NCBI GenBank assembly: GCA_018268465.1
Contig: JAFDWN010000005.1
Span: forward strand, 62,001-126,000
Source: Actinomycetota bacterium
Lineage (GTDB): Bacteria; Actinomycetota; Actinomycetes; Mycobacteriales; Mycobacteriaceae
Direction of reading: 5' to 3'
Length of the DNA stretch: 64,000 nucleotides
Made by a program: the position numbers and the translations under genes. The notes beneath the pieces are model-generated. The model worked only from the letters and a program-made list of their open reading frames with translations. It did no database searches and was not told the origin of the DNA. Within the stretch, counting starts at the first letter, position 1, and each line of letters opens with the position of its first letter. Below, piece after piece: positions 1 through 64,000 of the stretch.

Positions 1-186
1 CACGTCGCGGTCGTGGAATCCCAACTGCGCGACGGGATCGAGCAGTCCCGCGCCACGCTGCGCGATCACGTCTCGGCCGCGGGCGCGAGCCTGGTGTGGA
101 GCCCGACCGGGACGCTGGTACTGATGGTGCTCGCCGCCGCGGCCGCGGTTTTCGGCCTGTGGCCCAGGCTCAAGGAGTTCCTGTGA
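1..186 (+). CDS. glnX: GlnX-like membrane protein, C-terminal fragment
   Basis: This is an open reading frame cut by the window edge; only the last 61 codons are present. They encode a polar helical stretch and then one strongly hydrophobic segment (starting LVLMVLAAAAAVFG) a few residues from the C-terminus, as in a membrane-anchored sensor. Its TGA stop overlaps the GTG of glnH by 4 bp. In M. tuberculosis the order glnX-glnH-pknG is known, and GlnX is the membrane partner that relays amino-acid binding by GlnH to PknG. The assignment rests on that gene order, because too little protein is visible for a family match. Confidence 0.6.
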   Translation, partial: HVAVVESQLRDGIEQSRATLRDHVSAAGASLVWSPTGTLVLMVLAAAAAVFGLWPRLKEFL

Positions 187-1151
187 GATCACGATTCGCG
201 CCGGCGCTTCTGACGATCGCGGTTCTCACCGCGAGCTGCGGATCCTCGCCGGAACCCCCGGCCGCGGTGTCGATCACACCCGTCGACGCGCAGCCCGCCG
301 GTGTCGAGGTCGCGACGACCGCACCACCGCAAGGGGATACGAGCTGCGACCGGGAGGCCAGCCTGCGCCCCGACGGACCGCTGCCCGCGCCGGGGGCGAT
401 GCCCGCGGGGTCGACGATGGCGGCCATCGCCGAACGCGGGCGCCTCGTCGTCGGCGTCGACCAGAACCAGTACCTGTTCGGCTTCCGCAACCCCGCGACC
501 GGACAACTCGAGGGTTTCGACATCGACATCGCCCGCGAGATCGCCCGCGCCATCTTCGGCGACCCGGACCGTGTGCAGCTGCGGGTCGTCGAAGCCGGCC
601 AGCGCGAAGCGGTGCTGCAGTCAGGTGACGTGGACATCGTCGCGCGCACCTTCTCCATCAACTGCGCACGCAAAGCCAACGTCGCATTCTCCACCGTGTA
701 CTTCTACGCCGACCAGCGCATCCTCGTGTCGAAGGGTTCGGGCATCGAATCGGCCGCACAGCTGGGGGGCAAACGCGTCTGCGCGGTGACGGGCACGACC
801 TCGCTGGCCAGGGTGTTCGCGCTGGACCCCCAACCGACGGTGGTCGGCGCACCGACCTGGACGGACTGCCTGGTGATGCTGCAGCAGGGGCAGATCGACG
901 CCATCGGAACCGATTACGTGGTCCTGTCCGGCCTGGCCGCGCAGGATCCGAACGTCGAGGTGGTCGGTGCCAGCCTGGGCACGGAGCCCTACGGCGTGGG
1001 CGTCAAGAAGGAGAACACCGACCTGGTGAGGTTCATCAACGCCGTGCTGCAACGGCTGCGGGACGACGGCACCTGGGAGCGCCTCTACGACAATCGGCTG
1101 GGCAGTCTGGGACCCTCCCCGGGTCCGCCGGCTCCCCGATACGAGGACTGA
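183..1151 (+). CDS. glnH: GlnH-like amino-acid-binding lipoprotein
   Basis: Predicted extracellular solute-binding lipoprotein of the amino-acid (PBP2, SBP_bac_3) class. The GTG start at 183 overlaps the glnX stop and is followed directly by a signal peptide ending in a lipobox (LTASC), so the longer frame starting at 96 is rejected. The mature part carries typical family signatures: GRLVVGVDQNQYLFGF near the start, then GFDIDIAREIARAIFG, and the conserved block SGDVDIVARTFSINC. No ABC permease or ATPase lies nearby, which fits the mycobacterial arrangement where GlnH is a sensor for PknG and not a transporter part. Aspartate and glutamate are the known ligands of the M. tuberculosis protein; the ligand here is inferred only. 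Confidence 0.82.
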   Translation: MRSRFAPALLTIAVLTASCGSSPEPPAAVSITPVDAQPAGVEVATTAPPQGDTSCDREASLRPDGPLPAPGAMPAGSTMAAIAERGRLVVGVDQNQYLFGFRNPATGQLEGFDIDIAREIARAIFGDPDRVQLRVVEAGQREAVLQSGDVDIVARTFSINCARKANVAFSTVYFYADQRILVSKGSGIESAAQLGGKRVCAVTGTTSLARVFALDPQPTVVGAPTWTDCLVMLQQGQIDAIGTDYVVLSGLAAQDPNVEVVGASLGTEPYGVGVKKENTDLVRFINAVLQRLRDDGTWERLYDNRLGSLGPSPGPPAPRYED

Positions 1152-1159
1152 GTGCGACC

Positions 1160-2302
1160 ATGCTGACCGCCGAGCAGATCGATCGCGAAATCGCCTCCCG
1201 GGCAGACGAAGTCGCCGCGATGTCGGCGACCCTGGTGGAGCTGGACAACCATCCCGGCCTCGAACACGTCCGGCGCTTCGCACCGACCGGCGCGACGGCA
1301 CTACGGTGGGCAGACGTCGAACAGTCGCTCAGCCAATTGTGGGACGACCTGGGCCGGATGACGACGATCCTGGACGCGGCACGCGCGGTGCGGGCACGCG
1401 GCGGAACCCGGCTCGACGACGCCGAACGGCGCGAACTGACCCGGCTGCTGCGGGAACGATCCCATGAGGTGTCGCGGCAACGGATTCCGTTGGCACAGCG
1501 CACACTCGCCGGCCCCGGCGAGTCCGTCGAATACGCCGGGCTGGCCGACACCGCGGATCGGATGCGCGCCGCCTACCCCCCTGTCATCGAATTCCTCGAT
1601 GCCGTCGTCACGATCAACACCCTGGTCGCCGCGCGGCTGGCACCGGCTCAGGAACGCCTGGATGCGGCCGGGGCGACCGGCCCCAAGGAGATCGCGGAGC
1701 TGCTCACGCTGTCGGCCACCGATCCCCTGGCGCTGACCGGCGAAGAAGTCGAGCGACGCGCCGGCGCCATCGCGCGGGTAATCGACGAGCGGTCCGCCGA
1801 ACTCGCCGAACACGCTGCGCTGCTCGCGGATTGGCCCGACGAGCTGGCCCGTACCCGGGTGCGGTGCGACGAGTTGCGGGATGCGACGCAGCGCGCCACG
1901 CAGATCCGTGCGCGCGCCGAGGAGGTCGTGCTCACCGCGCCACTTCCGGTGCGGACCGACCCCGAGCCGCAGTTGCGGGCAGAACTGGACGGGTTGACCG
2001 CGGCGAATCCGCTTGCGCTGCAGGCGCTGCGGCACCGAATCAGCGCGGCGCTGGATGCCGCGCTCGAGGACGAGCAACTCGCGCAGGGCCTGCTCGACCG
2101 CCGCACCGAGTTGAAGGGCCGGCTGACGGCCTACCAGGCCAAGGCCGCGCGGCTGGGCCTGGGCGAGGACCGGGATCTGATGGCGTCGGGCCAGATCGCC
2201 TCCGGCCTGCTGTCCCGGCGTCCCTGCGATCTGCGCGCGGTGACCCGCGCCATCAAGGACTATCAACAGATCCTCGACGAGAAGCGGGGGAAGCCGAGAT
2301 GA
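1160..2302 (+). CDS. Helical coiled-coil protein of unknown function in the PknG operon
   Basis: I do not recognise a named family. The 380-residue protein is almost entirely predicted helix, rich in Ala, Glu, Arg and Leu, with heptad-like stretches around residues 210-270 and 290-330. It has no signal peptide and no membrane segment. It starts 8 bp after glnH and its stop overlaps the kinase start (ATGA), so it is translated with the kinase. A scaffold or adaptor between the GlnH/GlnX sensor and the kinase is a reasonable guess from position only. The canonical M. tuberculosis locus has no gene at this place. Confidence 0.7.
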   Translation: MLTAEQIDREIASRADEVAAMSATLVELDNHPGLEHVRRFAPTGATALRWADVEQSLSQLWDDLGRMTTILDAARAVRARGGTRLDDAERRELTRLLRERSHEVSRQRIPLAQRTLAGPGESVEYAGLADTADRMRAAYPPVIEFLDAVVTINTLVAARLAPAQERLDAAGATGPKEIAELLTLSATDPLALTGEEVERRAGAIARVIDERSAELAEHAALLADWPDELARTRVRCDELRDATQRATQIRARAEEVVLTAPLPVRTDPEPQLRAELDGLTAANPLALQALRHRISAALDAALEDEQLAQGLLDRRTELKGRLTAYQAKAARLGLGEDRDLMASGQIASGLLSRRPCDLRAVTRAIKDYQQILDEKRGKPR

Positions 2303-4503
2303 GATGCGCCGAACCGGATTGCGCGGGCACCGTGGTCGACGGCTACTGCGACGTGTGCGGCACCGCCCCGGCCGAGAGCCCGCCGCCCATCCAGGCGACC
2401 GCACCCGCGCCGGCACCCAGCACCCCGAGCGCCCGGTCGGGGCGTACGGCGCGGACCGGATCGACGACGTCCGCCAGCTCCAGGGGCCGTCTCGGAGCGG
2501 GCGTGGTGGTGATGCCGAGGATGCCCAAGGGGGACCCCGCCGCCGCCATCCTGCCTGATCCCAAAGTTCCTGAGAGCAGCCGGTTCTGCGGTAACCACGA
2601 ATGCAACAAACCCGTCGGGCGTTCCTCGGACGGGCAGCCGGGACGCACCGAAGGTTTCTGCCCCCAGTGCGGCACGCGGTACTCGTTCACCCCGAAACTG
2701 TCCGCAGGCGATCTCGTCGCCGGCCAGTACGAAGTGCAGGGCTGCCTCGCGCACGGCGGCCTCGGCTGGATCTACCTGGCGATCGACCGTAACGTGCACG
2801 ACCGCTGGGTCGTCCTCAAAGGCCTGCTCAACTCGGGTGACGCCGACGCCATGGCGGTGGCCGCCGCCGAGGTGCTCGCACTCGCCGAGGTGGAACACCC
2901 GAACATCGTCCGGATCTACAACTTCGTCCAGCATCCCGATCCGGCAGGCGTCCCGGTCGGCTACATCGTCATGGAGTACGTCGGCGGAACGTCGCTCAAG
3001 CAGATCCGCAAGGCGCGCAACACCCCCCTGCCACCCGACCAGGCCGTCGCCTACATCGTCGAGATCGCCCCGGCACTGGAATACCTGCACTCGCAGGGAC
3101 TGGCCTACTGCGACTTCAAACCCGACAACGTGATGCAGAGCGATGAGCAACTCAAGCTCATCGACCTCGGCGCGGTGATCGCCATGGACGACCTGGACAG
3201 CGCCATCTTCGGGACGGTCGGCTACCAGGCGCCGGAGATCGCCACCACCGGGCCCACCGTCGCCAGCGACGTGTACACGGTGGGCCGCACGCTGGCCGTC
3301 CTGGTGATGGATGTGCCACAGGCACACGGGCACTTCGTCGAACACCTGCCCGGACCGTCCACCGTTCCCGTCCTCGCCAAGTACGAATCGCTGCATCGCG
3401 CGATCCTGCGCGCCACCGACCCCGATCCGGCCAAGCGATTCCCGTCCATGGCAGAACTCGAAGACCAACTGACCGGGGTGCTGCACGAGATCGCGGCCAC
3501 CGACGGCGGCACCGTACACCCGCGCATGTCGAACCATTTCAGTCCCCAGCGGGCAGTGTTCGGTGCGGGCCGGGACGCTCCGGTGGATCCCGCCCACGTG
3601 ATCGCGGCCCTGTCGGTACCCGTCGTCGACCCCAACGACCCCGGTGCCGCCGTGCTGGCCACCACCAGCGGCACACCGCCGGCCCAACTCGAACATGCGC
3701 TGTTCCTGGCGCGCGGAGGTGCGCACCAGGGCAAGAGCTCCTCGGTCGAGATCCCGCTGCGGCTGGTCCGGGCGGCGCTGGAACTTGGCGCGCCGGACGA
3801 CGCCAGGAAGCGGCTGGCCGACGTGGCACCCGACATCCCCGGAGACTGGCGGCTGCGCTGGTACGGCGGGCAGTGCGCCCTGCTGGACGGGGCGCTGGAC
3901 CAGGCGGCCGCCGACTTCGACGCGGTGCTGACGATGCTGCCCGGCGAACTCGCCCCCAAACTGGCGTTCGCGGCCACCGCCGAACTACGCGGGGCGCACC
4001 AGGATGCCATGCGCTACTACGAGACGGTCTGGCGCACCGACCAGGGCAAGGTGAGCGCCGCCTTCGGTCTGGCGCGACAACGCGCACGCGCCGGCGACCG
4101 GGCCGGTGCGGTCGCGGTCCTCGACCAGATCCCGGCCGAATCAGCACATTTCGCCGCCGCGCGCACCACCGCCATCGACGTCCTCCTGGAGGGTCGGACA
4201 CCGCAGGACACCGACGAAGAGACACTGCTCGACGCCGGCGACCGCGCGGGAGCCCTGACGCTGGAATCCGCAGGCAAACGCGCGGCGATCCGCCTGCAGG
4301 TGCTCGACGCCGCACTGGACTGGCTGCGTGCGGGCCGCCAGAACACCGCGACGCGGCTGCTCGGCGCACCGTTCGACGAAACCGGCGTGCGTCGCGGGAT
4401 GGAACGCGGCTACCGCGAACTGGCGCGTGAAACGACCGGCATGTGGGAACGTATCGCGTTGGTGGAGCAGGCCAATGCCGTTCGCCCGAGGACGCGGCTG
4501 TGA
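2299..4503 (+). CDS. PknG-type serine/threonine protein kinase with zinc ribbons and TPR
   Basis: Soluble Ser/Thr kinase of the PknG family, 734 aa (M. tuberculosis PknG has 750). Order: N-terminal zinc ribbon (C3, C8, then YCDVCG near residue 20); a Pro/Ser-rich linker; a rubredoxin-like module near residues 95-130 (FCGNHEC ... FCPQCG); kinase domain about 145-400 with glycine loop AHGGLGWIYLA, lysine in WVVLKGLL, catalytic loop YCDFKPDN and DLGAV in place of DFG; C-terminal TPR-like helices. Non-RD catalytic loop and DLG are PknG hallmarks. Odd points: the first rubredoxin cysteine pair is spaced CX4C, where M. tuberculosis PknG has CX2C, and the N-terminal ribbon is extra. It may be a second PknG paralog. 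Start at 2299 is set by the 4-bp overlap with the previous gene. Confidence 0.9.
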   Translation: MRCAEPDCAGTVVDGYCDVCGTAPAESPPPIQATAPAPAPSTPSARSGRTARTGSTTSASSRGRLGAGVVVMPRMPKGDPAAAILPDPKVPESSRFCGNHECNKPVGRSSDGQPGRTEGFCPQCGTRYSFTPKLSAGDLVAGQYEVQGCLAHGGLGWIYLAIDRNVHDRWVVLKGLLNSGDADAMAVAAAEVLALAEVEHPNIVRIYNFVQHPDPAGVPVGYIVMEYVGGTSLKQIRKARNTPLPPDQAVAYIVEIAPALEYLHSQGLAYCDFKPDNVMQSDEQLKLIDLGAVIAMDDLDSAIFGTVGYQAPEIATTGPTVASDVYTVGRTLAVLVMDVPQAHGHFVEHLPGPSTVPVLAKYESLHRAILRATDPDPAKRFPSMAELEDQLTGVLHEIAATDGGTVHPRMSNHFSPQRAVFGAGRDAPVDPAHVIAALSVPVVDPNDPGAAVLATTSGTPPAQLEHALFLARGGAHQGKSSSVEIPLRLVRAALELGAPDDARKRLADVAPDIPGDWRLRWYGGQCALLDGALDQAAADFDAVLTMLPGELAPKLAFAATAELRGAHQDAMRYYETVWRTDQGKVSAAFGLARQRARAGDRAGAVAVLDQIPAESAHFAAARTTAIDVLLEGRTPQDTDEETLLDAGDRAGALTLESAGKRAAIRLQVLDAALDWLRAGRQNTATRLLGAPFDETGVRRGMERGYRELARETTGMWERIALVEQANAVRPRTRL

Positions 4504-5522
4504 GCGCCGGCACGGGCACGTGTCCCCGGTGCGCGGCAGCCGTCGGGCCCACCGACAAGTTCTGCGAGGGCTGCGGGGCGCCGTTGGCGGAGGTGCGCCG
4601 GGTCGCGGTGCCGCGGGCGTTACGCACCCTCGGCGCCCCGGCGGGTCCCTGCGCGGACTGCGGCAATCAGGCCTACGTCGACGAATACTGCACCGCCTGC
4701 GGCCATCGCCGGCCCGAACCCGATCGCGACCAGATGGAGTTGGCGGGAATCGTCCTCGTCACCGACCGCGGGATCGAACATGTCCGCAACGAGGACGCCG
4801 CAGCGGCGGGGATCGTCGGTGAACCGCCACACGCACTCGCCGTCGCCGTGTGCGACGGGGTGTCGACATCCGGCGAAGCGCACACCGCCGCGGTCGCCGC
4901 CTCCAAGGCCGGTGTGGACGCGATGCTCGCGACGCTCGCCGCCACCCGAAAGGGCCGGGCGGCGGTCCTGACGGGATTGGCCGGTGCGGCCAAGGCCGCC
5001 GTGGCGGCCGGGGCGGGCGCCGACCCGTCCTCGGCGCCGTCGTGCACGTACACCGCGGCGGCGGTGGTGCCGGCGGGTGCGGGAACAGTGGAGATCACCA
5101 TCGGCAATGTCGGTGACAGCAGGGCGTATTGGCTTCCCGAACCGCCCGCTGCCGCGCGTCAGCTGACGGTCGACGACTCGCTGGCGCAGGAACTCATGAC
5201 GGCGGGCGCATCCGCCGACTCCGCGGCCGTGCAGCGCAGCGCGCACACCCTCACCCGGTGGCTGGGCGCCGATGCCGACGCCAAGCCATGGTCGGATTCG
5301 AGCGTGCAGACCATCACCGCGACCGGCCCCGGCGCCCTGTTGATGTGCACCGACGGCCTGTGGAACTACCTGCCCGACGCCGCCGACATCGCGCCGTTCT
5401 GCGCCGGTGCCGACGCGGTGGCCGCCGCGGTGGCGCTCGTCGAACACGCCCTGCGCGCCGGTGGCCAGGACAACATCACCGTCGCCGTCATCCCGATCGG
5501 AGGACTTCATGAGTTCACCTGA
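4500..5522 (+). CDS. PP2C-family serine/threonine phosphatase with N-terminal zinc ribbons
   Basis: Metal-dependent protein phosphatase, 340 aa. Two zinc-ribbon motifs come first (CPRC...FCEGCG, then CADCG...YCTACG, residues about 8-68), followed by a PP2C domain from about residue 80. Family motifs are visible: RNEDAAAAG, VAVCDGVSTSG (the metal-binding DG), VGDSRAYW, CTDGLWNYL and GGQDNITVAV. No membrane segment, unlike PstP. The GTG start overlaps the kinase stop by 4 bp and the 3' end overlaps the vWA gene by 14 bp, so kinase and phosphatase are co-translated. It most likely reverses phosphorylation by the neighbouring kinase. Confidence 0.9.
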   Translation: MSAGTGTCPRCAAAVGPTDKFCEGCGAPLAEVRRVAVPRALRTLGAPAGPCADCGNQAYVDEYCTACGHRRPEPDRDQMELAGIVLVTDRGIEHVRNEDAAAAGIVGEPPHALAVAVCDGVSTSGEAHTAAVAASKAGVDAMLATLAATRKGRAAVLTGLAGAAKAAVAAGAGADPSSAPSCTYTAAAVVPAGAGTVEITIGNVGDSRAYWLPEPPAAARQLTVDDSLAQELMTAGASADSAAVQRSAHTLTRWLGADADAKPWSDSSVQTITATGPGALLMCTDGLWNYLPDAADIAPFCAGADAVAAAVALVEHALRAGGQDNITVAVIPIGGLHEFT

Positions 5523-6810
5523 GCAGCAATCTGTTTCCGGCATCACGGTGGATGTCGACCACAATCCCTACCTCGCCGAGGGGGCCGGGACCGTCGATGC
5601 GATCGTCAGTATCGCCGCCAGGGACGGTGCGCCGGCCGGCCCCGCAGGGGAACCGGAGCGGGTGGAGGCCATCGTCATCGACTGCTCCACGTCCATGCTG
5701 TCCCCGGCGGGCAAATTCGACGCGGCCAAACGCGCGACCGAGGCCGCCATCAACGAACTCGTCGACGGCACCCACTTCACGATCATCGCCGGCACCGCCA
5801 AGGCCACCCCCGTCTACCCCGCCGAGGGGCTCGCGGTCCGGGCGAGTGCGGCGACCAGAGCCGCCGCGGTGCGGGCCGTCGACGCACTGCGCCCCAACGG
5901 CGGTACCGCCATGGGGACCTGGCTGGCGTACGTGCGCGGCGTCGTCACCCAGCACCCGGGCGCCCTCACCCATGCGATCCTGCTCACCGACGGCAAGGAC
6001 GAACACGAGACGCCCGAGGAGCTGGGCGAGGAGATCGGCCTCAGCGAAGGCGAATTCACCTGCGACTGCCGGGGCGTGGGCACCGACTGGGAGGTCGAGG
6101 AACTGCGCGCGATCTCCTCGGCGCTACTCGGGACGGTGGACATCGTCGCCGATCCCGCCGACCTCGCCGACGATTTCGCGGCGATGATGCGCGCGTCGAT
6201 GGCCAAATCGATACCCGACCTGATCCTGCGGGTGTGGACGCCGAAAGGCGCGAGTGTCGAATTCGTCAAGCAGGTCGCTCCAACGGTGGAGGACCTGAGT
6301 CACCGCCGCGTCGAGTCCGGTCCGCAGAGCGGCGAATACCCGCTGGGTTCGTGGGGTGCCGAGGACCGCGACTACCACATCCAGGTCGACGTCGAACCCG
6401 CCGCCGCGGGGCGCGAGAAGCTGGCCGCCCGGGTCAGCGTGGTGGCCGGCGACCAGGTGGTCGGCGAAGGGCTGGTGAAGGCGGTATGGACCGCCGACAC
6501 CGCACTGTCGGCGCGGATCAGCAGGCGGGTCGCCCACTACACCGGTCAGGCGGAGCTGGCACAGGCCGTGCAGGACGGGCTGAGCGCACGCAAGAGCGGT
6601 GACGTCGCAACCGCGACGGCGAAACTGCACCGGGCGATGGAATTGGCGGTGGAATCGGGTAACGACGGGACGGCCAAGCTGCTCCGTGGTGTCATCGAGG
6701 TGGACGAGCGCACGGGCACCGCCCGGCTGCGCCGCGAGGTCGCCGCGGCCGACGAGATGGCACTCGATGCGCGCTCGACGCGAACCGCGCGCGTGCGAAA
6801 GGAAACCTGA
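5509..6810 (+). CDS. von Willebrand factor A domain protein
   Basis: Cytoplasmic vWA protein, 433 aa. The MIDAS metal site is intact: DCSTS (DxSxS) near residue 56, a threonine in PNGGTAMGTW and the aspartate in LLTDGKDEHE. A beta-rich region follows (about 230-340) and then a helical, TPR-like tail (AQAVQDGLSARKSGD, about 360-400). ATG at 5509 follows an AGGA ribosome site inside the end of the phosphatase gene. vWA proteins beside PP2C and FHA genes usually act as adaptor or target proteins in phospho-signalling; the substrate is unknown. Confidence 0.85.
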   Translation: MSSPEQQSVSGITVDVDHNPYLAEGAGTVDAIVSIAARDGAPAGPAGEPERVEAIVIDCSTSMLSPAGKFDAAKRATEAAINELVDGTHFTIIAGTAKATPVYPAEGLAVRASAATRAAAVRAVDALRPNGGTAMGTWLAYVRGVVTQHPGALTHAILLTDGKDEHETPEELGEEIGLSEGEFTCDCRGVGTDWEVEELRAISSALLGTVDIVADPADLADDFAAMMRASMAKSIPDLILRVWTPKGASVEFVKQVAPTVEDLSHRRVESGPQSGEYPLGSWGAEDRDYHIQVDVEPAAAGREKLAARVSVVAGDQVVGEGLVKAVWTADTALSARISRRVAHYTGQAELAQAVQDGLSARKSGDVATATAKLHRAMELAVESGNDGTAKLLRGVIEVDERTGTARLRREVAAADEMALDARSTRTARVRKET

Positions 6811-7439
6811 TGCCGATCTGCGCCGACGGACACGACTCGACCACCGCCGACTACTGCGACGTGTGCGGGTCACCGATCGGAATGCCGGTGACGGAGCCGG
6901 GTTCGCCGTCGTCGCCGGCGGCGGCGCGGACGTGCCCGGCATGCAAGGCGCCTGTCAGCGGCCGATTCTGCGAATCCTGCGGACACGATTCGGCGCTGCC
7001 CGCGCCCGCCGGCGCCCCGGCGGAGACCGCCGCCGCGCCGGCGGCGTGGACCGCCGTCGTCACCGCCGACCGGGAGTTCTACGACCGCGTCATCGCCCGC
7101 GGCGGCCCGGACACCGTCGACTTTCCCGAGTTCTTCCCCGAACGACGAATCATGCTGCGCGCCAACAACACCCTGATCGGACGGCGCAATCTCGAACAGG
7201 GGGTGACCCCCGAGATCGACCTCGGAATCCACCCCGTCGACCGTGGGGTGTCCACCCAGCACGCGGTGCTGAGGATCCGGGACTCCGCGGTGACCGTCAC
7301 CGACCTGGGCTCCACCAACGGCACCAGCCTCAACGACAGCGACGCCTTCCTGCGCAACGGGGCGGAGACGCCACTCGACGACGGTGACCAGATCCACGTC
7401 GGCGCGTGGACGACGATCACGATCGTGCGGGGCGGCTGA
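6810..7439 (+). CDS. FHA-domain protein with N-terminal zinc ribbons
   Basis: Phosphothreonine reader, 209 aa. The N-terminus has two zinc-ribbon motifs (ADYCDVCG, then CPACK...FCESCG, residues about 14-57). After an Ala/Pro linker comes a full FHA domain (about residues 105-209) with LIGRRN, the GVSTQHAVL loop and DLGSTNGT, the residues that contact phosphothreonine. It overlaps the vWA gene by one base (TGATG). It probably docks on targets phosphorylated by the kinase in this operon. The YCDVCG ribbon is the same as the one at the kinase N-terminus. Confidence 0.9.
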   Translation: MPICADGHDSTTADYCDVCGSPIGMPVTEPGSPSSPAAARTCPACKAPVSGRFCESCGHDSALPAPAGAPAETAAAPAAWTAVVTADREFYDRVIARGGPDTVDFPEFFPERRIMLRANNTLIGRRNLEQGVTPEIDLGIHPVDRGVSTQHAVLRIRDSAVTVTDLGSTNGTSLNDSDAFLRNGAETPLDDGDQIHVGAWTTITIVRGG

Positions 7440-7453
7440 CCGGAGCCGATGCG

Positions 7454-9709
7454 GTGACCACATCCGGCAACCCCACCCCGAACACCGCGGACGCCTCGCG
7501 CGAACAGCTCCGCGAGCTGCGCGACGCCCGCGAACAGTCCGCGGCCAGCCGCGAGATCCTGGACGCGCTCAGTCGCGACGTGGCCAATCCGGGGGCCGTG
7601 CTGGACACCGTGCTGGAGTACGCCACACGGCTGTGCGCAGCGAACGCCGCACAGCTGTTCGTCGTCGACGGGGACGTGTTCCGGCTGTCCCGGGTCACCG
7701 GCGAGACCTCCGAGGAGTACCGCAAGTACCTGGTGGACCACCCGCTCGCCCGCAACCGCTCGTCGACCGTCGGGCGCGCCGCCGAGGATCGGCGCACCCA
7801 CCAGATCGCCGACGTGCTCAGCGACGCCGACTACGGGCGTCATGATCTACAGCGCCTGACCGGGTTCCGCTCCCTGCTCTCCACGCCGATGCTGCTGCAG
7901 GACGAGGTCGTCGGGGTGCTGACGATGTGGCGCACCCACGTGGAACCGTTCGACCTCCGGGAATGCGAACTGCTCGAGGAGTTCGCCGTCCAGGGGGCGA
8001 TCGCGCTGCGGCAGGTGGCGCTGATCCGCGCATTCGAGTCCAGGGGCGCCGAGCTGACCAACAAGGTCTCGCAGCTGGAGGCGTTGCGCAAGGTCGGAGA
8101 GGCCGTCGGCTCGAGTCTCGACCTCGACGAGGTCCTGGACCGCATCGTCAGCAGCGCGGTCCGGCTCACCAACCTCGGCTTCGGTGACATCACCCTCGGC
8201 ACCGACGGCGGATCGATCCTGGAGTACGACGAGGAGAGCGACTCGTTCCACGTCCGCGCGGCGTTCGGCCGCCGCGATCTGCTGGCCCAGATGCGCGCGA
8301 TGACGATCGACCGGGAGACCACGCTGGTGGGACGGGCCGCGCAGGCCCGCCGCCCGCTGGAGGTTCCCGACCTCGCCGAGGCGGACCTCGACCCGTTCCT
8401 GAACATCCAGCTGCGCGACGGGTGGCGGTCGGTGCTCGCGGTGCCGATGCTGCGGGGCGACCGGGTGGTCGGTGTGCTGGTGATCGCGCGCCGCGGCACG
8501 GGCAGCTTCCCCGCCGATGTGACCGAGCTGCTGGAGACGTTCGCCAGCCAGTCGGCCCTGGCCATCGTCAACGCCCGCCTGTTCGGCGAACTGGAGACCA
8601 AGACGAGGGAACTCGAGATCGCCAGCCACCACAAATCGGAGTTCCTGGCCAACATGTCCCACGAGCTGCGGACACCGCTCAACGCGGTGATCGGCTTCTC
8701 CGAGGTGCTGCTGGAACGGATGTTCGGCGAACTCAACGACCGGCAGGACGAGTATCTCCGCGATATCTGGAACTCGGGTCGCCATCTGCTCGAACTACTC
8801 AACGAGATCCTCGACCTGTCGAAAGTCGAGGCGGGGCAGATGGTGCTGGAGCCCAGCATCTTCAGCGTCGACGGCGCCATGGACTACACCCTGGCGATGG
8901 TGCGGGAACGGGCCGCGCTGCATGCCATCACGGTCACGGTGCAGGTCGGCGAGGACGTCGGGGTGATCGAGGCCGACGAGCTGCGGTTCAAACAGGTGGT
9001 GCTCAACCTCCTCTCCAACGCCGTCAAGTTCACCCCCGACGGGGGCAGCGTCTCGGTACGCGCCTACCGCGAGGGCTCCGACCTCACGGTCACGGTCACC
9101 GACACCGGAATCGGGGTGCCGCCCGAAGACCGGGACCGGATCTTCGAGTCGTTCCAGCAGGGCCGGCGCGGGACGACGAAAGAGGAGGGCACCGGATTGG
9201 GATTGACGCTGTCGCGCCGCATCGTCGGCCTGTTCGGCGGCCGGATGTGGCTGGACAGTGCCGTCGGGTCGGGCAGTACGTTCGCGTTCTCGATCCCGGG
9301 GCTGCTGCGCCAGGAGGACGTGATCGCCCCGCCGGTGCCCGGCGAGTTCCCCGTGGTCGTCCTCGTCGACGACGACAGGGCCTCCCTCGATCTCATGTCG
9401 GCCTATCTGGACGGCTCGCCGATCCAGGTGTTGCGGGCGCACGACGGTGTCGAGGCTCTCGAACTGATCCGCCTGCTGGTGCCGGCCGCGGTGGTCCTCG
9501 ACATCAAGTTGCCGCGTCTGGACGGCTGGGACATCCTCGCCGAACTCAAAGGCGATCCCGCCACCGCGGCCGTACCGGTGATCGTGGCCACCGTCGTCGA
9601 CGAGCGCCACCGTGCCATCGCCATGGGCGCCGACACCTACCTGCGCAAACCGGTGCGCCGCGACGAATTCGTCGACGCGCTGCGGGCAGCGGGCGCCCTG
9701 GCGCCGTAG
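7454..9709 (+). CDS. Hybrid sensor histidine kinase with GAF domains and receiver
   Basis: Soluble hybrid histidine kinase, 751 aa. Order: short coiled coil; two GAF sensor domains (about 30-190 and 215-380); HisKA with phospho-acceptor in SHELRTPLNAVIGF; HATPase with N box NLLSNAVKFTPDG and glycine boxes DTGIGV and GTGLGLTLSRR; C-terminal receiver (about 640-750) with acidic pair in LVDDD, phospho-aspartate in LDIKLPRLDGW and lysine in YLRKPV. No membrane segment, so the signal is cytoplasmic. The GTG at 7454 has GGAG 8 bp upstream and 14 bp separate it from the FHA gene. It links a His-Asp relay to the Ser/Thr phospho-operon; no separate response regulator is seen. Confidence 0.9.
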   Translation: MTTSGNPTPNTADASREQLRELRDAREQSAASREILDALSRDVANPGAVLDTVLEYATRLCAANAAQLFVVDGDVFRLSRVTGETSEEYRKYLVDHPLARNRSSTVGRAAEDRRTHQIADVLSDADYGRHDLQRLTGFRSLLSTPMLLQDEVVGVLTMWRTHVEPFDLRECELLEEFAVQGAIALRQVALIRAFESRGAELTNKVSQLEALRKVGEAVGSSLDLDEVLDRIVSSAVRLTNLGFGDITLGTDGGSILEYDEESDSFHVRAAFGRRDLLAQMRAMTIDRETTLVGRAAQARRPLEVPDLAEADLDPFLNIQLRDGWRSVLAVPMLRGDRVVGVLVIARRGTGSFPADVTELLETFASQSALAIVNARLFGELETKTRELEIASHHKSEFLANMSHELRTPLNAVIGFSEVLLERMFGELNDRQDEYLRDIWNSGRHLLELLNEILDLSKVEAGQMVLEPSIFSVDGAMDYTLAMVRERAALHAITVTVQVGEDVGVIEADELRFKQVVLNLLSNAVKFTPDGGSVSVRAYREGSDLTVTVTDTGIGVPPEDRDRIFESFQQGRRGTTKEEGTGLGLTLSRRIVGLFGGRMWLDSAVGSGSTFAFSIPGLLRQEDVIAPPVPGEFPVVVLVDDDRASLDLMSAYLDGSPIQVLRAHDGVEALELIRLLVPAAVVLDIKLPRLDGWDILAELKGDPATAAVPVIVATVVDERHRAIAMGADTYLRKPVRRDEFVDALRAAGALAP

Positions 9710-9772
9710 TGCGGCGCGGACTACGGACTTTCCAGGGTTCCCCTCGGCGCGGTGTGCTGCCAGGCTGGTCAG

Positions 9773-9786
9773 TACGTGTTCACGTA
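9773..9786. promoter_or_regulatory. Palindrome TACGTG-TT-CACGTA before the NmrA-like gene
   Basis: Perfect 6-bp inverted repeat with a 2-nt centre, ending 21 bp before the ATG at 9808. Position and symmetry suit a repressor operator. No regulator gene is adjacent, so the binding protein is unknown. Confidence 0.4.
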
Positions 9787-9807
9787 TGTCAGAAAGGGGT
9801 CCAGGCA

Positions 9808-10551
9808 ATGAGAATCACGGTAGTCGGGGCTACCGGCCAGGTCGGTCGTGCGGTCGTCGACCTGCTGACCACCGCCGGCCACGACGTGGTGGCGGCCTCC
9901 CGCGGCTCGGGTGCCGACGTGCTCACCGGTGAGGGGCTCGACGAGGCGCTCCGCGGGGCGGACGTACTCGTCGACGTGGTCAACTCGCCGTCGTTCGAGG
10001 ACGAGCCGGTGATGGCGTTCTTCAGCGCCGCGTCGGCGAACCTGGTGGCCGCGGCCCGGAAGGCCGGCGTGGGCCACTACGTCGCCCTGTCGATCGTCGG
10101 TGTGGACGACTTGCCCGACAGCGGCTACATGCGGGCCAAGGTGGCGCAGGAACGCACCATCGCCGAATCCGGCCTGCACTACACGATCGTGCGGGCTACC
10201 CAGTTCCACGAATTCGCCGAGATGATCGTCGGTTCGCTGATGGTCGGTGCGGAGATCCACGCACCGGACGCCCGTATCCAGCCCATCGCGGCCGCCGACG
10301 TCGCTGCCGAGGTGGCGCGCGCGGCACAGGCCGATCCGGCCGACGGCGTCGTCGACATCGGCGGACCCGACAAGATGAGCTTCGCCGACCTGGCCCGCAC
10401 CGTGGTCGCCCACCGCGGCGAGACGACTCCGGTCGTCGTCGACCGCGCCGCGACGTACTTCGGCACACCGGTCGACCAGGGCAGCCTGGTCACCGGGGAC
10501 GGCGCGGCCATCAGCGCGACTCGGTTCTCCGATTGGCTTGCGGTGCACTGA
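9808..10551 (+). CDS. NAD(P)-binding NmrA/SDR-type protein
   Basis: Atypical short-chain dehydrogenase of the NmrA / YwnB type, 247 aa. The nucleotide-binding glycine motif VVGATGQVGRAVV opens the protein. The middle holds the typical blocks HYVALSIVGVDDLP and YMRAKVAQERTI (Y and K spaced YxxxK-like) and the late block VDIGGPDKMSF. Such proteins bind NAD(P)H and act as reductases, redox sensors or epimerase-like enzymes; the substrate cannot be read from sequence. ATG 9808 has AGAAAGGGG about 8 bp upstream. It is monocistronic, facing the M20 gene tail to tail. Confidence 0.85.
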   Translation: MRITVVGATGQVGRAVVDLLTTAGHDVVAASRGSGADVLTGEGLDEALRGADVLVDVVNSPSFEDEPVMAFFSAASANLVAAARKAGVGHYVALSIVGVDDLPDSGYMRAKVAQERTIAESGLHYTIVRATQFHEFAEMIVGSLMVGAEIHAPDARIQPIAAADVAAEVARAAQADPADGVVDIGGPDKMSFADLARTVVAHRGETTPVVVDRAATYFGTPVDQGSLVTGDGAAISATRFSDWLAVH

Positions 10552-10566
10552 TCTTCGCGGCCACCC

Positions 10567-10627
10567 GCCGAGATGGGAGATAACGCACGGCGCCGGCCCG
10601 TATGCGTGTCATATGTCGAATCTCGGC
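10567..10627. terminator. Wide inverted repeat between converging genes
   Basis: GCCGAGAT (10567-10574) and ATCTCGGC (10620-10627) are perfect inverted copies around a 45-nt gap between two genes that end facing each other. It may form the base of a terminating structure. There is no T-run, so this is weak evidence. Confidence 0.3.
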
Positions 10628-10632
10628 AGCGT

Positions 10633-11940
10633 TCAGTAGGTGGTCAGCAGCCGGCTCAGCACGTCGACCCCGAAGCGCAGCGACCCGACGGGGACGCGCT
10701 CGTCGGCGCCGTGGAACAGGGCGGTGAAATCGAGGTCATCGGGCAGCAGCATCGGGGTGAAGCCGTAACACTGAACCCCGAGCCGATGGAGCCACTTCGC
10801 GTCGGTGAATGCCGTGCTCATATAGGGCAACACGGTGGCCGTCGGGTCGGCGGTGCGCAGCGCATCGGAGATGGCGCCCAGCAGAGGGGTGTCCAGGGCC
10901 GCCTCGACCGCGGGCCCGTCGTAGAGGGTTTCGATGGTGATCGCGGGGCCGATGACATCGCTCAACTGCCGCCGGTATGCGCACTCGTGCCCGGGTAGGT
11001 ACCGCGCGTCGATGGTGGCGCTCGCCGCCGCGGGCACCACGTTGGCCTTGTACCCGCCGACGATCTGGGTGGGGTTGACGGTGTTGTGCAGTCCGGCCCT
11101 GGTCATCCGATCGAAATGCCCCAGCCGGTGCAGTAACGCCTCGGTGGTCGACTCCGGCTCGGCCACGATCGCGCGCAACCGGTCGAATAGCGCACGGGTG
11201 GTCGCGGTGAGTTCCGGCGCCTGCAGGCCGTGGTCGGCGACCCGGGCCACGGCGCGAGTCAGGATGGTGATCGCGTTGGCCGGGTTGATCATGCTCCCGT
11301 GACCGGCGGTGCCGTCGGCGCGCAAACGTGCCCACCACACGCCCTTTTCGGCGGTGGACACGAAGTACGCGCGATGGCCGGCGTCCAGCGTGTGGCTGAA
11401 TCCGCCGACTTCCCCGATCGCTTCGGCGCAGTCGGCGAACAGCTGCGGGCTCTGTCGGGTGACATACCCGGCGCCCAGCGTCCCGCCGGCTTCCTCGTCG
11501 GCGAAGAATGCGAGGACGACGTCGCGGCGCGGCGGTTGCCCTTGCCGCCAAAGACGTTGCAGAGCAGCCAGAGTGATAGCCACGGGCCCTTTCATGTCCA
11601 CCGCGCCGCGGCCCCAGATGTAACCGTCGTGCAGTTCCCCGCCGAACGGGTCGCGTGTCCAGTCGGCATCGACGGCGGGGACGACGTCGAGGTGCGCGTG
11701 CAGGAGCAGCGCGGGCAGCGAGGGATCGCGTCCGGCGAGCCTGCCGACGATGGAGGTCCGGCCCGGTTCGGGTTCGAACCAGTGGCAGTGCATTCCGATG
11801 CCGGCCAAGACATCGGCGACCAGTTCGGCCGCCGGCCTCTCCGATCCCCCGGGGTTGGATGTATCGATGCGGATCAGCTGCTGCGCCAGCACCAGGACGT
11901 CGTCGTCCTGGTGCGTGTCGGCGCGGAGGTGAGTGGTCAC
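10633..11940 (-). CDS. M20-family metallohydrolase (ArgE/ACY1-like)
   Basis: Zinc-dependent amidohydrolase/peptidase of the M20 family, 435 aa. Visible signatures: LLHAHLDVVPA (zinc His and Asp), GRGAVDMKGPV (bridging Asp) and FFADEEAGGTLG (catalytic Glu pair), with a dimerisation domain in the middle (about 190-310). Relatives remove N-acyl or N-carbamoyl groups from amino acids. The GTG start overlaps the ridA stop by 4 bp, so it is the last gene of the monooxygenase operon. I infer that it hydrolyses an N-acyl intermediate released after ring opening; the substrate is not known. Confidence 0.88.
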   Translation of the reverse strand: MTTHLRADTHQDDDVLVLAQQLIRIDTSNPGGSERPAAELVADVLAGIGMHCHWFEPEPGRTSIVGRLAGRDPSLPALLLHAHLDVVPAVDADWTRDPFGGELHDGYIWGRGAVDMKGPVAITLAALQRLWRQGQPPRRDVVLAFFADEEAGGTLGAGYVTRQSPQLFADCAEAIGEVGGFSHTLDAGHRAYFVSTAEKGVWWARLRADGTAGHGSMINPANAITILTRAVARVADHGLQAPELTATTRALFDRLRAIVAEPESTTEALLHRLGHFDRMTRAGLHNTVNPTQIVGGYKANVVPAAASATIDARYLPGHECAYRRQLSDVIGPAITIETLYDGPAVEAALDTPLLGAISDALRTADPTATVLPYMSTAFTDAKWLHRLGVQCYGFTPMLLPDDLDFTALFHGADERVPVGSLRFGVDVLSRLLTTY

Positions 11941-12404
11941 GAAGTCGTCAGGGCCTCGCCGCTGCCGACCACGGCGATGGCTTCGACCTCGATGAGGAAC
12001 CCGTCGTACATCAGTCCCGCCACCCGGACGGCGGTTCCGGCGGGCCCAGGGGTGGGCAGGAATTCCAGCCGGACGCGGGTCATCTTCTCCCAGAACTCCC
12101 GGACCCCGTCGCCGGTCTCGTTGCAGCAGTAGTAGGTGTTGATCTTGACGACGTCGCGCCAGGTGGCTCCGCCCTCCGCCAGCACCCGGCCCACGGCCTC
12201 GAACACGTTGCGGGTCTGCAGCTCGATATCACCCTCGCCGACGACGTTGCCGTGCTCGTCGGCCGACAGTTGACCACCGACGAATACCGTGTCGCCGACG
12301 CGCCAGCCCTGGGAGAACGGCGTGGGCATGTGCCAGTCCCATGAGCCGGGCGGCATGAGGCGTTGGCGGGTGATCGGGTTGAGCGTGTTATCGACCTGGG
12401 TCAT
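11937..12404 (-). CDS. RidA/YjgF-family deaminase
   Basis: RidA-fold protein, 155 aa. Family features: FSQGWRVGDTVFVGGQLSAD, QTRNVFEAVGRVLAEGG, and the late segment PAGTAVRVAGL, where RidA proteins have the arginine that holds the substrate carboxylate. RidA proteins hydrolyse reactive enamines and imines to keto compounds and ammonia; RutC does so in pyrimidine breakdown. The ATG at 12404 is preceded by a strong ribosome site (AGGAGGG, 7 bp away), so the longer frame is rejected. It sits between the cyclase gene and the M20 gene, in line with clearing an enamine made in this pathway. Confidence 0.9.
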   Translation of the reverse strand: MTQVDNTLNPITRQRLMPPGSWDWHMPTPFSQGWRVGDTVFVGGQLSADEHGNVVGEGDIELQTRNVFEAVGRVLAEGGATWRDVVKINTYYCCNETGDGVREFWEKMTRVRLEFLPTPGPAGTAVRVAGLMYDGFLIEVEAIAVVGSGEALTTS

Positions 12405-12454
12405 TGGGCGTCCCTCCTGAACGACGTTGTCTATGTGCCGGTTTCGGCTGCCGG

Positions 12455-13210
12455 CTAGTCCATGAAGACCGCGACGGCGCGGATGGGTGAGCCGGTGCCG
12501 TTGCGGATGAACAGGGGCAGGCCGAAGTACAGGAACCGCTGGTTGACGACCAGGTGCAGATTGGCCAGCCCTTCGGTGTTGACGATGCCGTATTCGCCGC
12601 ACACCTTGTGCCCGGAGAAGTCGCTGTCGTCGGCATGGTCGATGGCCACGTTGTCCACCGCGATGTTGACGACACCCTGCTCCGCCAACCACAGCGCGGC
12701 GTCGCGGTTGAGGCCGGTGTGTTTCTCGGTGTAGGCCGGATCCGGATAGGTGGCGTCGCCGTATCCGGTGTAGAGGATGACGGTGTCGCCGGTGCGGATC
12801 TCCTGACCACTGGCGGCCAGGGCGGTCTGCAGATCGGCGGAGGTGATGTAGTCGGGGTACTTGACCGTGCGCAGGTCCAGGCAGATCGCTTCGCCGTAGT
12901 AGTACTCCAGCGGGGACTTGTCGATAGTGGGCCCGTTGGGGTCGTATTCGAACACAGCGTCGGTGTGTGTTCCGGCGTGCTCACTGATCAGCAGGTTGTG
13001 CGCCTCGAATCCGAGGTGCGTGTTGTAGGTGGTCTTGAACTGTTCATGGGTCTGGTTGGTGTTGATGAAGGTTTTCTGGTGGCCGAACCACATGGGCATA
13101 CCCTCGAAGATCTCGCGGGTCAGATCGACCACGCGCACGGGACGCCGCATGATCTCGGCGCCGAATTTGGGATAGCTGCGAACGGTATCGGGTTCATCGA
13201 TGGCGGTCAT
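12455..13210 (-). CDS. Cyclase-family hydrolase with altered metal motif
   Basis: Member of the cyclase / kynurenine formamidase / isatin hydrolase family, 251 aa from the ATG at 13210 (GGAGA 9 bp upstream). The metal motif is normally HxGTHxDxxxH. Here it reads HAGTHTDAVFE (about residues 65-75): the first two His and the Asp are kept, but the last His is Glu. Other conserved parts are present, such as TGDTVILYTGYGD and LPLFIRNGTGSPIRAV. Family members hydrolyse cyclic or linear amides with a divalent metal; isatin hydrolase opens a lactam ring. In this operon a ring-opening role is likely. No tryptophan-catabolism genes are near, so a kynurenine role is not supported. Confidence 0.85.
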   Translation of the reverse strand: MTAIDEPDTVRSYPKFGAEIMRRPVRVVDLTREIFEGMPMWFGHQKTFINTNQTHEQFKTTYNTHLGFEAHNLLISEHAGTHTDAVFEYDPNGPTIDKSPLEYYYGEAICLDLRTVKYPDYITSADLQTALAASGQEIRTGDTVILYTGYGDATYPDPAYTEKHTGLNRDAALWLAEQGVVNIAVDNVAIDHADDSDFSGHKVCGEYGIVNTEGLANLHLVVNQRFLYFGLPLFIRNGTGSPIRAVAVFMD

Positions 13211-13265
13211 ATCGTGTTCTCCAATCATGCTGCGGAAAAGGAATTTTCAGGACGTGTCAACGCTG

Positions 13266-14834
13266 TCAGGTGAGGTCGGCGGCGGGCACCGCACGGGTGA
13301 GGGGATCGGGTCCCGGCGCGGCAGCGGCGGCCTGCTGTCGGGCCAGCAGGGCACGCAGGCGTGCGGCGTTGTCAGCTTCGCTGACGGTGTCGGCCACCAC
13401 GACGCTGTTCGGGACGACGCGCGTGAGCACGGTGTAGAGGACGCCGCCGATGACCGCGGAGGAGATGAAGCTCAGGTCCACCCCACCGGCCGCGTCAGCC
13501 CATGGCCCGACATAGAGGGTGGTGTTGACGAACAGCATGCCGATCACCGTCGCGACCAGCCAGGCGGTCATACCGGCGAGGTTCCAGCCCCGGGTGAACC
13601 AGTAGGCGCCGCCGGCGACGCGGGGTCGCATGTTGAACACCTGCAGGTCCTGGGAGTAGTACCGGCCGCCGGTGAACACGAATCCAAGGACGTTGATGAC
13701 CAACCAGGGGGCCGTGACGACCAACAGGATGATGAGGAACGCGGTGGCCACCGAAACCAGGTTGTAGACGAAGGCGCCGATGTAGACGAGAACGGTGCCG
13801 GCAGCACCGATGAGCAGCGTCGCCGGGACACGCTTGAGCCGCGGGAAGATCGACGAGGTGTCCAGTCCGGTGCCGTACACGCACAGGGCTGCTTGTGCAC
13901 ACGAACCTATCAACGCGATCACGACGATGGCCGCCGCGAACGGTGTCGGCGACACCGAGACGAACCCGCCGACCCAGTCCGTCACGTCGGGAGGAAAGGT
14001 CATCGCCACGTACACGGCGAAGCACATCGCCACGGCACATCCCAGGAACATGCCGCCCCCGGCCGCGACCATGACGCGGGCCGGCGTGAAGCGGCGGGCG
14101 GAGATGTAGCGGGTGTAGTCGCCGACGTAGGGCGAATACGAGATCGGTAGCGAGGCAGCGGTGGTCGCTGCCAGCAGCCAGGTCGCCGGGTAACTACCGA
14201 GGAGCAGCTCCGCACCCGGTCCGGCAGCGGTGAACTTCGGCGCGAGCACCAGCACGCCGATGATGAGCAGCACACCCATGGTGGGCACCAGGATTCGATT
14301 CGCCAGCACCACGTTGGCGTGCCCGTAGACCGCGACGAGCAGCGTGAGCGCGGCGATGACGGCATACGCCGCCGCCGAGATCGCGGTGCCGTCGGGCAGC
14401 CCGGCGAGCTTGTGCAGACCGGCCACGAGCGCCTGCCCGCCGGTCCACACGGTCAGCGCGTAGAAGCCGATCGCGGTGAATATGCCCACCAGCGAGCCGA
14501 TGATGCGCCCGACCACACCGAAATGCGCGCCGCTGCTGACGACGCTGTTGGTACCGGTTCGAGTGCTCAACAACGCCAGCGGTGCGAACATGGCCGATCC
14601 GACGGCGAGTCCGGCGAGCGTGGAGGTGATCGACCCCCACCAGCCGAGTCCGAACGACACCGGGAGATATCCCAGCACGATGATGCCGAAGCACAGTTGG
14701 GTGCCGACGAAGACGGCGGTCAATTCACCCGGCCGGGAATGACGTTCGGCCTCGGGTATGTAGTCGACGCCGCGTGTCTCGATGCGGCCGACCTGATCGA
14801 TGCCCCCGGCTGCGGGCTCTGTTGAAGCAGACAT
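13266..14834 (-). CDS. NCS1-family nucleobase/heterocycle permease
   Basis: Integral membrane transporter of the nucleobase:cation symporter-1 family (cytosine, allantoin, hydantoin and related permeases), 522 aa with about 12 hydrophobic segments. Typical regions: GSAMFAPLALLSTRTGTN in the first pair of helices, PISYSPYVGDYTRY (the conserved S-PYVGDYTR motif of NCS1) and LVVTAPWLVINVLGF. ATG 14834 has AAGGA 8 bp upstream. It lies between the NuoF-like gene and the cyclase gene. NCS1 substrates are small N-heterocycles, which is the main hint for what the diiron monooxygenase acts on. Confidence 0.9.
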   Translation of the reverse strand: MSASTEPAAGGIDQVGRIETRGVDYIPEAERHSRPGELTAVFVGTQLCFGIIVLGYLPVSFGLGWWGSITSTLAGLAVGSAMFAPLALLSTRTGTNSVVSSGAHFGVVGRIIGSLVGIFTAIGFYALTVWTGGQALVAGLHKLAGLPDGTAISAAAYAVIAALTLLVAVYGHANVVLANRILVPTMGVLLIIGVLVLAPKFTAAGPGAELLLGSYPATWLLAATTAASLPISYSPYVGDYTRYISARRFTPARVMVAAGGGMFLGCAVAMCFAVYVAMTFPPDVTDWVGGFVSVSPTPFAAAIVVIALIGSCAQAALCVYGTGLDTSSIFPRLKRVPATLLIGAAGTVLVYIGAFVYNLVSVATAFLIILLVVTAPWLVINVLGFVFTGGRYYSQDLQVFNMRPRVAGGAYWFTRGWNLAGMTAWLVATVIGMLFVNTTLYVGPWADAAGGVDLSFISSAVIGGVLYTVLTRVVPNSVVVADTVSEADNAARLRALLARQQAAAAAPGPDPLTRAVPAADLT

Positions 14835-14844
14835 AACGGGATCC

Positions 14845-16074
14845 TTATCGGGCGGTGGTGGTCGGAGTGAGGCTGGCGGCACAGTGGCCGTGTTCGATGT
14901 GGGCTGCGAAATCGGTGGGGAACAGGGTGCGGGCCGAGTCGACGGGCGGCGTCGGCATGTCGATCAGGGCACATTTGCGCGGCATGTCGGCGACGAAATC
15001 GTCGACCGCTGCGAGTTTGTCCAGAAGATTCCACGACCCTTTGCCGGAGCCGATCTGCTGGAACGTTCGTTGGTAGGTCTGGGTTTTCATTCGGCAGGGC
15101 GGGCACTGACCGCACTGCTCGCGGCCGAAGAAGGCGGTGATGTCTTCGCAGACCTCCACGATGCAGTTGTCGGTGGTCAGCACGCGGACCGCCAGGCAGC
15201 CCGGTTGCGAACCGGCAGCGCGAATGTCGGCGTCACGCATGCTGATGCCAGCTGCCTCGGCAGGCAGAAAGCGGCTGGACGGGCCGCCGGGCTGGAACGC
15301 CTTCAGTTGTCCTGAGCCCGTCAGACCGCCGGCACGCGCGATGAGCGTGGCGAACGTGTCGACGTGCGGGTCGATCTCGTACACCCCGGGTGCCGCGACA
15401 GCCCCCGTGACGGTGCACAGCCGGGTCCAGTGCGGTTCGCCGCCGCGTTCGGCCGCCCGGATCAGCCGAGGCAGATTGGCCAGCGTCTCGGCGTTGGAGA
15501 CCAGCGTGGCGTGCCCGCCGATCCCCCGTTCACTCGGGTACGGCGGCTGACCGGTCGGTTTTCCGTCGCCTCCGTCGACGACGCTGATCGCCGCGGTCGC
15601 CTCGCCGGCGACATAGCGCTCGGGTGCCGCGACAATGCGCACCGATGCGCCGGCCAGCATTGTCCGTGTACTCGACTCGTCCAATGCCGCAGCAAGGCTG
15701 TCGATTTCGTTGCCCGTGTGCTGGCCGGCGTAGAGCACGACCGAGGCAGCCGCCAGGACCGCGGCGGCAATCAGCGCACCTTCGATCACGACGTGAGGGT
15801 TGGCCGCCAGCAGCGCACGGTCCTTGCCACTGCCGGGTTCGTCCTCGGCGGCGTTGCACAGCACCACCCGTGGTGCTGGCCGATCGAGCACCGCGGTGAT
15901 CTTGCGGGCGAGCGGGAAGTGGGCGCCCCCCAGCCCGGTCAAGGTCGTCGTCCGCAATACTGCGCGGGCACGGTCGGGATCGGCGGCCACCGCGGCGAAC
16001 GCGCGGTAGCCACCGTCGGCGAGATAGCCGTCCAGGTCGTGCCGGCGCGGGGGTAACAAGAGGTCGGTGCTCAT
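14845..16074 (-). CDS. NuoF-like flavin/[4Fe-4S] protein of the monooxygenase operon
   Basis: Homolog of the 51-kDa NADH-binding subunit of complex I (NuoF), 409 aa from the ATG at 16074; a TTG four codons earlier overlaps the nuoE-like stop and could also be used. Numbering from the TTG: nucleotide/FMN motif GLGGAHFPLARK (51-62), CNAAEDEPGSGKDR (77-90), the YVAGEATAAI segment with PPYPSERG (158-187), an SLBB-like part, and a [4Fe-4S] site CGQCPPC (C325, C328, C331) plus C372. The cysteine spacing equals that of NuoF. Only NuoE and NuoF are present, no other complex I subunit. Set among diiron-monooxygenase genes, it most likely feeds electrons from NAD(P)H to the hydroxylase in place of the usual FAD/ferredoxin reductase. 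Confidence 0.85.
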   Translation of the reverse strand: MSTDLLLPPRRHDLDGYLADGGYRAFAAVAADPDRARAVLRTTTLTGLGGAHFPLARKITAVLDRPAPRVVLCNAAEDEPGSGKDRALLAANPHVVIEGALIAAAVLAAASVVLYAGQHTGNEIDSLAAALDESSTRTMLAGASVRIVAAPERYVAGEATAAISVVDGGDGKPTGQPPYPSERGIGGHATLVSNAETLANLPRLIRAAERGGEPHWTRLCTVTGAVAAPGVYEIDPHVDTFATLIARAGGLTGSGQLKAFQPGGPSSRFLPAEAAGISMRDADIRAAGSQPGCLAVRVLTTDNCIVEVCEDITAFFGREQCGQCPPCRMKTQTYQRTFQQIGSGKGSWNLLDKLAAVDDFVADMPRKCALIDMPTPPVDSARTLFPTDFAAHIEHGHCAASLTPTTTAR

Positions 16075-16082
16075 CGGCGCGG

Positions 16083-16454
16083 TCAATCCGACAGGCTCAG
16101 ATCGCCGGGCTTGAATCCGGCGTCGAGCATGTTGAAGATCTTGCGGGCGATGAAACTGCCACTGCGGTCGATGGATTCGACAGGATCTCCCCCGTCGGCA
16201 TGGGCGATGATCGCCTCGGCATGGGTGGGGTCGATGTCGCTGTAGAACGCCCGCCGGTGTTCGATCAACAAGTTGGGTCCCTGTTCGCAGGCCGCGAAAC
16301 AGATGTAGTCGTTGATCTCGACGTCGGAACCCACATCCGCGGCGACCTGCCGCAGCCGGTCGCGTACCGCTTCGGAGCCACGCATTGTGCAGTCGACATT
16401 GACACAGATGTGGATGATGCGTTCCTCGGAACTCAGGCCGTCATACACGGACAT
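16083..16454 (-). CDS. NuoE-like thioredoxin-fold [2Fe-2S] protein
   Basis: Small ferredoxin of the NuoE class, 123 aa. Four cysteines have the family pattern CX4C (CVNVDC, C17 and C22) and CX3C (CFAAC, C52 and C56) that binds one [2Fe-2S] cluster. The longer upstream frame has another composition and overlaps the coupling-protein gene; the ATG at 16454 (MSVYDGLSSEERIIHICV) is the natural start and overlaps that gene by 14 bp. It is immediately followed by the NuoF-like gene, as in complex I and in NAD-linked hydrogenases and formate dehydrogenases. Here it should carry electrons from the flavoprotein to the diiron hydroxylase. Confidence 0.85.
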   Translation of the reverse strand: MSVYDGLSSEERIIHICVNVDCTMRGSEAVRDRLRQVAADVGSDVEINDYICFAACEQGPNLLIEHRRAFYSDIDPTHAEAIIAHADGGDPVESIDRSGSFIARKIFNMLDAGFKPGDLSLSD

Positions 16455-16758
16455 CGTCTCCGGGATCGTCGGCGTCCCAGGACAACACGACCTGGTCGGC
16501 GTCCCAGCGGGTGAAGTAGCCGCGGTAGGCCGACACGACCTGGTTGAGATCGCGGCTGTCCCAGTCACGGCCGAGGTGATCGGCCACGGTGGTCGCGTGG
16601 ATGACCATCCGGTCCGGGACGTCCAGTAGCACCATCCCGGGTATCTGGACGACAGAGGCGTCGGGGACGTCCTGCAGGACGGCGGCGACGATGGCGTCGC
16701 ACTCCTCACCCGCCATCATCTCGATGCCCACCACCGAGCGCGTGACATGGGAACTCAT
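16441..16758 (-). CDS. MmoB/DmpM-type monooxygenase coupling protein
   Basis: Effector (coupling) protein of a bacterial multicomponent monooxygenase, 105 aa, without cofactor motifs. The pattern VGIEMMAGEECDAIVAAV followed by VQIPGMVLLDVPDRMVIH is typical of MmoB/DmpM/TmoD proteins (family block V-I-E-x-P-x-M-x-x-x-x-A...). Such proteins bind the hydroxylase and tune oxygen and substrate access to the diiron site. It overlaps the beta-subunit gene by 4 bp (ATGA) and the nuoE-like gene by 14 bp, so the hydroxylase, coupling protein and electron carrier are translated together. Confidence 0.87.
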   Translation of the reverse strand: MSSHVTRSVVGIEMMAGEECDAIVAAVLQDVPDASVVQIPGMVLLDVPDRMVIHATTVADHLGRDWDSRDLNQVVSAYRGYFTRWDADQVVLSWDADDPGDDVRV

Positions 16759-17999
16759 GCCGATACCTCCTCGTGGGCACCCACGGCGGGGACCGTGATT
16801 CCGGACTCGGCGAACTGCGCGTGTACCCAGGTCATGGCTTCGCCGACGGGGTCGGCGCCGGCGTCGGCGAAGCCGAGTAACGCGACGGCCGCGGCATGGG
16901 CTCGCGGCAGCAGGTCGGCGGCCCAGCCGCCGATGAGTTCGCGGTTGCGCTCGCCGTGGCGCTCGTCACCGGCCACCAAACGCAGGAACGCAGCGGCACT
17001 TTCGCGGTGACGGATCTTGTCGTCGTCGATGGAACGGCACACGAACGGGGTCAGGCTGTCGCCGGCGGCCAGCGCCCCGGTCGTCAACAGGGCATGGGCC
17101 GCAGCAGTGTGCAGCGGTTCGAAGACGATGTCGGCCATGATGATCGCCTTGCCCCAGTCCAGCGTGGCCATGATCTCTTCGACGATTCGCCGGCACGGCT
17201 GAAACTGTGGGCCCTCCATCCACGCGGGTCCCGGGTCGTCGAACCCGTCGTGGTGTTCGCTGTAGGCCAGTGCCAGGCGTCCGTAGAGCTGGGCGTGACG
17301 CAGTTCGTCGAACATCATGAACGACGTCGCCCCGGCGATCCATGACGACAACGCGAACCGGGTGGTGTGCTGATGGGATACGCATAGGCCCCAGTCGGGA
17401 TACTGCAAGGATCCCAACACATTCCGCAACATGTCCACCCGCTCGGGCGAGACGGCGGCGACCTGGCTGTCGGCGGCGGCGAAGTCGAACGCAGTGGCCA
17501 CGCTGCGGCCGGCGCGCGATTGGCGGGTGGTGTAGGTGCGGTAGTAGAGCTTGTCGGGGCTGCGGTAGGCCTCCCAGTCGGTGCACCGCAGTGCGGTGCT
17601 GTCGTCCGTCCACACCTGATGGGCGGGACGGTCGCCGTCGATGTGGTAAGGCGCGTGCCACTGCAGTAGCCGGGTGGTTTCCTCATATTCGTTGAGCCGG
17701 CGGGTACCGCCGGTCGGGACACGCAGCGCCTCGGCGTCGATCTCCGGCCTGGCCGGGGTTGTCGTGTCGATGTTCGGCTCGCCGACCGCGCGGATGTCGA
17801 CGAGGTCACCGTCGCCGATCCCGAGGTCGGCGAGCTTGGCGGTGCCGAGCACATCGGGCATATCCAGCGTGACGAGACGTCCCTGCGCGGAGCGGGCGGC
17901 GCCGATCCGGCTGAGCAGGTCGGAGACGGTCGGATCGTCGTCGGCGAGCACGAACGCCTCGGGAGCGGCTTCTCCCAAGATCCGTGAGTAGATCAGCAT
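16755..17999 (-). CDS. Diiron monooxygenase beta subunit fused to a TmoB-like domain
   Basis: Hydroxylase beta subunit of a soluble diiron monooxygenase, 414 aa. From about residue 95 it has the ferritin-like beta-subunit fold without iron ligands; the block IMATLDWGKAIIMADIVFEP is typical. The first 72 residues form a separate small domain that starts MLIYSRIL and ends LADLGIGDGDLVDIRAV, much like the end of the ubiquitin-like gamma subunit TmoB of toluene monooxygenases. In known systems gamma is a separate gene, so this is a gamma-beta fusion. ATG 17999 has GGAGA about 7 bp upstream; the upstream extension of the frame lacks any such site. Confidence 0.88.
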   Translation of the reverse strand: MLIYSRILGEAAPEAFVLADDDPTVSDLLSRIGAARSAQGRLVTLDMPDVLGTAKLADLGIGDGDLVDIRAVGEPNIDTTTPARPEIDAEALRVPTGGTRRLNEYEETTRLLQWHAPYHIDGDRPAHQVWTDDSTALRCTDWEAYRSPDKLYYRTYTTRQSRAGRSVATAFDFAAADSQVAAVSPERVDMLRNVLGSLQYPDWGLCVSHQHTTRFALSSWIAGATSFMMFDELRHAQLYGRLALAYSEHHDGFDDPGPAWMEGPQFQPCRRIVEEIMATLDWGKAIIMADIVFEPLHTAAAHALLTTGALAAGDSLTPFVCRSIDDDKIRHRESAAAFLRLVAGDERHGERNRELIGGWAADLLPRAHAAAVALLGFADAGADPVGEAMTWVHAQFAESGITVPAVGAHEEVSA

Positions 18000-18034
18000 T
18001 GGCGAATCTCCCTGTTTACTAGGTTGTTTGCGCG

Positions 18035-19501
18035 TCAGATGGTGGCGGGCACCGGCATCGACGGGAAGTAGCCGGCTGGGGCATGTGTGCCCCCCAGCGG
18101 TTTGCCGTCGGGTGTGATGTTGAGGAACTGCGCCACCCACGACGGGTCCTTGTCGGCCAGCAGCAGCGCCGATGGTTCAGCGGTGCGCACGTATTTGGCC
18201 GATTCCCGTTCGAAGATCCACCGGCAGCCTTCCGAGCAGAACCAGTAGCGCTGCCCGGCGTAGTCGACGGGAAAGGCATTGGCGTTTGCGGGTTCTGGGA
18301 ACGTACACGGGAACTTGCACAGGTCACAGACCATGGGCAAGGTGTCGGCGTCGACGACCGCACCGTCGGCCGCCGCACGCCAGAACGCGGCATGGCTTTC
18401 ACCGAACGCCGGGTACTTGTCGTGCAGCCACGCCAAATCCTCGTCGGTCGGCTGGTGGACGTCGAACCACAGCTGGTCGCGGGTGGTGTAGAGCCCGCGC
18501 CAGATGGTGTGTGATCCGTGTTCGATCTCCTGCAGTGCCTGAGCGAGATGGCGCGGCGGCTGCAGTCCGAACTGAGAGAGTTCGGACACGTAGCCCTCGA
18601 TGAAGTCCTCGAGTACGTAGCGGCGGAAGGCCTCTTTGTACGAGATCGGCTTCTTCTTGGGGAAGTAGTCCAGGACGGGGCTGACGACGGCCAGCAACAG
18701 CCGGTGGCACCGCCAGAACCACTTGTCCATCCACTCCTGAATCAGGGTGAGGTTGGCGTCGCCGAACTGCAGCATCGCCCGTGCGACCGACTGTCCCAGG
18801 GCCATATGCCGAGTCTCGTCGCTCTGGATGGTGAGGTGGGCCTGCCCAAAGCCGAAGTCGCCGTTGGCCACTCCCGCGGCGGGTGCCGCGATGAACAGCA
18901 GGTTGGTGAAAGCCGTCTCGAACACCAGATTGGTCCCGATGATCGCTTCGATCGGGTCCGTGGTGATCAGATCCTCGAAGAATGCGCGGTCGCCCTGGAA
19001 ATACCAGTGCCGTTCGAAGAACATGATGCGGTCCTTGGGAAGCAGAAATCCGCTGTCGTGATGTTTGACGTAGTCCTTGGCCTGGTAGATCGCTTCTTCC
19101 GCGTGACGCCTCTCGTCCATCGCCTGCACCATCGAGGCGATCCGGATCGCCGGCGCCGGCGCGAACCTCGCGACCCTGACATGGCCGCGATAGTTGTAGT
19201 ACTCGCTGTAGGTCAGCGCGGTGTTGAACGACTTCATCGCCTCTACCCAGCGGGCGTCGACCCGTCCGATGTGGCCGAAACGGGCTCCGGCGTCACGCAC
19301 CGCGTGGAATTTGTCTTCCTTCTCGGCCTGGATGCGCACGTAGTCCTCGAAGAGGATCTGGAAGGGGTCGTTGAACTTCTTCCAGTCGGGCATGGTGCAC
19401 GCGGTGCGCCACTCCTCAGGGATGTACGCGTCCTCGCCCACATAGGTGGGATCCCAGTGCAGGGAGTGGGTGAGCCGCTGGTACTGCTCGCGGGACTTCA
19501 T
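18035..19501 (-). CDS. Soluble diiron monooxygenase alpha (hydroxylase) subunit
   Basis: Catalytic subunit of a bacterial multicomponent monooxygenase, 488 aa, counted from the ATG at 19501 (GGAG 7 bp upstream). All iron ligands are present: E100 (YSEYY), E130 and H133 (DERRH), E195 (VFETAF), E229 and H232 (DETRH). The gaps E-E 30, 65 and 34 residues equal those of methane monooxygenase MmoX. A C-terminal YHS-type zinc motif (CDLCKFPC ... FCSEGC, about 412-446) is as in phenol and toluene monooxygenases. It oxidises an organic substrate with O2 and electrons. First gene of a nine-gene operon. The regioselectivity and substrate cannot be read from sequence; the neighbours point to an N-heterocycle. 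Confidence 0.92.
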   Translation of the reverse strand: MKSREQYQRLTHSLHWDPTYVGEDAYIPEEWRTACTMPDWKKFNDPFQILFEDYVRIQAEKEDKFHAVRDAGARFGHIGRVDARWVEAMKSFNTALTYSEYYNYRGHVRVARFAPAPAIRIASMVQAMDERRHAEEAIYQAKDYVKHHDSGFLLPKDRIMFFERHWYFQGDRAFFEDLITTDPIEAIIGTNLVFETAFTNLLFIAAPAAGVANGDFGFGQAHLTIQSDETRHMALGQSVARAMLQFGDANLTLIQEWMDKWFWRCHRLLLAVVSPVLDYFPKKKPISYKEAFRRYVLEDFIEGYVSELSQFGLQPPRHLAQALQEIEHGSHTIWRGLYTTRDQLWFDVHQPTDEDLAWLHDKYPAFGESHAAFWRAAADGAVVDADTLPMVCDLCKFPCTFPEPANANAFPVDYAGQRYWFCSEGCRWIFERESAKYVRTAEPSALLLADKDPSWVAQFLNITPDGKPLGGTHAPAGYFPSMPVPATI

Positions 19502-19539
19502 GACGACTCCAATCGTGTGGTGCTGCCGGCTGCGTGCGT

Positions 19540-19612
19540 CAACCTTCACTATTTTCATGAAGGTTGTCGATATGGATGGACCACTCAAAGGTTGTTGGAA
19601 TTCTTGAAGGTT
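19540..19612. promoter_or_regulatory. TGAAGGTT operator repeats in the divergent promoter region
   Basis: A perfect 9-bp inverted repeat, CAACCTTCA (19540-19548) and TGAAGGTTG (19558-19566) with a 9-nt spacer, is followed by a related half-site CAAAGGTTG (19586-19594) and another exact TGAAGGTT (19605-19612). They lie in the 287-bp gap between the monooxygenase alpha gene and the divergent regulator. This is the natural operator region for the MerR-XRE-cupin protein. A TTGACA hexamer (19636-19641) lies towards the regulator gene, without a clear -10. Confidence 0.55.
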
Positions 19613-19788
19613 AGAGCGCAACTATTACCGCGGTGTTGACAATCGTTTCGATCGCGTTGCAGCGTGACCGGCATGACGGCGCCGGCCAGGGCGCTTCCGA
19701 TAGCGGGCCATCCCGGATGCGACGCGCGGCGTTACGCTCGGTGGGCCGGCCCCAGCCGGGCGCAGGGTGCACGAGGAAGGAACCCGAT

Positions 19789-20712
19789 GTGACGGCCCAC
19801 GTCACGGCCACCGACGGGCATCACGAAGGTCACGTGCCGAGGCGAGCCCACCCTCGGAAGCCCGTGCACGCCGACAGGGATGACGCCGCACGCCCCGCCG
19901 ATGACGGACAGGGGCTGTACATCCAACAGGCCGCCCAACTCGTCGGCGCCACAGCCGTACAACTGCGCGCGTGGGAGCACCAACAACTCATCACGCCCAC
20001 CCGCACCCCCGCGGGATACCGCGTCTACACCATCGCCGATATCGAACGTATGCAACGCATCCAGTCGCTGATGGCCGGTGGAGTCAACGCCGAGGGCGTC
20101 CGGAGAATCATCAACGGCCCCGGCAATTCGGCGGGACTGCCGGTCTCGCTGACCGCGCCCTCGTCGCGGTCGCGCAGCGTCGGCAACACCATCCGGGCTT
20201 TGCGCAAAGAACGCGGCCTGACCCTGCGGGATCTGTCGCGGTCGACGGGTCTGAGCGCCTCCTACATCAGTTCCGTCGAACGCGGTGCGGCTGCCCCGTC
20301 GATCGCGTCCCTGCAGAAGATCGGCGCCGTATTCGACACCAACGTCCTCGGCCTGATGTCAGACGCATACGAGGCGCCCTGCTCACCTCTGGTCCGGGCC
20401 GGCGACCGCCGCGTCCTCGACAGCGACAAAGGCGTGCGGATCGAAGATCTCTCCACGGCGGGGAGCAACCTCGAACCGCTGTTGTTCACCTTCCAGCCCG
20501 GCTGCGGCAGCGACGGCGCCATCTCCCACGAAGGCGAAGAGTTCCTCTACGTCATGTCCGGCCGGCTGTACCTCTGCCTCGATGGCAGTGACGAGTACTA
20601 CCTCGACCCCGGGGACTCCATGAGCTTCCGAAGCGAACGTGCCCACGAATTCGGCAATCCCGGCGACCTGCCGACGGCGGTGCTCTGGATCAACACGCCA
20701 CGGACGTTCTGA
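19789..20712 (+). CDS. MerR-XRE-cupin three-domain transcription regulator
   Basis: Predicted regulator of the divergent monooxygenase operon, 307 aa. Three modules follow a disordered N-terminus: a MerR-type winged helix (about 42-108: LYIQQAAQLVGATAVQLRAW ... GYRVYTIADIERM); an XRE helix-turn-helix (about 132-190: IRALRKERGLTLRDLS ... YISSVERG); and a cupin sensor domain (about 215-305: HEGEEFLYVMSGRL, LDPGDSM). XRE-cupin proteins are common; an added MerR reader is not. GTG 19789 has AGGAAGG 8 bp upstream, which shortens the open frame by 52 codons. The 3' end overlaps the convergent racemase gene by 23 bp. Confidence 0.88.
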   Translation: MTAHVTATDGHHEGHVPRRAHPRKPVHADRDDAARPADDGQGLYIQQAAQLVGATAVQLRAWEHQQLITPTRTPAGYRVYTIADIERMQRIQSLMAGGVNAEGVRRIINGPGNSAGLPVSLTAPSSRSRSVGNTIRALRKERGLTLRDLSRSTGLSASYISSVERGAAAPSIASLQKIGAVFDTNVLGLMSDAYEAPCSPLVRAGDRRVLDSDKGVRIEDLSTAGSNLEPLLFTFQPGCGSDGAISHEGEEFLYVMSGRLYLCLDGSDEYYLDPGDSMSFRSERAHEFGNPGDLPTAVLWINTPRTF

Positions 20713-21850
20713 GACTCCGGACCGCCCCGGCCCCATCGGGAACATACCGGCGCTCGCACCGCCCACGTACCGCGGTGAGGATCTCGTAATCGATGGTGCC
20801 GGCCAGCTGCGCCCAGTCCGCCGCGGTCGGCTCACCATGGGCACCCGAACCGAACAGCACCACCCGCTCCCCCTCCCGGATGTCCAGACCGTGTGAGCCC
20901 AGATCGACGACGAACTGATCCATACACACCCGACCGACGTTGGCGAAGCGGCGTCCACGGCACCAGACCGACAGCCGGTTCGACGCCACGCGCGGCACGC
21001 CGTCGGCATAGCCACAGGCGATCACCGCCACCGTCGTGTCGCGCGGTGCACGCCAAGTGTGATTGTACGAAACACCCTGCCCTGCTGCGATTTTCTTGAC
21101 CTGGGCGATCTCCGCCGTGAGCGTCATCGCGGGAACAAGGCCAAAGTCCCCCAGCTCGGGGACGGGGCTGCGACCGTAGACTGCGATGCCGGCGCGAACG
21201 AGGTCGCGGGAAAGATCGGGACGCGTCAGCGCCGCAGCCGAATTCGAGAGGTGTCGCAGCTGCGGAGCGGCCCCGGCTGACGACAGCTCGGCGACACACT
21301 CGTCGAAGCGGGTGGCCTGGCTCGTGTTCAGGGGATGTGCCGGTTCATCCCCCCGGGCCAGATGGGTCATCGCGGTGCGCAGCACGACCGCCTCCGCCGC
21401 CACGAGGCGGACCAGCGCTTCACGCAACTGCGGCCACTCCCCGGCCGCGGCACCGCTGCGACCCAGGCCGGTGTCGACCTTCACGCCGACCACGGCGGCG
21501 CGACCGAGCGACTCGGCCGCGGCGCTGACCGCCGACAGCTGCCCCAGCGAGGACACCACCACCTCGACGTCCTGACGCACGGCACCGGCGAAATCCGTTG
21601 TCGGCGTGTGTAGCCAGGCCACGATCGGGGCGGTGATGCCACCGGCGCGAAGCGTGAGAGCCTCGTCGACGGTGGCTACACCGATCTCGACGGCACCGGC
21701 CCGCAGCGCCGCCGCCGCGACCGGCGCCGCGCCGTGGCCGTAACCGTCGGCTTTGACGACGGCCATCACCCCGGCACCGGATCGTTGCCGCAGAACACCG
21801 ACGTTGTGGGCGATCGCGCCGAGGTCGACGATCGCCTCGACGGCCGACAT
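20690..21850 (-). CDS. Alanine racemase, probably catabolic
   Basis: PLP-dependent alanine racemase, 386 aa. The PLP lysine sits in AVVKADGYGHGA near the N-terminus, and the second active-site region is seen in RAGIAVYGRSPVPE, QGVSYNHTW and GRVCMDQFVVDLG. It interconverts L- and D-alanine. It follows the transaminase gene by one base, so the two are co-translated. A biosynthetic Alr is expected elsewhere in a mycobacterial genome (alr lies near tsaE/groES), so this copy is probably devoted to the pathway: it would turn the D-alanine made by the (R)-type transaminase into L-alanine. That coupling is inference from gene order. Confidence 0.88.
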   Translation of the reverse strand: MSAVEAIVDLGAIAHNVGVLRQRSGAGVMAVVKADGYGHGAAPVAAAALRAGAVEIGVATVDEALTLRAGGITAPIVAWLHTPTTDFAGAVRQDVEVVVSSLGQLSAVSAAAESLGRAAVVGVKVDTGLGRSGAAAGEWPQLREALVRLVAAEAVVLRTAMTHLARGDEPAHPLNTSQATRFDECVAELSSAGAAPQLRHLSNSAAALTRPDLSRDLVRAGIAVYGRSPVPELGDFGLVPAMTLTAEIAQVKKIAAGQGVSYNHTWRAPRDTTVAVIACGYADGVPRVASNRLSVWCRGRRFANVGRVCMDQFVVDLGSHGLDIREGERVVLFGSGAHGEPTAADWAQLAGTIDYEILTAVRGRCERRYVPDGAGAVRSLRTSVAC

Positions 21851-21851
21851 C

Positions 21852-22868
21852 TCAGTACCTGATGGCTTCGATCAGCGGCGAGGGTTCGTCCATCAGCGCC
21901 CAGAAGCGGTCCCGGATCGCGACCGTCAGGGGCCCGGGCGCCCCGTTGCCGACGGGTTCACCGTCGAGGGTGTTGATCGGCGTCACACCGCCGGCGGTGG
22001 TCACCGCCATCAGCTCATCGGCGTCGTACAGCTCATGGCTGGTGACGTCGCGCAGCGTCGCCTCGACACCCATCGCGTCGGCGATTTCGAAGACGGTCTT
22101 ACGGGTGATGCCCGGCAGCGCATTGCGTGACGGCGAGGCGAGCTTGCCGTCCCTGACGACGACGACGTTGAATCCGGGACCCTCGGCGACACAGTTGTCG
22201 GCATCCATGAGGATCGCGGTGCGGGCGCCACGATCCTTGGCTTCGAAACTCGCCGCGGTGAGATCACCCCACTGGTAGTTCTTGATGGTCGGGTCGACCG
22301 TGTTGCGGCCGGCCCGCCGGACATGGCGCGGCACAATCGCCGTGGTGCCGTAGATCTGCTCGGCGGGCGGGAATGCCCACAGATAGGGGATGGCGTAGAT
22401 GTAGACCTGGTGGGTGAGTTTGGACAAGTCCTTCTCCCCCCTGCGTTTTCCGTATCCGCGCGTGACGGTGAGGTTGACGAACGACTCCCGGAGCTGGGAC
22501 ATCGCCACACAGCGTTTGGTGATGTCGGCCAGTTCCTCCTTGCTCATCCCGGCATCCAGGCGCAGTTTGCGCGCGCCGTCGAGCAGGCGGTCCAGATGGT
22601 CACCGAGTCGGAAGATGTTGCCGTGCCACACATGCGCGACGGTGTAGGTCAGGTCGGAGTGGCCGAACCCGGTGTCGAAAATGGAGATCCGGGCGTCCTG
22701 GGCTGGCAGATACTTCCCCTCGATCCAGGCCACCCCGCCGGCCAACGGGCTCGACGTGTCGAGTTCGTAGTCGCTGTACTGGATCACCGAGCCGGCGGGC
22801 GTGTCCTCACGGATCGCGCCCGGTTCGACGGCGACGAGATTGCTGGTACCCGGTGCCATGGTGGTCAT
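21852..22868 (-). CDS. Class IV (R)-selective amine:pyruvate transaminase
   Basis: Fold-type IV PLP aminotransferase, 338 aa. The sequence follows the (R)-selective omega-transaminases of Arthrobacter and Aspergillus much more closely than branched-chain or D-amino-acid enzymes: QYSDYELDTSSPLAGGVAWI, ARISIFDTGFGHSDLTYTVA, the catalytic lysine in TIKNYQWGDL, and GVTPINTLDGEPVGNGAPGP near the end. These enzymes move the amino group of an (R)-amine to pyruvate, giving a ketone and D-alanine. ATG 22868 with AAAGGA upstream is chosen over an earlier ATG. It lies 38 bp after the APC permease gene and 1 bp before the racemase gene. Confidence 0.85.
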   Translation of the reverse strand: MTTMAPGTSNLVAVEPGAIREDTPAGSVIQYSDYELDTSSPLAGGVAWIEGKYLPAQDARISIFDTGFGHSDLTYTVAHVWHGNIFRLGDHLDRLLDGARKLRLDAGMSKEELADITKRCVAMSQLRESFVNLTVTRGYGKRRGEKDLSKLTHQVYIYAIPYLWAFPPAEQIYGTTAIVPRHVRRAGRNTVDPTIKNYQWGDLTAASFEAKDRGARTAILMDADNCVAEGPGFNVVVVRDGKLASPSRNALPGITRKTVFEIADAMGVEATLRDVTSHELYDADELMAVTTAGGVTPINTLDGEPVGNGAPGPLTVAIRDRFWALMDEPSPLIEAIRY

Positions 22869-22906
22869 GTCACATCCTTTCGGGAGACGTTGTGAATATC
22901 CGAGAT

Positions 22907-24427
22907 TCAACTGAGGTGAGTGCGGGCGTAGCCGGAGCCGGCCTCACCGCGGCGCAGGCGGCCGCGCAGCCCGGTCCCCCACCAGAGCGCCGCCAGTGCG
23001 ACGACACCCACGAACACCCATCTGTTGCTGGCGAACTGCGGCAGGAACAACAGGGCGATCGCGACGGCGAGGAACACCACGAGCGCGGTCACGTACAGCG
23101 GCAGCCGCCAGCGGCCCAGGTCGAAGGTGCCGGGCTCACCCTGCGGGATGGTGCCCATGCGGTACCCGACCAGCAGCCCAACCGTCTGCAGGATGTAGAC
23201 GAAGAAGAACAGCAGTGACGCGATGCCGATGATGTAGTTGAAGGCCTTCTCGTTCACCAGCGCCGAGAGCAGCAGCAGCGTCGACAGGCAACCGAGGCCG
23301 ATGACCGCGTAGGTCGGTGTCTTGCGGGTGGCGGAGACGTGGCGCCAGATGTGCGAGAAGGGCAACATATTGTCGCGGGCCATCGAGTAGGTCAGCCGGG
23401 TGGCCACCAGGATATTGGCCAACAGGCACGCCAGGATGTTCGTCAGCGCCACCGCGACAACGATTTTCGTCACAGCCGGCCCGGCCTGCTGATTGATGAT
23501 CTCCTCGATGGGCGCCGCGGAGTTGGCCGCGACCGCGTCGGCGTCCCGGATCGCGAGGACGAACACGATGTACATCAGCAACTCGATGACGATCGAGGTC
23601 ACCAGCGCGTAGAACATCGTCTTCGGCACCACGTAGCGGGCGTTCTTGGTCTCCTCGGCGACGTCGGCGCCGGACTCCACGCCGATCAGGCCGAAGAACG
23701 GTCCCAGCGCGGCGGCCAGCCAGGCCAGCAGATAGGAATCCTTGTCGCCGGACTCACCCCCGGTGAACAGCACCGAGATCGGCTGATGGTGATCGGGCGC
23801 GGAGAACGCGATGATCGCCACCAGCGCGGTGGCACCCACGGTGACCACCAGCTCCAGGCTGACGCCGATGTTGTTGACCATGGTGGCGAACCGCACACCG
23901 TAGATGTTGATGAGCACACAGAGGAACACCACCCCGATGGCGACCAGGATCTGCGCGCTCTGGGACATGTTCCAGCCGAACAGACCGCCGAGGTACCCCG
24001 ACAGGATGAAACCCACTCCCGTCATGCCGCAGACCCACCCCATCAGGGCGATGAACCCGGTGAACCAGCCCAGGCTGGGCCCGTTGATCCGGCTGATCCA
24101 CTGGTAGGAGTAGCCGGCGAGCGGGATCTTGGCGGTGAGGTCGGCGGCGATGAACGCCCACAGCGCGAATACCGCGCCCGCGAGCAGCAGTGTCCACACG
24201 AACGGGGCTCCGGCGGTGAAGTACCCGGCGCCGAATCCGGTGAACACCGCGGTGGTGGCACTGATGGTGGCGAACCCGATGGCGAAGGACGCCAGCGTCC
24301 CCACCGAGCGATCCAACCGTTGTTCGTAGCCGAATTCGGCAAGTCGGGCATCCTCGCTCTCACCCGGCCGGGAGGCGGGCGGAATCGGCGCGGATGAATG
24401 AGCGGCGGGTGTCAGCGCGTCTGTCAT
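22907..24427 (-). CDS. APC-family amine/amino-acid permease
   Basis: Transporter of the amino acid-polyamine-organocation superfamily, 506 aa with about 12 hydrophobic helices. Conserved parts: SFAIGFATISATTAVFTGFG in the first helix, IPLAGYSYQWISRINGP, and the helix-6 block FFGLIGVESGADVAEETKN, typical of amino-acid/choline permeases of actinobacteria. It is the first gene of the three-gene unit with the transaminase and racemase, and lies downstream of the LysR gene in the same direction. It most likely imports the amine that the transaminase uses. Confidence 0.87.
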   Translation of the reverse strand: MTDALTPAAHSSAPIPPASRPGESEDARLAEFGYEQRLDRSVGTLASFAIGFATISATTAVFTGFGAGYFTAGAPFVWTLLLAGAVFALWAFIAADLTAKIPLAGYSYQWISRINGPSLGWFTGFIALMGWVCGMTGVGFILSGYLGGLFGWNMSQSAQILVAIGVVFLCVLINIYGVRFATMVNNIGVSLELVVTVGATALVAIIAFSAPDHHQPISVLFTGGESGDKDSYLLAWLAAALGPFFGLIGVESGADVAEETKNARYVVPKTMFYALVTSIVIELLMYIVFVLAIRDADAVAANSAAPIEEIINQQAGPAVTKIVVAVALTNILACLLANILVATRLTYSMARDNMLPFSHIWRHVSATRKTPTYAVIGLGCLSTLLLLSALVNEKAFNYIIGIASLLFFFVYILQTVGLLVGYRMGTIPQGEPGTFDLGRWRLPLYVTALVVFLAVAIALLFLPQFASNRWVFVGVVALAALWWGTGLRGRLRRGEAGSGYARTHLS

Positions 24428-24502
24428 GGTTACTCCAGGTCAAACGGGTGGCGATAATCAGGTGAAAACAGGAAATCGCGACGCGGGCCCCGGCGGAAGT
24501 TC

Positions 24503-24514
24503 CATCATTTGATG
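24503..24514. promoter_or_regulatory. Palindrome CATCA-TT-TGATG before the permease operon
   Basis: A perfect 5-bp inverted repeat in the 103-bp gap between the LysR stop and the permease start. It may be the LysR operator or part of the permease promoter; the arms are short. Confidence 0.35.
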
Positions 24515-24530
24515 TGGTGATAACGGCGAT

Positions 24531-25430
24531 TTATGAGTCCTCGACGTCGCCGAAGTTCCAGTGCGCCTGTACATGCCTGACCAGCGCGTCGGCCTGCGGC
24601 GACAGCGATCCGGGATGCCAGGCCAGCGCGGTGTTGCTGGGTGGCCGACCCTTGATGGGCACGTAGGTGATGCCCGGCCGGTCGTAGAAGCGCGCCACCG
24701 ATGAGGTGGTGAAGCTGATCCCGAGACCTCGGGCGATCATCGTCGTCTCCGCCTCGTAGGTGGCCGCGACACCGGCGATCGTCGGCGGCCGGGTGCCGCG
24801 CACATCCATCGCCATCCAGTAGTCCCGCCAGGATCCGGCGGTCAGGGGCGCACACACGATGGGGTCGTCGAGCAGTTCGGCGATCTCGATCTCGTCGCGC
24901 TCGGCGAATCGGTGGTCACGAGGCAGACACGCCACCCACGTCTCGGAGTCCAGGATGAGGTACCGGTGTTCGGGCAGATCCACCGGCGGCCGGATCAGCG
25001 CGACCTCGGTGGTGCCGTCGGCCAGCCCGGCCGTCGGGTCCGCGAAGTCGAATTCGATCGGCTCCACCGTGACGTCGGGGTAGGCAACCTGGAAATGCCG
25101 GACGATCCGGAACAGCAGGTCCGCACCGGTCCCGATCAGATAGCCGAGCCTCAGCACGCCCTGTCGAGTGCCCGACAGGGTGACCAGGTTGGTCACCACC
25201 GCGTCGACACCGCTGAGGGCCTGCCTGACCTGGGGCAGCCACGCGGCGCCCAGATCGGTGAGCGCCACCTCGCGGGTGTTGCGGCGGAACAACGCCACCC
25301 CGAACTGGTGCTCGAGCTGCTTGATGGCCGTCGACAACGCGGGCTGCGTGATGAACAGCTTTTCCGCGGCGCGCCGATAGTTCAGCTCCTCGCCCAGGAC
25401 CGCGAAGTAGCGCAACTGCCGCAGCGTCAC
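24531..25430 (-). CDS. LysR-family transcription regulator
   Basis: LysR-type regulator, 299 aa from the GTG at 25430. N-terminal winged helix (LRQLRYFAVLGEELNYRRAA ... TQPALSTAIKQLEHQFGVAL) and a C-terminal effector-binding domain (about 90-299). The start is uncertain: GTG 25430 gives the usual LysR length, while GTG 25457 or an ATG at 25517 are in frame and would add residues; a GGAGGAGG lies too far (17 bp) from 25430. It lies upstream of and in line with the permease-transaminase-racemase genes and is their likely activator, responding to the amine or a product. Confidence 0.88.
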   Translation of the reverse strand: MTLRQLRYFAVLGEELNYRRAAEKLFITQPALSTAIKQLEHQFGVALFRRNTREVALTDLGAAWLPQVRQALSGVDAVVTNLVTLSGTRQGVLRLGYLIGTGADLLFRIVRHFQVAYPDVTVEPIEFDFADPTAGLADGTTEVALIRPPVDLPEHRYLILDSETWVACLPRDHRFAERDEIEIAELLDDPIVCAPLTAGSWRDYWMAMDVRGTRPPTIAGVAATYEAETTMIARGLGISFTTSSVARFYDRPGITYVPIKGRPPSNTALAWHPGSLSPQADALVRHVQAHWNFGDVEDS

Positions 25431-25553
25431 GTCCGCGCTCGTGATCGCCTCCTCCACCCATGGCTCGACACCCGGATCGCACCACAGTCGCACATCTGCC
25501 CCCGGGCGTCGACGCATCCGGCGACGCCCGGGCGGGCGCCGCCGGGACGACCG

Positions 25554-25826
25554 TCATCGGGATTCGGCGAGCAGAGCCGCGACCTCCGCCGAGCGCGGCG
25601 CGAATACGTCCAGGACACCCACGGCGCGCACCGCGGGACCCAGTTCACGCAGTTGCGCCCGGATCGCCGGCCGGCGCGGGTCCGCCGGGTCCAGGGTGGT
25701 CAGTTGTTTCGCGTTGACGACGAATGCCGCGATGGTGCCCTTGCGCACGTCGATCCCACCGAAGGTCGCGGTGTCGTCGGCGTCGGGCAGCACGTCCTCG
25801 GGGCGGCTGGGCGCAGGTTCGGTCAT
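25554..25826 (-). CDS. Conserved hypothetical protein, 90 aa
   Basis: I do not recognise this small acidic, Ala-rich protein. It begins MTEPAPSRPEDVLPDADD and has a compact core (FGGIDVRKGTIAAFVVNAKQ, then RAQLRELGPAVRAVGVLDVF), with no membrane segment or metal motif. ATG 25826 has GAAGGGTG just upstream. It is divergent from the MarR gene with only 62 bp between the starts, so the MarR protein probably controls it. Confidence 0.6.
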   Translation of the reverse strand: MTEPAPSRPEDVLPDADDTATFGGIDVRKGTIAAFVVNAKQLTTLDPADPRRPAIRAQLRELGPAVRAVGVLDVFAPRSAEVAALLAESR

Positions 25827-25856
25827 TTCACACCCTTCACAATCTTTTGCGGGCCA

Positions 25857-25895
25857 TTTGCACGCATCCCTGACGATACTCCGGAAGCGTGCAAA
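25857..25895. promoter_or_regulatory. Inverted repeat TTTGCACGC / GCGTGCAAA
   Basis: Two perfect 9-bp arms (25857-25865 and 25887-25895) with a 21-nt spacer, in the gap between the 90-aa gene and the MarR gene and reaching into the MarR gene start. A second short symmetry, GTCAC (25897-25901) and GTGAC (25916-25920), follows directly. Either could be the MarR operator. Confidence 0.5.
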
Positions 25896-26371
25896 CGTCA
25901 CATATAGTGTCGGACGTGACATCCTCCGGGGAGCGAGTGGCCGCGCAACTCGGCCGGCTGCTGCTCCGCAGCACCCGCCAACACCTCTATCGGCGGGTGA
26001 CACACGGAATCACCGGCGTGGACGTGACGACGTACCCGGTCCTTTCCGGCGTCGACCGCCTCGGACCGACCACGGCGACACGGTTGGCGCTCGCGATCGG
26101 CCTGGACCGCTCGGCGACAACCCGGTACGCGTCGAAACTCGAAGAGGCGGGGCTCATCGAGCGTCGGGCCGATCCCGGCGATGGGCGCGCCACCCAGTTG
26201 ACACTCACCGCGGCGGGTATCGCCGCAGTCGCCCGTATGCGCGCCGAACTCGGGGTCGCCGTCGGCGAGATCCTCTCGGGCTGGGACGAAGCCGAGGCGA
26301 GTGCATTCGCCGACGCGCTGCGGCGATTCACCGATCAGCTGACCGGGCCGTCAGACCCGCCAGAGGATTGA
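25889..26371 (+). CDS. MarR-family transcription regulator
   Basis: MarR-type repressor, 160 aa at most. The winged helix is clear: LGPTTATRLALAIGLDRSAT (recognition region) followed by the wing RRADPGDGRATQLTLTAAG. Possible GTG starts lie at 25889, 25907 and 25916; the last gives VTSSGERVAAQLGRLL, a common MarR beginning, and none has a strong ribosome site. If 25916 is used, the inverted repeats at 25857-25920 become its leader. The likely target is the divergent 90-aa gene and itself. Confidence 0.85.
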   Translation: MQTSHIVSDVTSSGERVAAQLGRLLLRSTRQHLYRRVTHGITGVDVTTYPVLSGVDRLGPTTATRLALAIGLDRSATTRYASKLEEAGLIERRADPGDGRATQLTLTAAGIAAVARMRAELGVAVGEILSGWDEAEASAFADALRRFTDQLTGPSDPPED

Positions 26372-26415
26372 CACAACGGTCGTCGACCGGTGCCCCGCCC
26401 ACGGCGACACCGTCG

Positions 26416-27498
26416 TCAGTAACGAACGTCGCTGGCCAGCAGCGGCGGATACACCGCGGAGGACTCGCCGTCGACCGTCGTGCCGGCGAACTGCAGCATC
26501 GAACGCACCGATCCGTTCATCGACGCCGGGTAGTTCAGTTCCGGGGCCGACACCTCGTCCAGCAGTGCGGTGTCGTCGTCGGACAGCGTCACGTCGAGAC
26601 CCTCCAGGTTGGCCGTCAGATGCTCCAGACGCCTGGCGCCGACGATGGGGACGACCGTGCCCGGCCGCGATCGCAGCCATGCCAACGAGACGGCGGCGGG
26701 CGAGGCGCCCACATCGGCGGCGACCTTGGCGACGGCTTCGATGACCCGGAACTGGTCGTCGGTGGGGCCGCCGACGAAGTCCGCCCGCGCCGAATCGGTG
26801 ACCGCCGCACCGCGACGGTACTTACCGGACAGAAAGCCGTTCTTCAGCGGACTCCACGGGGTCAGCGCCATCCCCGCGTCGCGGGCCAGCGGTGCCACCT
26901 CGCCTTCGACGGTGCGAGCGAGCAGCGAGTATTCGACCTGCAGTGCGACCAGCGGTGTCCATCCCTTCAACACCGCGGTGGTCTGTGCTTGCGCCGTCAC
27001 CCAGGCCGGGGTGTTGGAGAATCCGATGTAGCGGATCGTGCCGGCGCGGACCAGATCGTCCAGGGCGGACATGGTCTCCTCGATCGGCGTGTGACGGTCC
27101 CAGTTGTGCAGCCAGTACAGATCCAGATAGTCGGTGTTGAGGCGGCGCAGGGTCTCACGCAGTTGCGCGCGGATCGACGAGCGTCCGGCCCCGCCACCGT
27201 TGGGATCACCCGGGTGCATGTTCGCGAAGAACTTCGACGCCAGCACCACCCGGTCGCGCCGGCCGGGGCGCGCGGCGAAGTAATCGCCGAGGATCTTCTC
27301 GGAATGACCATTGGTGTAGAAGTTCGCCGTGTCGATGAAGTTCCCACCCAGGTCGAGGTAGGTGGACAGGATCCGCTCGGATTCCTCGACCGTCGTGCCG
27401 GCACCGCCGGGATCATTGCCGAAAGTCATCGCACCGAGCGCGAACGGGCTGACCCGGAGTCCGGATCGGCCGAGGGTGACGTAGTTCTGGAGTGACAT
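26416..27498 (-). CDS. Aldo/keto reductase
   Basis: NADPH-dependent aldo/keto reductase, 360 aa, (beta/alpha)8 barrel. Active-site features: FIDTANFYTNGHSEK (Asp and Tyr), VVLASKF (Lys) and DLYWLHNWD (His). The C-terminal cofactor-binding part holds VVPIVGARRLEHLTANL. ATG 27498 begins MSLQNYVTLGRSGLRVSPF; the earlier in-frame start would overlap the divergent AraC leader. The AraC-type gene facing it is its probable regulator. The substrate is not evident; relatives reduce sugars, aldehydes and quinones. Confidence 0.9.
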   Translation of the reverse strand: MSLQNYVTLGRSGLRVSPFALGAMTFGNDPGGAGTTVEESERILSTYLDLGGNFIDTANFYTNGHSEKILGDYFAARPGRRDRVVLASKFFANMHPGDPNGGGAGRSSIRAQLRETLRRLNTDYLDLYWLHNWDRHTPIEETMSALDDLVRAGTIRYIGFSNTPAWVTAQAQTTAVLKGWTPLVALQVEYSLLARTVEGEVAPLARDAGMALTPWSPLKNGFLSGKYRRGAAVTDSARADFVGGPTDDQFRVIEAVAKVAADVGASPAAVSLAWLRSRPGTVVPIVGARRLEHLTANLEGLDVTLSDDDTALLDEVSAPELNYPASMNGSVRSMLQFAGTTVDGESSAVYPPLLASDVRY

Positions 27499-27617
27499 GT
27501 AATCGCCTTTCGTGGAGTCGAACTGGTTGTCTTCAGTCAACCCGCGTGGCCCTGCGCAAGGTAGACCGATCCACGCCACCTCTTGCACGATCCTGCCTAC
27601 TACGCGAGTATCGTCGC

Positions 27618-28535
27618 ATGACATCGCGCGCCGGAATTCTTGCCGAGATGAGCCGAATTATCGATCGGCACGCCCGGGCGGACCTGCACACGCCCGTCGA
27701 GGGATTGGCGCTGTCGAAGGTGACGGCAGATTCGGCAACGCCGGACTACACGCTCACCGAACCACTGCTGGTCGTCATGGCCAGCGGCGGCAAGTGTCTG
27801 TCACTCGGCGATCGCACCTACGAATACCGCGCCGGGCAGTGTCTGGTCGTCACCGCGACCGTGCCCGTCACCGGCCACTACATCGACACCAGCGCCACCA
27901 CGCCGGCACGCGGGCTCGGGCTGGTACTGCAACCCTCCGAGATCGCCGCGTTGATGCTGCAGGCGCCGATTGAATACCGTTGGCGGGGAAGGGAAAACGA
28001 TTCCGCCGTCACGACCGCCGATGCCGACGAGGATCTCCTGGACGCCGTGGTCCGGCTGCTCCGCCTTCTTGACCGGCCCCAGGACATCGCGGTGCTCGCA
28101 CCGTTGGTCATCAAAGAGATCCTGTGGCGTTGCCTCACCGGCCCGCAGGGTGCCGCACTGCGGCAGATCGGTTTGGCCGACAGCAATCTCTCCCATGTCA
28201 GCCGCGCGATCGGCTGGGTTCGCGACAACTACGCAGAACCGGTCCGGATCGACGATCTCGCCCGGATGGCGGGAATGAGCGCGTCGGCATTCCACCGTCA
28301 CTTCCGCACGATCACCGCCATGACGCCGCTGCAGTTCCAGAAGTGCATTCGGCTCCAGAACGCCCGCTCGCTACTGCTGTCTCACAGCGGTGACGTCGCC
28401 GGTGTCGGCCATGCCGTCGGCTACGACAGTCCATCCCAGTTCAACCGGGAGTACCGGCGGTTGTTCGGAGTGCCGCCGGGCCGCGACGCGGTGCGGATGC
28501 GTCAGGCACCCGATCGGGTGGCGCAACCGGCCTGA
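27618..28535 (+). CDS. AraC-family transcription regulator
   Basis: AraC/XylS regulator, 305 aa. N-terminal cupin-like sensor of the AraC_N (PF06719) type, with LTEPLLVVMASGGKCLSLGD and YEYRAGQCLVVTATVPVTGH. C-terminal double HTH (about 200-300): VRIDDLARMAGMSASAFHRH, then SGDVAGVGHAVGYDSPSQFN. The ATG at 27618 is preferred to the frame opening at 27492, which would run through the reductase promoter. Proteins of this type are commonly found next to aldo/keto reductases and activate them. Confidence 0.88.
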   Translation: MTSRAGILAEMSRIIDRHARADLHTPVEGLALSKVTADSATPDYTLTEPLLVVMASGGKCLSLGDRTYEYRAGQCLVVTATVPVTGHYIDTSATTPARGLGLVLQPSEIAALMLQAPIEYRWRGRENDSAVTTADADEDLLDAVVRLLRLLDRPQDIAVLAPLVIKEILWRCLTGPQGAALRQIGLADSNLSHVSRAIGWVRDNYAEPVRIDDLARMAGMSASAFHRHFRTITAMTPLQFQKCIRLQNARSLLLSHSGDVAGVGHAVGYDSPSQFNREYRRLFGVPPGRDAVRMRQAPDRVAQPA

Positions 28536-28682
28536 CCTCCCGCAGATTCGGTCTTCGGGTCGGTGCTGTGGTTCGGAGCGATGGCGTGCGAAAGCTGTAT
28601 CGGGATAACCCCTTCCGATTACACTCCGCACTTGCGGTTTCGATTCGGGACCTGTCGCCGGTTTGCTGTCTAAGATCGCCCA

Positions 28683-29198
28683 ATGGCCTCACCAAGACTG
28701 CTCGACTCGCTGAGCGAGCCAGACCTTTTGCTCGTCCGCGCCACCGAGCCCGCCGAACTCGGCGAACTGGATGAAGACGCGCTGCTTGATCTCCATGCCC
28801 GGGTTCGGCGCGCGCGGAACAAGCACGTCGGCGTGTACCGCCGTCAAGCTGCGGCGCGTGTTCCGGCGAAGGGGGCACGGGGCGCCGCCCGGGCGGGTAA
28901 TCAGCGCAATGCGGCACGCGCCGAGGTATTCGAAGAGGCCCTTGCCCGGGTCAGCCGCCAGTTGAGCGCTGCGGCACGCCAAAGTGCGCGTGAGCTAAAG
29001 GAAGAACGACTTGCCCTGGCACGCGGCGGTAGCGCCGCGGCACCGGCCCCCGTGGTCAGCGCACCGCGGACGAGTGGTGTGACACCGCGGGTGCGCAAAG
29101 ACACCACCAGGGATTCCCCCGGCCGCAAGAAGCGCGAGGCATCGACCAAAGCTTCCGGGGCACGCCGCCAAGCCCGGCGTGACAGCCGGTCAGGTTGA
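28683..29198 (+). CDS. Mycobacterial hypothetical protein with basic tail
   Basis: No named family recognised. The 171-residue protein has a leucine-rich acidic N-terminus (LRVRATEPAEL-like, residues 10-40), an Arg/Ala helical middle (40-120) and a Lys/Arg/Ser/Thr-rich, disordered tail (135-171). The overall charge is strongly basic, which suggests nucleic-acid contact, but there is no recognisable DNA-binding fold. It stands alone, 147 bp after the AraC gene. Confidence 0.6.
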   Translation: MASPRLLDSLSEPDLLLVRATEPAELGELDEDALLDLHARVRRARNKHVGVYRRQAAARVPAKGARGAARAGNQRNAARAEVFEEALARVSRQLSAAARQSARELKEERLALARGGSAAAPAPVVSAPRTSGVTPRVRKDTTRDSPGRKKREASTKASGARRQARRDSRSG

Positions 29199-29310
29199 GA
29201 CGACGATCCGCGTCACGCGTCACCCATCGGTCGGCTGTCCACCCGGCACGTGACAATCACCGTCGACGGGCGGTGGATGTCGCTGGTCCGTGTCAGGTCC
29301 TGTTGGATTA

Positions 29311-29323
29311 GCATTTCTAATGC
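29311..29323. promoter_or_regulatory. Palindrome GCATT-TCT-AATGC in an AT-rich leader
   Basis: A 5-bp inverted repeat nested in another (TTAG ... CTAA), inside an unusually AT-rich 45 bp (29305-29350) that precedes lysE by about 55 bp. Mycobacterial lysE genes are normally controlled by the LysR protein LysG; no such gene is adjacent here, so the site, if real, is read by a distant protein. Confidence 0.4.
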
Positions 29324-29377
29324 ATACAAAGAATAGTTAGCTGTACTGATTCCGCGCCGCGCCCTACCGTCATTTGC

Positions 29378-29977
29378 ATGACCTCGCCCCTGATCCTGGG
29401 ATTCCTGTCCGCATTCACACTCATCGCGGCCATCGGCGCACAGAACGCGTTCGTGCTGCGCCAGGGCATCCTGCGTCAGCACGTCGGCGCGGTGATCGCG
29501 GTGTGCACGGTCAGCGACGTCATCCTCATCACCGCGGGCATCGCCGGCGTCGGCGCGCTCATCGCCGCCCACCCAACCGCACTGGATATCGCCACGATCG
29601 GCGGCGCGACATTCCTCATCGGCTACGGGCTGCTCGCGGCACGCCGCGCCTGGCGGCCGTCCACGCTGACACCCTCGGAGAAGACACCCGCCCGGCTGGC
29701 CGAGGTCCTCGTGACGTGTATCGCCATGACATGGCTCAACCCACACGTCTATCTCGACACCGTGATCCTGCTCGGCGCACTGGCCAACGAGCACCGCGAC
29801 GAACGCTGGTTGTTCGGCGTCGGCGCCGTCACGGCCAGCACCGTGTGGTTCGTCAGCCTGGGTCTCGGCGCGCGCCGGCTGGCCGGACTGTTCGCCAACC
29901 CCAGGACATGGCGAATCCTCGACGCAGGTATCGCCGTCATGATGATCGCCCTCGGCGCCGCCCTGGTCGTGACGTGA
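29378..29977 (+). CDS. lysE: LysE/ArgO-family amino-acid exporter
   Basis: Membrane exporter of the LysE superfamily, 199 aa with five to six hydrophobic helices. Typical opening [20 protein letters not shown] (the [11 protein letters not shown] motif) and the later [12 protein letters not shown]. LysE and ArgO export basic amino acids such as L-lysine and L-arginine. It is monocistronic. The long minus-strand frame over it is a shadow. Confidence 0.9.
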
Positions 29978-30001
29978 CGCAGACGGATCGCGGCGCAAGC
30001 G

Positions 30002-30274
30002 TCAGATCGGCGATTCGTTCGTGACGGCCTGATAGCCGCGCGCGCCCGCCCGGTCGATCGCCGCCCGCACCAGCCCGAACACCAGGCCCTGCAGGGCGGC
30101 GCCGGCGAACGCCGTCGCCGCCGAACGATTGAGATCCTTCGGATCGGGCGGACCCTCGCCACTGTCGTCGACACGTTTCCAGATCTGGCCGAACATCGCG
30201 GTGGCCAGCATCCCGCCGACCGCGCTGGTGACTATCGACAACGGCACGTACATGGCTTTCGTGGCTCGGCTCAC
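30002..30274 (-). CDS. DUF4235 membrane protein
   Basis: Small membrane protein of the DUF4235 family, 90 aa, common in actinobacteria. Two hydrophobic helices are visible: MYVPLSIVTSAVGGMLATAM and SAATAFAGAALQGLVFGLV. The function is unknown. It starts 9 bp after the Rho-N-like gene and forms a two-gene unit with it. Confidence 0.8.
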   Translation of the reverse strand: MSRATKAMYVPLSIVTSAVGGMLATAMFGQIWKRVDDSGEGPPDPKDLNRSAATAFAGAALQGLVFGLVRAAIDRAGARGYQAVTNESPI

Positions 30275-30283
30275 GGACTCTCC

Positions 30284-30541
30284 TCAGTGGTTTCGCAGCA
30301 TGGAGATCAACGCGTCCTTGCTCATCCGGGAGTAGCCCGACATACCGAGTTCCTTGGCCCGGGCGCGCAGATCCGCCACGGTCCAGCCGTCGTAGGACCC
30401 CGACCGACCGCCCTTGCGACCCACCGCCGAGGCGCCGCGGGCCGCCGCGGCGTTGGCGATGCGCGCAGACTTCTCCTTCGAATTGCCTTCCTCGCGAAGG
30501 TCTTCGTACAGCTTCTCGTTCTTGATCGATGCGTTGGGCAT
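30284..30541 (-). CDS. Small Rho-N/SAP-like domain protein
   Basis: Basic 85-aa protein. Its C-terminal half (VADLRARAKELGMSGYSRMS, DALISMLRNH) matches the Rho termination factor N-terminal / SAP-like helix-extended-helix motif, which binds nucleic acids. The N-terminal half is Lys/Arg/Ala-rich (DUF7218-type). The 125-bp upstream gap carries GTTT-N16-GGGCAC on the minus strand, a loose match to the SigF promoter pattern (GTTT-N15/16-GGGTAT). Proteins of this sort are often stress-induced; its role is unknown. Confidence 0.75.
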   Translation of the reverse strand: MPNASIKNEKLYEDLREEGNSKEKSARIANAAAARGASAVGRKGGRSGSYDGWTVADLRARAKELGMSGYSRMSKDALISMLRNH

Positions 30542-30666
30542 CTCGACCCCTCCGGTACGTTCCGCGTTCGGCCTGGCGGTAGAGTGCCCGCCGCCACACT
30601 CCCCGAAACGGGGGAACGCACCGGATCCGTCGGGCCGCGGCGCGCGGCCCCACTGCCGGAACCGGT

Positions 30667-31029
30667 CTAACCGCAGCGGTTACGGAAGTCGACCAACGGC
30701 TGACGAATACCCTGCAGCTCGGCTTTCACCTCAGGATTCGCCTCGGCGTAATCGGCTACCGCCGCGCGGATCTCGTCCTGGGGCCGGCCCTGCAGGGTCG
30801 TGAAGAACGCGTTCACGTCCGGATGGGTGAACAGATACACCGATGTCGCGGCCGAAACACCCGCCGAAACACCCGCGAGGTCGGCCGCGGTGCAGTTCGG
30901 CGGGGGCGGTTGGGCCGAGGCCACCCCAGCTGCTCCCACAAGGAGCGCCGGCACAGCGGCGACGGCACCGAGGGCCCCGAGCAGGGCGCGGTGAACAGAG
31001 ACGGTCGACGACGACATCAACCACGACAT
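30667..31029 (-). CDS. Secreted hemophore-like heme-binding protein
   Basis: Exported protein of the mycobacterial hemophore-related family (Rv0203-like), 120 aa. A signal peptide of about 35-40 residues ends with VGAAGVASAQ. The mature part has two cysteines, PNCTAADL near its start and FRNRCG at the end, expected to pair, around helices (YLFTHPDVNAFFTTLQGRP). ATG 31029 has GGAAGGG upstream; the longer frames are not needed. Relatives bind heme outside the membrane. A predicted iron-siderophore-binding gene faces it across the 440-bp gap. Confidence 0.82.
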   Translation of the reverse strand: MSWLMSSSTVSVHRALLGALGAVAAVPALLVGAAGVASAQPPPPNCTAADLAGVSAGVSAATSVYLFTHPDVNAFFTTLQGRPQDEIRAAVADYAEANPEVKAELQGIRQPLVDFRNRCG

Positions 31030-31469
31030 GGTGATCCCTTCCCATTCGGACAATCGATGATTCTGCGTGCTCATCGTGACCCCGCCGCCCCCGGGGGCGG
31101 TTGACTGGCCGGCCCGGCGCACCGCCGTCGTACCTCCGCCCAGTGTCGGGCGGCCCGGGCCGATCCCGACACCCCGACCGTATTCGTCTCAGTACCAATC
31201 ACATTCACACCGACACGGCACGACGCCGCAACGCCACCTCCCCGCGTCTCGCGGCGCCACGATGTCGTCACGGCTACCTCCCCGCGCTCCGCAGTATCCG
31301 TATGGCCCGGAGCATAATCCGCCGTCTGCGGCAATTGGCGCTATCGACGATTAGTCCGCCCCGCCTCGCCCCGTCACCGGACCGCGACGCGCGCCGCATC
31401 GTCGCGGCGCTCGTGCCGGCGCCGGTGTTGCTCGGCGGCTTCCGGGAAAGTTGGCGCTACGCTCGGCGC
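31030..31469. other. 440-bp intergenic region with a GC palindrome
   Basis: No convincing gene is present. It separates two diverging exported proteins and should hold both promoters. The 16-bp perfect palindrome CCGCCCCCGGGGGCGG lies at 31085-31100, about 55 bp before the hemophore-like start. An 11-bp direct repeat ACCTCCCCGCG occurs at 31236-31246 and 31276-31286. I saw no clear IdeR-type iron box. Confidence 0.5.
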
Positions 31470-32447
31470 GTGCACACGGCACTGACCCGGCGCGGCTTCC
31501 TCACGATGGCCGCGGCCGCGGGCCTGGTCACCGCCTGCGGATCGGAGAAGCCCGGAACGGTGGCCGACGACGGCTCCGTCACCGTCACCCATGTGTTCGG
31601 CGAGACCAGGATCCCCGCACCGCCGCACCGCGTCGTCAGCGCCGGCTTCACCGGGCAGGACGACCTGCTGGCGCTGGGCGTCGTACCCGTCGCCGTCACC
31701 GAGTGGTTCGGGGGCCAACCGTTCGGCGTGTGGCCCTGGGCCCAGCCGGCACTCGGCGGCGCCCAGCCCACCGTGCTGAGCCTCGCCGACGGGATCCAGG
31801 TCGAGCAGATCGCCGCCCTCAAACCCGACCTCGTCATCGCCACCGATGCGGGACTGGACGCCGCCACCTACGCCGCGCTGTCGGCGATCGCGCCGACCGT
31901 CGCCCAATCCGGACAGGACGCCTTCTTCGAACCCTGGAAGGATCAGGCCACCACCATCGGACAGGCGGTGTTCAACGGCGACCGGATGAAGGACCTCATC
32001 GACCGGGTCGACGCGAAGTTCGTCACCGCCGGCAAAGACAATCCGCACTTCAACGGGACGAAGGTGCTGCTGCTGGGGGGCACCTTCTACCGGGACAGCG
32101 TGCACGTCACCCCCGCGGGCTGGCGAACCGACTTCCTCACCCAGATGGGATTGGTCATCCCCGACAGCATCGACAACTTCGACCGCGACGGCCGCGCCCT
32201 GATCCCCCGCAGCGAAGCCGTATCCGTCCTCGACACCGCCGATGTCCTCATCTGGGCCACCGAAAGCGACGAGGAGCAGGCCGCGCTCGCCGCCGACCCC
32301 ACGATCGCGCAGCTACGCGCCACCGCCGAGCGGCGAAACATCTTCACCGGCAAGGATCTGGCCGGGGCCATCGCCTTCGCCTCCCCGCTGTCCTACCCGG
32401 TGGTCGCCGACCAGCTGCCGCCCCGCATCACCGCCGCGCTTGCCTGA
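31470..32447 (+). CDS. fecB2: FecB2-like iron-siderophore-binding lipoprotein
   Basis: Periplasmic-binding protein of the iron-siderophore (BtuF/FepB, PF01497) class, 325 aa, corresponding by context to Rv0265c. The GTG at 31470 places a twin-arginine-like signal (TRRGFLTMAAAAG) and lipobox (LVTAC) at the N-terminus; the open frame from 31101 is an extension. Domain parts: VSAGFTGQDDLLALGVVPVA, IAALKPDLVIATDAGLD, and a helical backbone between two lobes. It should capture ferric siderophore at the membrane. No permease is adjacent, as in M. tuberculosis. Confidence 0.87.
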   Translation: MHTALTRRGFLTMAAAAGLVTACGSEKPGTVADDGSVTVTHVFGETRIPAPPHRVVSAGFTGQDDLLALGVVPVAVTEWFGGQPFGVWPWAQPALGGAQPTVLSLADGIQVEQIAALKPDLVIATDAGLDAATYAALSAIAPTVAQSGQDAFFEPWKDQATTIGQAVFNGDRMKDLIDRVDAKFVTAGKDNPHFNGTKVLLLGGTFYRDSVHVTPAGWRTDFLTQMGLVIPDSIDNFDRDGRALIPRSEAVSVLDTADVLIWATESDEEQAALAADPTIAQLRATAERRNIFTGKDLAGAIAFASPLSYPVVADQLPPRITAALA

Positions 32448-32459
32448 CAAGATGTCGGG

Positions 32460-33170
32460 GTGACCAGCGAGACGACCGACACCACAGAGACGCGCGCCAC
32501 CTTCGCTCAAGTCGGCTCCGCCTATTATCCGGTGCTGGTCGCGGTGTTCACGGCGCTGGTGATCATCTCCAACGTCACCGCCACCAAGGGCGTCGCGTTC
32601 GGCCCCGTCATCGGAGACTGGTCGATCATCACCGACGGCGGATTCATCGTGTTCCCGCTCACCTACGTGATCGGCGACGTGCTGTCGGAGGTGTACGGAT
32701 TCAAGGCCGCCCGGCGCGCGATCTTCCTCGGGTTCTCGATGAATGCGCTTGCCGCCCTGGCATTCTGGGTGACGATCTATCTCCCGGCCGCCGACTTCTA
32801 CACCAACCAGGCACACTTCGAGAACATCGTGCACGCCTACACCCAGCTGATCGTGGCGGGGCTGGCGGGATTCATCGTCGGCCAGACCATCAACGCCTGG
32901 GTGGTGGTGGCCATCAAGGAGCGCACCAAGGAGAAGCACCTGTGGGCCCGCCTGATCGGTTCGACGTTCGCGGGCCAGCTCGGCGACACCCTGGTGTTCT
33001 GCAGCATCGCCGCCGGAGCGATCGGGATCAGCTCCTTCGGCGACTTCGTCACCTACACCGCGCTGGGCTGGGTGTACAAGACCGCCGTCGAGGTGATCAT
33101 GCTGCCGATCACCTACCGGGTCATCGCGGTCATCAAACGCCGCGAACCCACCTACCAGGCCGCCCTCTGA
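32460..33170 (+). CDS. YhhQ/VUT-family queuosine-precursor-type transporter
   Basis: Integral membrane protein of the YhhQ (vitamin uptake) family, 236 aa with about six helices. Signatures: IISNVTATKGVAFGP, FPLTYVIGDVLSEVYGFKAA and the C-terminal FVTYTALGWVYKTAVEVIML. E. coli YhhQ imports queuosine precursors (preQ0/preQ1). The GTG start lies 12 bp after fecB2. It is not part of the Rv0264c-Rv0265c neighbourhood as I know it, so it looks inserted here. Whether the organism makes queuosine cannot be seen in this window. Confidence 0.85.
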   Translation: MTSETTDTTETRATFAQVGSAYYPVLVAVFTALVIISNVTATKGVAFGPVIGDWSIITDGGFIVFPLTYVIGDVLSEVYGFKAARRAIFLGFSMNALAALAFWVTIYLPAADFYTNQAHFENIVHAYTQLIVAGLAGFIVGQTINAWVVVAIKERTKEKHLWARLIGSTFAGQLGDTLVFCSIAAGAIGISSFGDFVTYTALGWVYKTAVEVIMLPITYRVIAVIKRREPTYQAAL

Positions 33171-33222
33171 GCGATCGATAAGGTCCTGAGCCTTCGGTAA
33201 GGCAGCTCTGGCAAACCTCACA

Positions 33223-33242
33223 AAGGTGTCGTCAGCGACCTT
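33223..33242. promoter_or_regulatory. Inverted repeat AAGGT-N10-ACCTT before pxpB
   Basis: Short inverted repeat ending 21 bp before the pxpB start. It is placed like an operator or a promoter-proximal structure; the arms are only 5 bp. Confidence 0.3.
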
Positions 33243-33263
33243 ACTCGCGGGTAGCTTTGGCAC

Positions 33264-33914
33264 ATGACCGTGACAACGGATTCCATGGTCGCCGGGAAGG
33301 TCCGAGACTACGGCGACCTGGCGTTGCTGCTCGAGTTCGACAGCAACGCCGAAGTATTGGCGTGGGCAGATGCCATCCGCGCGGCCCACCTGCCGGGCGT
33401 GCTCGACATCGTCCCGGCGTCGGTCACCGTTCTGGTGAAGCTCGCCGACCCGCGCTACCGGGCGCCGACGAGGCAACGACTGGCCGCGCTGCGGCTCGAT
33501 CCGGAAGCGATCTCCGGGCACCCCGACGGCCGCCATGCCGACATCACCATCGACGTCGTGTACGACGGTGCGGATCTGCGCGAGGTCGCGCGCCTGACCG
33601 GACTCGACGCCGCCCAGGTGATCGCGGCACACACCGGCACCCTGTGGCGGGTCGGGTTCTGCGGCTTCGCACCGGGATTCGCCTACCTCGTGGGCGGTGA
33701 CGAGCGTCTGCACGTACCGCGCCGAGCCGAACCCCGCACCAAGGTGCCCCCCGGCGCCGTGGGCCTCGCCGGTGAGTTCAGCGGTGTCTACCCGCGTGAA
33801 TCACCCGGCGGTTGGCAACTCATCGGCCACACCGACGCCGTGATGTGGGACGTTGGCCGGGAGCAGCCCGCATTGCTGACGCCCGGCATGTGGGTTCAGT
33901 TCCGGGCCGTGTGA
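33264..33914 (+). CDS. pxpB: 5-oxoprolinase subunit PxpB (KipI-like)
   Basis: Small subunit of the PxpABC 5-oxoprolinase or of a related biotin-dependent-type amidolyase, 216 aa (Rv0264c counterpart by context). The cyclophilin-like C-terminal domain shows [33 protein letters not shown] and [13 protein letters not shown], all conserved in PxpB/KipI. With PxpC and PxpA it opens 5-oxoproline using ATP to give glutamate. PxpC follows 10 bp later; no PxpA (LamB/YcsF) gene is in the window. Confidence 0.88.
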
Positions 33915-33924
33915 GGAGGACGTC

Positions 33925-34836
33925 ATGACCACTCGATCGACGACCACAGCGCCGGAACTGGAGGTGCTGCGCACCGGGCCGCTGGCGCTCGTGGAGGACC
34001 TGGGCCGGCCGGGCCTTGCTCACATGGGGGTCACCCGCTCCGGCGCCGCCGACCGGCGCTCCCACGAACTGGCCAACCGGCTCGTCGCCAACACCGGGGA
34101 TCTGGCCACCGTCGAGGTGACGTTCGGGGGATTCTCGGCGCGGGTTCGCGGCGGCGACGTCGCGATCGCCGTGACGGGTGCCGACACGAACCCCGCAGTC
34201 AACGGAGTTCCGTTCGGCACCAACAGCATTCACTACGCCCGACAGGGCGATGTGATCTCGATGGGCGCCCCGCACGCCGGGCTGCGCAGCTACCTGGCCG
34301 TACGCGGCGGCATCGACGTCGAACCGGTGCTCGGCTCCCGCAGCTACGACGTGATGTCGGCGATCGGACCCACACCCCTGCGCGCCGGGGACGTCCTACC
34401 CGTCGGCGCACACACCGGGTCGTTCCCCGAGCTGGATCAGGCGCCGGTCGCCGCCATCGAGAAGAACGTGCTCGAACTACACGTGGTACCCGGGCCCCGG
34501 GACGACTGGTTCACCGATCCCGACGTCCTGGTGCGCACCAACTGGCAGGTCACCAACCACAGCGACCGGGTGGGTATGCGGCTCGTCGGAATGCCGCTCG
34601 AATACCGCTGGCCCGACCGTCAGCTGCCCAGCGAAGGCGCCACCCGCGGGGCGATCCAGGTCCCGCCCAACGGATTCCCGGTGATCCTCGGACCCGACCA
34701 TCCCGTCACCGGCGGCTATCCGGTCATCGGGGTGCTCACCGACGACGATATCGACAAGGTCGCCCAGATCCGTCCGGGCCAGACGGTGCGGCTGCACTGG
34801 TCACGGCCCCGCCGGCCGTTCGACAGCGAGTTCTGA
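33925..34836 (+). CDS. pxpC: 5-oxoprolinase subunit PxpC (KipA-like)
   Basis: Large partner of PxpB, 303 aa (Rv0263c counterpart). Conserved blocks: [48 protein letters not shown] and [20 protein letters not shown]. Family members are annotated as biotin-dependent carboxyltransferase or allophanate hydrolase subunit 2, but PxpC in the 5-oxoproline pathway is the best-supported function. AGGAGG lies 7-8 bp before the ATG. It probably forms a two-gene unit with pxpB. Confidence 0.88.
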
Positions 34837-34885
34837 CCCGACCGCCGATCGGCGGACGGATGTCAAAACCGCCGCACACTGGTAG

Positions 34886-35494
<609 letters not shown>

Positions 35495-35683
35495 CGGGCC
35501 GCCTCACAACGCCGACCCCGGCCGGGTGAGCGGAAGTTCACGACCGAGTCACCGCGTGCAGCGTGCGGGCAACAAAGCCCGCATACCGTCGTGTCAATGC
35601 CGCGACCAGCCCATTCGCGCAGCTACATCCCGCCGCAACAGGCGCTTAACGAGATGGACACACGACATGCATACAAAAGACAC

Positions 35684-36832
35684 ATGAGTGAGCCCGACTG
35701 GGCGCCGCTCACGGGGTTTCGGGTCGCAGTGACCTCCGCCCGCAGGGCCGACGAGCTGAGCGCGCTCCTTCGCCGGCGCGGCGCCACCGTGACCAGCGCC
35801 GCGGCCATCGAAATGGTCCCGCTGCCCGACGACGACGAACTGCGGGCACACAGCGCCGCACTGATCGACACCCCGCCCGACATTGTCGTCGCCACCACCG
35901 GCATCGGCTTCCGCGGCTGGGTGGCCGCCGCGGACGGGTGGGGTCTGGCCAACGACCTTCTCGGCGCACTGGGCAAGGCGCGGGTGGTCTCCCGCGGGCC
36001 CAAGGCGACCGGCGCGCTGCGCGCCGCCGGCCTGCCCGAGGAGTGGTCCCCGGAGTCCGAGTCGTCCCGCGAGGTGCTGCACTACCTGCGCGACGGCGGC
36101 ATCTCCGGACAGCGCATCGCCGTCCAATTACACGGGGCGACCGACGAATGGGATCCGTTCCCGGAGTTCGTCGGCGAACTGGAGGCCGCCGGCGCCGAAG
36201 TGGTGCCGATCCGGGTCTATCGCTGGCATCCCGCCCCGCGCGACGGCGAGTTCGACCAGCTGGTGGCGGGGATCGCCGAGGAGAAGTTCGACGCCGTGAG
36301 CTTCACGTCGGCACCCGCGGTGGCCTCGGTGCTCATGCGTGCCGGCCAGATGGGCATCGCCGACCGGGTGCTCGCCGCGATGCGCACCTCTGTGCACGCC
36401 ATGTGCGTCGGACCGGTGACCGCGCGACCACTGGTGCGGGTCGGCGTGCCGACCTCGGCGCCGGAACGGATGCGGCTGGGTGCGCTGGCCCGTCACATCA
36501 CCGACGAACTGCCGCTCCTGCAGTCCCGCACCTTGCGGGTGGCCGGACATCTGCTGGAGATCCGGGGCACCTGCGTCCTCGTCGACGGCTCCGTCAAGGC
36601 GCTGTCCCCCGCGGCGATGGCGACGATCCGGGCGCTGGCCCATCGGCCCGGAGCCGTGGTGTCGCGGTCCGACCTGCTCGGCGCGCTGCCGGGCTGCGGC
36701 ACCGACACCCACGCCGTGGAGACCGCGGTGCTGCGGCTGCGCACCGCGTTGGGAGACAAGAACATCGTCGCGACCGTCGTCAAACGGGGCTACCGCCTGC
36801 CCGTCGACGACGATATGGCGGTGACACAGTGA
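35684..36832 (+). CDS. nnaR: NnaR-type regulator: uroporphyrinogen-III-synthase-like plus winged helix
   Basis: Fusion of an HemD-like domain (about 1-260: FRVAVTSARRADELSALLRR, VVATTGIGFRGWV, VSFTSAPAVASVL) with a C-terminal OmpR/trans_reg_C winged helix (about 290-375: VKALSPAAMATIRALAHRPG, HAVETAVLRLRTALGDKN). This is the architecture of NnaR, which works with GlnR to switch on nitrate/nitrite assimilation genes in Streptomyces and M. smegmatis; the M. tuberculosis counterpart is Rv0260c. Its likely target is nirBD, about 5 kb away. ATG 35684 is chosen; an ATG at 35654 would add 10 residues. It overlaps the CbiX gene by 4 bp. Confidence 0.87.
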   Translation: MSEPDWAPLTGFRVAVTSARRADELSALLRRRGATVTSAAAIEMVPLPDDDELRAHSAALIDTPPDIVVATTGIGFRGWVAAADGWGLANDLLGALGKARVVSRGPKATGALRAAGLPEEWSPESESSREVLHYLRDGGISGQRIAVQLHGATDEWDPFPEFVGELEAAGAEVVPIRVYRWHPAPRDGEFDQLVAGIAEEKFDAVSFTSAPAVASVLMRAGQMGIADRVLAAMRTSVHAMCVGPVTARPLVRVGVPTSAPERMRLGALARHITDELPLLQSRTLRVAGHLLEIRGTCVLVDGSVKALSPAAMATIRALAHRPGAVVSRSDLLGALPGCGTDTHAVETAVLRLRTALGDKNIVATVVKRGYRLPVDDDMAVTQ

Positions 36833-37518
36833 GCCTGCTCCTGGTTGCCCACGGCACCCGCAAACAGCAGGGCGTCGCGCTGATCGGCGATCTCGCGCGC
36901 CGGGTCGCCCGCCAGGCCGGAGAACCGGTGCACGTCGCATTCGTCGACGTGCTCGGACCTACGCCCAGCGCAGTGCTGGCGACACTGCACGACCGCCCCG
37001 CGATCGTGGTGCCCGCCTTCCTGTCCCGCGGCTACCACGTCGGTGTGGACATCCCTGCGCACGTCGCGGCCAGCGGCCACCCCGACGTAGCCGTGGCGGA
37101 CGCGCTGGGACCGGACCCGCAGATGATCCGTGTGCTCACCGATCGGCTCATCGAATCCGGTTGGCGCCCCGGCGATTCGGTGGTTCTCGCCGCGGCGGGC
37201 ACGTCCGACCCCGGTGCGCGGCGTGACCTGCACACCACCGCGACCTGGCTATCGGCCATGACCGGCGCCCGCGTCGAACTGGCGTTCGCCGCCACCGGCA
37301 CCCCACGCGTCGCCGACGCAGTCGAGACGTTGCGTCGTGGCGGTGCGCAACGGATCGTCGTGGCGTCGTACCTGTTGTCCGACGGCCTGTTCCAGGACCG
37401 GCTGCGCGCCAGCGGCGCCGACATCGTCACCGAACCGCTGGGGTTACACCCCGGCACCGTCCGCCTGGTCGCGGCCAGGTTCCGCCGCGCCCGGCTTCCC
37501 GTACCCGCCGGCCGTTAG
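36829..37518 (+). CDS. CbiX/SirB-type sirohydrochlorin chelatase
   Basis: Class II chelatase with two CbiX repeats, 229 aa (Rv0259c counterpart). N-terminal LLVAHGTRKQQGV supplies the metal-binding His; a second such region is VVLAAAGTSDPGARRD. VVPAFLSRGYHVGVDIP is another conserved part. It inserts iron into sirohydrochlorin to make siroheme, the cofactor of the NirB nitrite reductase encoded nearby. The GTG start overlaps the nnaR stop by 4 bp, so regulator and cofactor enzyme are made together. Confidence 0.87.
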   Translation: MSLLLVAHGTRKQQGVALIGDLARRVARQAGEPVHVAFVDVLGPTPSAVLATLHDRPAIVVPAFLSRGYHVGVDIPAHVAASGHPDVAVADALGPDPQMIRVLTDRLIESGWRPGDSVVLAAAGTSDPGARRDLHTTATWLSAMTGARVELAFAATGTPRVADAVETLRRGGAQRIVVASYLLSDGLFQDRLRASGADIVTEPLGLHPGTVRLVAARFRRARLPVPAGR

Positions 37519-37832
37519 ATACAGCCGCTCACGCTGATCCGTCTGCCGACATTCGCGCACACGTTGACGTTGGGCAGTGGCGGCGGCGGTGGCGGAGGAG
37601 GTGCGACGTAATCCTCCGGCAGCGGCGCGTACTCCGCGGGCGGTGGCACCCACGGCGCGACGGCGTCGGCGATGTTGCCGCATCCGCTCACCGAGACGCG
37701 CCTGCCGCCGACGTTGGCGCACACATCGGCGTTGTGCGTGGTCGACATGGCCGCGGCACCGAGCATCTCGATACCGGTGACCATGGCGATCCCGCAGACC
37801 GCCGTGACCCCGAACCTGGTGAACCGGTTCAT
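37515..37832 (-). CDS. Small secreted proline-rich protein with a duplicated Cys motif
   Basis: Exported protein of 105 aa, no named family. A signal peptide (VTAVCGIAMVTGIEMLGAAA) is followed by two copies of one motif, VCANVGGRRVSVSGC (about residues 37-51) and VCANVGRRISVSGC (about 91-104), on either side of a Pro-rich linker with PPPPPPPP. Each copy has two cysteines, expected to pair outside the cell. It overlaps the end of the CbiX gene by 4 bp, tail to tail. The function is unknown. Confidence 0.7.
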   Translation of the reverse strand: MNRFTRFGVTAVCGIAMVTGIEMLGAAAMSTTHNADVCANVGGRRVSVSGCGNIADAVAPWVPPPAEYAPLPEDYVAPPPPPPPPLPNVNVCANVGRRISVSGCI

Positions 37833-37938
37833 TGCGATCCCCTTCTCGACGTGGATCCCGTCGAAGGCTACCGCCACGGGACCCCGACGGGGTGTCGGTC
37901 CACCCGAATCTGTCGCCCGGCGGTGCCATACTCGCGCC

Positions 37939-38829
37939 ATGACACAACGCGACGTTGCGTTGGAGACCTACCGCTACCTGCGCGGCGGGATGCCGGTCAT
38001 GATCGTCATGCTCACGGCGGCGGTGCTGTTCGAACGGATCCGGGCGGACTGCTGGCAGACCTCGATCAGCGCCTACTACTTCACCTCTGCACACGCTGTC
38101 TTCATCGCCTCCGTATGCGCCACCGGCGCCATGTTCATCGTCTACCGCGGCAGCACCGACACCGAGGACGCCCTGCTCAACCTGGCCGGGGTGCTGGCCT
38201 TCGTGGTTGCGATGGTGCCCACCACCCGCCCGGTCCTGGAGTGCGGAACCGCCCTGGCGCCGGGCGAACTCGAACTCGGGGCCGTCGTTCGCGCCAATAT
38301 GTGGGCGGTCGTCATCGCGCTGGCCGTCTCGCGGGTCGCGTCGTGGTGGCTGCACCGGCGCACCAGAACCTCGACACCGATGAGCCCCCTGGGCAGGGTC
38401 GCGACATGGATACAGCGGCTCATCTTCGCCGCCGGGCTGGCCACGCTGATCTTCGCCCCCGACTGGTTCACCGCCAACGCGCACGGGATCGCCGCGATGC
38501 TGATGTTCGCGGCGATGATCGTCACGGTGTTCATCACCGCGTTTCTCAGTGGCCGCCAGGACGATGCCAAATGCCCGAACCGGGCGGTGTATCACCGGCT
38601 CTACCACGCGATCGCGGTCGCGATGGTGCTCACCCTCGCGGTGACGGTGACGCTGCACCGCACGCTCGACGGCTTCAACCACGCCGTACTGATCGCCGAG
38701 GCCGCCCTCATCGCCGAGTTCGGTGCCTACTGGCTCATCCAGACGATCGAACTCTGGCGCGCCGGCACCCGCGACGAACTGATGTCCCCCGAGGCCTGTA
38801 CCCAGCAGCGGCTGCTACAGGCGTTGTGA
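37939..38829 (+). CDS. Multi-pass membrane protein of unknown function
   Basis: Predicted integral membrane protein, 296 aa with about seven hydrophobic helices (for example PVMIVMLTAAVLFE, NLAGVLAFVVAMV, NMWAVVIALAVSRV, GIAAMLMFAAMIVTVFITAF). The features ISAYYFTSAHAVFIASVC and a late DGFNHAVLIAEAALI hint at a DUF998-like or Frag1-like fold, but I cannot place it firmly. It stands alone between the cysteine-repeat gene and nirD, and has no place in the M. tuberculosis order that I recall. Confidence 0.65.
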   Translation: MTQRDVALETYRYLRGGMPVMIVMLTAAVLFERIRADCWQTSISAYYFTSAHAVFIASVCATGAMFIVYRGSTDTEDALLNLAGVLAFVVAMVPTTRPVLECGTALAPGELELGAVVRANMWAVVIALAVSRVASWWLHRRTRTSTPMSPLGRVATWIQRLIFAAGLATLIFAPDWFTANAHGIAAMLMFAAMIVTVFITAFLSGRQDDAKCPNRAVYHRLYHAIAVAMVLTLAVTVTLHRTLDGFNHAVLIAEAALIAEFGAYWLIQTIELWRAGTRDELMSPEACTQQRLLQAL

Positions 38830-38838
38830 GCCAGCTCG

Positions 38839-39213
38839 TTACGGCGTGAGCGGCCGACCGACCTCCACCAGGCCGTCGTCGCTCACCCGCGTCTCGTACA
38901 CCGGCACCGACACCGCGGGGTCGTCGAGGCACACCCCGTCGTCGAGTGAGAACGCCTGCTTCTTGATCGGCGACTGCACGGTCGCGCGCCCACCGCGATC
39001 GCCGACGATGCCGCGAGACATCACCGCCGACCCGGAGAACGGGTCGATGTTGCCCACCGCGCGCAACGACCCGTCGTCGAGGCGGAACAGGGCGACCTGC
39101 GTGCCGTCGCCGAGCAGCACACCCACACCGCGGCACGGGATCAGACGGTCGTAGCGGCATGCCGCCGTCCAGGCCTGGGTCTCCCTGGCGCGACGGTCGT
39201 CGAGGAGAGTCAT
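38839..39213 (-). CDS. nirD: Assimilatory nitrite reductase small subunit
   Basis: NirD, 124 aa, a Rieske-like fold. Seen: ALFRLDDGSLRAVGNIDPFS and SPIKKQAFSLDDGVCLDDPA. The Rieske cysteine/histidine ligands are absent, as is normal for NirD. It assists NirB in six-electron reduction of nitrite to ammonium with NADH. Its ATG overlaps the nirB stop by 4 bp. Confidence 0.92.
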   Translation of the reverse strand: MTLLDDRRARETQAWTAACRYDRLIPCRGVGVLLGDGTQVALFRLDDGSLRAVGNIDPFSGSAVMSRGIVGDRGGRATVQSPIKKQAFSLDDGVCLDDPAVSVPVYETRVSDDGLVEVGRPLTP

Positions 39214-41738
39214 ACTTGCTCCTTCTGGTAGCGGGGCATGCCGATGGGCACCTTGCGTCCGTTGCTCTCGGTGAATTGGATTGTCGGATCAGGGGTTTCG
39301 GGTGCGTTGACGAACGATACGAAGCGCGACAGCTTGTCCGGATCGTCCAGCACGCCCTTCCATTCGCAGGCGTAGCCGTCTACGTGACGGGCCATCGCCT
39401 CCTCGAATTCGGCGGCCAACCCGAGCGAGTCGTTGCAGACCACCTCGCGCAGATGGTCCAGACCGCCCTCGAGGGCCTCCACCCACGGCGCCGTGCGCTG
39501 CAACCGGTCGGCGGTGCGGATGTAGAACATCAGGAACCGGTCGATGTACTTCACCAGCGTCTCGTCGTCGAGGTCCCCGGCCAGCAGCTCGGCGTGCCTG
39601 GGTGTCATCCCGCCGTTGCCGCCGACGTAGAGGTTCCAGCCGGTTTCGGTGGCGATGACGCCGACATCCTTGCCGCGGGCCTCGGCGCATTCCCGCGCGC
39701 AGCCCGACACACCCATCTTGATCTTGTGCGGGGCCCGCAGACCGCGGTAGCGCAGTTCGAGGTTGATGGCCATCTGCACCGAATCCTGCTGGCCGTAGCG
39801 GCACCAGTCGCTGCCGACGCAACTCTTCACCGTGCGGAGCGATTTGCCGTAGGCGTGGCCGGACTCCATCCCGCCGTCGACCAAGCGGCGCCAGATCTCG
39901 GGCAGCTGGTCTACCCGGGCACCGAACATATCGATGCGCTGCCCGCCGGTGATCTTCGTGTACAGGCCGAAGTCGCGGGCGATCTCACCGATCAGGATCA
40001 GATGCTCGGGGGTGATGTCGCCGCCGGGCACCCGCGGCACGACCGAATAACTGCCGTTCTTCTGGATGTTGGCCAGGAAATGGTCGTTGGAATCCTGCAG
40101 CGATGCCTGCTCACCGTCGAGGATGTGGTCAGAGCTGGTCGACGCCAGGATCGACGCAACCACGGGTTTGCAGATGTCGCAACCCTTTCCGGTGCCGAAC
40201 CGCGTGATCAACCCGCTGAAGGTGCGGATCGAGGTGGCCGAGATGAGCTCGAACATCTCCGCGCGGGACTGGCTGAAGTGTTCGCACAGCGCCTTGGACT
40301 GCTCGACGCCCTGGGCCTCGAGCAGCTGTTTGAGCAGCGGCACACAGGATCCGCACGACGTGCCCGCCTTGGTGCACGCCTTCAGCGCGGGCACGTCGCA
40401 GCAGCCACCCGCAATCGCCTCGGTGAGATCACCTTTGGTGACGTTGTTGCACGAGCAGATCTGGGCCGCGTCGGGCAATGCGCCCACCCCGAGGCCACCG
40501 GCGCCGTCACCCGTCGACGGTGCGATCAGCGCCATCGGATCACCGGGCAGGCGCTCGCCGACCATCGGGCGCAGCACACCGTAACTGGAGGCGTCGCCCA
40601 CCAGGATTCCGCCCAGCAGCGTTGTCGCGTCGTCGGAGAGCACCAATTTGGCGTAGGTCTGATTGACCGCGTCGTTGACCACGACCTCCAGGCAGTCCGG
40701 CGTGACGCCCATCGCGTCGCCGAAGCTCGCGACATCCACCCCGAGCAGCTTGAGCTTGGTCGACATGTCGGCCTCGGGGAACTCCGCGGCCCCGCCCAGC
40801 AGCCGGTCGGCGACCACTTCGGCACTGGTGTAGCCCGGCGCCACCAGCCCGTAGCAGCGGCCCTCGATCGCGGCCACCTCCCCGACCGCGAAGATCGCGG
40901 GATCCTTGGTAGCACAGGATAAGTCGGTGAGGATGCCGCCGCGCTCGGCGACCTCCAGGCCGGCAGCGCGCGCCAGCTCGTCGCGCGGGCGCACCCCGGC
41001 GGCGAACACCACCACTCCGGCGTCGATCACGGTTCCGTCGCTGAGCGTGACCTGCATCGGGCCGTCGGACGTGGCGTCGATGGCTTTGGTGCCGACCCCG
41101 ACGTGCACGGAAATACCCAGGTCGGAGATCATGCGGCCGAGCAGCGCGCCGCCCGCCTCGTCGAGCTGTTGGGCCATGAGGCGCGGCGCCATCTCGACGA
41201 CATGGGGTTGCATGCCGAACCGGCGCAGCGCATTGGCCGCCTCCAGCCCGAGCAGACCGCCGCCGACTACCACCCCGGAGCTGGTGTGGCCGGCATCCAG
41301 CGCGCGCCGAACGGCGCCGTGGATGGCGTCGAGGTCGTCCAGCGTGCGGTAGACGTGGCAGTCCGGCAGGTCGTGACCCGGCACCGGAGGCACGAAGGCG
41401 TACGAACCGGTGGCCAATACCAGCGCGTCGTAACCCACCTGGCCGCCGTCGGCGGTGCTGACCTGCCGGGCGTCCCGGTCGATACCGACGACGGCGCCAC
41501 CCAACCGCAGGTCCACGAGGTCGTCACCGCTGTAGCCGTTACCGGGCAGTGCCATCAGGGTGCGATCCCAATGCTCGGTATAGCCGGTCAGCCCGACGCG
41601 GTCGTAGGCGGCGTCGGTTTCCTCGGCGAGTACCGTCACCCGCCACACCCCGTCGGCGTCGCGCGCCCGTAACGCCTCGACGAACCGGTGCCCGACCATG
41701 CCGTGGCCGACGACCACGACGTTCTTCAATGACGACAT
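39210..41738 (-). CDS. nirB: Assimilatory nitrite reductase large subunit (NADH)
   Basis: NirB, 842 aa. Order: FAD/NAD(P) oxidoreductase domain (1-300; VVVGHGMVGHRFVEAL, then VVGGGLLGLEAANALRRFG); BFD-like [2Fe-2S] domain with CSCNNV and CGSCVPLLKQL (about 425-475); C-terminal nitrite/sulfite reductase domain with siroheme-[4Fe-4S] ligands in SCVGSDWCRYG and SGCARECAEARGKD. It reduces nitrite to ammonium for assimilation. The gap to hsp20 (41739-41944) must hold its promoter, with NnaR and GlnR as expected activators. No nitrate reductase gene is in the window. Confidence 0.95.
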   Translation of the reverse strand: MSSLKNVVVVGHGMVGHRFVEALRARDADGVWRVTVLAEETDAAYDRVGLTGYTEHWDRTLMALPGNGYSGDDLVDLRLGGAVVGIDRDARQVSTADGGQVGYDALVLATGSYAFVPPVPGHDLPDCHVYRTLDDLDAIHGAVRRALDAGHTSSGVVVGGGLLGLEAANALRRFGMQPHVVEMAPRLMAQQLDEAGGALLGRMISDLGISVHVGVGTKAIDATSDGPMQVTLSDGTVIDAGVVVFAAGVRPRDELARAAGLEVAERGGILTDLSCATKDPAIFAVGEVAAIEGRCYGLVAPGYTSAEVVADRLLGGAAEFPEADMSTKLKLLGVDVASFGDAMGVTPDCLEVVVNDAVNQTYAKLVLSDDATTLLGGILVGDASSYGVLRPMVGERLPGDPMALIAPSTGDGAGGLGVGALPDAAQICSCNNVTKGDLTEAIAGGCCDVPALKACTKAGTSCGSCVPLLKQLLEAQGVEQSKALCEHFSQSRAEMFELISATSIRTFSGLITRFGTGKGCDICKPVVASILASTSSDHILDGEQASLQDSNDHFLANIQKNGSYSVVPRVPGGDITPEHLILIGEIARDFGLYTKITGGQRIDMFGARVDQLPEIWRRLVDGGMESGHAYGKSLRTVKSCVGSDWCRYGQQDSVQMAINLELRYRGLRAPHKIKMGVSGCARECAEARGKDVGVIATETGWNLYVGGNGGMTPRHAELLAGDLDDETLVKYIDRFLMFYIRTADRLQRTAPWVEALEGGLDHLREVVCNDSLGLAAEFEEAMARHVDGYACEWKGVLDDPDKLSRFVSFVNAPETPDPTIQFTESNGRKVPIGMPRYQKEQV

Positions 41739-41861
41739 GGGCTGAGGTTAGGTAGCCGATATTGCCGCGATGTCGCCTCAGGTGAAGCGCCCATCACAGT
41801 GTCCTCACTTCCGGTGATGACGACATGTGAAGACGCGTTCACTCACGGCGAACGGGCGGGC

Positions 41862-41888
41862 GGAACTTTAGCGTGGTCGACTCAAGTT
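41862..41888 (+). promoter_or_regulatory. Stress promoter of hsp20: SigE/SigH-type with HspR-like box
   Basis: GGAAC (41862-41866), 19 nt, then GTT (41886-41888) fits the mycobacterial SigE/SigH pattern (GGAAC-N16-20-GTT). An HspR HAIR-like repeat overlaps it: CTTTAGC, 7 nt, ACTCAAG (41866-41886), against the consensus CTTGAGT-N7-ACTCAAG. The right arm is perfect and the left has 5 of 7 matches. The hsp20 start is 57 bp downstream. The M. tuberculosis counterpart Rv0251c (acr2) is known to be under HspR and SigE/SigH. Confidence 0.65.
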
Positions 41889-41944
41889 TATCTGTGTGAC
41901 GGACCGGCGGCTGCCGGTCGGACAACGAGAGACGAGGAGTTCTC

Positions 41945-42430
41945 ATGAGCAGGAATGTCACACTGTGGGCTCGTCCCGCCTGGAGCGCCGACCGCTGGGT
42001 CCGCGACTTCTTCGGACCGGCCGCCGCCGACGAGTGGTTCAAGCCGCTGCCGGCAGGCTTCAATCCGGCCGCCGAGATCGTCAGGGACGGCGACGACGCG
42101 GTGGTCCGCGTGGAGCTGCCGGGCGTGGACGTGGCCGAGGACGTCAATGTCGAGGTCGCGGACGGCCGCCTGGTCATCCACGGCGAACGCCGCGACGAGT
42201 TCACCGCCGGGGAGGACAAGGACGGCGACAACGATGGTAGGGCCGCCGCCCGTTCGCTCCGCGAGGTGCGGTACGGCTCGTTCCGTCGGTCGTTCGCCCT
42301 GCCCGAGCACGTCACCGGCGACGATGTGACGGCGTCCTACGACGCCGGTGTGCTGACCGTACGGGTCGCCGGGGCACACAAGAAGCCCGAGGCCGAAGGC
42401 GCACGCCGCATCGCCATCGAAAGTAAGTAG
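41945..42430 (+). CDS. hsp: Hsp20-family small heat-shock protein (Acr2-like)
   Basis: Small heat-shock chaperone, 161 aa, corresponding to Rv0251c (acr2/hrpA). The alpha-crystallin domain spans about residues 45-145, with VVRVELPGVDVAEDVNVEVA, GRLVIHGERRDE, YGSFRRSFALPEHV and the closing ASYDAGVLTVRVA. It binds unfolding proteins without ATP. AGACGAGGAG lies just before the ATG. It is monocistronic, with a strong hairpin 18 bp after its stop. Confidence 0.93.
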   Translation: MSRNVTLWARPAWSADRWVRDFFGPAAADEWFKPLPAGFNPAAEIVRDGDDAVVRVELPGVDVAEDVNVEVADGRLVIHGERRDEFTAGEDKDGDNDGRAAARSLREVRYGSFRRSFALPEHVTGDDVTASYDAGVLTVRVAGAHKKPEAEGARRIAIESK

Positions 42431-42447
42431 TACCCCGACACATGAGA

Positions 42448-42478
42448 TCCGGTGGGCACCGCGGGTGCCCACCGGATT
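42448..42478. terminator. Perfect 14-bp hairpin between hsp20 and the DUF302 gene
   Basis: Arms ATCCGGTGGGCACC (42448-42461) and GGTGCCCACCGGAT (42465-42478) with a 3-nt loop, placed between two genes that end facing each other (42430 and 42485). It has no long T-run, which is common in mycobacteria. It very likely ends transcription from both sides. Confidence 0.8.
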
Positions 42479-42484
42479 CGTCGG

Positions 42485-43009
42485 CTACCCGCCGAACGCG
42501 TCCGCCGCGTCGACGCCGATCACCCCGAGCAGGGCGGCGACCTTACGGTTCAGATCCTCACCCACGGCGCTGACCTCGCCATTGCCCAGGCTGGCGAAAC
42601 TGTCACCGGGCCGATCCATCGTGAACACCGCCTCGCCGCCGCCGTTGCTGTGGATGAGCACCCGCAGCGGCGCGTACAACATGGCCTTCGCATCGTGCCG
42701 GTACATCGTCTCGGCGATCACATGATTGCCCAGCAGGTACTCCATGGCCTTGCCGGAGTGCCCGGCCACCACGAACAATTCGGTCGCGTCGATCGTCGCG
42801 TAGATCATCAATCCGTTCGGCGCGTTGGCCGCGGTCGCGGTCCGCACATCGTCCCAATTGCCGCCCTCCGCGATCAGGCGCCGTACTGCCTCCAGGTCGA
42901 CGCGCGGCGCCGCCGCCTCGAATGCGGCGACGAACTCCCCGAATTCGATGCCGGTGTCGATGTCGATACGCGTCATCGTGTGCGTGTGGGCGTGCGACCG
43001 GGTCGTCAT
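42485..43009 (-). CDS. DUF302 domain protein
   Basis: 174-aa protein whose second half has the DUF302 pattern: ELFVVAGHSGKAMEYLLGNH, then MYRHDAKAMLYAPLRVLIHS. The N-terminus MTTRSHAHTHTM has several histidines, which might bind metal; an ATG at 42976 would remove them. DUF302 proteins are small, cytosolic and of unknown function, often with redox or metal genes. The ATG at 43009 has AGAGG upstream. It diverges from the HxlR gene, its likely regulator. Confidence 0.75.
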   Translation of the reverse strand: MTTRSHAHTHTMTRIDIDTGIEFGEFVAAFEAAAPRVDLEAVRRLIAEGGNWDDVRTATAANAPNGLMIYATIDATELFVVAGHSGKAMEYLLGNHVIAETMYRHDAKAMLYAPLRVLIHSNGGGEAVFTMDRPGDSFASLGNGEVSAVGEDLNRKVAALLGVIGVDAADAFGG

Positions 43010-43225
43010 GCGTCTACCTCTGTCTCAATCGACGGATCAAGGACACCACGCGCGGTTCGGCGATGCCGTCGACGATGTCCCGCCAACCGCTCCCGTGAGA
43101 CACCCGCCGATGCGCGACCGAGCAGCGTTCCTCGGAAACCTCCCGGTGGTTCAGTCAATGAACCGTGGTTCGCTTGCGACTTTATGGTTCGGTGACCGAA
43201 CTCGCAAGATGCGACACTGGGTTCC

Positions 43226-43750
43226 ATGCCACTACCCCGCGTATACACAGCTGAGAGCTGCCCTATCGCGCGGTCTCTCGAGATCGTCGGCGAGCGTTGG
43301 ACATTGCTGATCCTGCGGGACGCCTTCTACGGCGTGCGCCGGTTCGGCGATTTCCATGCGCATCTCGGCATCCCGAAAGCCGTATTGACCGAACGGCTCA
43401 CCCTCCTGGTCGCCGAGGGGGTGCTGACCCGAGTTTCAACGCCCGGCGGGCGCGACGAATACATCCTCACCGACAAGGGGCGCCGACTCTGGCCCACGAT
43501 CTGGTCGCTGATCAGCTGGGGCAACGAGCACTACGTGCAGACGCCGACGAGGCGTACCTTCCGGCACGCCGAATGCGGCGGCACGATCGAACCCGACGGA
43601 ACCTGCGACACCTGCGGACACCAACCCGAGGTCGACCACCTCGTCGTCCATCCGCCGCGGCGGCCCCGCACCGGCCGCGACGATCACGTCAGCCGGGTGC
43701 TCCGACTGCCCCACCGCATGCTGGAACCGGTGCGCGCTACCACCGGCTGA
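43226..43750 (+). CDS. HxlR-family regulator with C-terminal zinc-ribbon-like motif
   Basis: Winged-helix regulator of the HxlR class, 174 aa. Typical N-terminus CPIARSLEIVGERWTLLILR, then FGDFHAHLGIPKAVLTERLT and GRDEYILTDKGRRLWP. After the fold, RHAECGGTIEPDGTCDTCGH forms a short Cys cluster that could bind zinc. HxlR proteins often sense electrophiles or oxidants through the N-terminal cysteine. The probable target is the divergent DUF302 gene across the 216-bp gap. Confidence 0.88.
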   Translation: MPLPRVYTAESCPIARSLEIVGERWTLLILRDAFYGVRRFGDFHAHLGIPKAVLTERLTLLVAEGVLTRVSTPGGRDEYILTDKGRRLWPTIWSLISWGNEHYVQTPTRRTFRHAECGGTIEPDGTCDTCGHQPEVDHLVVHPPRRPRTGRDDHVSRVLRLPHRMLEPVRATTG

Positions 43751-43774
43751 TGCAGGACGTCGCCACAGCCCCCG

Positions 43775-44536
43775 CTAGATCCAGCGGCCAAGCAGTTCGT
43801 TGGCCCGCGCGGACAGCGCACGCTGCAGGAACGGCCCGAAGCTGATGCGAGCGACGCCCAACGGGCCGAACGACGCCGGATCGTCCTGGTCCGGCAACGC
43901 GATCGCGTTGATGGGCAGCGGCAATTCGTCCGCCAACCGCCGCATCGTGTCCGGATCGTGACGCCCGACCGGATACAGCACGTCGGCACCCGCGCGGGCC
44001 GCCTCGCTCAACCGGGCCACGGCGCGGTCGACCCGATCGGACGCGCCACCGTCCTCCCTCAGGAACAGGTCGGTACGCGCGTTGACGACGACGTGCACAC
44101 CCGCGGCGTCCGCCGCGGTACGCAGACCGCCGACCAGTGCCGCGTGCTCGGCCGACGACCGCAGCCGCCCACCCTCGCCGTGCACCGTGTCCTCGATGTT
44201 CAGCCCCACCGCGTCGACGCCGAGCAGACCGTCGATGAGCCGAGCCGGCTCCTGGCCGTACCCCGACTCGATGTCGACCGACACCGGGACGTCGACGGCA
44301 GCGGTGATCTGGGCGACCCGCGCGAGCAGGTCGTCGAACGCCATCCCCTCGCCGTCGGCCTTGCCGACCGAATCGGCCACCGGATGGCTCCCCACGGTGA
44401 GTGCGGAAAAGCCCGCGTCGACGGCCAAGTTCGCCGACCACGCATCCCACACCGTCGGCAGGATCACCGGGTTACCGGGCTGGTGCAAAGCCAGCAGCGC
44501 CGCCGCCCGATCCTGCAAAACCTGGGTGGATCCCAC
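43775..44536 (-). CDS. Isocitrate lyase/PEP mutase superfamily protein
   Basis: PEP-mutase/isocitrate-lyase-type TIM barrel, 253 aa. Conserved: LPTVWDAWSANLAVDAGFSA, PVSVDIESGYG (metal-binding strand), VGLNIEDTVHGEGG and VVNARTDLFLRE. The isocitrate-lyase cysteine loop (KKCGH) is not present, so it is not an isocitrate lyase; members cleave or form C-C or P-C bonds of oxaloacetate-like acids. The GTG start has GGGAGG 6 bp upstream. The substrate is unknown. Confidence 0.85.
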   Translation of the reverse strand: MGSTQVLQDRAAALLALHQPGNPVILPTVWDAWSANLAVDAGFSALTVGSHPVADSVGKADGEGMAFDDLLARVAQITAAVDVPVSVDIESGYGQEPARLIDGLLGVDAVGLNIEDTVHGEGGRLRSSAEHAALVGGLRTAADAAGVHVVVNARTDLFLREDGGASDRVDRAVARLSEAARAGADVLYPVGRHDPDTMRRLADELPLPINAIALPDQDDPASFGPLGVARISFGPFLQRALSARANELLGRWI

Positions 44537-44644
44537 GTCAACCTCCCGTTCCCGACGTGACCCGCGTCACGCCAGACTTCATAATGTGAATAGCATCGAT
44601 TGTCGTACTGTGATCGATGACACCCTTCAGCCCGAGGAGGTCAC

Positions 44645-44941
44645 TTGTCCAGCACCACCGAATTCGCCGAACTGCACGAACTGATCGGCGGTCTGCGACG
44701 CTGCGTCGCGGCGTTGGCATCGAAGTACGGTGACTCGCCGGCCACGCGCCGCATCGTCAACGACGCCGAACGCATCCTCAACGACATCGACCGCCTCGAC
44801 ATCGACGCCGAAGAGCTCGAACTCGGCCGCGGGCTGACCCGTCACCAGCACACCGCCGAGAAGATCGCCATTCCAGACACTCAGTACGACAGCAATTTCT
44901 GGCAGGGCGTGGACGACGAAGGCCTGGGTGGCGTGCGATGA
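44645..44941 (+). CDS. Conserved mycobacterial protein upstream of Sdh1 (Rv0250c-like)
   Basis: Small acidic protein, 98 aa, unknown function, matching the Rv0250c position and size. Helical N-terminus (FAELHELIGGLRRCVAALAS), then DAERILNDIDRLDIDAEELE and PDTQYDSNFWQGVDDEG. The start is a TTG, supported by a perfect AGGAGG four bases before it. It opens the succinate dehydrogenase operon in all mycobacteria that I know, 102 bp before the membrane anchor gene, so a role in Sdh1 assembly or control is plausible but unproven. Confidence 0.8.
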   Translation: MSSTTEFAELHELIGGLRRCVAALASKYGDSPATRRIVNDAERILNDIDRLDIDAEELELGRGLTRHQHTAEKIAIPDTQYDSNFWQGVDDEGLGGVR

Positions 44942-45043
44942 GCGGACGAATCCGATGAGCGGATGCTGACGAACCGAGATACCCGTTGAGCTGAGGCGGC
45001 AGCAGCCCGACAACGACTTCGACCGACCACAGGAAAGGGAGCC

Positions 45044-45862
45044 GTGAGCGCACCCACCGCTGACCGCCCAGCGACGGGCGTGTTCTCGTCTACCCGCGCT
45101 GCGATTCCCCAGCGCACGCTGCGCACCGACCGGTGGTGGCAGGCGCCGCTGCTGACCAACCTCGGACTCGCCACCTTCGTCATCTACGCGACGGTGCGCG
45201 CGTTCATGCAGGACAACTACTTCGTCGCCGACTACGGCTATCTGACGCCGTTCTACTCGCCATGCGTCAGCACCGGGTGCATCCCCGAGGCCAGCCACTT
45301 CGGCCAGTTCCTCCCCGACGTGTGGTGGCTGCCGTACGCCGCGGTCTCGCTTCCGTTCCTCCTGCTTTTCCGGCTGACCTGCTACTACTACCGCAAGGCT
45401 TACTACCGGTCGGTGTGGCAGTCCCCGACAGCGTGCGCGGTGGCCGAACCACACGCGAAATACACTGGCGAGAAGCGCTTTCCGCTCATTCTGCAGAATG
45501 CGCATCGCTACTTCTTCTACATCGCGGCGATCATCTCGGTGATCAACACCTACGACGCCATCGCCGCGTTCCACTCCCCCAGCGGCTTCGGATTCGGGCT
45601 GGGCAACGTGATTCTCGTCGTCAACGTGACGCTGCTGTGGGTGTACACCCTGTCGTGTCACTCATGCCGGCACGTGACCGGCGGGCGGCTCAAACATTTC
45701 TCCAAGCACCCGGTGCGGTACTGGATCTGGACCCAGGTTTCCAAGATCAACACCCGGCACATGCTGTTCGCCTGGATCACCCTCGGCACCCTCATGCTCA
45801 CCGACTTCTACATCATGCTGGTGGCCAGTGGCGCCATCTCCGATCTGAGATTCATTGGTTAG
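45044..45862 (+). CDS. sdhC: Succinate dehydrogenase Sdh1 membrane anchor
   Basis: Membrane anchor of the Sdh1 complex (Rv0249c counterpart), 272 aa with about five helices (for example LLTNLGLATFVIYATVRAF, LPYAAVSLPFLLLFRLTCYY, YFFYIAAIISVINTYDAIAA, NVILVVNVTLLWVYTLSC). Histidines that could hold heme are seen in KYTGEKRFPLILQNAHRY and SCHSCRHVTGG. It passes electrons from SdhB to menaquinone. GTG start with AGGAAAGGGA upstream. One anchor gene serves instead of separate SdhC and SdhD. Confidence 0.87.
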   Translation: MSAPTADRPATGVFSSTRAAIPQRTLRTDRWWQAPLLTNLGLATFVIYATVRAFMQDNYFVADYGYLTPFYSPCVSTGCIPEASHFGQFLPDVWWLPYAAVSLPFLLLFRLTCYYYRKAYYRSVWQSPTACAVAEPHAKYTGEKRFPLILQNAHRYFFYIAAIISVINTYDAIAAFHSPSGFGFGLGNVILVVNVTLLWVYTLSCHSCRHVTGGRLKHFSKHPVRYWIWTQVSKINTRHMLFAWITLGTLMLTDFYIMLVASGAISDLRFIG

Positions 45863-45915
45863 CAATCCGATTCGACGCTTCGACGCACCGTCGCGGCAGA
45901 GACGAATGAGGTTCA

Positions 45916-47835
45916 ATGGCTGAGCTGGAACGGCACCCCTACGACGTGGTCGTCATCGGTGCCGGTGGTGCCGGACTGCGCGCGGTGATCGAGGCCCGGG
46001 AACGCGGTCTGCGCGTCGCCGTGGTGTGCAAATCGCTGTTCGGCAAGGCGCATACGGTGATGGCCGAGGGCGGCTGCGCCGCGTCGATGAAAAACGCCAA
46101 CCCGAAAGACACCTGGCAGGTCCACTACGCCGACACCATGCGCGGCGGCAAATTCCTCAACAACTGGCGGATGGCTGAACTGCACGCGCAGGAGGCTCCC
46201 GACCGGGTGTGGGAGCTGGAAACCTACGGTGCACTGTTCGACCGCACCAAGGACGGCCGCATCAGCCAGCGCAACTTCGGCGGCCACACCTATCCGCGGC
46301 TGGCGCACGTCGGTGACCGCACCGGCCTGGAGATCATCCGCACGATGCAACAGAAGATCGTCTCGCTGCAGCAAGAGGACATGGCCGAACTCGGCGATTA
46401 CGAGGCGCGGATCAAGGTCTTCCACGAATGCACCATCACCGAGCTGATCCTCGACGAGACGGGCGGCCAGAAGCGGGTGGCCGGGGCATTCGGCTATTGG
46501 CGGGAGTCGGGCCGCTTCGTCCTGTTCGAGGCGCCCGCGGTGGTACTGGCCACCGGCGGCATCGGCAAATCGTTCAAGGTGTCGTCGAACTCGTGGGAGT
46601 ACACCGGCGACGGGCACGCCCTGGCACTGCGTGCCGGGTCGACGCTGATCAATATGGAGTTCATCCAGTTCCACCCCACCGGCATGGTCTGGCCGCCGAG
46701 CGTCAAGGGCATCCTGGTCACCGAGGGGGTGCGCGGCGACGGCGGAGTGCTCAAGAACTCCGAGGGCAAACGGTTCATGTTCGACTACATCCCCTCGGTC
46801 TTCAAAGGGCAGTACGCCGAGACCGAAGAGGAGGCCGACCAATGGCTCAAGGACAACGACTCCGCGCGGCGCACCCCTGACCTGCTGCCCCGCGACGAGG
46901 TCGCCCGCGCGATCAACTCCGAGGTGAAGGCCGGCCGCGGCACACCACACGGCGGCGTGTACCTCGACATCGCCTCGCGCATCCCCGTCGAGGAGATCAA
47001 GAAACGGCTGCCGTCGATGTACCACCAGTTCATGGAGCTGGCCGAGGTCGACATCACCAAGGACGCCATGGAGGTCGGCCCGACCTGCCACTACGTGATG
47101 GGCGGCATCGAGGTCGACCCCGACACCGGTGCGGCGAGAACTCCCGGACTGTTCGCGGCGGGTGAGTGCTCGGGCGGGATGCACGGCAGCAACCGCCTCG
47201 GCGGCAACTCCCTGTCGGACCTGCTGGTGTTCGGCCGCCGCGCGGGGCTGGGCGCGGCCGACTACGTACGCGCGCTCACCACCCGGCCATCGGTTCCGGA
47301 GGACGCGGTGGACGCCGCCGCCAGGATGGCGCTGGAGCCGTTCGACGAGCGTCCCGGCGCGGAGAACCCCTACACCCTGCACACCGAACTGCAGCAGTCG
47401 ATGAACGATCTCGTCGGCATCATCCGGACCCGCGACGAGATCGAGGCGGCGCTGGCCAAGCTCGAGGAGCTGAAGACCCGGCTGAACAACGTCACCGTCG
47501 AGGGGCACCGCCAGTTCAACCCGGGCTGGCATCTGGCCGTCGATCTGCGCAACATGCTGCTGGTCAGCGAGTGCGTGGCCAAGGCCGCGCTGCAGCGCAC
47601 CGAAAGCCGTGGCGGACACACTCGCGACGACTACCCGCAGATGGACGCCGACTGGCGCAACACCCTGCTGGTGTGCCGGGCCGAGGGCGGCGATCCCGTC
47701 GTTCCCGACGTCACCGTCACGCCGGAACCACAGCTGCAGATGCGGCCCGACCTGCTGGAGCTCTTCGAACTCAGCGAGCTCGAGAAGTACTACACCGACG
47801 CCGAACTGGCCGGCCACCCGGAACGGAGAAGCTGA
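45916..47835 (+). CDS. sdhA: Succinate dehydrogenase flavoprotein subunit
   Basis: SdhA of Sdh1 (Rv0248c counterpart), 639 aa. FAD-binding GAGGAGLRAVIEARERGL; the FAD-linking His in GKAHTVMAEGGCAAS; VVLATGGIGKSF; the active-site region FIQFHPTGMVWPPSVKGILV; CHYVMGGIEVDPDTG; and MHGSNRLGGNSLSDLLVFGR. It oxidises succinate to fumarate on the cytoplasmic side. Its TGA shares a base with the SdhB ATG. M. smegmatis Sdh1 is reported to work under aerobic growth on energy-poor substrates. Confidence 0.95.
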   Translation: MAELERHPYDVVVIGAGGAGLRAVIEARERGLRVAVVCKSLFGKAHTVMAEGGCAASMKNANPKDTWQVHYADTMRGGKFLNNWRMAELHAQEAPDRVWELETYGALFDRTKDGRISQRNFGGHTYPRLAHVGDRTGLEIIRTMQQKIVSLQQEDMAELGDYEARIKVFHECTITELILDETGGQKRVAGAFGYWRESGRFVLFEAPAVVLATGGIGKSFKVSSNSWEYTGDGHALALRAGSTLINMEFIQFHPTGMVWPPSVKGILVTEGVRGDGGVLKNSEGKRFMFDYIPSVFKGQYAETEEEADQWLKDNDSARRTPDLLPRDEVARAINSEVKAGRGTPHGGVYLDIASRIPVEEIKKRLPSMYHQFMELAEVDITKDAMEVGPTCHYVMGGIEVDPDTGAARTPGLFAAGECSGGMHGSNRLGGNSLSDLLVFGRRAGLGAADYVRALTTRPSVPEDAVDAAARMALEPFDERPGAENPYTLHTELQQSMNDLVGIIRTRDEIEAALAKLEELKTRLNNVTVEGHRQFNPGWHLAVDLRNMLLVSECVAKAALQRTESRGGHTRDDYPQMDADWRNTLLVCRAEGGDPVVPDVTVTPEPQLQMRPDLLELFELSELEKYYTDAELAGHPERRS

Positions 47836-48593
47836 TGGCGAGCACAGGGACGTACGACGCGCGGATGCGGGTCTGGCGCGGTGACGAGACCGGTGGTGAC
47901 CTGCGGGACTACACCGTCGAGGTCAGCGAGGGCGAGGTGGTCCTCGACATCATCCACCGCATCCAGGCCACCCAGGCCCCCGATCTGGCGGTGCGGTGGA
48001 ACTGCAAGGCGGGAAAGTGCGGATCCTGTTCGGCCGAGATCAACGGCAGGCCACGGTTGATGTGCATGACCCGGATGTCGACGTTCGATCCCGCCGAGAC
48101 CGTGACCGTCACGCCGCTGCGGGCGTTCCCGGTCATGCGTGACCTCGTCACCGACGTGTCCTTCAACTACGAGAAGGCGCGGGAGATCCCGTCGTTCACG
48201 CCACCCAAGGACCTGCAGCCCGGCGAATACCGCATGCAGCAGGTCGACGTGGAGCGCAGCCAGGAGTTCCGCAAGTGCATCGAGTGCTTCCTATGCCAGA
48301 ACACCTGTCACGTCGTGCGCGACCACGAGGAGAACAAGAAGTCGTTCGCCGGACCGCGGTATCTGATGCGCATCGCCGAACTCGACATGCATCCGCTGGA
48401 CACCGTCGACCGCAGGGATATGGCGCAGGAGGAGTTCGGCCTGGGCTATTGCAACATCACGAAGTGCTGCACCGAGGTGTGCCCCGAACACATCAAGATC
48501 ACCGACAACGCGCTGATTCCGATGAAGGAACGGGTCGTCGACCGTAAGTACGATCCGCTGGTCTGGCTCGGCAACAAACTGTTCCGCCGTTGA
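47835..48593 (+). CDS. sdhB: Succinate dehydrogenase iron-sulfur subunit
   Basis: SdhB of Sdh1 (Rv0247c counterpart), 252 aa. N-terminal [2Fe-2S] ferredoxin domain with CKAGKCGSCSAEINGRPRLM, then a C-terminal helical domain with two cluster motifs, CIECFLCQNTC and CCTEVCPEH. It carries electrons from SdhA to the membrane anchor. The start overlaps the sdhA stop by one base. Nothing unusual is seen. Confidence 0.95.
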   Translation: MASTGTYDARMRVWRGDETGGDLRDYTVEVSEGEVVLDIIHRIQATQAPDLAVRWNCKAGKCGSCSAEINGRPRLMCMTRMSTFDPAETVTVTPLRAFPVMRDLVTDVSFNYEKAREIPSFTPPKDLQPGEYRMQQVDVERSQEFRKCIECFLCQNTCHVVRDHEENKKSFAGPRYLMRIAELDMHPLDTVDRRDMAQEEFGLGYCNITKCCTEVCPEHIKITDNALIPMKERVVDRKYDPLVWLGNKLFRR

Positions 48594-48722
48594 ACCGTCC
48601 GCGCCTGGGGTGAGCGCGGCCCGCGACGAATCGCGCGGGCGGATTCACCGGCGTGCGTCGCGAAGACGCCGAAGGCGCGTACCCTCGGGGCAAGCGGCCA
48701 ATCAACGACGAAAGGCAGCACC

Positions 48723-48884
48723 GTGAGCATGGGACAAACCCAGAGCGTCAACGACATTCGCACCGCGATACGTGAGCTGTCCGCGCGCGCCGACCTGGCC
48801 CGCAAGGAGGGCCGGTCCGACGATGCCACAGAACTCGAACAGCGCATCAAGGGCTACCGAGAGGTGCTTGCCGAGCGCCCCTGA
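48723..48884 (+). CDS. 53-aa helical small protein after Sdh1
   Basis: Short reading frame from GTG 48723 (or ATG 48729) to TGA 48884. The product (VSMGQTQSVNDIRTAIRELS ... LEQRIKGYREVLAERP) is charged and would form one or two helices. GAAAGG lies 8 bp before the GTG, and the codon pattern keeps G/C in third positions, which supports coding. I do not know its function; similar lone helical proteins are common in mycobacteria. It may be a later gene of the sdh unit, 129 bp downstream. Confidence 0.6.
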   Translation: MSMGQTQSVNDIRTAIRELSARADLARKEGRSDDATELEQRIKGYREVLAERP

Positions 48885-48907
48885 TCCGGCGACTCCGCCG
48901 GCTGCGC

Positions 48908-49489
<582 letters not shown>

Positions 49490-49583
49490 TCACTGGGCCC
49501 ATGATCGCCGGGCCCGCGGCCGCCGGCCACCGTCGCGATCGTCGTGAGCAGAAATCCGCGGCCGCCGTCGTCGGATATCCGCG

Positions 49584-50678
49584 TCAGATATCCGACCAGC
49601 GGTGCGCCTCCACCTCCGGCGGCAGCGGTGGATGGATCGGAACGTCGAGGCCGTCGTAGATACCCGGCTTCTGGGTGGCCAGCCACTCGACGGCGCCGAG
49701 AAGCCGATTGACGGCCGTGGTGTTGCCGCCGTCGGCGCGCGTGCCGCCGGGCACATCCGCGCGGGTGACGATCGTCAACTGGGGATCGCCGTCGACGATC
49801 ACGCGGTGATCGCCCACCCCTTCGTCGGGTTGCGGCCAGTCCGGCGCACACGACGGATCGACGCGCGTGATGTGGTCGATGACGATGCGCTGCCGCCCGT
49901 CTGCCCAGCCGATGATCTTCAGCCAGAACGCGCCCTGGGTGCCCCGCTCGAAACGGCCCATCGCGGTGTCCACCGATTCGGCGAGCGGCCGCCGTTCCAC
50001 GCTTTCGGTGATGTCGTCGATCGCCAGGCCGAGGCCGCGACCGATGAGGCGGATATTGCCGCCCCACACCATGGTCGGCACCGTCGGCAGCAGCATCATC
50101 GGGACGGGATCCTCCGGCCCCATCGGCGCTCCGAATCCGCACAGCACCCGCACCGCGTGCGGCTGGTCGTATGTCGAGTAGTCGAAGATCTCCTGGCAGC
50201 GGATGGTGCGGATGCGGGTGCACAACCCCGCCGCGAGGACGGCCAGCGCGTCGTTGGCCCATCCGGGATCGACACCGCTGACGAGCAGCGACGCGCCGCC
50301 CGCCTCGGCGGCTCCTGCGAGACGCTCCACCCATTCCGCCGGCGCCGACGCCGGGTCGTACAGCGAGTACAGCGAGGGCGTCACCACGTGCGCACCGGCG
50401 GTGAGACAGCGTTCGATGTCGCCGAGTGCTTCCTGCGCACGGATGTCTCCGGAGGCCATGTAGGCGACCGCGTCGCAGTCTGCCAGTGCCGCGTCGGCAT
50501 CGGCGGTCGCGGTGACCCCCGTGGGGGTGTCGAGGCCGGCGAATGTCGCGGCGTCGCGGCCCACCTTGTCCGGCGACGAGGTGATGACGGCGGTCAGCGT
50601 CAGGCCCGGGAACGCGACCGCGGACCGGATCGCCGTCGACCCCATATTTCCCGTTCCCCACACCGCGAGTCGCCGCAT
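49584..50678 (-). CDS. Dihydrodipicolinate-reductase-like NAD(P)-binding oxidoreductase
   Basis: Rossmann protein of the DapB-like (2,4-diaminopentanoate dehydrogenase-like) group, 364 aa, often seen in mycobacteria. N-terminal VWGTGNMGSTAIRSAVAFPG, then ADADAALADCDAVAYMASGD, and a C-terminal substrate domain. In such proteins a small ligand or hydroxy/keto acid binds between the domains. True DapB is much shorter, so a role in lysine synthesis is unlikely. It diverges from fadE5; its promoter includes a 14-bp palindrome. Confidence 0.8.
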   Translation of the reverse strand: MRRLAVWGTGNMGSTAIRSAVAFPGLTLTAVITSSPDKVGRDAATFAGLDTPTGVTATADADAALADCDAVAYMASGDIRAQEALGDIERCLTAGAHVVTPSLYSLYDPASAPAEWVERLAGAAEAGGASLLVSGVDPGWANDALAVLAAGLCTRIRTIRCQEIFDYSTYDQPHAVRVLCGFGAPMGPEDPVPMMLLPTVPTMVWGGNIRLIGRGLGLAIDDITESVERRPLAESVDTAMGRFERGTQGAFWLKIIGWADGRQRIVIDHITRVDPSCAPDWPQPDEGVGDHRVIVDGDPQLTIVTRADVPGGTRADGGNTTAVNRLLGAVEWLATQKPGIYDGLDVPIHPPLPPEVEAHRWSDI

Positions 50679-50699
50679 CCGCCCACCCTAGGGCCATCT

Positions 50700-50713
50700 A
50701 TGGTGATCACCAT
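50700..50713. promoter_or_regulatory. 14-bp perfect palindrome ATGGTGATCACCAT
   Basis: Perfect symmetry without a spacer, 22 bp before the DapB-like start and about 200 bp before fadE5. A dimeric repressor (TetR, GntR or MarR class) could bind it. Its closeness to the DapB-like start suggests control of that gene. Confidence 0.5.
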
Positions 50714-50851
50714 CACACTAGGCCAAAAGGGCAGGTCAGACGGGTGTCAACGGGTTTGATCAGCCTCCGATCAACCGCTGGGTTGGTTAGCGTGTGGAAA
50801 TTGCTCGGAGAGGGTTGGCGTTGAAGTTACTGAACGGTATAGTCGGACGCA

Positions 50852-50867
50852 GTTACTGGTGGGTAAC
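50852..50867. promoter_or_regulatory. Operator-like GTTACTGGTGGGTAAC before fadE5
   Basis: Inverted repeat GTTAC-N6-GTAAC, 48 bp before the fadE5 start. It contains TTACT-N4-GGTAA, almost the same as the site between fadA2 and fabG4 (55495-55510, TTACT-N4-AGTAA). A single TetR-type fatty-acid regulator could bind both. A further GTTACT lies at 50826-50831. Confidence 0.6.
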
Positions 50868-50915
50868 TTAGCGACGGTACCCAACCTGATGTGGCGATCT
50901 CATCGAGGAGGAACA

Positions 50916-52748
50916 GTGAGCCACTACAAGAGCAACGTACGTGACCAGGTCTTTAACCTCTTCGAGGTGCTCGGTGTGGACAAGGCCCTCGGCGAGGGTG
51001 ACTACACCGACCTCGACGCCGATATCGCCCGCGAGATGCTCGTCGAGATGAGCAGGCTGGCCGAGGGGCCGGTCGCCGAAACGTTCGCCGAGGCCGATCG
51101 CAACCCCCCGACGTTCGATCCCAAGACGTTCACCGTGACGCTGCCGGAGTCGTTCAAGAAGTCCGTCCGCGCCGTACTCGACGCCGGCTGGGACAAGATC
51201 GGGCTGGACGAGGAACTCGGCGGCACCCCGATGCCCAAGGCCCTCATGTGGGCGATCCACGAACACATCCTCGGCGCCAACCCAGCCGTGTGGATGTACG
51301 CCGGCGGCGCCGGCTTCGCCAACATCTTCTACGACCTCGGCACCGAGGAGCAGAAGAAGTGGGCCATGCTCGCCGCCGAACGCGGCTGGGGCTCCACGAT
51401 GGTGTTGACCGAACCCGACGCCGGCTCCGACGTGGGTGCGGGCCGCACCAAGGCCGTCAAGCAGGACGACGGCTCCTGGCACATCGACGGCGTCAAACGC
51501 TTCATCACCTCGGGTGACTCCGGGGACCTGTTCGAAAACATCTTCCACCTGGTGCTGGCACGCCCCGAGGGCGCAGGACCGGGCACCAAGGGTCTGTCCC
51601 TGTTCTTCGTGCCGAAGTTCCTGTTCGACCCCGAGACCGGTGAGCCCGGCGAGCGCAACGGCGTCTACGTGACCAACGTCGAACACAAGATGGGCCTCAA
51701 GGTGTCGGCCACCTGTGAGCTGTCCCTGGGTCAGCACGGCGTACCAGCCAAAGGCTGGCTCGTCGGCGAGGTCCACGACGGCATCGCGCAGATGTTCGAC
51801 GTGATCGAGCAGGCCCGCATGATGGTGGGCACGAAGGCCATCGCAACACTGTCGACCGGCTACCTCAACGCGCTCGAATACGCCAAGAGCCGCGTCCAGG
51901 GCGCCGACATGACCCAGATGACCGACAAGACCGCGCCACGGGTCACCATCACCCACCACCCCGACGTCCGCCGCAGCCTGATGACGCAGAAGGCCTACGC
52001 CGAGGGGCTGCGCGCACTGTATCTGTTCACCGCCACCTACCAGGACGCCGCAGTGGCCAGGGCGCTGCACGACGTCGACCCCGCCCTGGCGGCCCGGGTC
52101 AACGATCTGCTGCTGCCGGTGGTCAAGGGAGTCGGCTCGGAGCAGGCGTACGCCAAGCTCACGGAGAGTCTGCAGACCTTCGGCGGCTCCGGCTTCCTGC
52201 AGGACTACCCGGTCGAGCAGTACATCCGCGACGCCAAGATCGACTCCCTCTACGAGGGCACGACGGCCATCCAGGCGCAGGACTTCTTCTTCCGCAAGAT
52301 CGTCCGCGACAAGGGTGCCGCGCTGGCCCACCTCGCCGGGCAGATCGAGGAGTTCGTCCGCAACGAGGCCGGCAACGGCCGGCTCAAGGCGGAGCGTGAA
52401 CTGCTGGCCACCGCGCTGGCCGACGTGCAGGGTATGGCGGCCACACTGACCGGCTACCTGATGGAAGCGCAGAACGACCCCGCCAGCATCTACAAGGTGG
52501 GCCTGGGTTCGGTGCGCTTCTTGATGAGCGTCGGCGACCTCATCATCGGCTGGCTGCTGGCGCAGCAGGCGGCCGTCGCCCTCGCCGCACTCGACGCGGG
52601 TGCCGGTGCGGACACCTCCTTCTACGAGGGCAAGATCGCCGTGGCGTCGTTCTTCGCCAAGAACTTCCTGCCGCTGCTGACCAGCACCCGCCAGGTCGTG
52701 GAGAACCTCGACAACGACGTGATGGAGCTGGACGAAGCGGCCTTCTGA
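50916..52748 (+). CDS. fadE5: Acyl-CoA dehydrogenase FadE5
   Basis: FAD-dependent acyl-CoA dehydrogenase, 610 aa, the Rv0244c counterpart (611 aa). The GTG at 50916 with AGGAGG just upstream gives the known N-terminus [17 protein letters not shown]; the frame from 50859 is rejected. Key parts: [51 protein letters not shown], and the catalytic Glu region [16 protein letters not shown]. It oxidises fatty acyl-CoAs in the first step of beta-oxidation; fadA2 and fabG4 nearby supply later steps. Confidence 0.95.
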
Positions 52749-52808
52749 GGTCGTCCGCGCAACTCCGACCCGCGCCGAAATCAGGTTCAGGGACGGTTCG
52801 CGGCACGG

Positions 52809-52852
52809 CCGCGCGCACCACGTCGGATATCGGCGGGCAGTGGTGCGCGCGG
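52809..52852. terminator. 13-bp hairpin between fadE5 and the LLM gene
   Basis: Perfect arms CCGCGCGCACCAC (52809-52821) and GTGGTGCGCGCGG (52840-52852) around 18 nt, between the ends of two converging genes (52748 and 52858). It has no T-run. It is a probable bidirectional terminator. Confidence 0.75.
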
Positions 52853-52857
52853 GGGTG

Positions 52858-53784
52858 TCAGGAGTCGAGTCGGCGCAGGAGCGCCCGGGTCCTTGCGCGC
52901 CCTTCCGGCGACGGATCGAACACAGCGCCGACGAACTCGTCGACGCCGATATCGCGTAACTCCCCCAGGCGCCCGGCCACCGTGTCCTCGTCGCCGATGA
53001 CGGCCGCGTCCTCGGGCCCCGGATAACCTTCGCGGTCCAGCACGGCCCGGTATGACGGCAGTCGGCCGTACACCGCGAATTGTTCGGCCGCCCGCGCGCG
53101 CAGCCCGGCAGTGTCGTCGGTGACGGCAACCGGCAGCGCGGCAACCACCTGGACTGCCGTCGGCGCCCGGCCGGCGTCCTGCGCCGCACCTCGCAGGACG
53201 GGGATGGCATGCTCGGCGAGGGTTGTGGGGCCGGTCATCCACGTCACGGTGCCGTCGGTGCGACGGCCGGCCAGGCGTAGCATCTGCGGCCCCAGTGCGG
53301 CCAGGAACACCGGCGGTGCCGGTGCGCCCGGGATCTGGAGGGCACCCCGGGTCGAGACGGTCTCACCGGTGGCGTCGGCACTCTGACCGCCCAGCAGCGG
53401 CTGCAGACCGTCGAGATACTCCCGCATGCGGCGCAACGGCTTGTCCCAGGGAACACCCCACATCGACTCGGTGACCAGCCGGTGTGACAGACCCAGTCCG
53501 AGGGCCAACCGGCCCGGCCCGATCAGGCTCAGGGTGAGTGCCCGCTGCGCCAGCAACATCGGATGCTGATTCTGGATCGGCAGCACACCAGTACCGACTG
53601 CGATGCCGTCCACCTCGCGCAGCCCGACGGCCAGGATCGTCAGCAGGTCGGGCTCGTGGGGCAGCTGCGACGCCCACACCCGGCCGAATCCCTCGCTGTG
53701 CACCTCGGCGAGGTCGCCGACGAACACATCGATCGGCGACCGTCCGGCCGGAGCACCCAGGGACATCATCAGGCTGGTGCGCAT
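52858..53784 (-). CDS. LLM-class flavin/F420-dependent oxidoreductase
   Basis: Luciferase-like monooxygenase fold protein, 308 aa. Seen: FGRVWASQLPHEPDLLTILA, TGVLPIQNQHPMLLAQRALT, RLALGLGLSHRLVTESMWG and PVFLAALGPQMLRLAGRRTD. In mycobacteria this group often uses F420 in place of FMN. ATG 53784 gives MRTSLMMSLG; a GTG three codons earlier is possible. It lies between fadA2 and fadE5, where M. tuberculosis has no such gene, so it is an insertion beside the RNA element. The substrate is unknown. Confidence 0.85.
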   Translation of the reverse strand: MRTSLMMSLGAPAGRSPIDVFVGDLAEVHSEGFGRVWASQLPHEPDLLTILAVGLREVDGIAVGTGVLPIQNQHPMLLAQRALTLSLIGPGRLALGLGLSHRLVTESMWGVPWDKPLRRMREYLDGLQPLLGGQSADATGETVSTRGALQIPGAPAPPVFLAALGPQMLRLAGRRTDGTVTWMTGPTTLAEHAIPVLRGAAQDAGRAPTAVQVVAALPVAVTDDTAGLRARAAEQFAVYGRLPSYRAVLDREGYPGPEDAAVIGDEDTVAGRLGELRDIGVDEFVGAVFDPSPEGRARTRALLRRLDS

Positions 53785-53907
53785 GGTGCTCACGGTAGCG
53801 GCGGAACGGCTGCGTTCACGGCGAATTGCGCAGCACCACGCTGGGCTCCGGCGACGGGGATTTCACGTGGCTCGGGGGTGAATCACAGACCCCTGAACGC
53901 ATAAAGG

Positions 53908-54003
53908 CGGGTTCGGGAGGACATGTGGGTGCGTCTCAGTATTGTCTCACGCGTCCGGCTTTCATCCCTTGCCGGCACTTCGGATAAGTCACTCCCGAAC
54001 CCG
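53908..54003 (-). ncRNA. Candidate structured small RNA (F6/sfdS-like position)
   Basis: A perfect 12-bp closing stem (CGGGTTCGGGAG at 53908-53919 with CTCCCGAACCCG at 53992-54003) encloses about 72 nt with three smaller hairpins: GCGT/ACGC, CCGGC-N11-GCCGG and ACTT-CGGAT-AAGT. The whole is close to 96 nt. It lies about 170 nt downstream of the fadA2 stop; in M. tuberculosis the 102-nt, SigF-dependent F6 RNA starts about 110 nt after fadA2 on the same strand. On the minus strand TGGTAT and TAACAT hexamers precede it. I chose the minus strand by this analogy; primary sequence identity to F6 is not checked. Confidence 0.6.
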
Positions 54004-54071
54004 TCGTGCGCTCGATGTTACGCCTCGAACTGCGTTGATACCAGAGGTTTTTTGCGCCGAATGAAGATGCC

Positions 54072-54111
54072 CCGTGTTGCCGTCGGGTCGGGGGGTCAGA
54101 CGGCAACACGG
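54072..54111 (-). terminator. 13-bp hairpin downstream of fadA2
   Basis: Perfect arms CCGTGTTGCCGTC (54072-54084) and GACGGCAACACGG (54099-54111) with a 14-nt loop, starting 60 nt after the fadA2 stop on the minus strand. It probably ends fadA2 transcription and separates it from the small-RNA element. There is no T-run. Confidence 0.7.
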
Positions 54112-54171
54112 AGCTATCCGATGTATCGACGGCCCTCCCGCGGGCGTTACAGCACCCACGAGAATTTTTCG

Positions 54172-55473
54172 TCACGCCTCCAGAATCGCGGTGACGCCCT
54201 GGCCACCGGCGGCACAGATGGAGATCAGTCCGCGCACCGGCGCGCCCGTCGCATCTTTCTTCTCGTGGAGTTGTTTGGCCAACTGCGCGACGATCCGGCC
54301 GCCGGTCGCCGCGAACGGATGCCCGGCCGCCAGCGACGACCCGTTGACGTTCAGTTTCGCCCTGTCGATACTTCCCAGCGCCCGGTCCAGGCCGAGGCGC
54401 TCCTTGCAGTACTCCTCGGACTCCCAAGCCTGCAGATGCGCCAGCACCACCGACGCGAACGCCTCGTGGATCTCGTAGAAGTCGAAGTCCTGCAGGGTCA
54501 GCCCGTTGCGCGCCAGCAACCGCGGCACCGCATACGTCGGCGCCATCAGCAGACCGTCGTCACCGTTGACGTAGTCCACCGCCGCGGTCTCCGCGTCCAC
54601 GAAGTAGGCCAGCGGCTCGAGCGAGCGCTGCGCCGCCCATTCCTCGCTGGCCAGCAGGGACACCGACGCGCCGTCGGTCAGCGGGGTGGAGTTGCCGGCC
54701 GTCATGGTCGCGTCGCCGCCCTTCACCCCGAACACGGGCCGCAGGGTGGCCAGTTTCTCCGCCGACGAATCCGGCCGCACGTTGTTGTCCCGGTACAGGC
54801 CCAGATACGGGCTGATCAGGTCGTCGAAGAAGCCGCGATCGTAGGCGGCGGCCATGTTGCGATGGCTCGCCGCGGCGAGTTCGTCCTGGTCGACGCGTTT
54901 GATGCCCATCTTCTTGGCCGTGATCGCCGCATGTTCGCCCATCGACATGCCCGTGCGCGGTTCGCTGTTGACCGGGATCTCGACTCCCAGCGCCGCGGGC
55001 AGTTTGCCGACCAGTTTGAGCCGCTGCACGGCGGACTTCGAACGGCGCAGGCCCAGCAGCACCCGCCGCAGGTCGTCGCCGAAGGCGATCGGCGCGTCCG
55101 AAGTGGTGTCGACCCCGCCGGCAGCGGCCACCTCGAAACGGCCCGCGGCGATGCCGTCCGCCGCGGCGATGGTGGCCTGCAGGCCCGTTCCGCACGCCTG
55201 CTGCACGTCGAACGCCGGTGTGTACGACGACAGGGCACTACCGAGTACGCATTCACGCATCAGGTTGAAATCGCGGCTGTGTTTGAGCACCGCACCGCCG
55301 ATCACCGCCCCGAGACGTTCGCCGCCAAGGCCGAACCGCTCGATCAGGCCGGCCAGTGCGGCGGTGAACATGTCCTGGTTGGAGGCGCCGGCGTAGGCGC
55401 CGTCCGAGCGGGCGAACGGGATCCTGTTGCCGCCCAGAACCGCGACGCGCCGCGAGGTGCTGCTGTTAGCCAT
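54172..55473 (-). CDS. fadA2: Acetyl-CoA acetyltransferase FadA2
   Basis: Thiolase, 433 aa, the Rv0243 counterpart. Catalytic Cys in [38 protein letters not shown]; the His region [40 protein letters not shown]; and the final Cys in [15 protein letters not shown]. It cleaves beta-ketoacyl-CoA in beta-oxidation or condenses acyl-CoAs. It diverges from fabG4 with a 46-bp gap that holds a TTACT-type operator. Confidence 0.94.
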
Positions 55474-55494
55474 GGGCCCATACTACTCACCGTT

Positions 55495-55510
55495 CTTACT
55501 CTGGAGTAAG
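55495..55510. promoter_or_regulatory. Operator-like CTTACTCTGGAGTAAG between fadA2 and fabG4
   Basis: Perfect 6-bp inverted repeat with a 4-nt centre in the middle of the 46-bp divergent gap, so one bound protein would cover both promoters. It shares the pattern TTACT-N4-(A/G)GTAA with the fadE5 site at 50852-50867. Confidence 0.65.
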
Positions 55511-55519
55511 TTCGGTCGT

Positions 55520-56872
55520 ATGGCTACCGACCTGTACTCGCAACTCGTCCATTCGGCGCCGGGTGCGTTCATCGCCAAACAATTCGGCATCCCCCAGCCC
55601 GAGACACTGCGCCGCTACCGCCCCGGCGACCCCCCGCTGGCCGGATCGCTGCTGATCGGCGGGTCAGGTCGCGTCGTCGAACCTCTGCGCACCGCGCTGG
55701 CCGAGGACTACGACCTCGTCTCCAACAACCTCGGCGGACGCTGGGCGGACACCTTCGGCGGGCTGGTATTCGACGCCACCGCCATCACCGACGCCGCCGG
55801 CCTCAAGGGCCTCTACGAGTTCTTCACCCCGCTGCTGCGCAACCTCGGCCCGTCCGGGCGCATCGTCGTCATCGGCACCACCCCGGAAGAAACGGCCGAC
55901 GTGTCCGAACGTATCGCGCAGCGCGCACTCGAGGGATTCACCCGGTCCCTGGGCAAGGAGATGCGTCGCGGCGCCACGGTGTCGCTGGTGTATCTGTCCG
56001 CGGCGGCCAAACCCGCCGCCACCGGCCTGGAATCGACCATGCGGTTCCTGCTGTCGGCCAAGTCGGCCTACGTCGACGGGCAGGTGTTCCACGTGGGCGC
56101 GGCCGATTCGGCGCCTCCCGCCGACTGGGATGCCCCGCTGACAGGAAAGGTCGCCGTCGTGACGGGCGCCGCCCGCGGAATCGGCGCCACCATCGCCGAG
56201 GTGTTCGCCCGTGACGGGGCCACCGTGGTCGCGGTCGACGTGCCCGGCGCCGCCGAGGCGCTCGACGAAACCGCGGCGCGCGTCGGCGGCACCGCGCTGG
56301 CCCTGGACGTCACCGCGGACGACGCGGTCGATCGCATCACCGCCCACCTGCGCGAGCAGCACGGCGGGCGCGCCGACATCCTGGTCAACAATGCCGGCAT
56401 TACCCGCGACAAACTGCTGGCCAATATGGACGAAGCCCGCTGGGACGCCGTGCTCGCAGTGAATCTCCTTGCACCGCAACGGCTTGCCGAGGGCCTGGTA
56501 GACAACGGCACCCTCGGCGACGGCGGCCGGATCATCGGGCTGTCCTCGATGGCGGGAATCGCGGGCAACCGCGGGCAGACCAACTACGCCACCACCAAGG
56601 CCGGCATGATCGGACTGACCGACGCGTTGGCACCGGTATTCGCCGGGAAGGGCATCACCATCAACGCCGTGGCTCCCGGGTTCATCGAGACGAAAATGAC
56701 CGAGGCGATCCCGCTGGCCACCCGCGAGGTGGGCCGGCGACTGAACTCGCTCTACCAGGGCGGCCTGCCGGTCGACGTCGCCGAGACCATCGCCTACTTT
56801 GCCAGCCCGGCCTCCAACGCCGTCACCGGCAATACGATCCGGGTCTGCGGCCAGGCCATGCTCGGTGCGTAG
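55520..56872 (+). CDS. fabG4: 3-oxoacyl-ACP/CoA reductase FabG4
   Basis: High-molecular-weight FabG, 450 aa (Rv0242c has 454). The N-terminal half is a degenerate Rossmann (flavodoxin-like) domain; the C-terminal half (about 205-450) is a full SDR with [31 protein letters not shown] and the catalytic NYATTKAG (YxxxK). It reduces 3-oxoacyl thioesters, with NADH preferred in the M. tuberculosis enzyme. ATG 55520 fits that length; the frame beginning at 55427 would cross fadA2. htdX follows after 10 bp. Confidence 0.94.
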
Positions 56873-56882
56873 GGTGGGCGCC

Positions 56883-57725
56883 GTGGGGCAACCGTCCGGA
56901 CTGACGAACATGCTGCGTGCGGCGGCAGGCGCACTGCCGCTGGTACCGCGTGGCGACCACCTGCCGGAGCGCACGCTCACCGTCGAGGATGTCGGGATCG
57001 ACCCGGCCAACGTCTCCGAGTACGCGGCCGTGACGGGCCTGCGATTCGGCGACGCGGTGCCGCTCACGTATCCGTTCGCGCTCACCTTCCCGTCGGTGAT
57101 GTCGCTGGTGACAGGATTCGACTTCCCCTTCGCCGCAATGGGTTCGGTACACGTGGAGAACCACATCACGCAGTACCGGCCGATCCTGGTCACCGACACC
57201 GTCGGGGTGCGGGTGCATGCCGAGAACCTACGTGAGCACCGGCGCGGACTGCTGGTGGATCTGGTCACCGACGTCAACGTCGGCAACGACCTCGCGTGGC
57301 ACCAGGTGACGACGTTCCTGCACCAGCAGCGCACCAGCCTGTCCGACGAACCCAAACCGCCCCCGCAGAAACAGCCCAAGCCGGGACCGCCCAACGCGGT
57401 GCTGCGGATCACCGCGGGCCGGATCCGGCGCTACGCCGCCGTCGGCGGCGACCACAACCCGATCCACGTCAACGGCATCGCCGCCAAATTGTTCGGGTTC
57501 CCGGCGCCGATTGCACACGGAATGTTCAGTGCGGCAGCAATTCTGGCCAACATCGAAGGACAGCTTCCCGCGGCGGTGCGGTACTCGGTGAAGTTCGGCA
57601 AACCGGTGGTGCTGCCCGCGACGGCGGGTCTCTACCTCGACCGGACGGCGGACGGCTGGGGTCTGACGCTTCGGCACCTGACCAAGGGCTTTCCGCACCT
57701 GTCCGGGACGATCAGCGCGCTCTGA
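56883..57725 (+). CDS. htdX: 3-hydroxyacyl-thioester dehydratase HtdX
   Basis: Double hot-dog (R)-specific hydratase, 280 aa, equal in length to Rv0241c. The hydratase-2 motif is GGDHNPIHVNGIAAKLFGFP followed by IAHGMF; the N-terminal hot-dog lacks it. It interconverts (R)-3-hydroxyacyl and enoyl thioesters, and works beside FabG4 (reductase) and FadA2/FadE5 (oxidation). The GTG at 56883 gives MGQPSGLTNMLRAAAG, the family N-terminus. Confidence 0.92.
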   Translation: MGQPSGLTNMLRAAAGALPLVPRGDHLPERTLTVEDVGIDPANVSEYAAVTGLRFGDAVPLTYPFALTFPSVMSLVTGFDFPFAAMGSVHVENHITQYRPILVTDTVGVRVHAENLREHRRGLLVDLVTDVNVGNDLAWHQVTTFLHQQRTSLSDEPKPPPQKQPKPGPPNAVLRITAGRIRRYAAVGGDHNPIHVNGIAAKLFGFPAPIAHGMFSAAAILANIEGQLPAAVRYSVKFGKPVVLPATAGLYLDRTADGWGLTLRHLTKGFPHLSGTISAL

Positions 57726-57750
57726 CGCCGCACGCAGCGAGGCTCGCGCC

Positions 57751-58254
57751 TCATGCGCTGATCGACCGCGCCGGCGTCAGTTTCGCCGGCAGGTATTCCG
57801 AGGTGAGGCCGAACGCGACGCCGACGACAAACGCGACGCCGACGAGCACGCTCGGGTGGGTGAACGCCACCGGATCGGTGATCGACGACTGCGTGGCCGC
57901 GATGGTGCCCGCCGTGGACGCGAATCCCAGAAAGCCGGCAGGCGTGAAGGACAGCAGGGGGAAGTGTCCGATGGCGACCAGCGCTCCGGCACCGACGATG
58001 CAACAAGCGGCAACCGCCCACACCGATCCGCCGAGTGCCGCCCCGGCAATCAGAGTGAGGGTGGCGCTGATGATTCCGGCCGCACCCATCACGAGCGTCG
58101 ACCTGGCGCCCTGGCCGCCACCGCCCGCGGCGAAGAAGCACGCCCACGCAATGAACACCACCCAGATCGGCACGATGACGACGTAGGCGGTGAAGACCAC
58201 GGAAACAGCGGCGAGCAGGCCGACCACGACCGTCGAAACAACGCGTTGGGACAT
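57751..58254 (-). CDS. DUF1097 membrane protein of the amide cluster
   Basis: Small integral membrane protein of the DUF1097 (YcdZ-like) family, 167 aa with about five helices (for example VVVGLLAAVSVVFTAYVVIV, VMGAAGIISATLTLIAGAAL, AFVVGVAFGLTSEYLPAK). AAGGAG stands before the ATG at 58254. It is the last gene of the run with the amidase. M. smegmatis acetamidase loci have the AmiS/UreI channel at an equivalent place, so an amide or urea channel is a reasonable guess. The function is not established. Confidence 0.75.
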   Translation of the reverse strand: MSQRVVSTVVVGLLAAVSVVFTAYVVIVPIWVVFIAWACFFAAGGGGQGARSTLVMGAAGIISATLTLIAGAALGGSVWAVAACCIVGAGALVAIGHFPLLSFTPAGFLGFASTAGTIAATQSSITDPVAFTHPSVLVGVAFVVGVAFGLTSEYLPAKLTPARSISA

Positions 58255-58379
58255 GGAACGTCTCCTTGGAGGGGGTGGGGGCACGCGCGACGGGTCGACC
58301 GTTCCGCTTCGTCGCCGGAAAGGGCAGTCGGGATGCCGGGGCCGCCGAGGCCGATGATTTCGACCTGGCGGTCAGCGTT

Positions 58380-59429
58380 TCACATCAGATCTGAGCGACC
58401 GGGTTTCGCCAGCAGTTCATGAATTCCGTTGTCGATGAACGCCGTGTCGACGTCGTTGATGCCGCCGCCGGCGAAATGGCCCCAGATGCCCGGGATGACA
58501 CGCACTTCACCGCGTTCGATGAACTGGCTGGCCCACACCTCGTCCTCGGGCGGGAAGTAGAGGTCCTTCTCGGCGGGCAACGCCAGCAACGGACACCGGA
58601 TCGACCGCAGTGCCTTTTCCACGTCGCCGCCGAAACCCGGTGTGTTCCCAACGTTTCCACCGTGCCAGGTGTGGAGCATCGCAATCAGATTGTTCGGATC
58701 ACGGCCGTCCCGGAAGAAGTTCTCCCAGAACCCGTACAGGAAGTCGTCGAAGGAGGTGAACCCGAGCTTGCGCCACTCCTCCTCCCAATAGAAGGCCTGC
58801 GAGAAGCCCCACCCCGAATAGACCCGGGCGAACGCCCTCAGTCCCTTGACCGGCGGGGAATCGGCGCGATAGTCGCCGTCGGCCCACGCGGCGTCGGCCC
58901 TGAGCGCGACCTCCAGCGACTCCAGAAAGACCTTGTTGTGCGGTGCGGTGATGCTCGATCCGCAGAACGGGGCCGCCCGCTCGACCATGTCGGGGTGACT
59001 GACCGCCCACTGGTAGGTCTGGCCCGCACCCATCGACCAGCCCGTCACGAGCGCAATCCGTGAGATGCCGAACTTCCCTGTCACCAGCTGGTGCTGTGCC
59101 TCGACCTGGTCGTAGAAGGTCACCGACGGGAAGCGGGCATGGTCGTACGGCGGCGGGGTGTTCGACGGTGACGACGACAGACCGTTGCCGAGCATGTTCG
59201 GGACGATGATGAACCATTCGTCCGGGTTCAGCGCCTTGTCGGTGCCGATGAGCCATTCGTTGTCCGTGTGCCACCCCGAGTACCACGTGGGGTAGACGAT
59301 GACATTGCTCTTGTCGGCGTTGAGCGTGCCGTAGGTCTTGTACGCCAGCTTCGCCGCGCGCAGCGTCTGGCCGTTCTGGAGCGTGAAGTCGCCGAGTTCG
59401 AAATACTCGGCATCGGTGGGTGCGGGCAT
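58380..59429 (-). CDS. Alpha/beta hydrolase, homoserine acetyltransferase-like
   Basis: Alpha/beta-hydrolase fold protein of the MetX-like group, 349 aa. Nucleophile elbow VTGWSMGAGQTYQW (GxSxG), oxyanion region PTWYSGWHTDNEWLIG, acid near PAEKDLYFPPEDEVW and His in GIWGHFAGGG. True MetX makes O-acetylhomoserine for methionine; this copy, next to an amidase and 35 bp after it, is more likely a hydrolase of the amide pathway. AGGAGG precedes the ATG. The substrate is unknown. Confidence 0.82.
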   Translation of the reverse strand: MPAPTDAEYFELGDFTLQNGQTLRAAKLAYKTYGTLNADKSNVIVYPTWYSGWHTDNEWLIGTDKALNPDEWFIIVPNMLGNGLSSSPSNTPPPYDHARFPSVTFYDQVEAQHQLVTGKFGISRIALVTGWSMGAGQTYQWAVSHPDMVERAAPFCGSSITAPHNKVFLESLEVALRADAAWADGDYRADSPPVKGLRAFARVYSGWGFSQAFYWEEEWRKLGFTSFDDFLYGFWENFFRDGRDPNNLIAMLHTWHGGNVGNTPGFGGDVEKALRSIRCPLLALPAEKDLYFPPEDEVWASQFIERGEVRVIPGIWGHFAGGGINDVDTAFIDNGIHELLAKPGRSDLM

Positions 59430-59464
59430 GGCAGCCTCCTCGGATGTCGGTGAACGGGTGTGAA

Positions 59465-60709
59465 TCAGTTGCTGACCGCGCATTGACCGCGGTCGATGCG
59501 CTGCGGCGAACCCGCGGACGGCCGTACGTCGATATCGAAGATCGCCGTCGGAACATACAGCGTCGCACAGGAATTCGGTACATCGACGACACCCGACAGG
59601 CGTCCCTCAACCGGAGCGGCGCCCAGGATCAGATAGGCCTGCTCACGCGTCCAGCCGAACTTCGACAGGTACTCGATCGCATTGAGGCACGCGTTTTGAT
59701 AGGCGAGCGTGGTGTCCAGGAAGTGCTGTTCACCGTTCCTGTCGACCGAGAACCCCACAAATGTGAGGAACTCGCTGTAGCGCGGGTCCACGTTACCGGG
59801 CATGAAAATCGGGTTCGTGGTGACACCGAACGTCTCCATACCACCCTTGATGACCTCGACGCGCAGGTCGATGAAACCACCCATTTCTATTGCGCCACAG
59901 AATGTTATCTCGCCGTCGCCCTGCGAGAAGTGCAGATCCCCAAGAGACAGTTTCGCGCCGTCAACGAAGACCGGATAGAAGATTCGACTACCCTTCGACA
60001 GGTTCTTGATGTCCTGGTTGCCGCCGTTCTCGCGCGGCGGCGCGGTCCGTGCTGCTTCCGCGGCCATGCGGTCGTACTCCGCACCGCTGACGTTTCCGAG
60101 CACGGCATTGTGCGGCTGGGGTGGCAGCGCCAACGGCGGCACCCGATCGGGGTCGGTCGCGATGAGAGCGGCTTCGCGCGCATTCCACGTCTTGAGCAGC
60201 GCTGCGCTCGGCGCCGTCCCCATCAGTCCCGGATGGATGAGGCCGGTGAACTCGACACCGGGTATGTGCCTGCTGGTGGCCTTCTGGCCGGTGAAATCCC
60301 AGATCGCCTTGTACGCCTGGGGAAACCAATCGGTGAGGAATCCGCCGCCGTTCTCCTTGGCGAACACACCGGTGTACCCCCAGCCCTGCCCCGCGACAGG
60401 CCCGCTCTGCTGCGGCACCGGACCGACATCGAGGATGTCCACCATGAGCAGGTCACCGGGCTGCGCGCCTTCCACGGCGAAGGGCCCGGACAACTGGTGC
60501 ACCATCGACAGGTCGCAGTCACGGATGTCGTTGGCGTTGTCGGAGTTGACGATCGTCCCGTCGAACCATTCCTTCGATTCGACGCGGAAGACGTCACCGG
60601 ATCGAACGGTGGCCACGGCGGGGATGTCCGGGTGCCAGCGGTTGTGACCGACGAGCTCCTGCTCCCGAAAGGGCTTCGACTGATCGACCGGAAAAATGAC
60701 GTCGGGCAC
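59465..60709 (-). CDS. Formamidase/acetamidase (FmdA family)
   Basis: Amide hydrolase of the FmdA/AmiE (acetamidase/formamidase) family, 414 aa. Typical regions: VGHNRWHPDIPAVATVRSGD, DLLMVDILDVGP, HPGLMGTAPS, DIKNLSKGSRIFYPVFVDGA and DLHFSQGDGEITFCGAIEMG. It splits formamide or acetamide to ammonia and the acid. Its neighbours (FmdB zinc ribbon, AmiA-like and AmiC-like genes) fit the M. smegmatis acetamidase system, which is strongly amide-inducible. It starts 63 bp after the FmdB gene. Confidence 0.9.
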   Translation of the reverse strand: MPDVIFPVDQSKPFREQELVGHNRWHPDIPAVATVRSGDVFRVESKEWFDGTIVNSDNANDIRDCDLSMVHQLSGPFAVEGAQPGDLLMVDILDVGPVPQQSGPVAGQGWGYTGVFAKENGGGFLTDWFPQAYKAIWDFTGQKATSRHIPGVEFTGLIHPGLMGTAPSAALLKTWNAREAALIATDPDRVPPLALPPQPHNAVLGNVSGAEYDRMAAEAARTAPPRENGGNQDIKNLSKGSRIFYPVFVDGAKLSLGDLHFSQGDGEITFCGAIEMGGFIDLRVEVIKGGMETFGVTTNPIFMPGNVDPRYSEFLTFVGFSVDRNGEQHFLDTTLAYQNACLNAIEYLSKFGWTREQAYLILGAAPVEGRLSGVVDVPNSCATLYVPTAIFDIDVRPSAGSPQRIDRGQCAVSN

Positions 60710-60772
60710 AGCTGACTCCTCACTGATCTCGGTGAGCGGTGGATTCGCCGGTACCGGGGGGCGAATCCACCG

Positions 60773-61051
60773 TCACGGCCTGGGTAGCTTGCTGATTCGG
60801 GGGTCGGTTCGCCGGGCGGATCCCGAACTGTCGTTGCGCCGTCGCACGACATCCGGGGATTCCGCCGAACGGGCTTGCCGCTCCACGGCCATCGACACGA
60901 ACGGCGACGTCGTCGCCAATGCCGGTGCCGAGAAGATGCGCTTTGCGTCCGCAGGACAGCGGTCGCACCGTGCCTGCGCAGGCGCCGATCCCATCGGATA
61001 GTCACGGTCGATGACCCCGTGCGCTACGCATCGGTACCGGTAGATGGCCAT
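60773..61051 (-). CDS. FmdB-family zinc-ribbon protein
   Basis: Zinc-ribbon protein of the FmdB type, 92 aa. The N-terminus MAIYRYRCVAHG is followed by CDRCPADAKRIFSAPAL, so the usual second pair is reduced: only three cysteines (RYRC, CDRC) are visible. The C-terminal part is basic and disordered. ATG 61051 has GGAGGG upstream. FmdB was first described as a regulator of the formamidase operon in Methylophilus, and this gene directly precedes the formamidase gene. Confidence 0.78.
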   Translation of the reverse strand: MAIYRYRCVAHGVIDRDYPMGSAPAQARCDRCPADAKRIFSAPALATTSPFVSMAVERQARSAESPDVVRRRNDSSGSARRTDPRISKLPRP

Positions 61052-61087
61052 GACACCCTCCATCCGCGTCGCACACGGGCGTGAATC

Positions 61088-61119
61088 CTCCCAAATGGGA
61101 GTAATTGGGAACCTACTCC
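61088..61119. promoter_or_regulatory. Overlapping inverted repeats before the amide operon
   Basis: CTCCC-AAAT-GGGAG (61088-61101) overlaps GGAGTA-N10-TACTCC (61098-61119), 37 bp before the FmdB gene start. Two overlapping symmetries suit mutually exclusive binding states or a MarR-type operator; the AmiA-like MarR protein encoded just upstream is the likely binder. Confidence 0.55.
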
Positions 61120-61259
61120 AGCCGCCCGTGGTGTCAAGGGTTCAGCGGAAACTGACCACGGACGGGTGCCGGTGCCGCGATCCGGCAGGCCGGCCGCAAC
61201 ACCGGCCGGAACGCTGGAGCCGCCCGACGATGCGACCTCCGTCTCCGGTCATTCGCGGA

Positions 61260-61631
61260 TCAGTCGCGCACGACGTCGAGGTCCGGTCCATACTTCAGGT
61301 TGATCCGGAGGACCGCCGGTTCGGTCTTCCTGAGGAGTGCGGCACCGTGGACAGACAACCGCAGAGTCACCCGCCGGCGATCATGTTGCGCAGGCGCCCT
61401 GAACACCGCGCCCATCTCGACCAGCGCATCAATCGTGCGGGTCGCCGACGTCGGTGGGATGACGAGCGCGTCGATCACCTCGGCCATCGAGCAGCCCGGG
61501 CTGGTTTCGACGAAGGCAAGCGCCCGCCAGTGGTCGACACCGAGGTCGGTATCGCGGAGGGCTGCCTCGATATCCAGGGTGACCAGCGCCGCCTGCCTGA
61601 GGAAGGCCAATGTGTCGGTGACTGCGTCCAT
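61260..61631 (-). CDS. MarR-family regulator, AmiA-like
   Basis: Small MarR-type regulator, 123 aa. The winged helix is visible in GCSMAEVIDALVIPPTSATR and the wing AQHDRRRVTLRLSVHGAALL. In M. smegmatis the MarR protein AmiA represses the acetamidase operon and lies between a divergent amiC and the amidase genes, as here. The ATG at 61631 is 24 bp from the AmiC-like start on the other strand. It is in line with fmdB and the amidase, 208 bp before them. Confidence 0.83.
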   Translation of the reverse strand: MDAVTDTLAFLRQAALVTLDIEAALRDTDLGVDHWRALAFVETSPGCSMAEVIDALVIPPTSATRTIDALVEMGAVFRAPAQHDRRRVTLRLSVHGAALLRKTEPAVLRINLKYGPDLDVVRD

Positions 61632-61655
61632 GACCCAACTCCTTCGGAGGCTGCT

Positions 61656-62819
61656 TTGCCGCCGCGTACGCTCACGGGGGTTGACCGCGACGCGACCGAA
61701 CCCGCCGATGTCCTCGACTGTGCAGTATCCAGGACACGCGACTTCCGTGTAGCACTTGTACTCCCCGGAAAGGGGCCAGCGGGCATATTCGGGCTCGAAT
61801 GCCGGGCCGCGGCGGAGTTGGCCGCGGCCGAGATCGACGCCGCCGGGGGCGTGGCCGGCCGATCGGTGCGCTTCGTCCATGTCGAGGCAGGCGGGGACCC
61901 GCACATGGTGGGGCGCACGATCGGCGGCCTCCTCGCTGCCGACGCCATCGACGCCGTCACCGGCTGGCACCTGTCCAACGCACGCCAGGCCATCGCGAAG
62001 GTCGTCCGCGGACGGGTGCCCTACGTGTACTCCGCCGCCTACGAAGGCGGCGAACGCAGCGACGGTGTGCTGTGCAGCGGGGAGGTACCCGGCGATCAGA
62101 TCCTCGCGTCGCTCGGCTGGCTGCGCACCGAGCTGCGGCTCCGACGGTGGTACGTCGTCGGAAACGACTACGTCTGGCCGCGCGGGACCGCCGCGGCCAC
62201 CCGGCTCGGCCTGCGCGATACGGACATGTCGGTGGTCGACGAGCGATTCCTGCCGCTCGGCACCGACAACCCGCAGGTCTGGGATCGCGTTCTCGACGAC
62301 ATCGTCGGCAGTCGGGCAGATGGAGTCATCACGCTGCTGGTCGGATCCGACGCGGTCCGGTTCAACCGGGCATTCGCGCGAAAAGGGCTGGACACCAGCA
62401 TCACTCGATTCAGCCCGTTCACCGACGAGACCGTCGTGCTGGCCAGCGGCGCGGACGCCACCACCAACCTGTTCATCTCCGCGGGGTGGTTCGCCGATCT
62501 GGCGTCGGCGTCGGCAGCCGATTTCGCCAAGGGATTCACCCGGGCCTTCGACCTGGTGAACGGCACTGGCCCTATCGGGGAATCCCACTCTCCACCACCG
62601 GGAACGATGGCCGAGACGACGTATTCCGGTCTGCATCTGCTGGCCGGCATCGCCAGTACCTCGGTTCCCACCGTCGACGATGCCCGGCGCGCGTTCCACG
62701 CGTGTGGGTGGGAAACTCCGCACGGCCCCGTGGATCTTCGTGCCGGTACAGCCCGCCACCCGGTCCACCTCGCCACGGCCAACGGGGTGGAACTGGACGT
62801 GATCGCACGCGTCAGCTGA
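61656..62819 (+). CDS. AmiC-like amide-binding sensor protein
   Basis: Periplasmic-binding-protein fold (Peripla_BP_6/AmiC type), 387 aa, without any signal peptide, so it acts in the cytoplasm like AmiC. Seen: FRVALVLPGKGPAGIFGLEC, AAAEIDAAGGVAGRSV, RWYVVGNDYVWPRG and SRADGVITLLVGSDAVRFNR. In Pseudomonas AmiC senses short amides and controls amidase expression through AmiR; in M. smegmatis amiC is divergent from amiA. The start is a TTG, chosen because GGAGG lies 5 bp before it and no ATG or GTG suits. Confidence 0.83.
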   Translation: MPPRTLTGVDRDATEPADVLDCAVSRTRDFRVALVLPGKGPAGIFGLECRAAAELAAAEIDAAGGVAGRSVRFVHVEAGGDPHMVGRTIGGLLAADAIDAVTGWHLSNARQAIAKVVRGRVPYVYSAAYEGGERSDGVLCSGEVPGDQILASLGWLRTELRLRRWYVVGNDYVWPRGTAAATRLGLRDTDMSVVDERFLPLGTDNPQVWDRVLDDIVGSRADGVITLLVGSDAVRFNRAFARKGLDTSITRFSPFTDETVVLASGADATTNLFISAGWFADLASASAADFAKGFTRAFDLVNGTGPIGESHSPPPGTMAETTYSGLHLLAGIASTSVPTVDDARRAFHACGWETPHGPVDLRAGTARHPVHLATANGVELDVIARVS

Positions 62820-62843
62820 GTGCCCTGTCGACGTGTGCCGGCA

Positions 62844-64000
62844 TCACAGCCGCCCACGGCTGCGGGCGCGCTGCGGCACCGGGCAGGCCTGCGCCAACAA
62901 CTCCGCGAGATCGGAAACCGCGATCCGGTCCAGATCCGACACCGCATCGACGATCTGCGTGCGCAACCCGCCATCCGCGAACGGTTCGGCGAGCCAGTGG
63001 AACTTCTCCACCACGCGGTCCCAGGTCATCGGCCGGGTGGGCGAACCCTCGAAATCATCTTGCTCCCTGTTGAATTCACGGCCATCGCGCAAGGTGACGT
63101 GCACTCGCGCCGAGGTGCGCTGCGGATACCCCGCCGTCAGATCCGGCGCCGGTTTGACATCGATCAGGGCCAGTAACTCCTGCACGTCGGCCCGGCGGAC
63201 ACGCGCCGTGTCCACTTGTTCGGGTCCCACCTGCCCGTCGAGCAGTGCGACGGCGGTGAGGTACTTCAGGTTGTAATCGGCCTCCTCCTTGGTCCACGGC
63301 CTGCTCTTGTCGCCGTAGCGCCCGCCACCCGCGAAATCGTAAGCACCATCGAAGACTTCGAGCTCCACGCCGGCGACATCGGCGCCCGCGATACCGTGCT
63401 CGTCGCGCAACGCCAGGACGGCGTCGATGACGACCTGACCGTGGATCAGCGCGCAGTACTGCTTGAGATAGGTCTGTTCGACCGATGTCAGCGGACGGTC
63501 GTCCAGACGCAGGTCGATCCGCTGCCCGAGTAGCGGCTCCAAACCGCTCGGAGCCTCGAACAGCGCTCTGGGGCCGGTGATTCCACGACTGACCAGGATG
63601 CTGGTATAGACCGCCCGCATCCCTGTCATCGCCGGCGAGATGCCCTTCCAGTTCGAGACGGGCTCGGCGTGCACCGCGGCCAGCGACACGTTGTCGACCG
63701 TCGCCGCGGCGATGGCGTCGGCGATGCGTGGGGCACTCAGTCCCAGTAGCTTTGCCGAACCGGCAGCCGCCGATATCGCCAGCTGCAGGGCGTGATTGAG
63801 CCCGCGCGCCATGACCGGGACGTCCCCGCTGAACCGGCACTGCAGCTCGTAGGCGACGGCCAGGGCGAGCAGGAAATCCCGCCCGCCGGCGCCGACGTGT
63901 TCGGCCATCGCGAACACCGCGCCGAAGTTGTCCGCCGGATGGCACAGGCCGCCCGGCGTCAGGAACGTGTCGAGCAGGTCGGGATAGCGCACCAGGACCG
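62844..64000 (-). CDS. MmgE/PrpD-family protein, 5' end cut by the window
   Basis: MmgE/PrpD (2-methylcitrate dehydratase-like) protein; at least 385 codons are present and the reading frame runs off the window, so the N-terminal part is missing. Visible: CHPADNFGAVFAMAEHVGAG, LNHALQLAISAAAGSAKLLG, NWKGISPAMTGMRAVYTSIL and a C-terminal domain with SARVHVTLRDGREF. PrpD dehydrates 2-methylcitrate; other members act on other acids. It faces the AmiC-like gene tail to tail, with a 24-bp gap, and belongs to a unit outside the window. Confidence 0.87.
   Translation of the reverse strand, partial: VLVRYPDLLDTFLTPGGLCHPADNFGAVFAMAEHVGAGGRDFLLALAVAYELQCRFSGDVPVMARGLNHALQLAISAAAGSAKLLGLSAPRIADAIAAATVDNVSLAAVHAEPVSNWKGISPAMTGMRAVYTSILVSRGITGPRALFEAPSGLEPLLGQRIDLRLDDRPLTSVEQTYLKQYCALIHGQVVIDAVLALRDEHGIAGADVAGVELEVFDGAYDFAGGGRYGDKSRPWTKEEADYNLKYLTAVALLDGQVGPEQVDTARVRRADVQELLALIDVKPAPDLTAGYPQRTSARVHVTLRDGREFNREQDDFEGSPTRPMTWDRVVEKFHWLAEPFADGGLRTQIVDAVSDLDRIAVSDLAELLAQACPVPQRARSRGRL

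Follow-up and report, generated by a model that had tools for sequence, protein, structure and literature searches.

A soluble diiron monooxygenase operon with a NuoE/NuoF-like pair as its probable electron input

The locus

The window, meaning the whole 64,000-nucleotide stretch analysed, carries on its minus strand an operon (10633-19501) of diiron monooxygenase genes and a NuoE-/NuoF-like pair, followed by genes for an NCS1 permease, a cyclase-family hydrolase, a RidA protein and an M20 protein (Table 1). The initial annotation had described five overlapping or abutting genes: hydroxylase alpha and beta, an MmoB/DmpM coupling protein, and NuoE-like and NuoF-like proteins. Pfam matches and gene coordinates agree with these identities and this layout; beta and the coupling gene overlap by 4 bases, the coupling and NuoE genes by 14, and NuoE and NuoF are separated by 8. 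Start sites for the five were chosen from reading frames and orthologs. The operon continues past the bounds of that annotation (14845-19501), down to 10633.

Table 1. Features of the operon and its regulator, in window coordinates.
Feature	Position	Strand	Evidence and remarks
Hydroxylase alpha	18035-19501	-	488 aa; PF02332 E 2e-57, C-terminal YHS domain
Hydroxylase beta	16755-17999	-	414 aa; PF02332 8e-51; N-terminal ~75 aa extension
MmoB/DmpM coupling (effector) protein	16441-16758	-	105 aa; PF02406 1.5e-19
NuoE-like thioredoxin-fold [2Fe-2S] protein	16083-16454	-	123 aa; PF01257 3e-7
NuoE-like C-terminal tail, residues 103-123	16086-16148	-	proposed docking element
NuoF-like flavoprotein	14845-16074	-	409 aa; FMN domain, SLBB, [4Fe-4S] domain
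NCS1-family permease (nucleobase/N-heterocycle type)	13266-14834	-	PF02133, synteny
PF04199 cyclase-family hydrolase (kynurenine formamidase / isatin hydrolase fold)	12455-13228	-	domain matches, synteny
RidA-family (imine/enamine deaminase-like) protein	11937-12404	-	domain matches, synteny
M20-family amidohydrolase	10633-11940	-	domain matches, synteny
MerR-XRE-cupin fusion regulator	19789-20712	+	Pfam; divergent from operon in window
Intergenic region between regulator and operon	19502-19788	.	presumed promoter/operator, from position alone

The MerR-XRE-cupin fusion protein is likely the regulator of the operon. Its gene occurs in 13/14 ortholog loci, the remaining one (L010) starting at alpha, and it lies on alpha's strand in L014-L017. 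Downstream, the permease gene is missing from L006 and is distant and displaced in L016, where the synteny comparison of ortholog loci also gave no match to the M20 gene. Flanking genes vary among the ortholog loci listed. Genes lying upstream, for an alanine racemase, a class IV aminotransferase and an amino acid permease, were considered as members of the system and rejected, as none had a tblastn match at E<=1e-5 in L006-L017.

Hydroxylase and coupling protein

The oxygenase has the makeup of a soluble diiron monooxygenase (SDIMO/BMM): an alpha subunit whose ligand set is four Glu plus two His, a beta subunit of the same fold (PF02332), and an MmoB/DmpM protein (PF02406). The residues E100, E130, H133, E195, E229 and H232, which we take to be the diiron ligands from the family pattern, are identical in 14/14 aligned orthologs and align to those of phenol hydroxylase PHN (2inp), the closest PDB chain to alpha; T199 is an active-site residue.

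The resemblance to group 1 phenol hydroxylases (DmpKLMNOP / PHN) covers the diiron ligands, YHS domain, beta subunit and coupling protein. The window system differs from them in that its alpha is ~34% identical to a DmpN, its beta is extended, and it has a NuoE/NuoF-like pair, no DmpP-type FAD/[2Fe-2S] reductase match and no DmpK or DmpO gene in the operon. In the alpha tree the window clade adjoins DmpN/TomA3 at an open fork. With its alpha on a separate branch and no DmpP-type match, judged against an annotated dmp operon, the system does not fall within group 1.

The N-terminal extension of beta, absent from the initial annotation, is perhaps a fused gamma/TmoB-like subunit. It is beta-grasp-like in an AF2 model and aligns with a separate 87-aa protein adjoining alpha in the L115 locus (hhalign probability 67, E 5e-5); a profile search of the PDB gave weak matches, some of them ubiquitin-like, and no separate small gamma-subunit gene was seen among the operon genes.

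The NuoE- and NuoF-like proteins

Both Nuo-like proteins have domains and cluster cysteines of a NuoEF module, as also found in FdsBG, HydBC and HoxEF: NuoF with its FMN (PF01512, 6e-30) and [4Fe-4S] (PF10589, 1e-12) domains, an SLBB match slightly under cut-off and the N3 cysteines, and NuoE with the N1a cysteines. The cluster cysteines, reported as intact in both proteins by the initial annotation, are conserved across the family (NuoE C17, C22, C52 and C56 in 15/15 aligned rows; NuoF C321, C324, C327 and C368 in 14/14 orthologs). Purifying selection is evident in both, with dN/dS of 0.13 and 0.15 for NuoE and 0.26 and 0.21 for NuoF (two pairs each).

The pair departs from NuoEF of complex I in several ways. 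The window operon encodes neither NuoG nor a membrane arm, and the partner is a diiron oxygenase. The nucleotide site of NuoF is changed. NuoE lacks the N-terminal helical domain: its Pfam match spans profile positions 66-143 of 145, and orthologs start about ten residues ahead of the thioredoxin fold. At the other end is a conserved tail, not remarked on in the initial annotation. Residues 105-121, KIFNMLDAGFKPGDLSL, are invariant in 15/15 orthologs, and the core IF..LDAG..PG is retained in 11/11 rows that include a second lineage. This tail of the short NuoE is a candidate docking element on the hydroxylase.

Conservation and a second lineage

Genes for alpha, beta, the coupling protein and NuoE occur together in 12/12 close loci (L006-L017), and NuoF in 11, L017 ending earlier. 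The system is rare: at >=88% identity it is found in 6/297 genomes of the genus, its own included. An origin on plasmids was rejected, since 72,556 plasmid records held no ortholog at E<=1e-60 (best alpha ~35%). Occurrence in another phylum was likewise rejected: 398 genomes around G1031, the Hydrocarboniphaga host of L019, gave one weak NuoE match of 52 bits. Within its own phylum, 33/396 genomes match at E<=1e-11; three are ortholog carriers, and the remaining 30 matches are weak (46-57 bits), most ending before the NuoE tail.

A second lineage is represented by two loci, L115 and L116, the alpha of the latter cut by the contig end. Identity to the window's proteins is 39% for alpha, 40% and 38% for NuoE, and 40% and 39% for NuoF (L115 and L116, respectively). 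The adjacency of coupling and NuoE genes is preserved in both, and neither locus has a match to an MmoC-type reductase. In the NuoF tree, the 16 sequences linked to diiron oxygenases group on a single branch (87/81; recovered in 90% of bootstrap trees). A sister grouping of the second-lineage alpha with the window clade is unsupported, the two meeting the phenol hydroxylase clade in an open fork.

The neighbors of the second lineage are of the epoxide:CoM type, with EaCoMT-like, 2-KPCC-like and ComA-like genes. The EaCoMT-like gene of L115 is 52% identical to that of Nocardioides JS614 and 43% to the 2-hydroxypropyl-CoM lyase of Xanthobacter Py2; the pyridine nucleotide-disulfide oxidoreductase-like gene of L116, the one termed 2-KPCC-like here, is 57% identical to one of M. 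chubuense NBB4 and 47% to that of Py2. The known alkene monooxygenases of Py2, JS614 and NBB4 use FAD reductases; L115 and L116, in contrast, carry a NuoEF-like pair and no MmoC-type match. As NuoEF recurs beside epoxide:CoM-type genes, it is tied to the oxygenase and not to one pathway, and the proposal that it is bound to a heterocycle pathway was rejected. In other loci (L083, L137, L078), NuoF-like proteins adjoin Rieske oxygenases and a P450, a hint of wider use of such electron input.

The search for a conventional reductase

The initial annotation had proposed counting how often nuoE/nuoF-like genes accompany alpha homologs. NuoF (PF10589) lies <=3 kb from alpha in 14/14 ortholog genomes vs 0/14 control genomes, with all 90 PF10589 matches covered; controls were the best-scoring non-ortholog alphas, leaving out G056, whose alpha has a stop codon. 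PF00970 adjoins alpha in at least 10/14 controls and, among the matches listed, no ortholog alpha. Window ORFs of >=80 aa gave no match at E<=0.01 to an MmoC-type reductase or a Rieske ferredoxin, and none was found in the ortholog loci examined. The queries were the L086 reductase, which also recovers that of L084, and one Rieske ferredoxin. The absence of an MmoC-type reductase noted from the window alone thus extends to the ortholog loci, and a finding that would have told against the earlier proposal, an FAD reductase of the usual kind encoded in the surrounding region, was looked for and not found.

Such a reductase may still be encoded elsewhere and feed the hydroxylase, leaving NuoEF to serve another step of the pathway. 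We regard this as improbable, albeit the strongest of the alternatives. PF00970 proteins occur in all 28/28 genomes searched (orthologs and controls). The window's own genome has a second diiron monooxygenase operon that encodes an MmoC-type reductase, and in G688 and G689 FAD reductases carrying a [2Fe-2S] domain lie at other sites in the genome (assigned by eye); these could in principle act in trans. There is precedent for an operon with no local reductase in the L074-L077 group, whose diiron monooxygenase operons have a Rieske ferredoxin only. Against this, NuoEF travels with two diiron monooxygenase lineages whose pathway genes differ, the coupling-NuoE adjacency is kept in both, and the permease, cyclase-family hydrolase, RidA and M20 proteins match no redox enzyme family. 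In addition, G690, a 98%-complete metagenome bin that carries L016 and is identical with G793, has no detected MmoC-type reductase: Pfam assigns a plant-type [2Fe-2S] domain to none of its 4 PF00970 matches at E<=1.

Nucleotide choice

The nucleotide site of NuoF, whose altered residues do not appear in the initial annotation, differs from that of FdsB at two positions linked to NAD/NADP choice. By alignment and a 17-residue spacing, A159 and Q176 occupy the positions of FdsB E259 and K276; orthologs have Ala (14/14) and Gln or His (14/14). The FdsB variants E259G/Q/R/H and K276A gain NADP+ activity (PMC10671435). Ala, the residue of the window's NuoF at the first position, is not among these E259 variants. 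NADPH is the likely donor in the window's clade, because neither of the residues that restrict FdsB in its use of NADP(H) is present in this NuoF subfamily. The second lineage has K at the K276 position and D at the E259 position.

Across the 14 orthologs, NADH/FMN-site positions are altered at L48, H52, A76, A159, Q/H176 and S/A/T193, and K58, N74, E77, E79, D85, Y154, E158 and N194 are retained. Equivalents of E95, E97, D103 and E184, NADH-site residues named in PMC6560083, are kept. With several such changes, nucleotide oxidation is not assured. NuoF might no longer oxidize a nicotinamide nucleotide and instead relay electrons from another donor to NuoE and the hydroxylase, a reading that would account for NADH-site replacements in all 14 orthologs beside intact cluster residues and otherwise intact FMN-site residues. 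We give it rather low odds, a little below those of a reductase in trans: the eight residues listed above are retained, replacement of E259 or K276 in FdsB led to NADP+ activity and not to lost function (PMC10671435), and in the second lineage K is retained at one of the two positions and the other carries D.

It is very improbable that the pair belongs to the input module of complex I, formate dehydrogenase or hydrogenase, as surplus or relocated subunits in the operon by chance, and we reject a complex I origin of this kind: the NuoE and NuoF family matches that favor it lie far under the NCBIfam complex I subunit cut-offs, the own genome (99.87% complete) and G041 (89%) retain the pair with no NuoH (PF00146) match (present in 12/14 ortholog genomes), NuoF is 29% identical to a mycobacterial complex I NuoF and branches away from the sampled complex I, formate dehydrogenase and hydrogenase NuoFs, NuoE lacks its N-terminal domain, and synteny with the oxygenase is conserved.

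A proposed mechanism

The components, intact ligands, conserved operon, lack of a match to another local reductase and recurrence in a second lineage are established at the level of sequence. They make it probable that this is a soluble diiron monooxygenase with the NuoF/NuoE-like pair as its dedicated electron input. The earlier proposal of a complex-I-type input as a new architecture gains from the 14/14 pairing, the absence of a conventional reductase match in the window, the ortholog loci examined and the G690 genome, and the second lineage. As two residues linked to NAD/NADP choice are replaced, "complex-I-type" should not be taken to mean NADH-specific.

We infer the course of electron transfer, tail docking, NADPH preference and substrate class as follows. 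NAD(P)H, probably NADPH in the window's clade, would reduce the FMN of the NuoF-like protein; electrons would then reach the NuoE-like protein's [2Fe-2S] cluster through the [4Fe-4S] cluster of NuoF, by direct transfer, or both. Acting like a ferredoxin, NuoE would dock on the hydroxylase, probably through its conserved C-terminal tail, and reduce the diiron centre, after which the MmoB/DmpM protein would replace it and O2 would be activated. If NuoE is the ferredoxin, this parallels T4MO and IsoMO, where a reductase passes electrons to a [2Fe-2S] ferredoxin, which delivers them to the hydroxylase, and the effector is a protein of its own; IsoMO has a four-component architecture with a Rieske ferredoxin (PMC9004368). 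The proposed chain differs from both in having a NuoF-like FMN/[4Fe-4S] protein instead of an FAD/[2Fe-2S] reductase, and a thioredoxin-fold [2Fe-2S] protein instead of a Rieske ferredoxin.

The substrate of the window operon is likely an N-heterocycle that would enter the cell through the NCS1 permease. After its hydroxylation the cyclase-family hydrolase would open the ring, and the RidA and M20 proteins would complete the breakdown. For the cyclase-family hydrolase and RidA, solved relatives are distant, and a literature search on the substrate gave nothing.

More tentatively, and at somewhat less than even odds, the system may form an SDIMO class of its own, spanning two or more deep lineages of actinobacteria and two pathways unrelated to each other. 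The FAD/[2Fe-2S] reductase would be wholly replaced there by a NuoF-like FMN/[4Fe-4S] protein, specific for NADPH in the clade of the window, together with a NuoE that docks by its tail. If true, complex I's split arrangement, running from FMN to two clusters, would gate the supply of two electrons to the diiron centre.

Significance

Among the papers listed in a literature search on NuoE/NuoF with diiron or other oxygenases, judged by titles, term counts and abstract openings, none dealt with this pairing. The system is best filed among the soluble diiron monooxygenases as a putative variant with a new kind of electron input, and a different soluble electron input would alter the picture of SDIMOs as enzymes fed by FAD/[2Fe-2S] reductases. 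The front end of complex I is reused in hydrogenases and formate dehydrogenases; such reuse would extend to oxygenases. Obtaining active SDIMO reductases by purification is reported to be difficult, and that of IsoF was troublesome (PMC9004368); a NuoEF-like input would give a new module for SDIMO engineering. The path by which electrons travel from a flavin and multi-cluster donor to a diiron site, without wasteful oxygen reduction, would become testable.

The oxygenase operon

By its sequence, the oxygenase of the operon is a genuine soluble diiron monooxygenase. The best match of alpha among solved structures is the phenol hydroxylase PHN (E 1.5e-74). The six diiron ligands, assigned by the positions typical of the family, show no variation across 14/14 orthologs, and neither does the active-site Thr. 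Beta matches MmoY/TouE-type chains and carries an additional N-terminal domain, modeled by AF2 (mean pLDDT 81) as strand-strand-helix-strand-strand. In L115, a second-lineage locus, a free-standing protein of 87 residues adjoins alpha, and the extra domain shows a weak alignment to it. A PDB profile search with the domain gives weak matches only, some ubiquitin-like; it is perhaps a fused gamma subunit.

The assembly measures 6.9 Mb. Mycolicibacterium pyrenivorans and M. rhodesiae have alphas that share 94% identity with the one encoded here. The genes from alpha to NuoF-like overlap or are closely spaced. The racemase-to-LysR genes adjoining the operon, none of which was found in the ortholog loci, perhaps form a separate amino acid cassette.

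Coordinates of the operon, its neighbors, and features of other loci
Feature	Location	Coordinates	Strand
Compact operon: alpha, beta, coupling, NuoE-like, NuoF-like, NCS1 permease, PF04199 hydrolase, RidA, M20	window	10633-19501	minus
Regulator with MerR, XRE, and cupin domains fused in a single protein	window	19789-20712	divergent from operon
Alanine racemase, class IV aminotransferase, amino acid permease, LysR-like genes	window	20690-25517	
Single open frame joining 2-KPCC-like disulfide oxidoreductase to beta, 853 codons	L116	10234-12795	
NuoF-like paralog in mycobacterial cluster with Rieske-type protein, single-cluster ferredoxin, P450	L078	7158-16224	
NuoF-like paralog in mycobacterial cluster with Rieske-type protein	L085	9368-12501	
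NuoF-like paralog in mycobacterial cluster with Rieske-type protein, single-cluster ferredoxin	L099	1322-4743	
Rieske ring-hydroxylating oxygenase gene near divergent NuoF-like gene	L083 (own genome, contig C1)	7318-10306	
NuoE-like and NuoF-like genes clustered with Rieske-domain, SRPBCC, 2,5-dihydroxypyridine dioxygenase, and molybdenum hydroxylase genes; VanB-type reductase nearby	L137 (Variovorax sp. WDL1 plasmid)	8026-20261	

Conservation across orthologs

A search seeded by short exact peptide patterns, with one genome per species across 84,980 species, returned 17 loci. In 12 of them (L006-L017) alpha identity is 81-94%; the other 5 are poorer. NuoE adjoins the coupling gene in all 12, and NuoF is retained in 11, L017 ending before it. 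NCS1 is absent in L006 and M20 in L016, where a distant NCS1 homolog is located elsewhere. Since flanking genes vary among the listed ortholog loci, the operon looks like a self-contained unit. Mean pairwise identity in the 14-ortholog alignment (window, L006-L016, L080, and L081; L017 left out) is 0.88 for alpha, 0.83 for coupling, 0.79 for NuoE, 0.65 for beta, and 0.62 for NuoF; dN/dS in two pairs is 0.13/0.15 for NuoE, 0.26/0.21 for NuoF, and 0.02/0.04 for alpha. Within the genus, alpha homologs (E<=1e-20) occur in 74 of 297 genomes and fall into two sets, 6 genomes at >=88% identity and all others among the matches listed at <=37%.

NuoF near alpha and the search for a reductase

The count of NuoF-like genes near alpha suggested in the initial annotation covered 28 genomes; 14 carry orthologs, and 14 serve as controls whose alphas are of other kinds (<=37% identity). 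A PF10589 match is found no more than 3 kb from alpha in 14/14 ortholog genomes versus 0/14 controls, a count resting on all 90 matches (Fisher p 5e-8, which is no true probability, as the genomes are related). PF00970 adjoins alpha in at least 10 of the 14 controls; in another control, G156, alpha sits close to a contig end. The same annotation saw neither an MmoC-type reductase nor a Rieske ferredoxin, and indeed no ORF of the window or ortholog loci matched either (query E<=0.01). Local absence alone is not unique, because three controls (G261, G142, and G264), which encode a Rieske ferredoxin, likewise show no reductase match nearby; absence together with the conserved NuoEF pair marks the ortholog group. 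One mycobacterial diiron monooxygenase group (L074-L077) has a Rieske ferredoxin and no reductase match nearby, with DnaK-like genes adjoining the L074 and L076 oxygenase genes, as judged by eye. Contig C1 of genome G276 holds several diiron monooxygenase alphas, two scoring equally at different places.

Could a reductase encoded elsewhere serve? G690, host of L016, has four PF00970 matches at E<=1: a 271-aa protein matched in its FAD domain only, two membrane proteins resembling ferric reductases, and the electron-transfer subunit of a dihydroorotate dehydrogenase. All four lack a plant-type [2Fe-2S] domain, and no MmoC-type reductase was found in G690, which shares an identical stretch with the 98% complete G793. 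NuoEF is the only candidate seen for electron input in G690. In G688 and G689, FAD reductases with [2Fe-2S] domains are present, as judged by eye.

The NuoE-like and NuoF-like proteins

The NuoE-like protein (123 aa; model mean pLDDT 77) comprises the thioredoxin-fold portion only. C17/C22/C52/C56 and, within the C-terminal tail, KIFNMLDAGFKPGDLSL at residues 105-121 are invariant in 15/15 orthologs. The tail core IF..LDAG..PG is retained in 11/11 NuoE rows, second lineage included; weaker NuoE-profile matches mostly stop short of the tail.

The NuoF-like protein has FMN, SLBB, and [4Fe-4S] domains, with four cluster cysteines in 14/14. It retains K58, N74, Y154, and N194. Also retained are E77, E79, D85, and E158, equivalents of the nucleotide contacts E95, E97, D103, and E184 described in PMC6560083. 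By alignment and an agreeing 17-residue spacing, A159 (14/14) occupies the FdsB E259 position and Q/H176 (14/14) that of K276; the spacing to FdsB K157 disagrees (110 versus 102), so we make no claim for that position. According to PMC10671435, NADP+ activity was acquired by the FdsB variants E259G/Q/R/H and K276A but not by E259D; in E. coli complex I, NADPH affinity rose with Gln or His in the corresponding position. On these grounds, NuoF-like proteins of the window clade are predicted to use NADPH. Second-lineage NuoF has D and K at these positions and may well use NADH.

A second lineage

When 394 genomes of the class were scanned with a NuoE profile, 9 matched at E<=1e-9, among them G748 and G761, hosts of L115 and L116. 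Besides beta and a coupling gene adjoining NuoE (40% and 38%), both loci encode alpha (39%), which in L116 is truncated where the contig stops; NuoF stands at 40% and 39%. No MmoC-type reductase was matched in either locus. Both have an EaCoMT-like gene, the L115 product being 43% identical to Xanthobacter 2-hydroxypropyl-CoM lyase. L115 adds a ComA-like gene (262 bits, below the model cut-off of 280) and L116 a 2-KPCC-like gene, whose joined frame is either a true fusion or a sequence error. The gene content resembles that of an alkene monooxygenase system joined to an epoxide pathway of the CoM type. Among 5 genomes searched in their order, alpha matches at E<=1e-70 in G748 only. The NuoFs of both lineages form a single branch (87/81; 90% of 200 bootstrap trees), but the alpha tree leaves the two lineages and phenol hydroxylases as an open fork; one origin of both NuoEF-linked lineages is therefore only plausible.

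Electron input and its implications

In the simplest reading, electrons would pass from NAD(P)H to FMN, through the clusters to the NuoE [2Fe-2S] center, and finally into the diiron site; the coupling protein would exchange at the hydroxylase. Electrons would probably leave from NuoE and not from NuoF, because NuoE is better conserved and its tail is seldom reached by weaker NuoE-profile matches. NuoH (PF00146) has no match in the window's own genome or in the ortholog genome G041, and complex I seems absent from both; the other 12 of the 14 ortholog genomes do have a match. Given the NCS1, PF04199, RidA, and M20 genes, our guess at the substrate is an N-heterocycle or cyclic amide.

The component lists of IsoMO (PMC9004368) and SmoABCD (PMC11057499) include a dedicated reductase. 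No paper pairing NuoE/NuoF with diiron or other oxygenases was among those listed, as judged from the listings, by a search thin for subscription journals and without preprints. A diiron monooxygenase fed by NuoEF, as proposed here, would be an electron-input variant within a known family, and NuoF-like proteins may feed other oxygenases as well.
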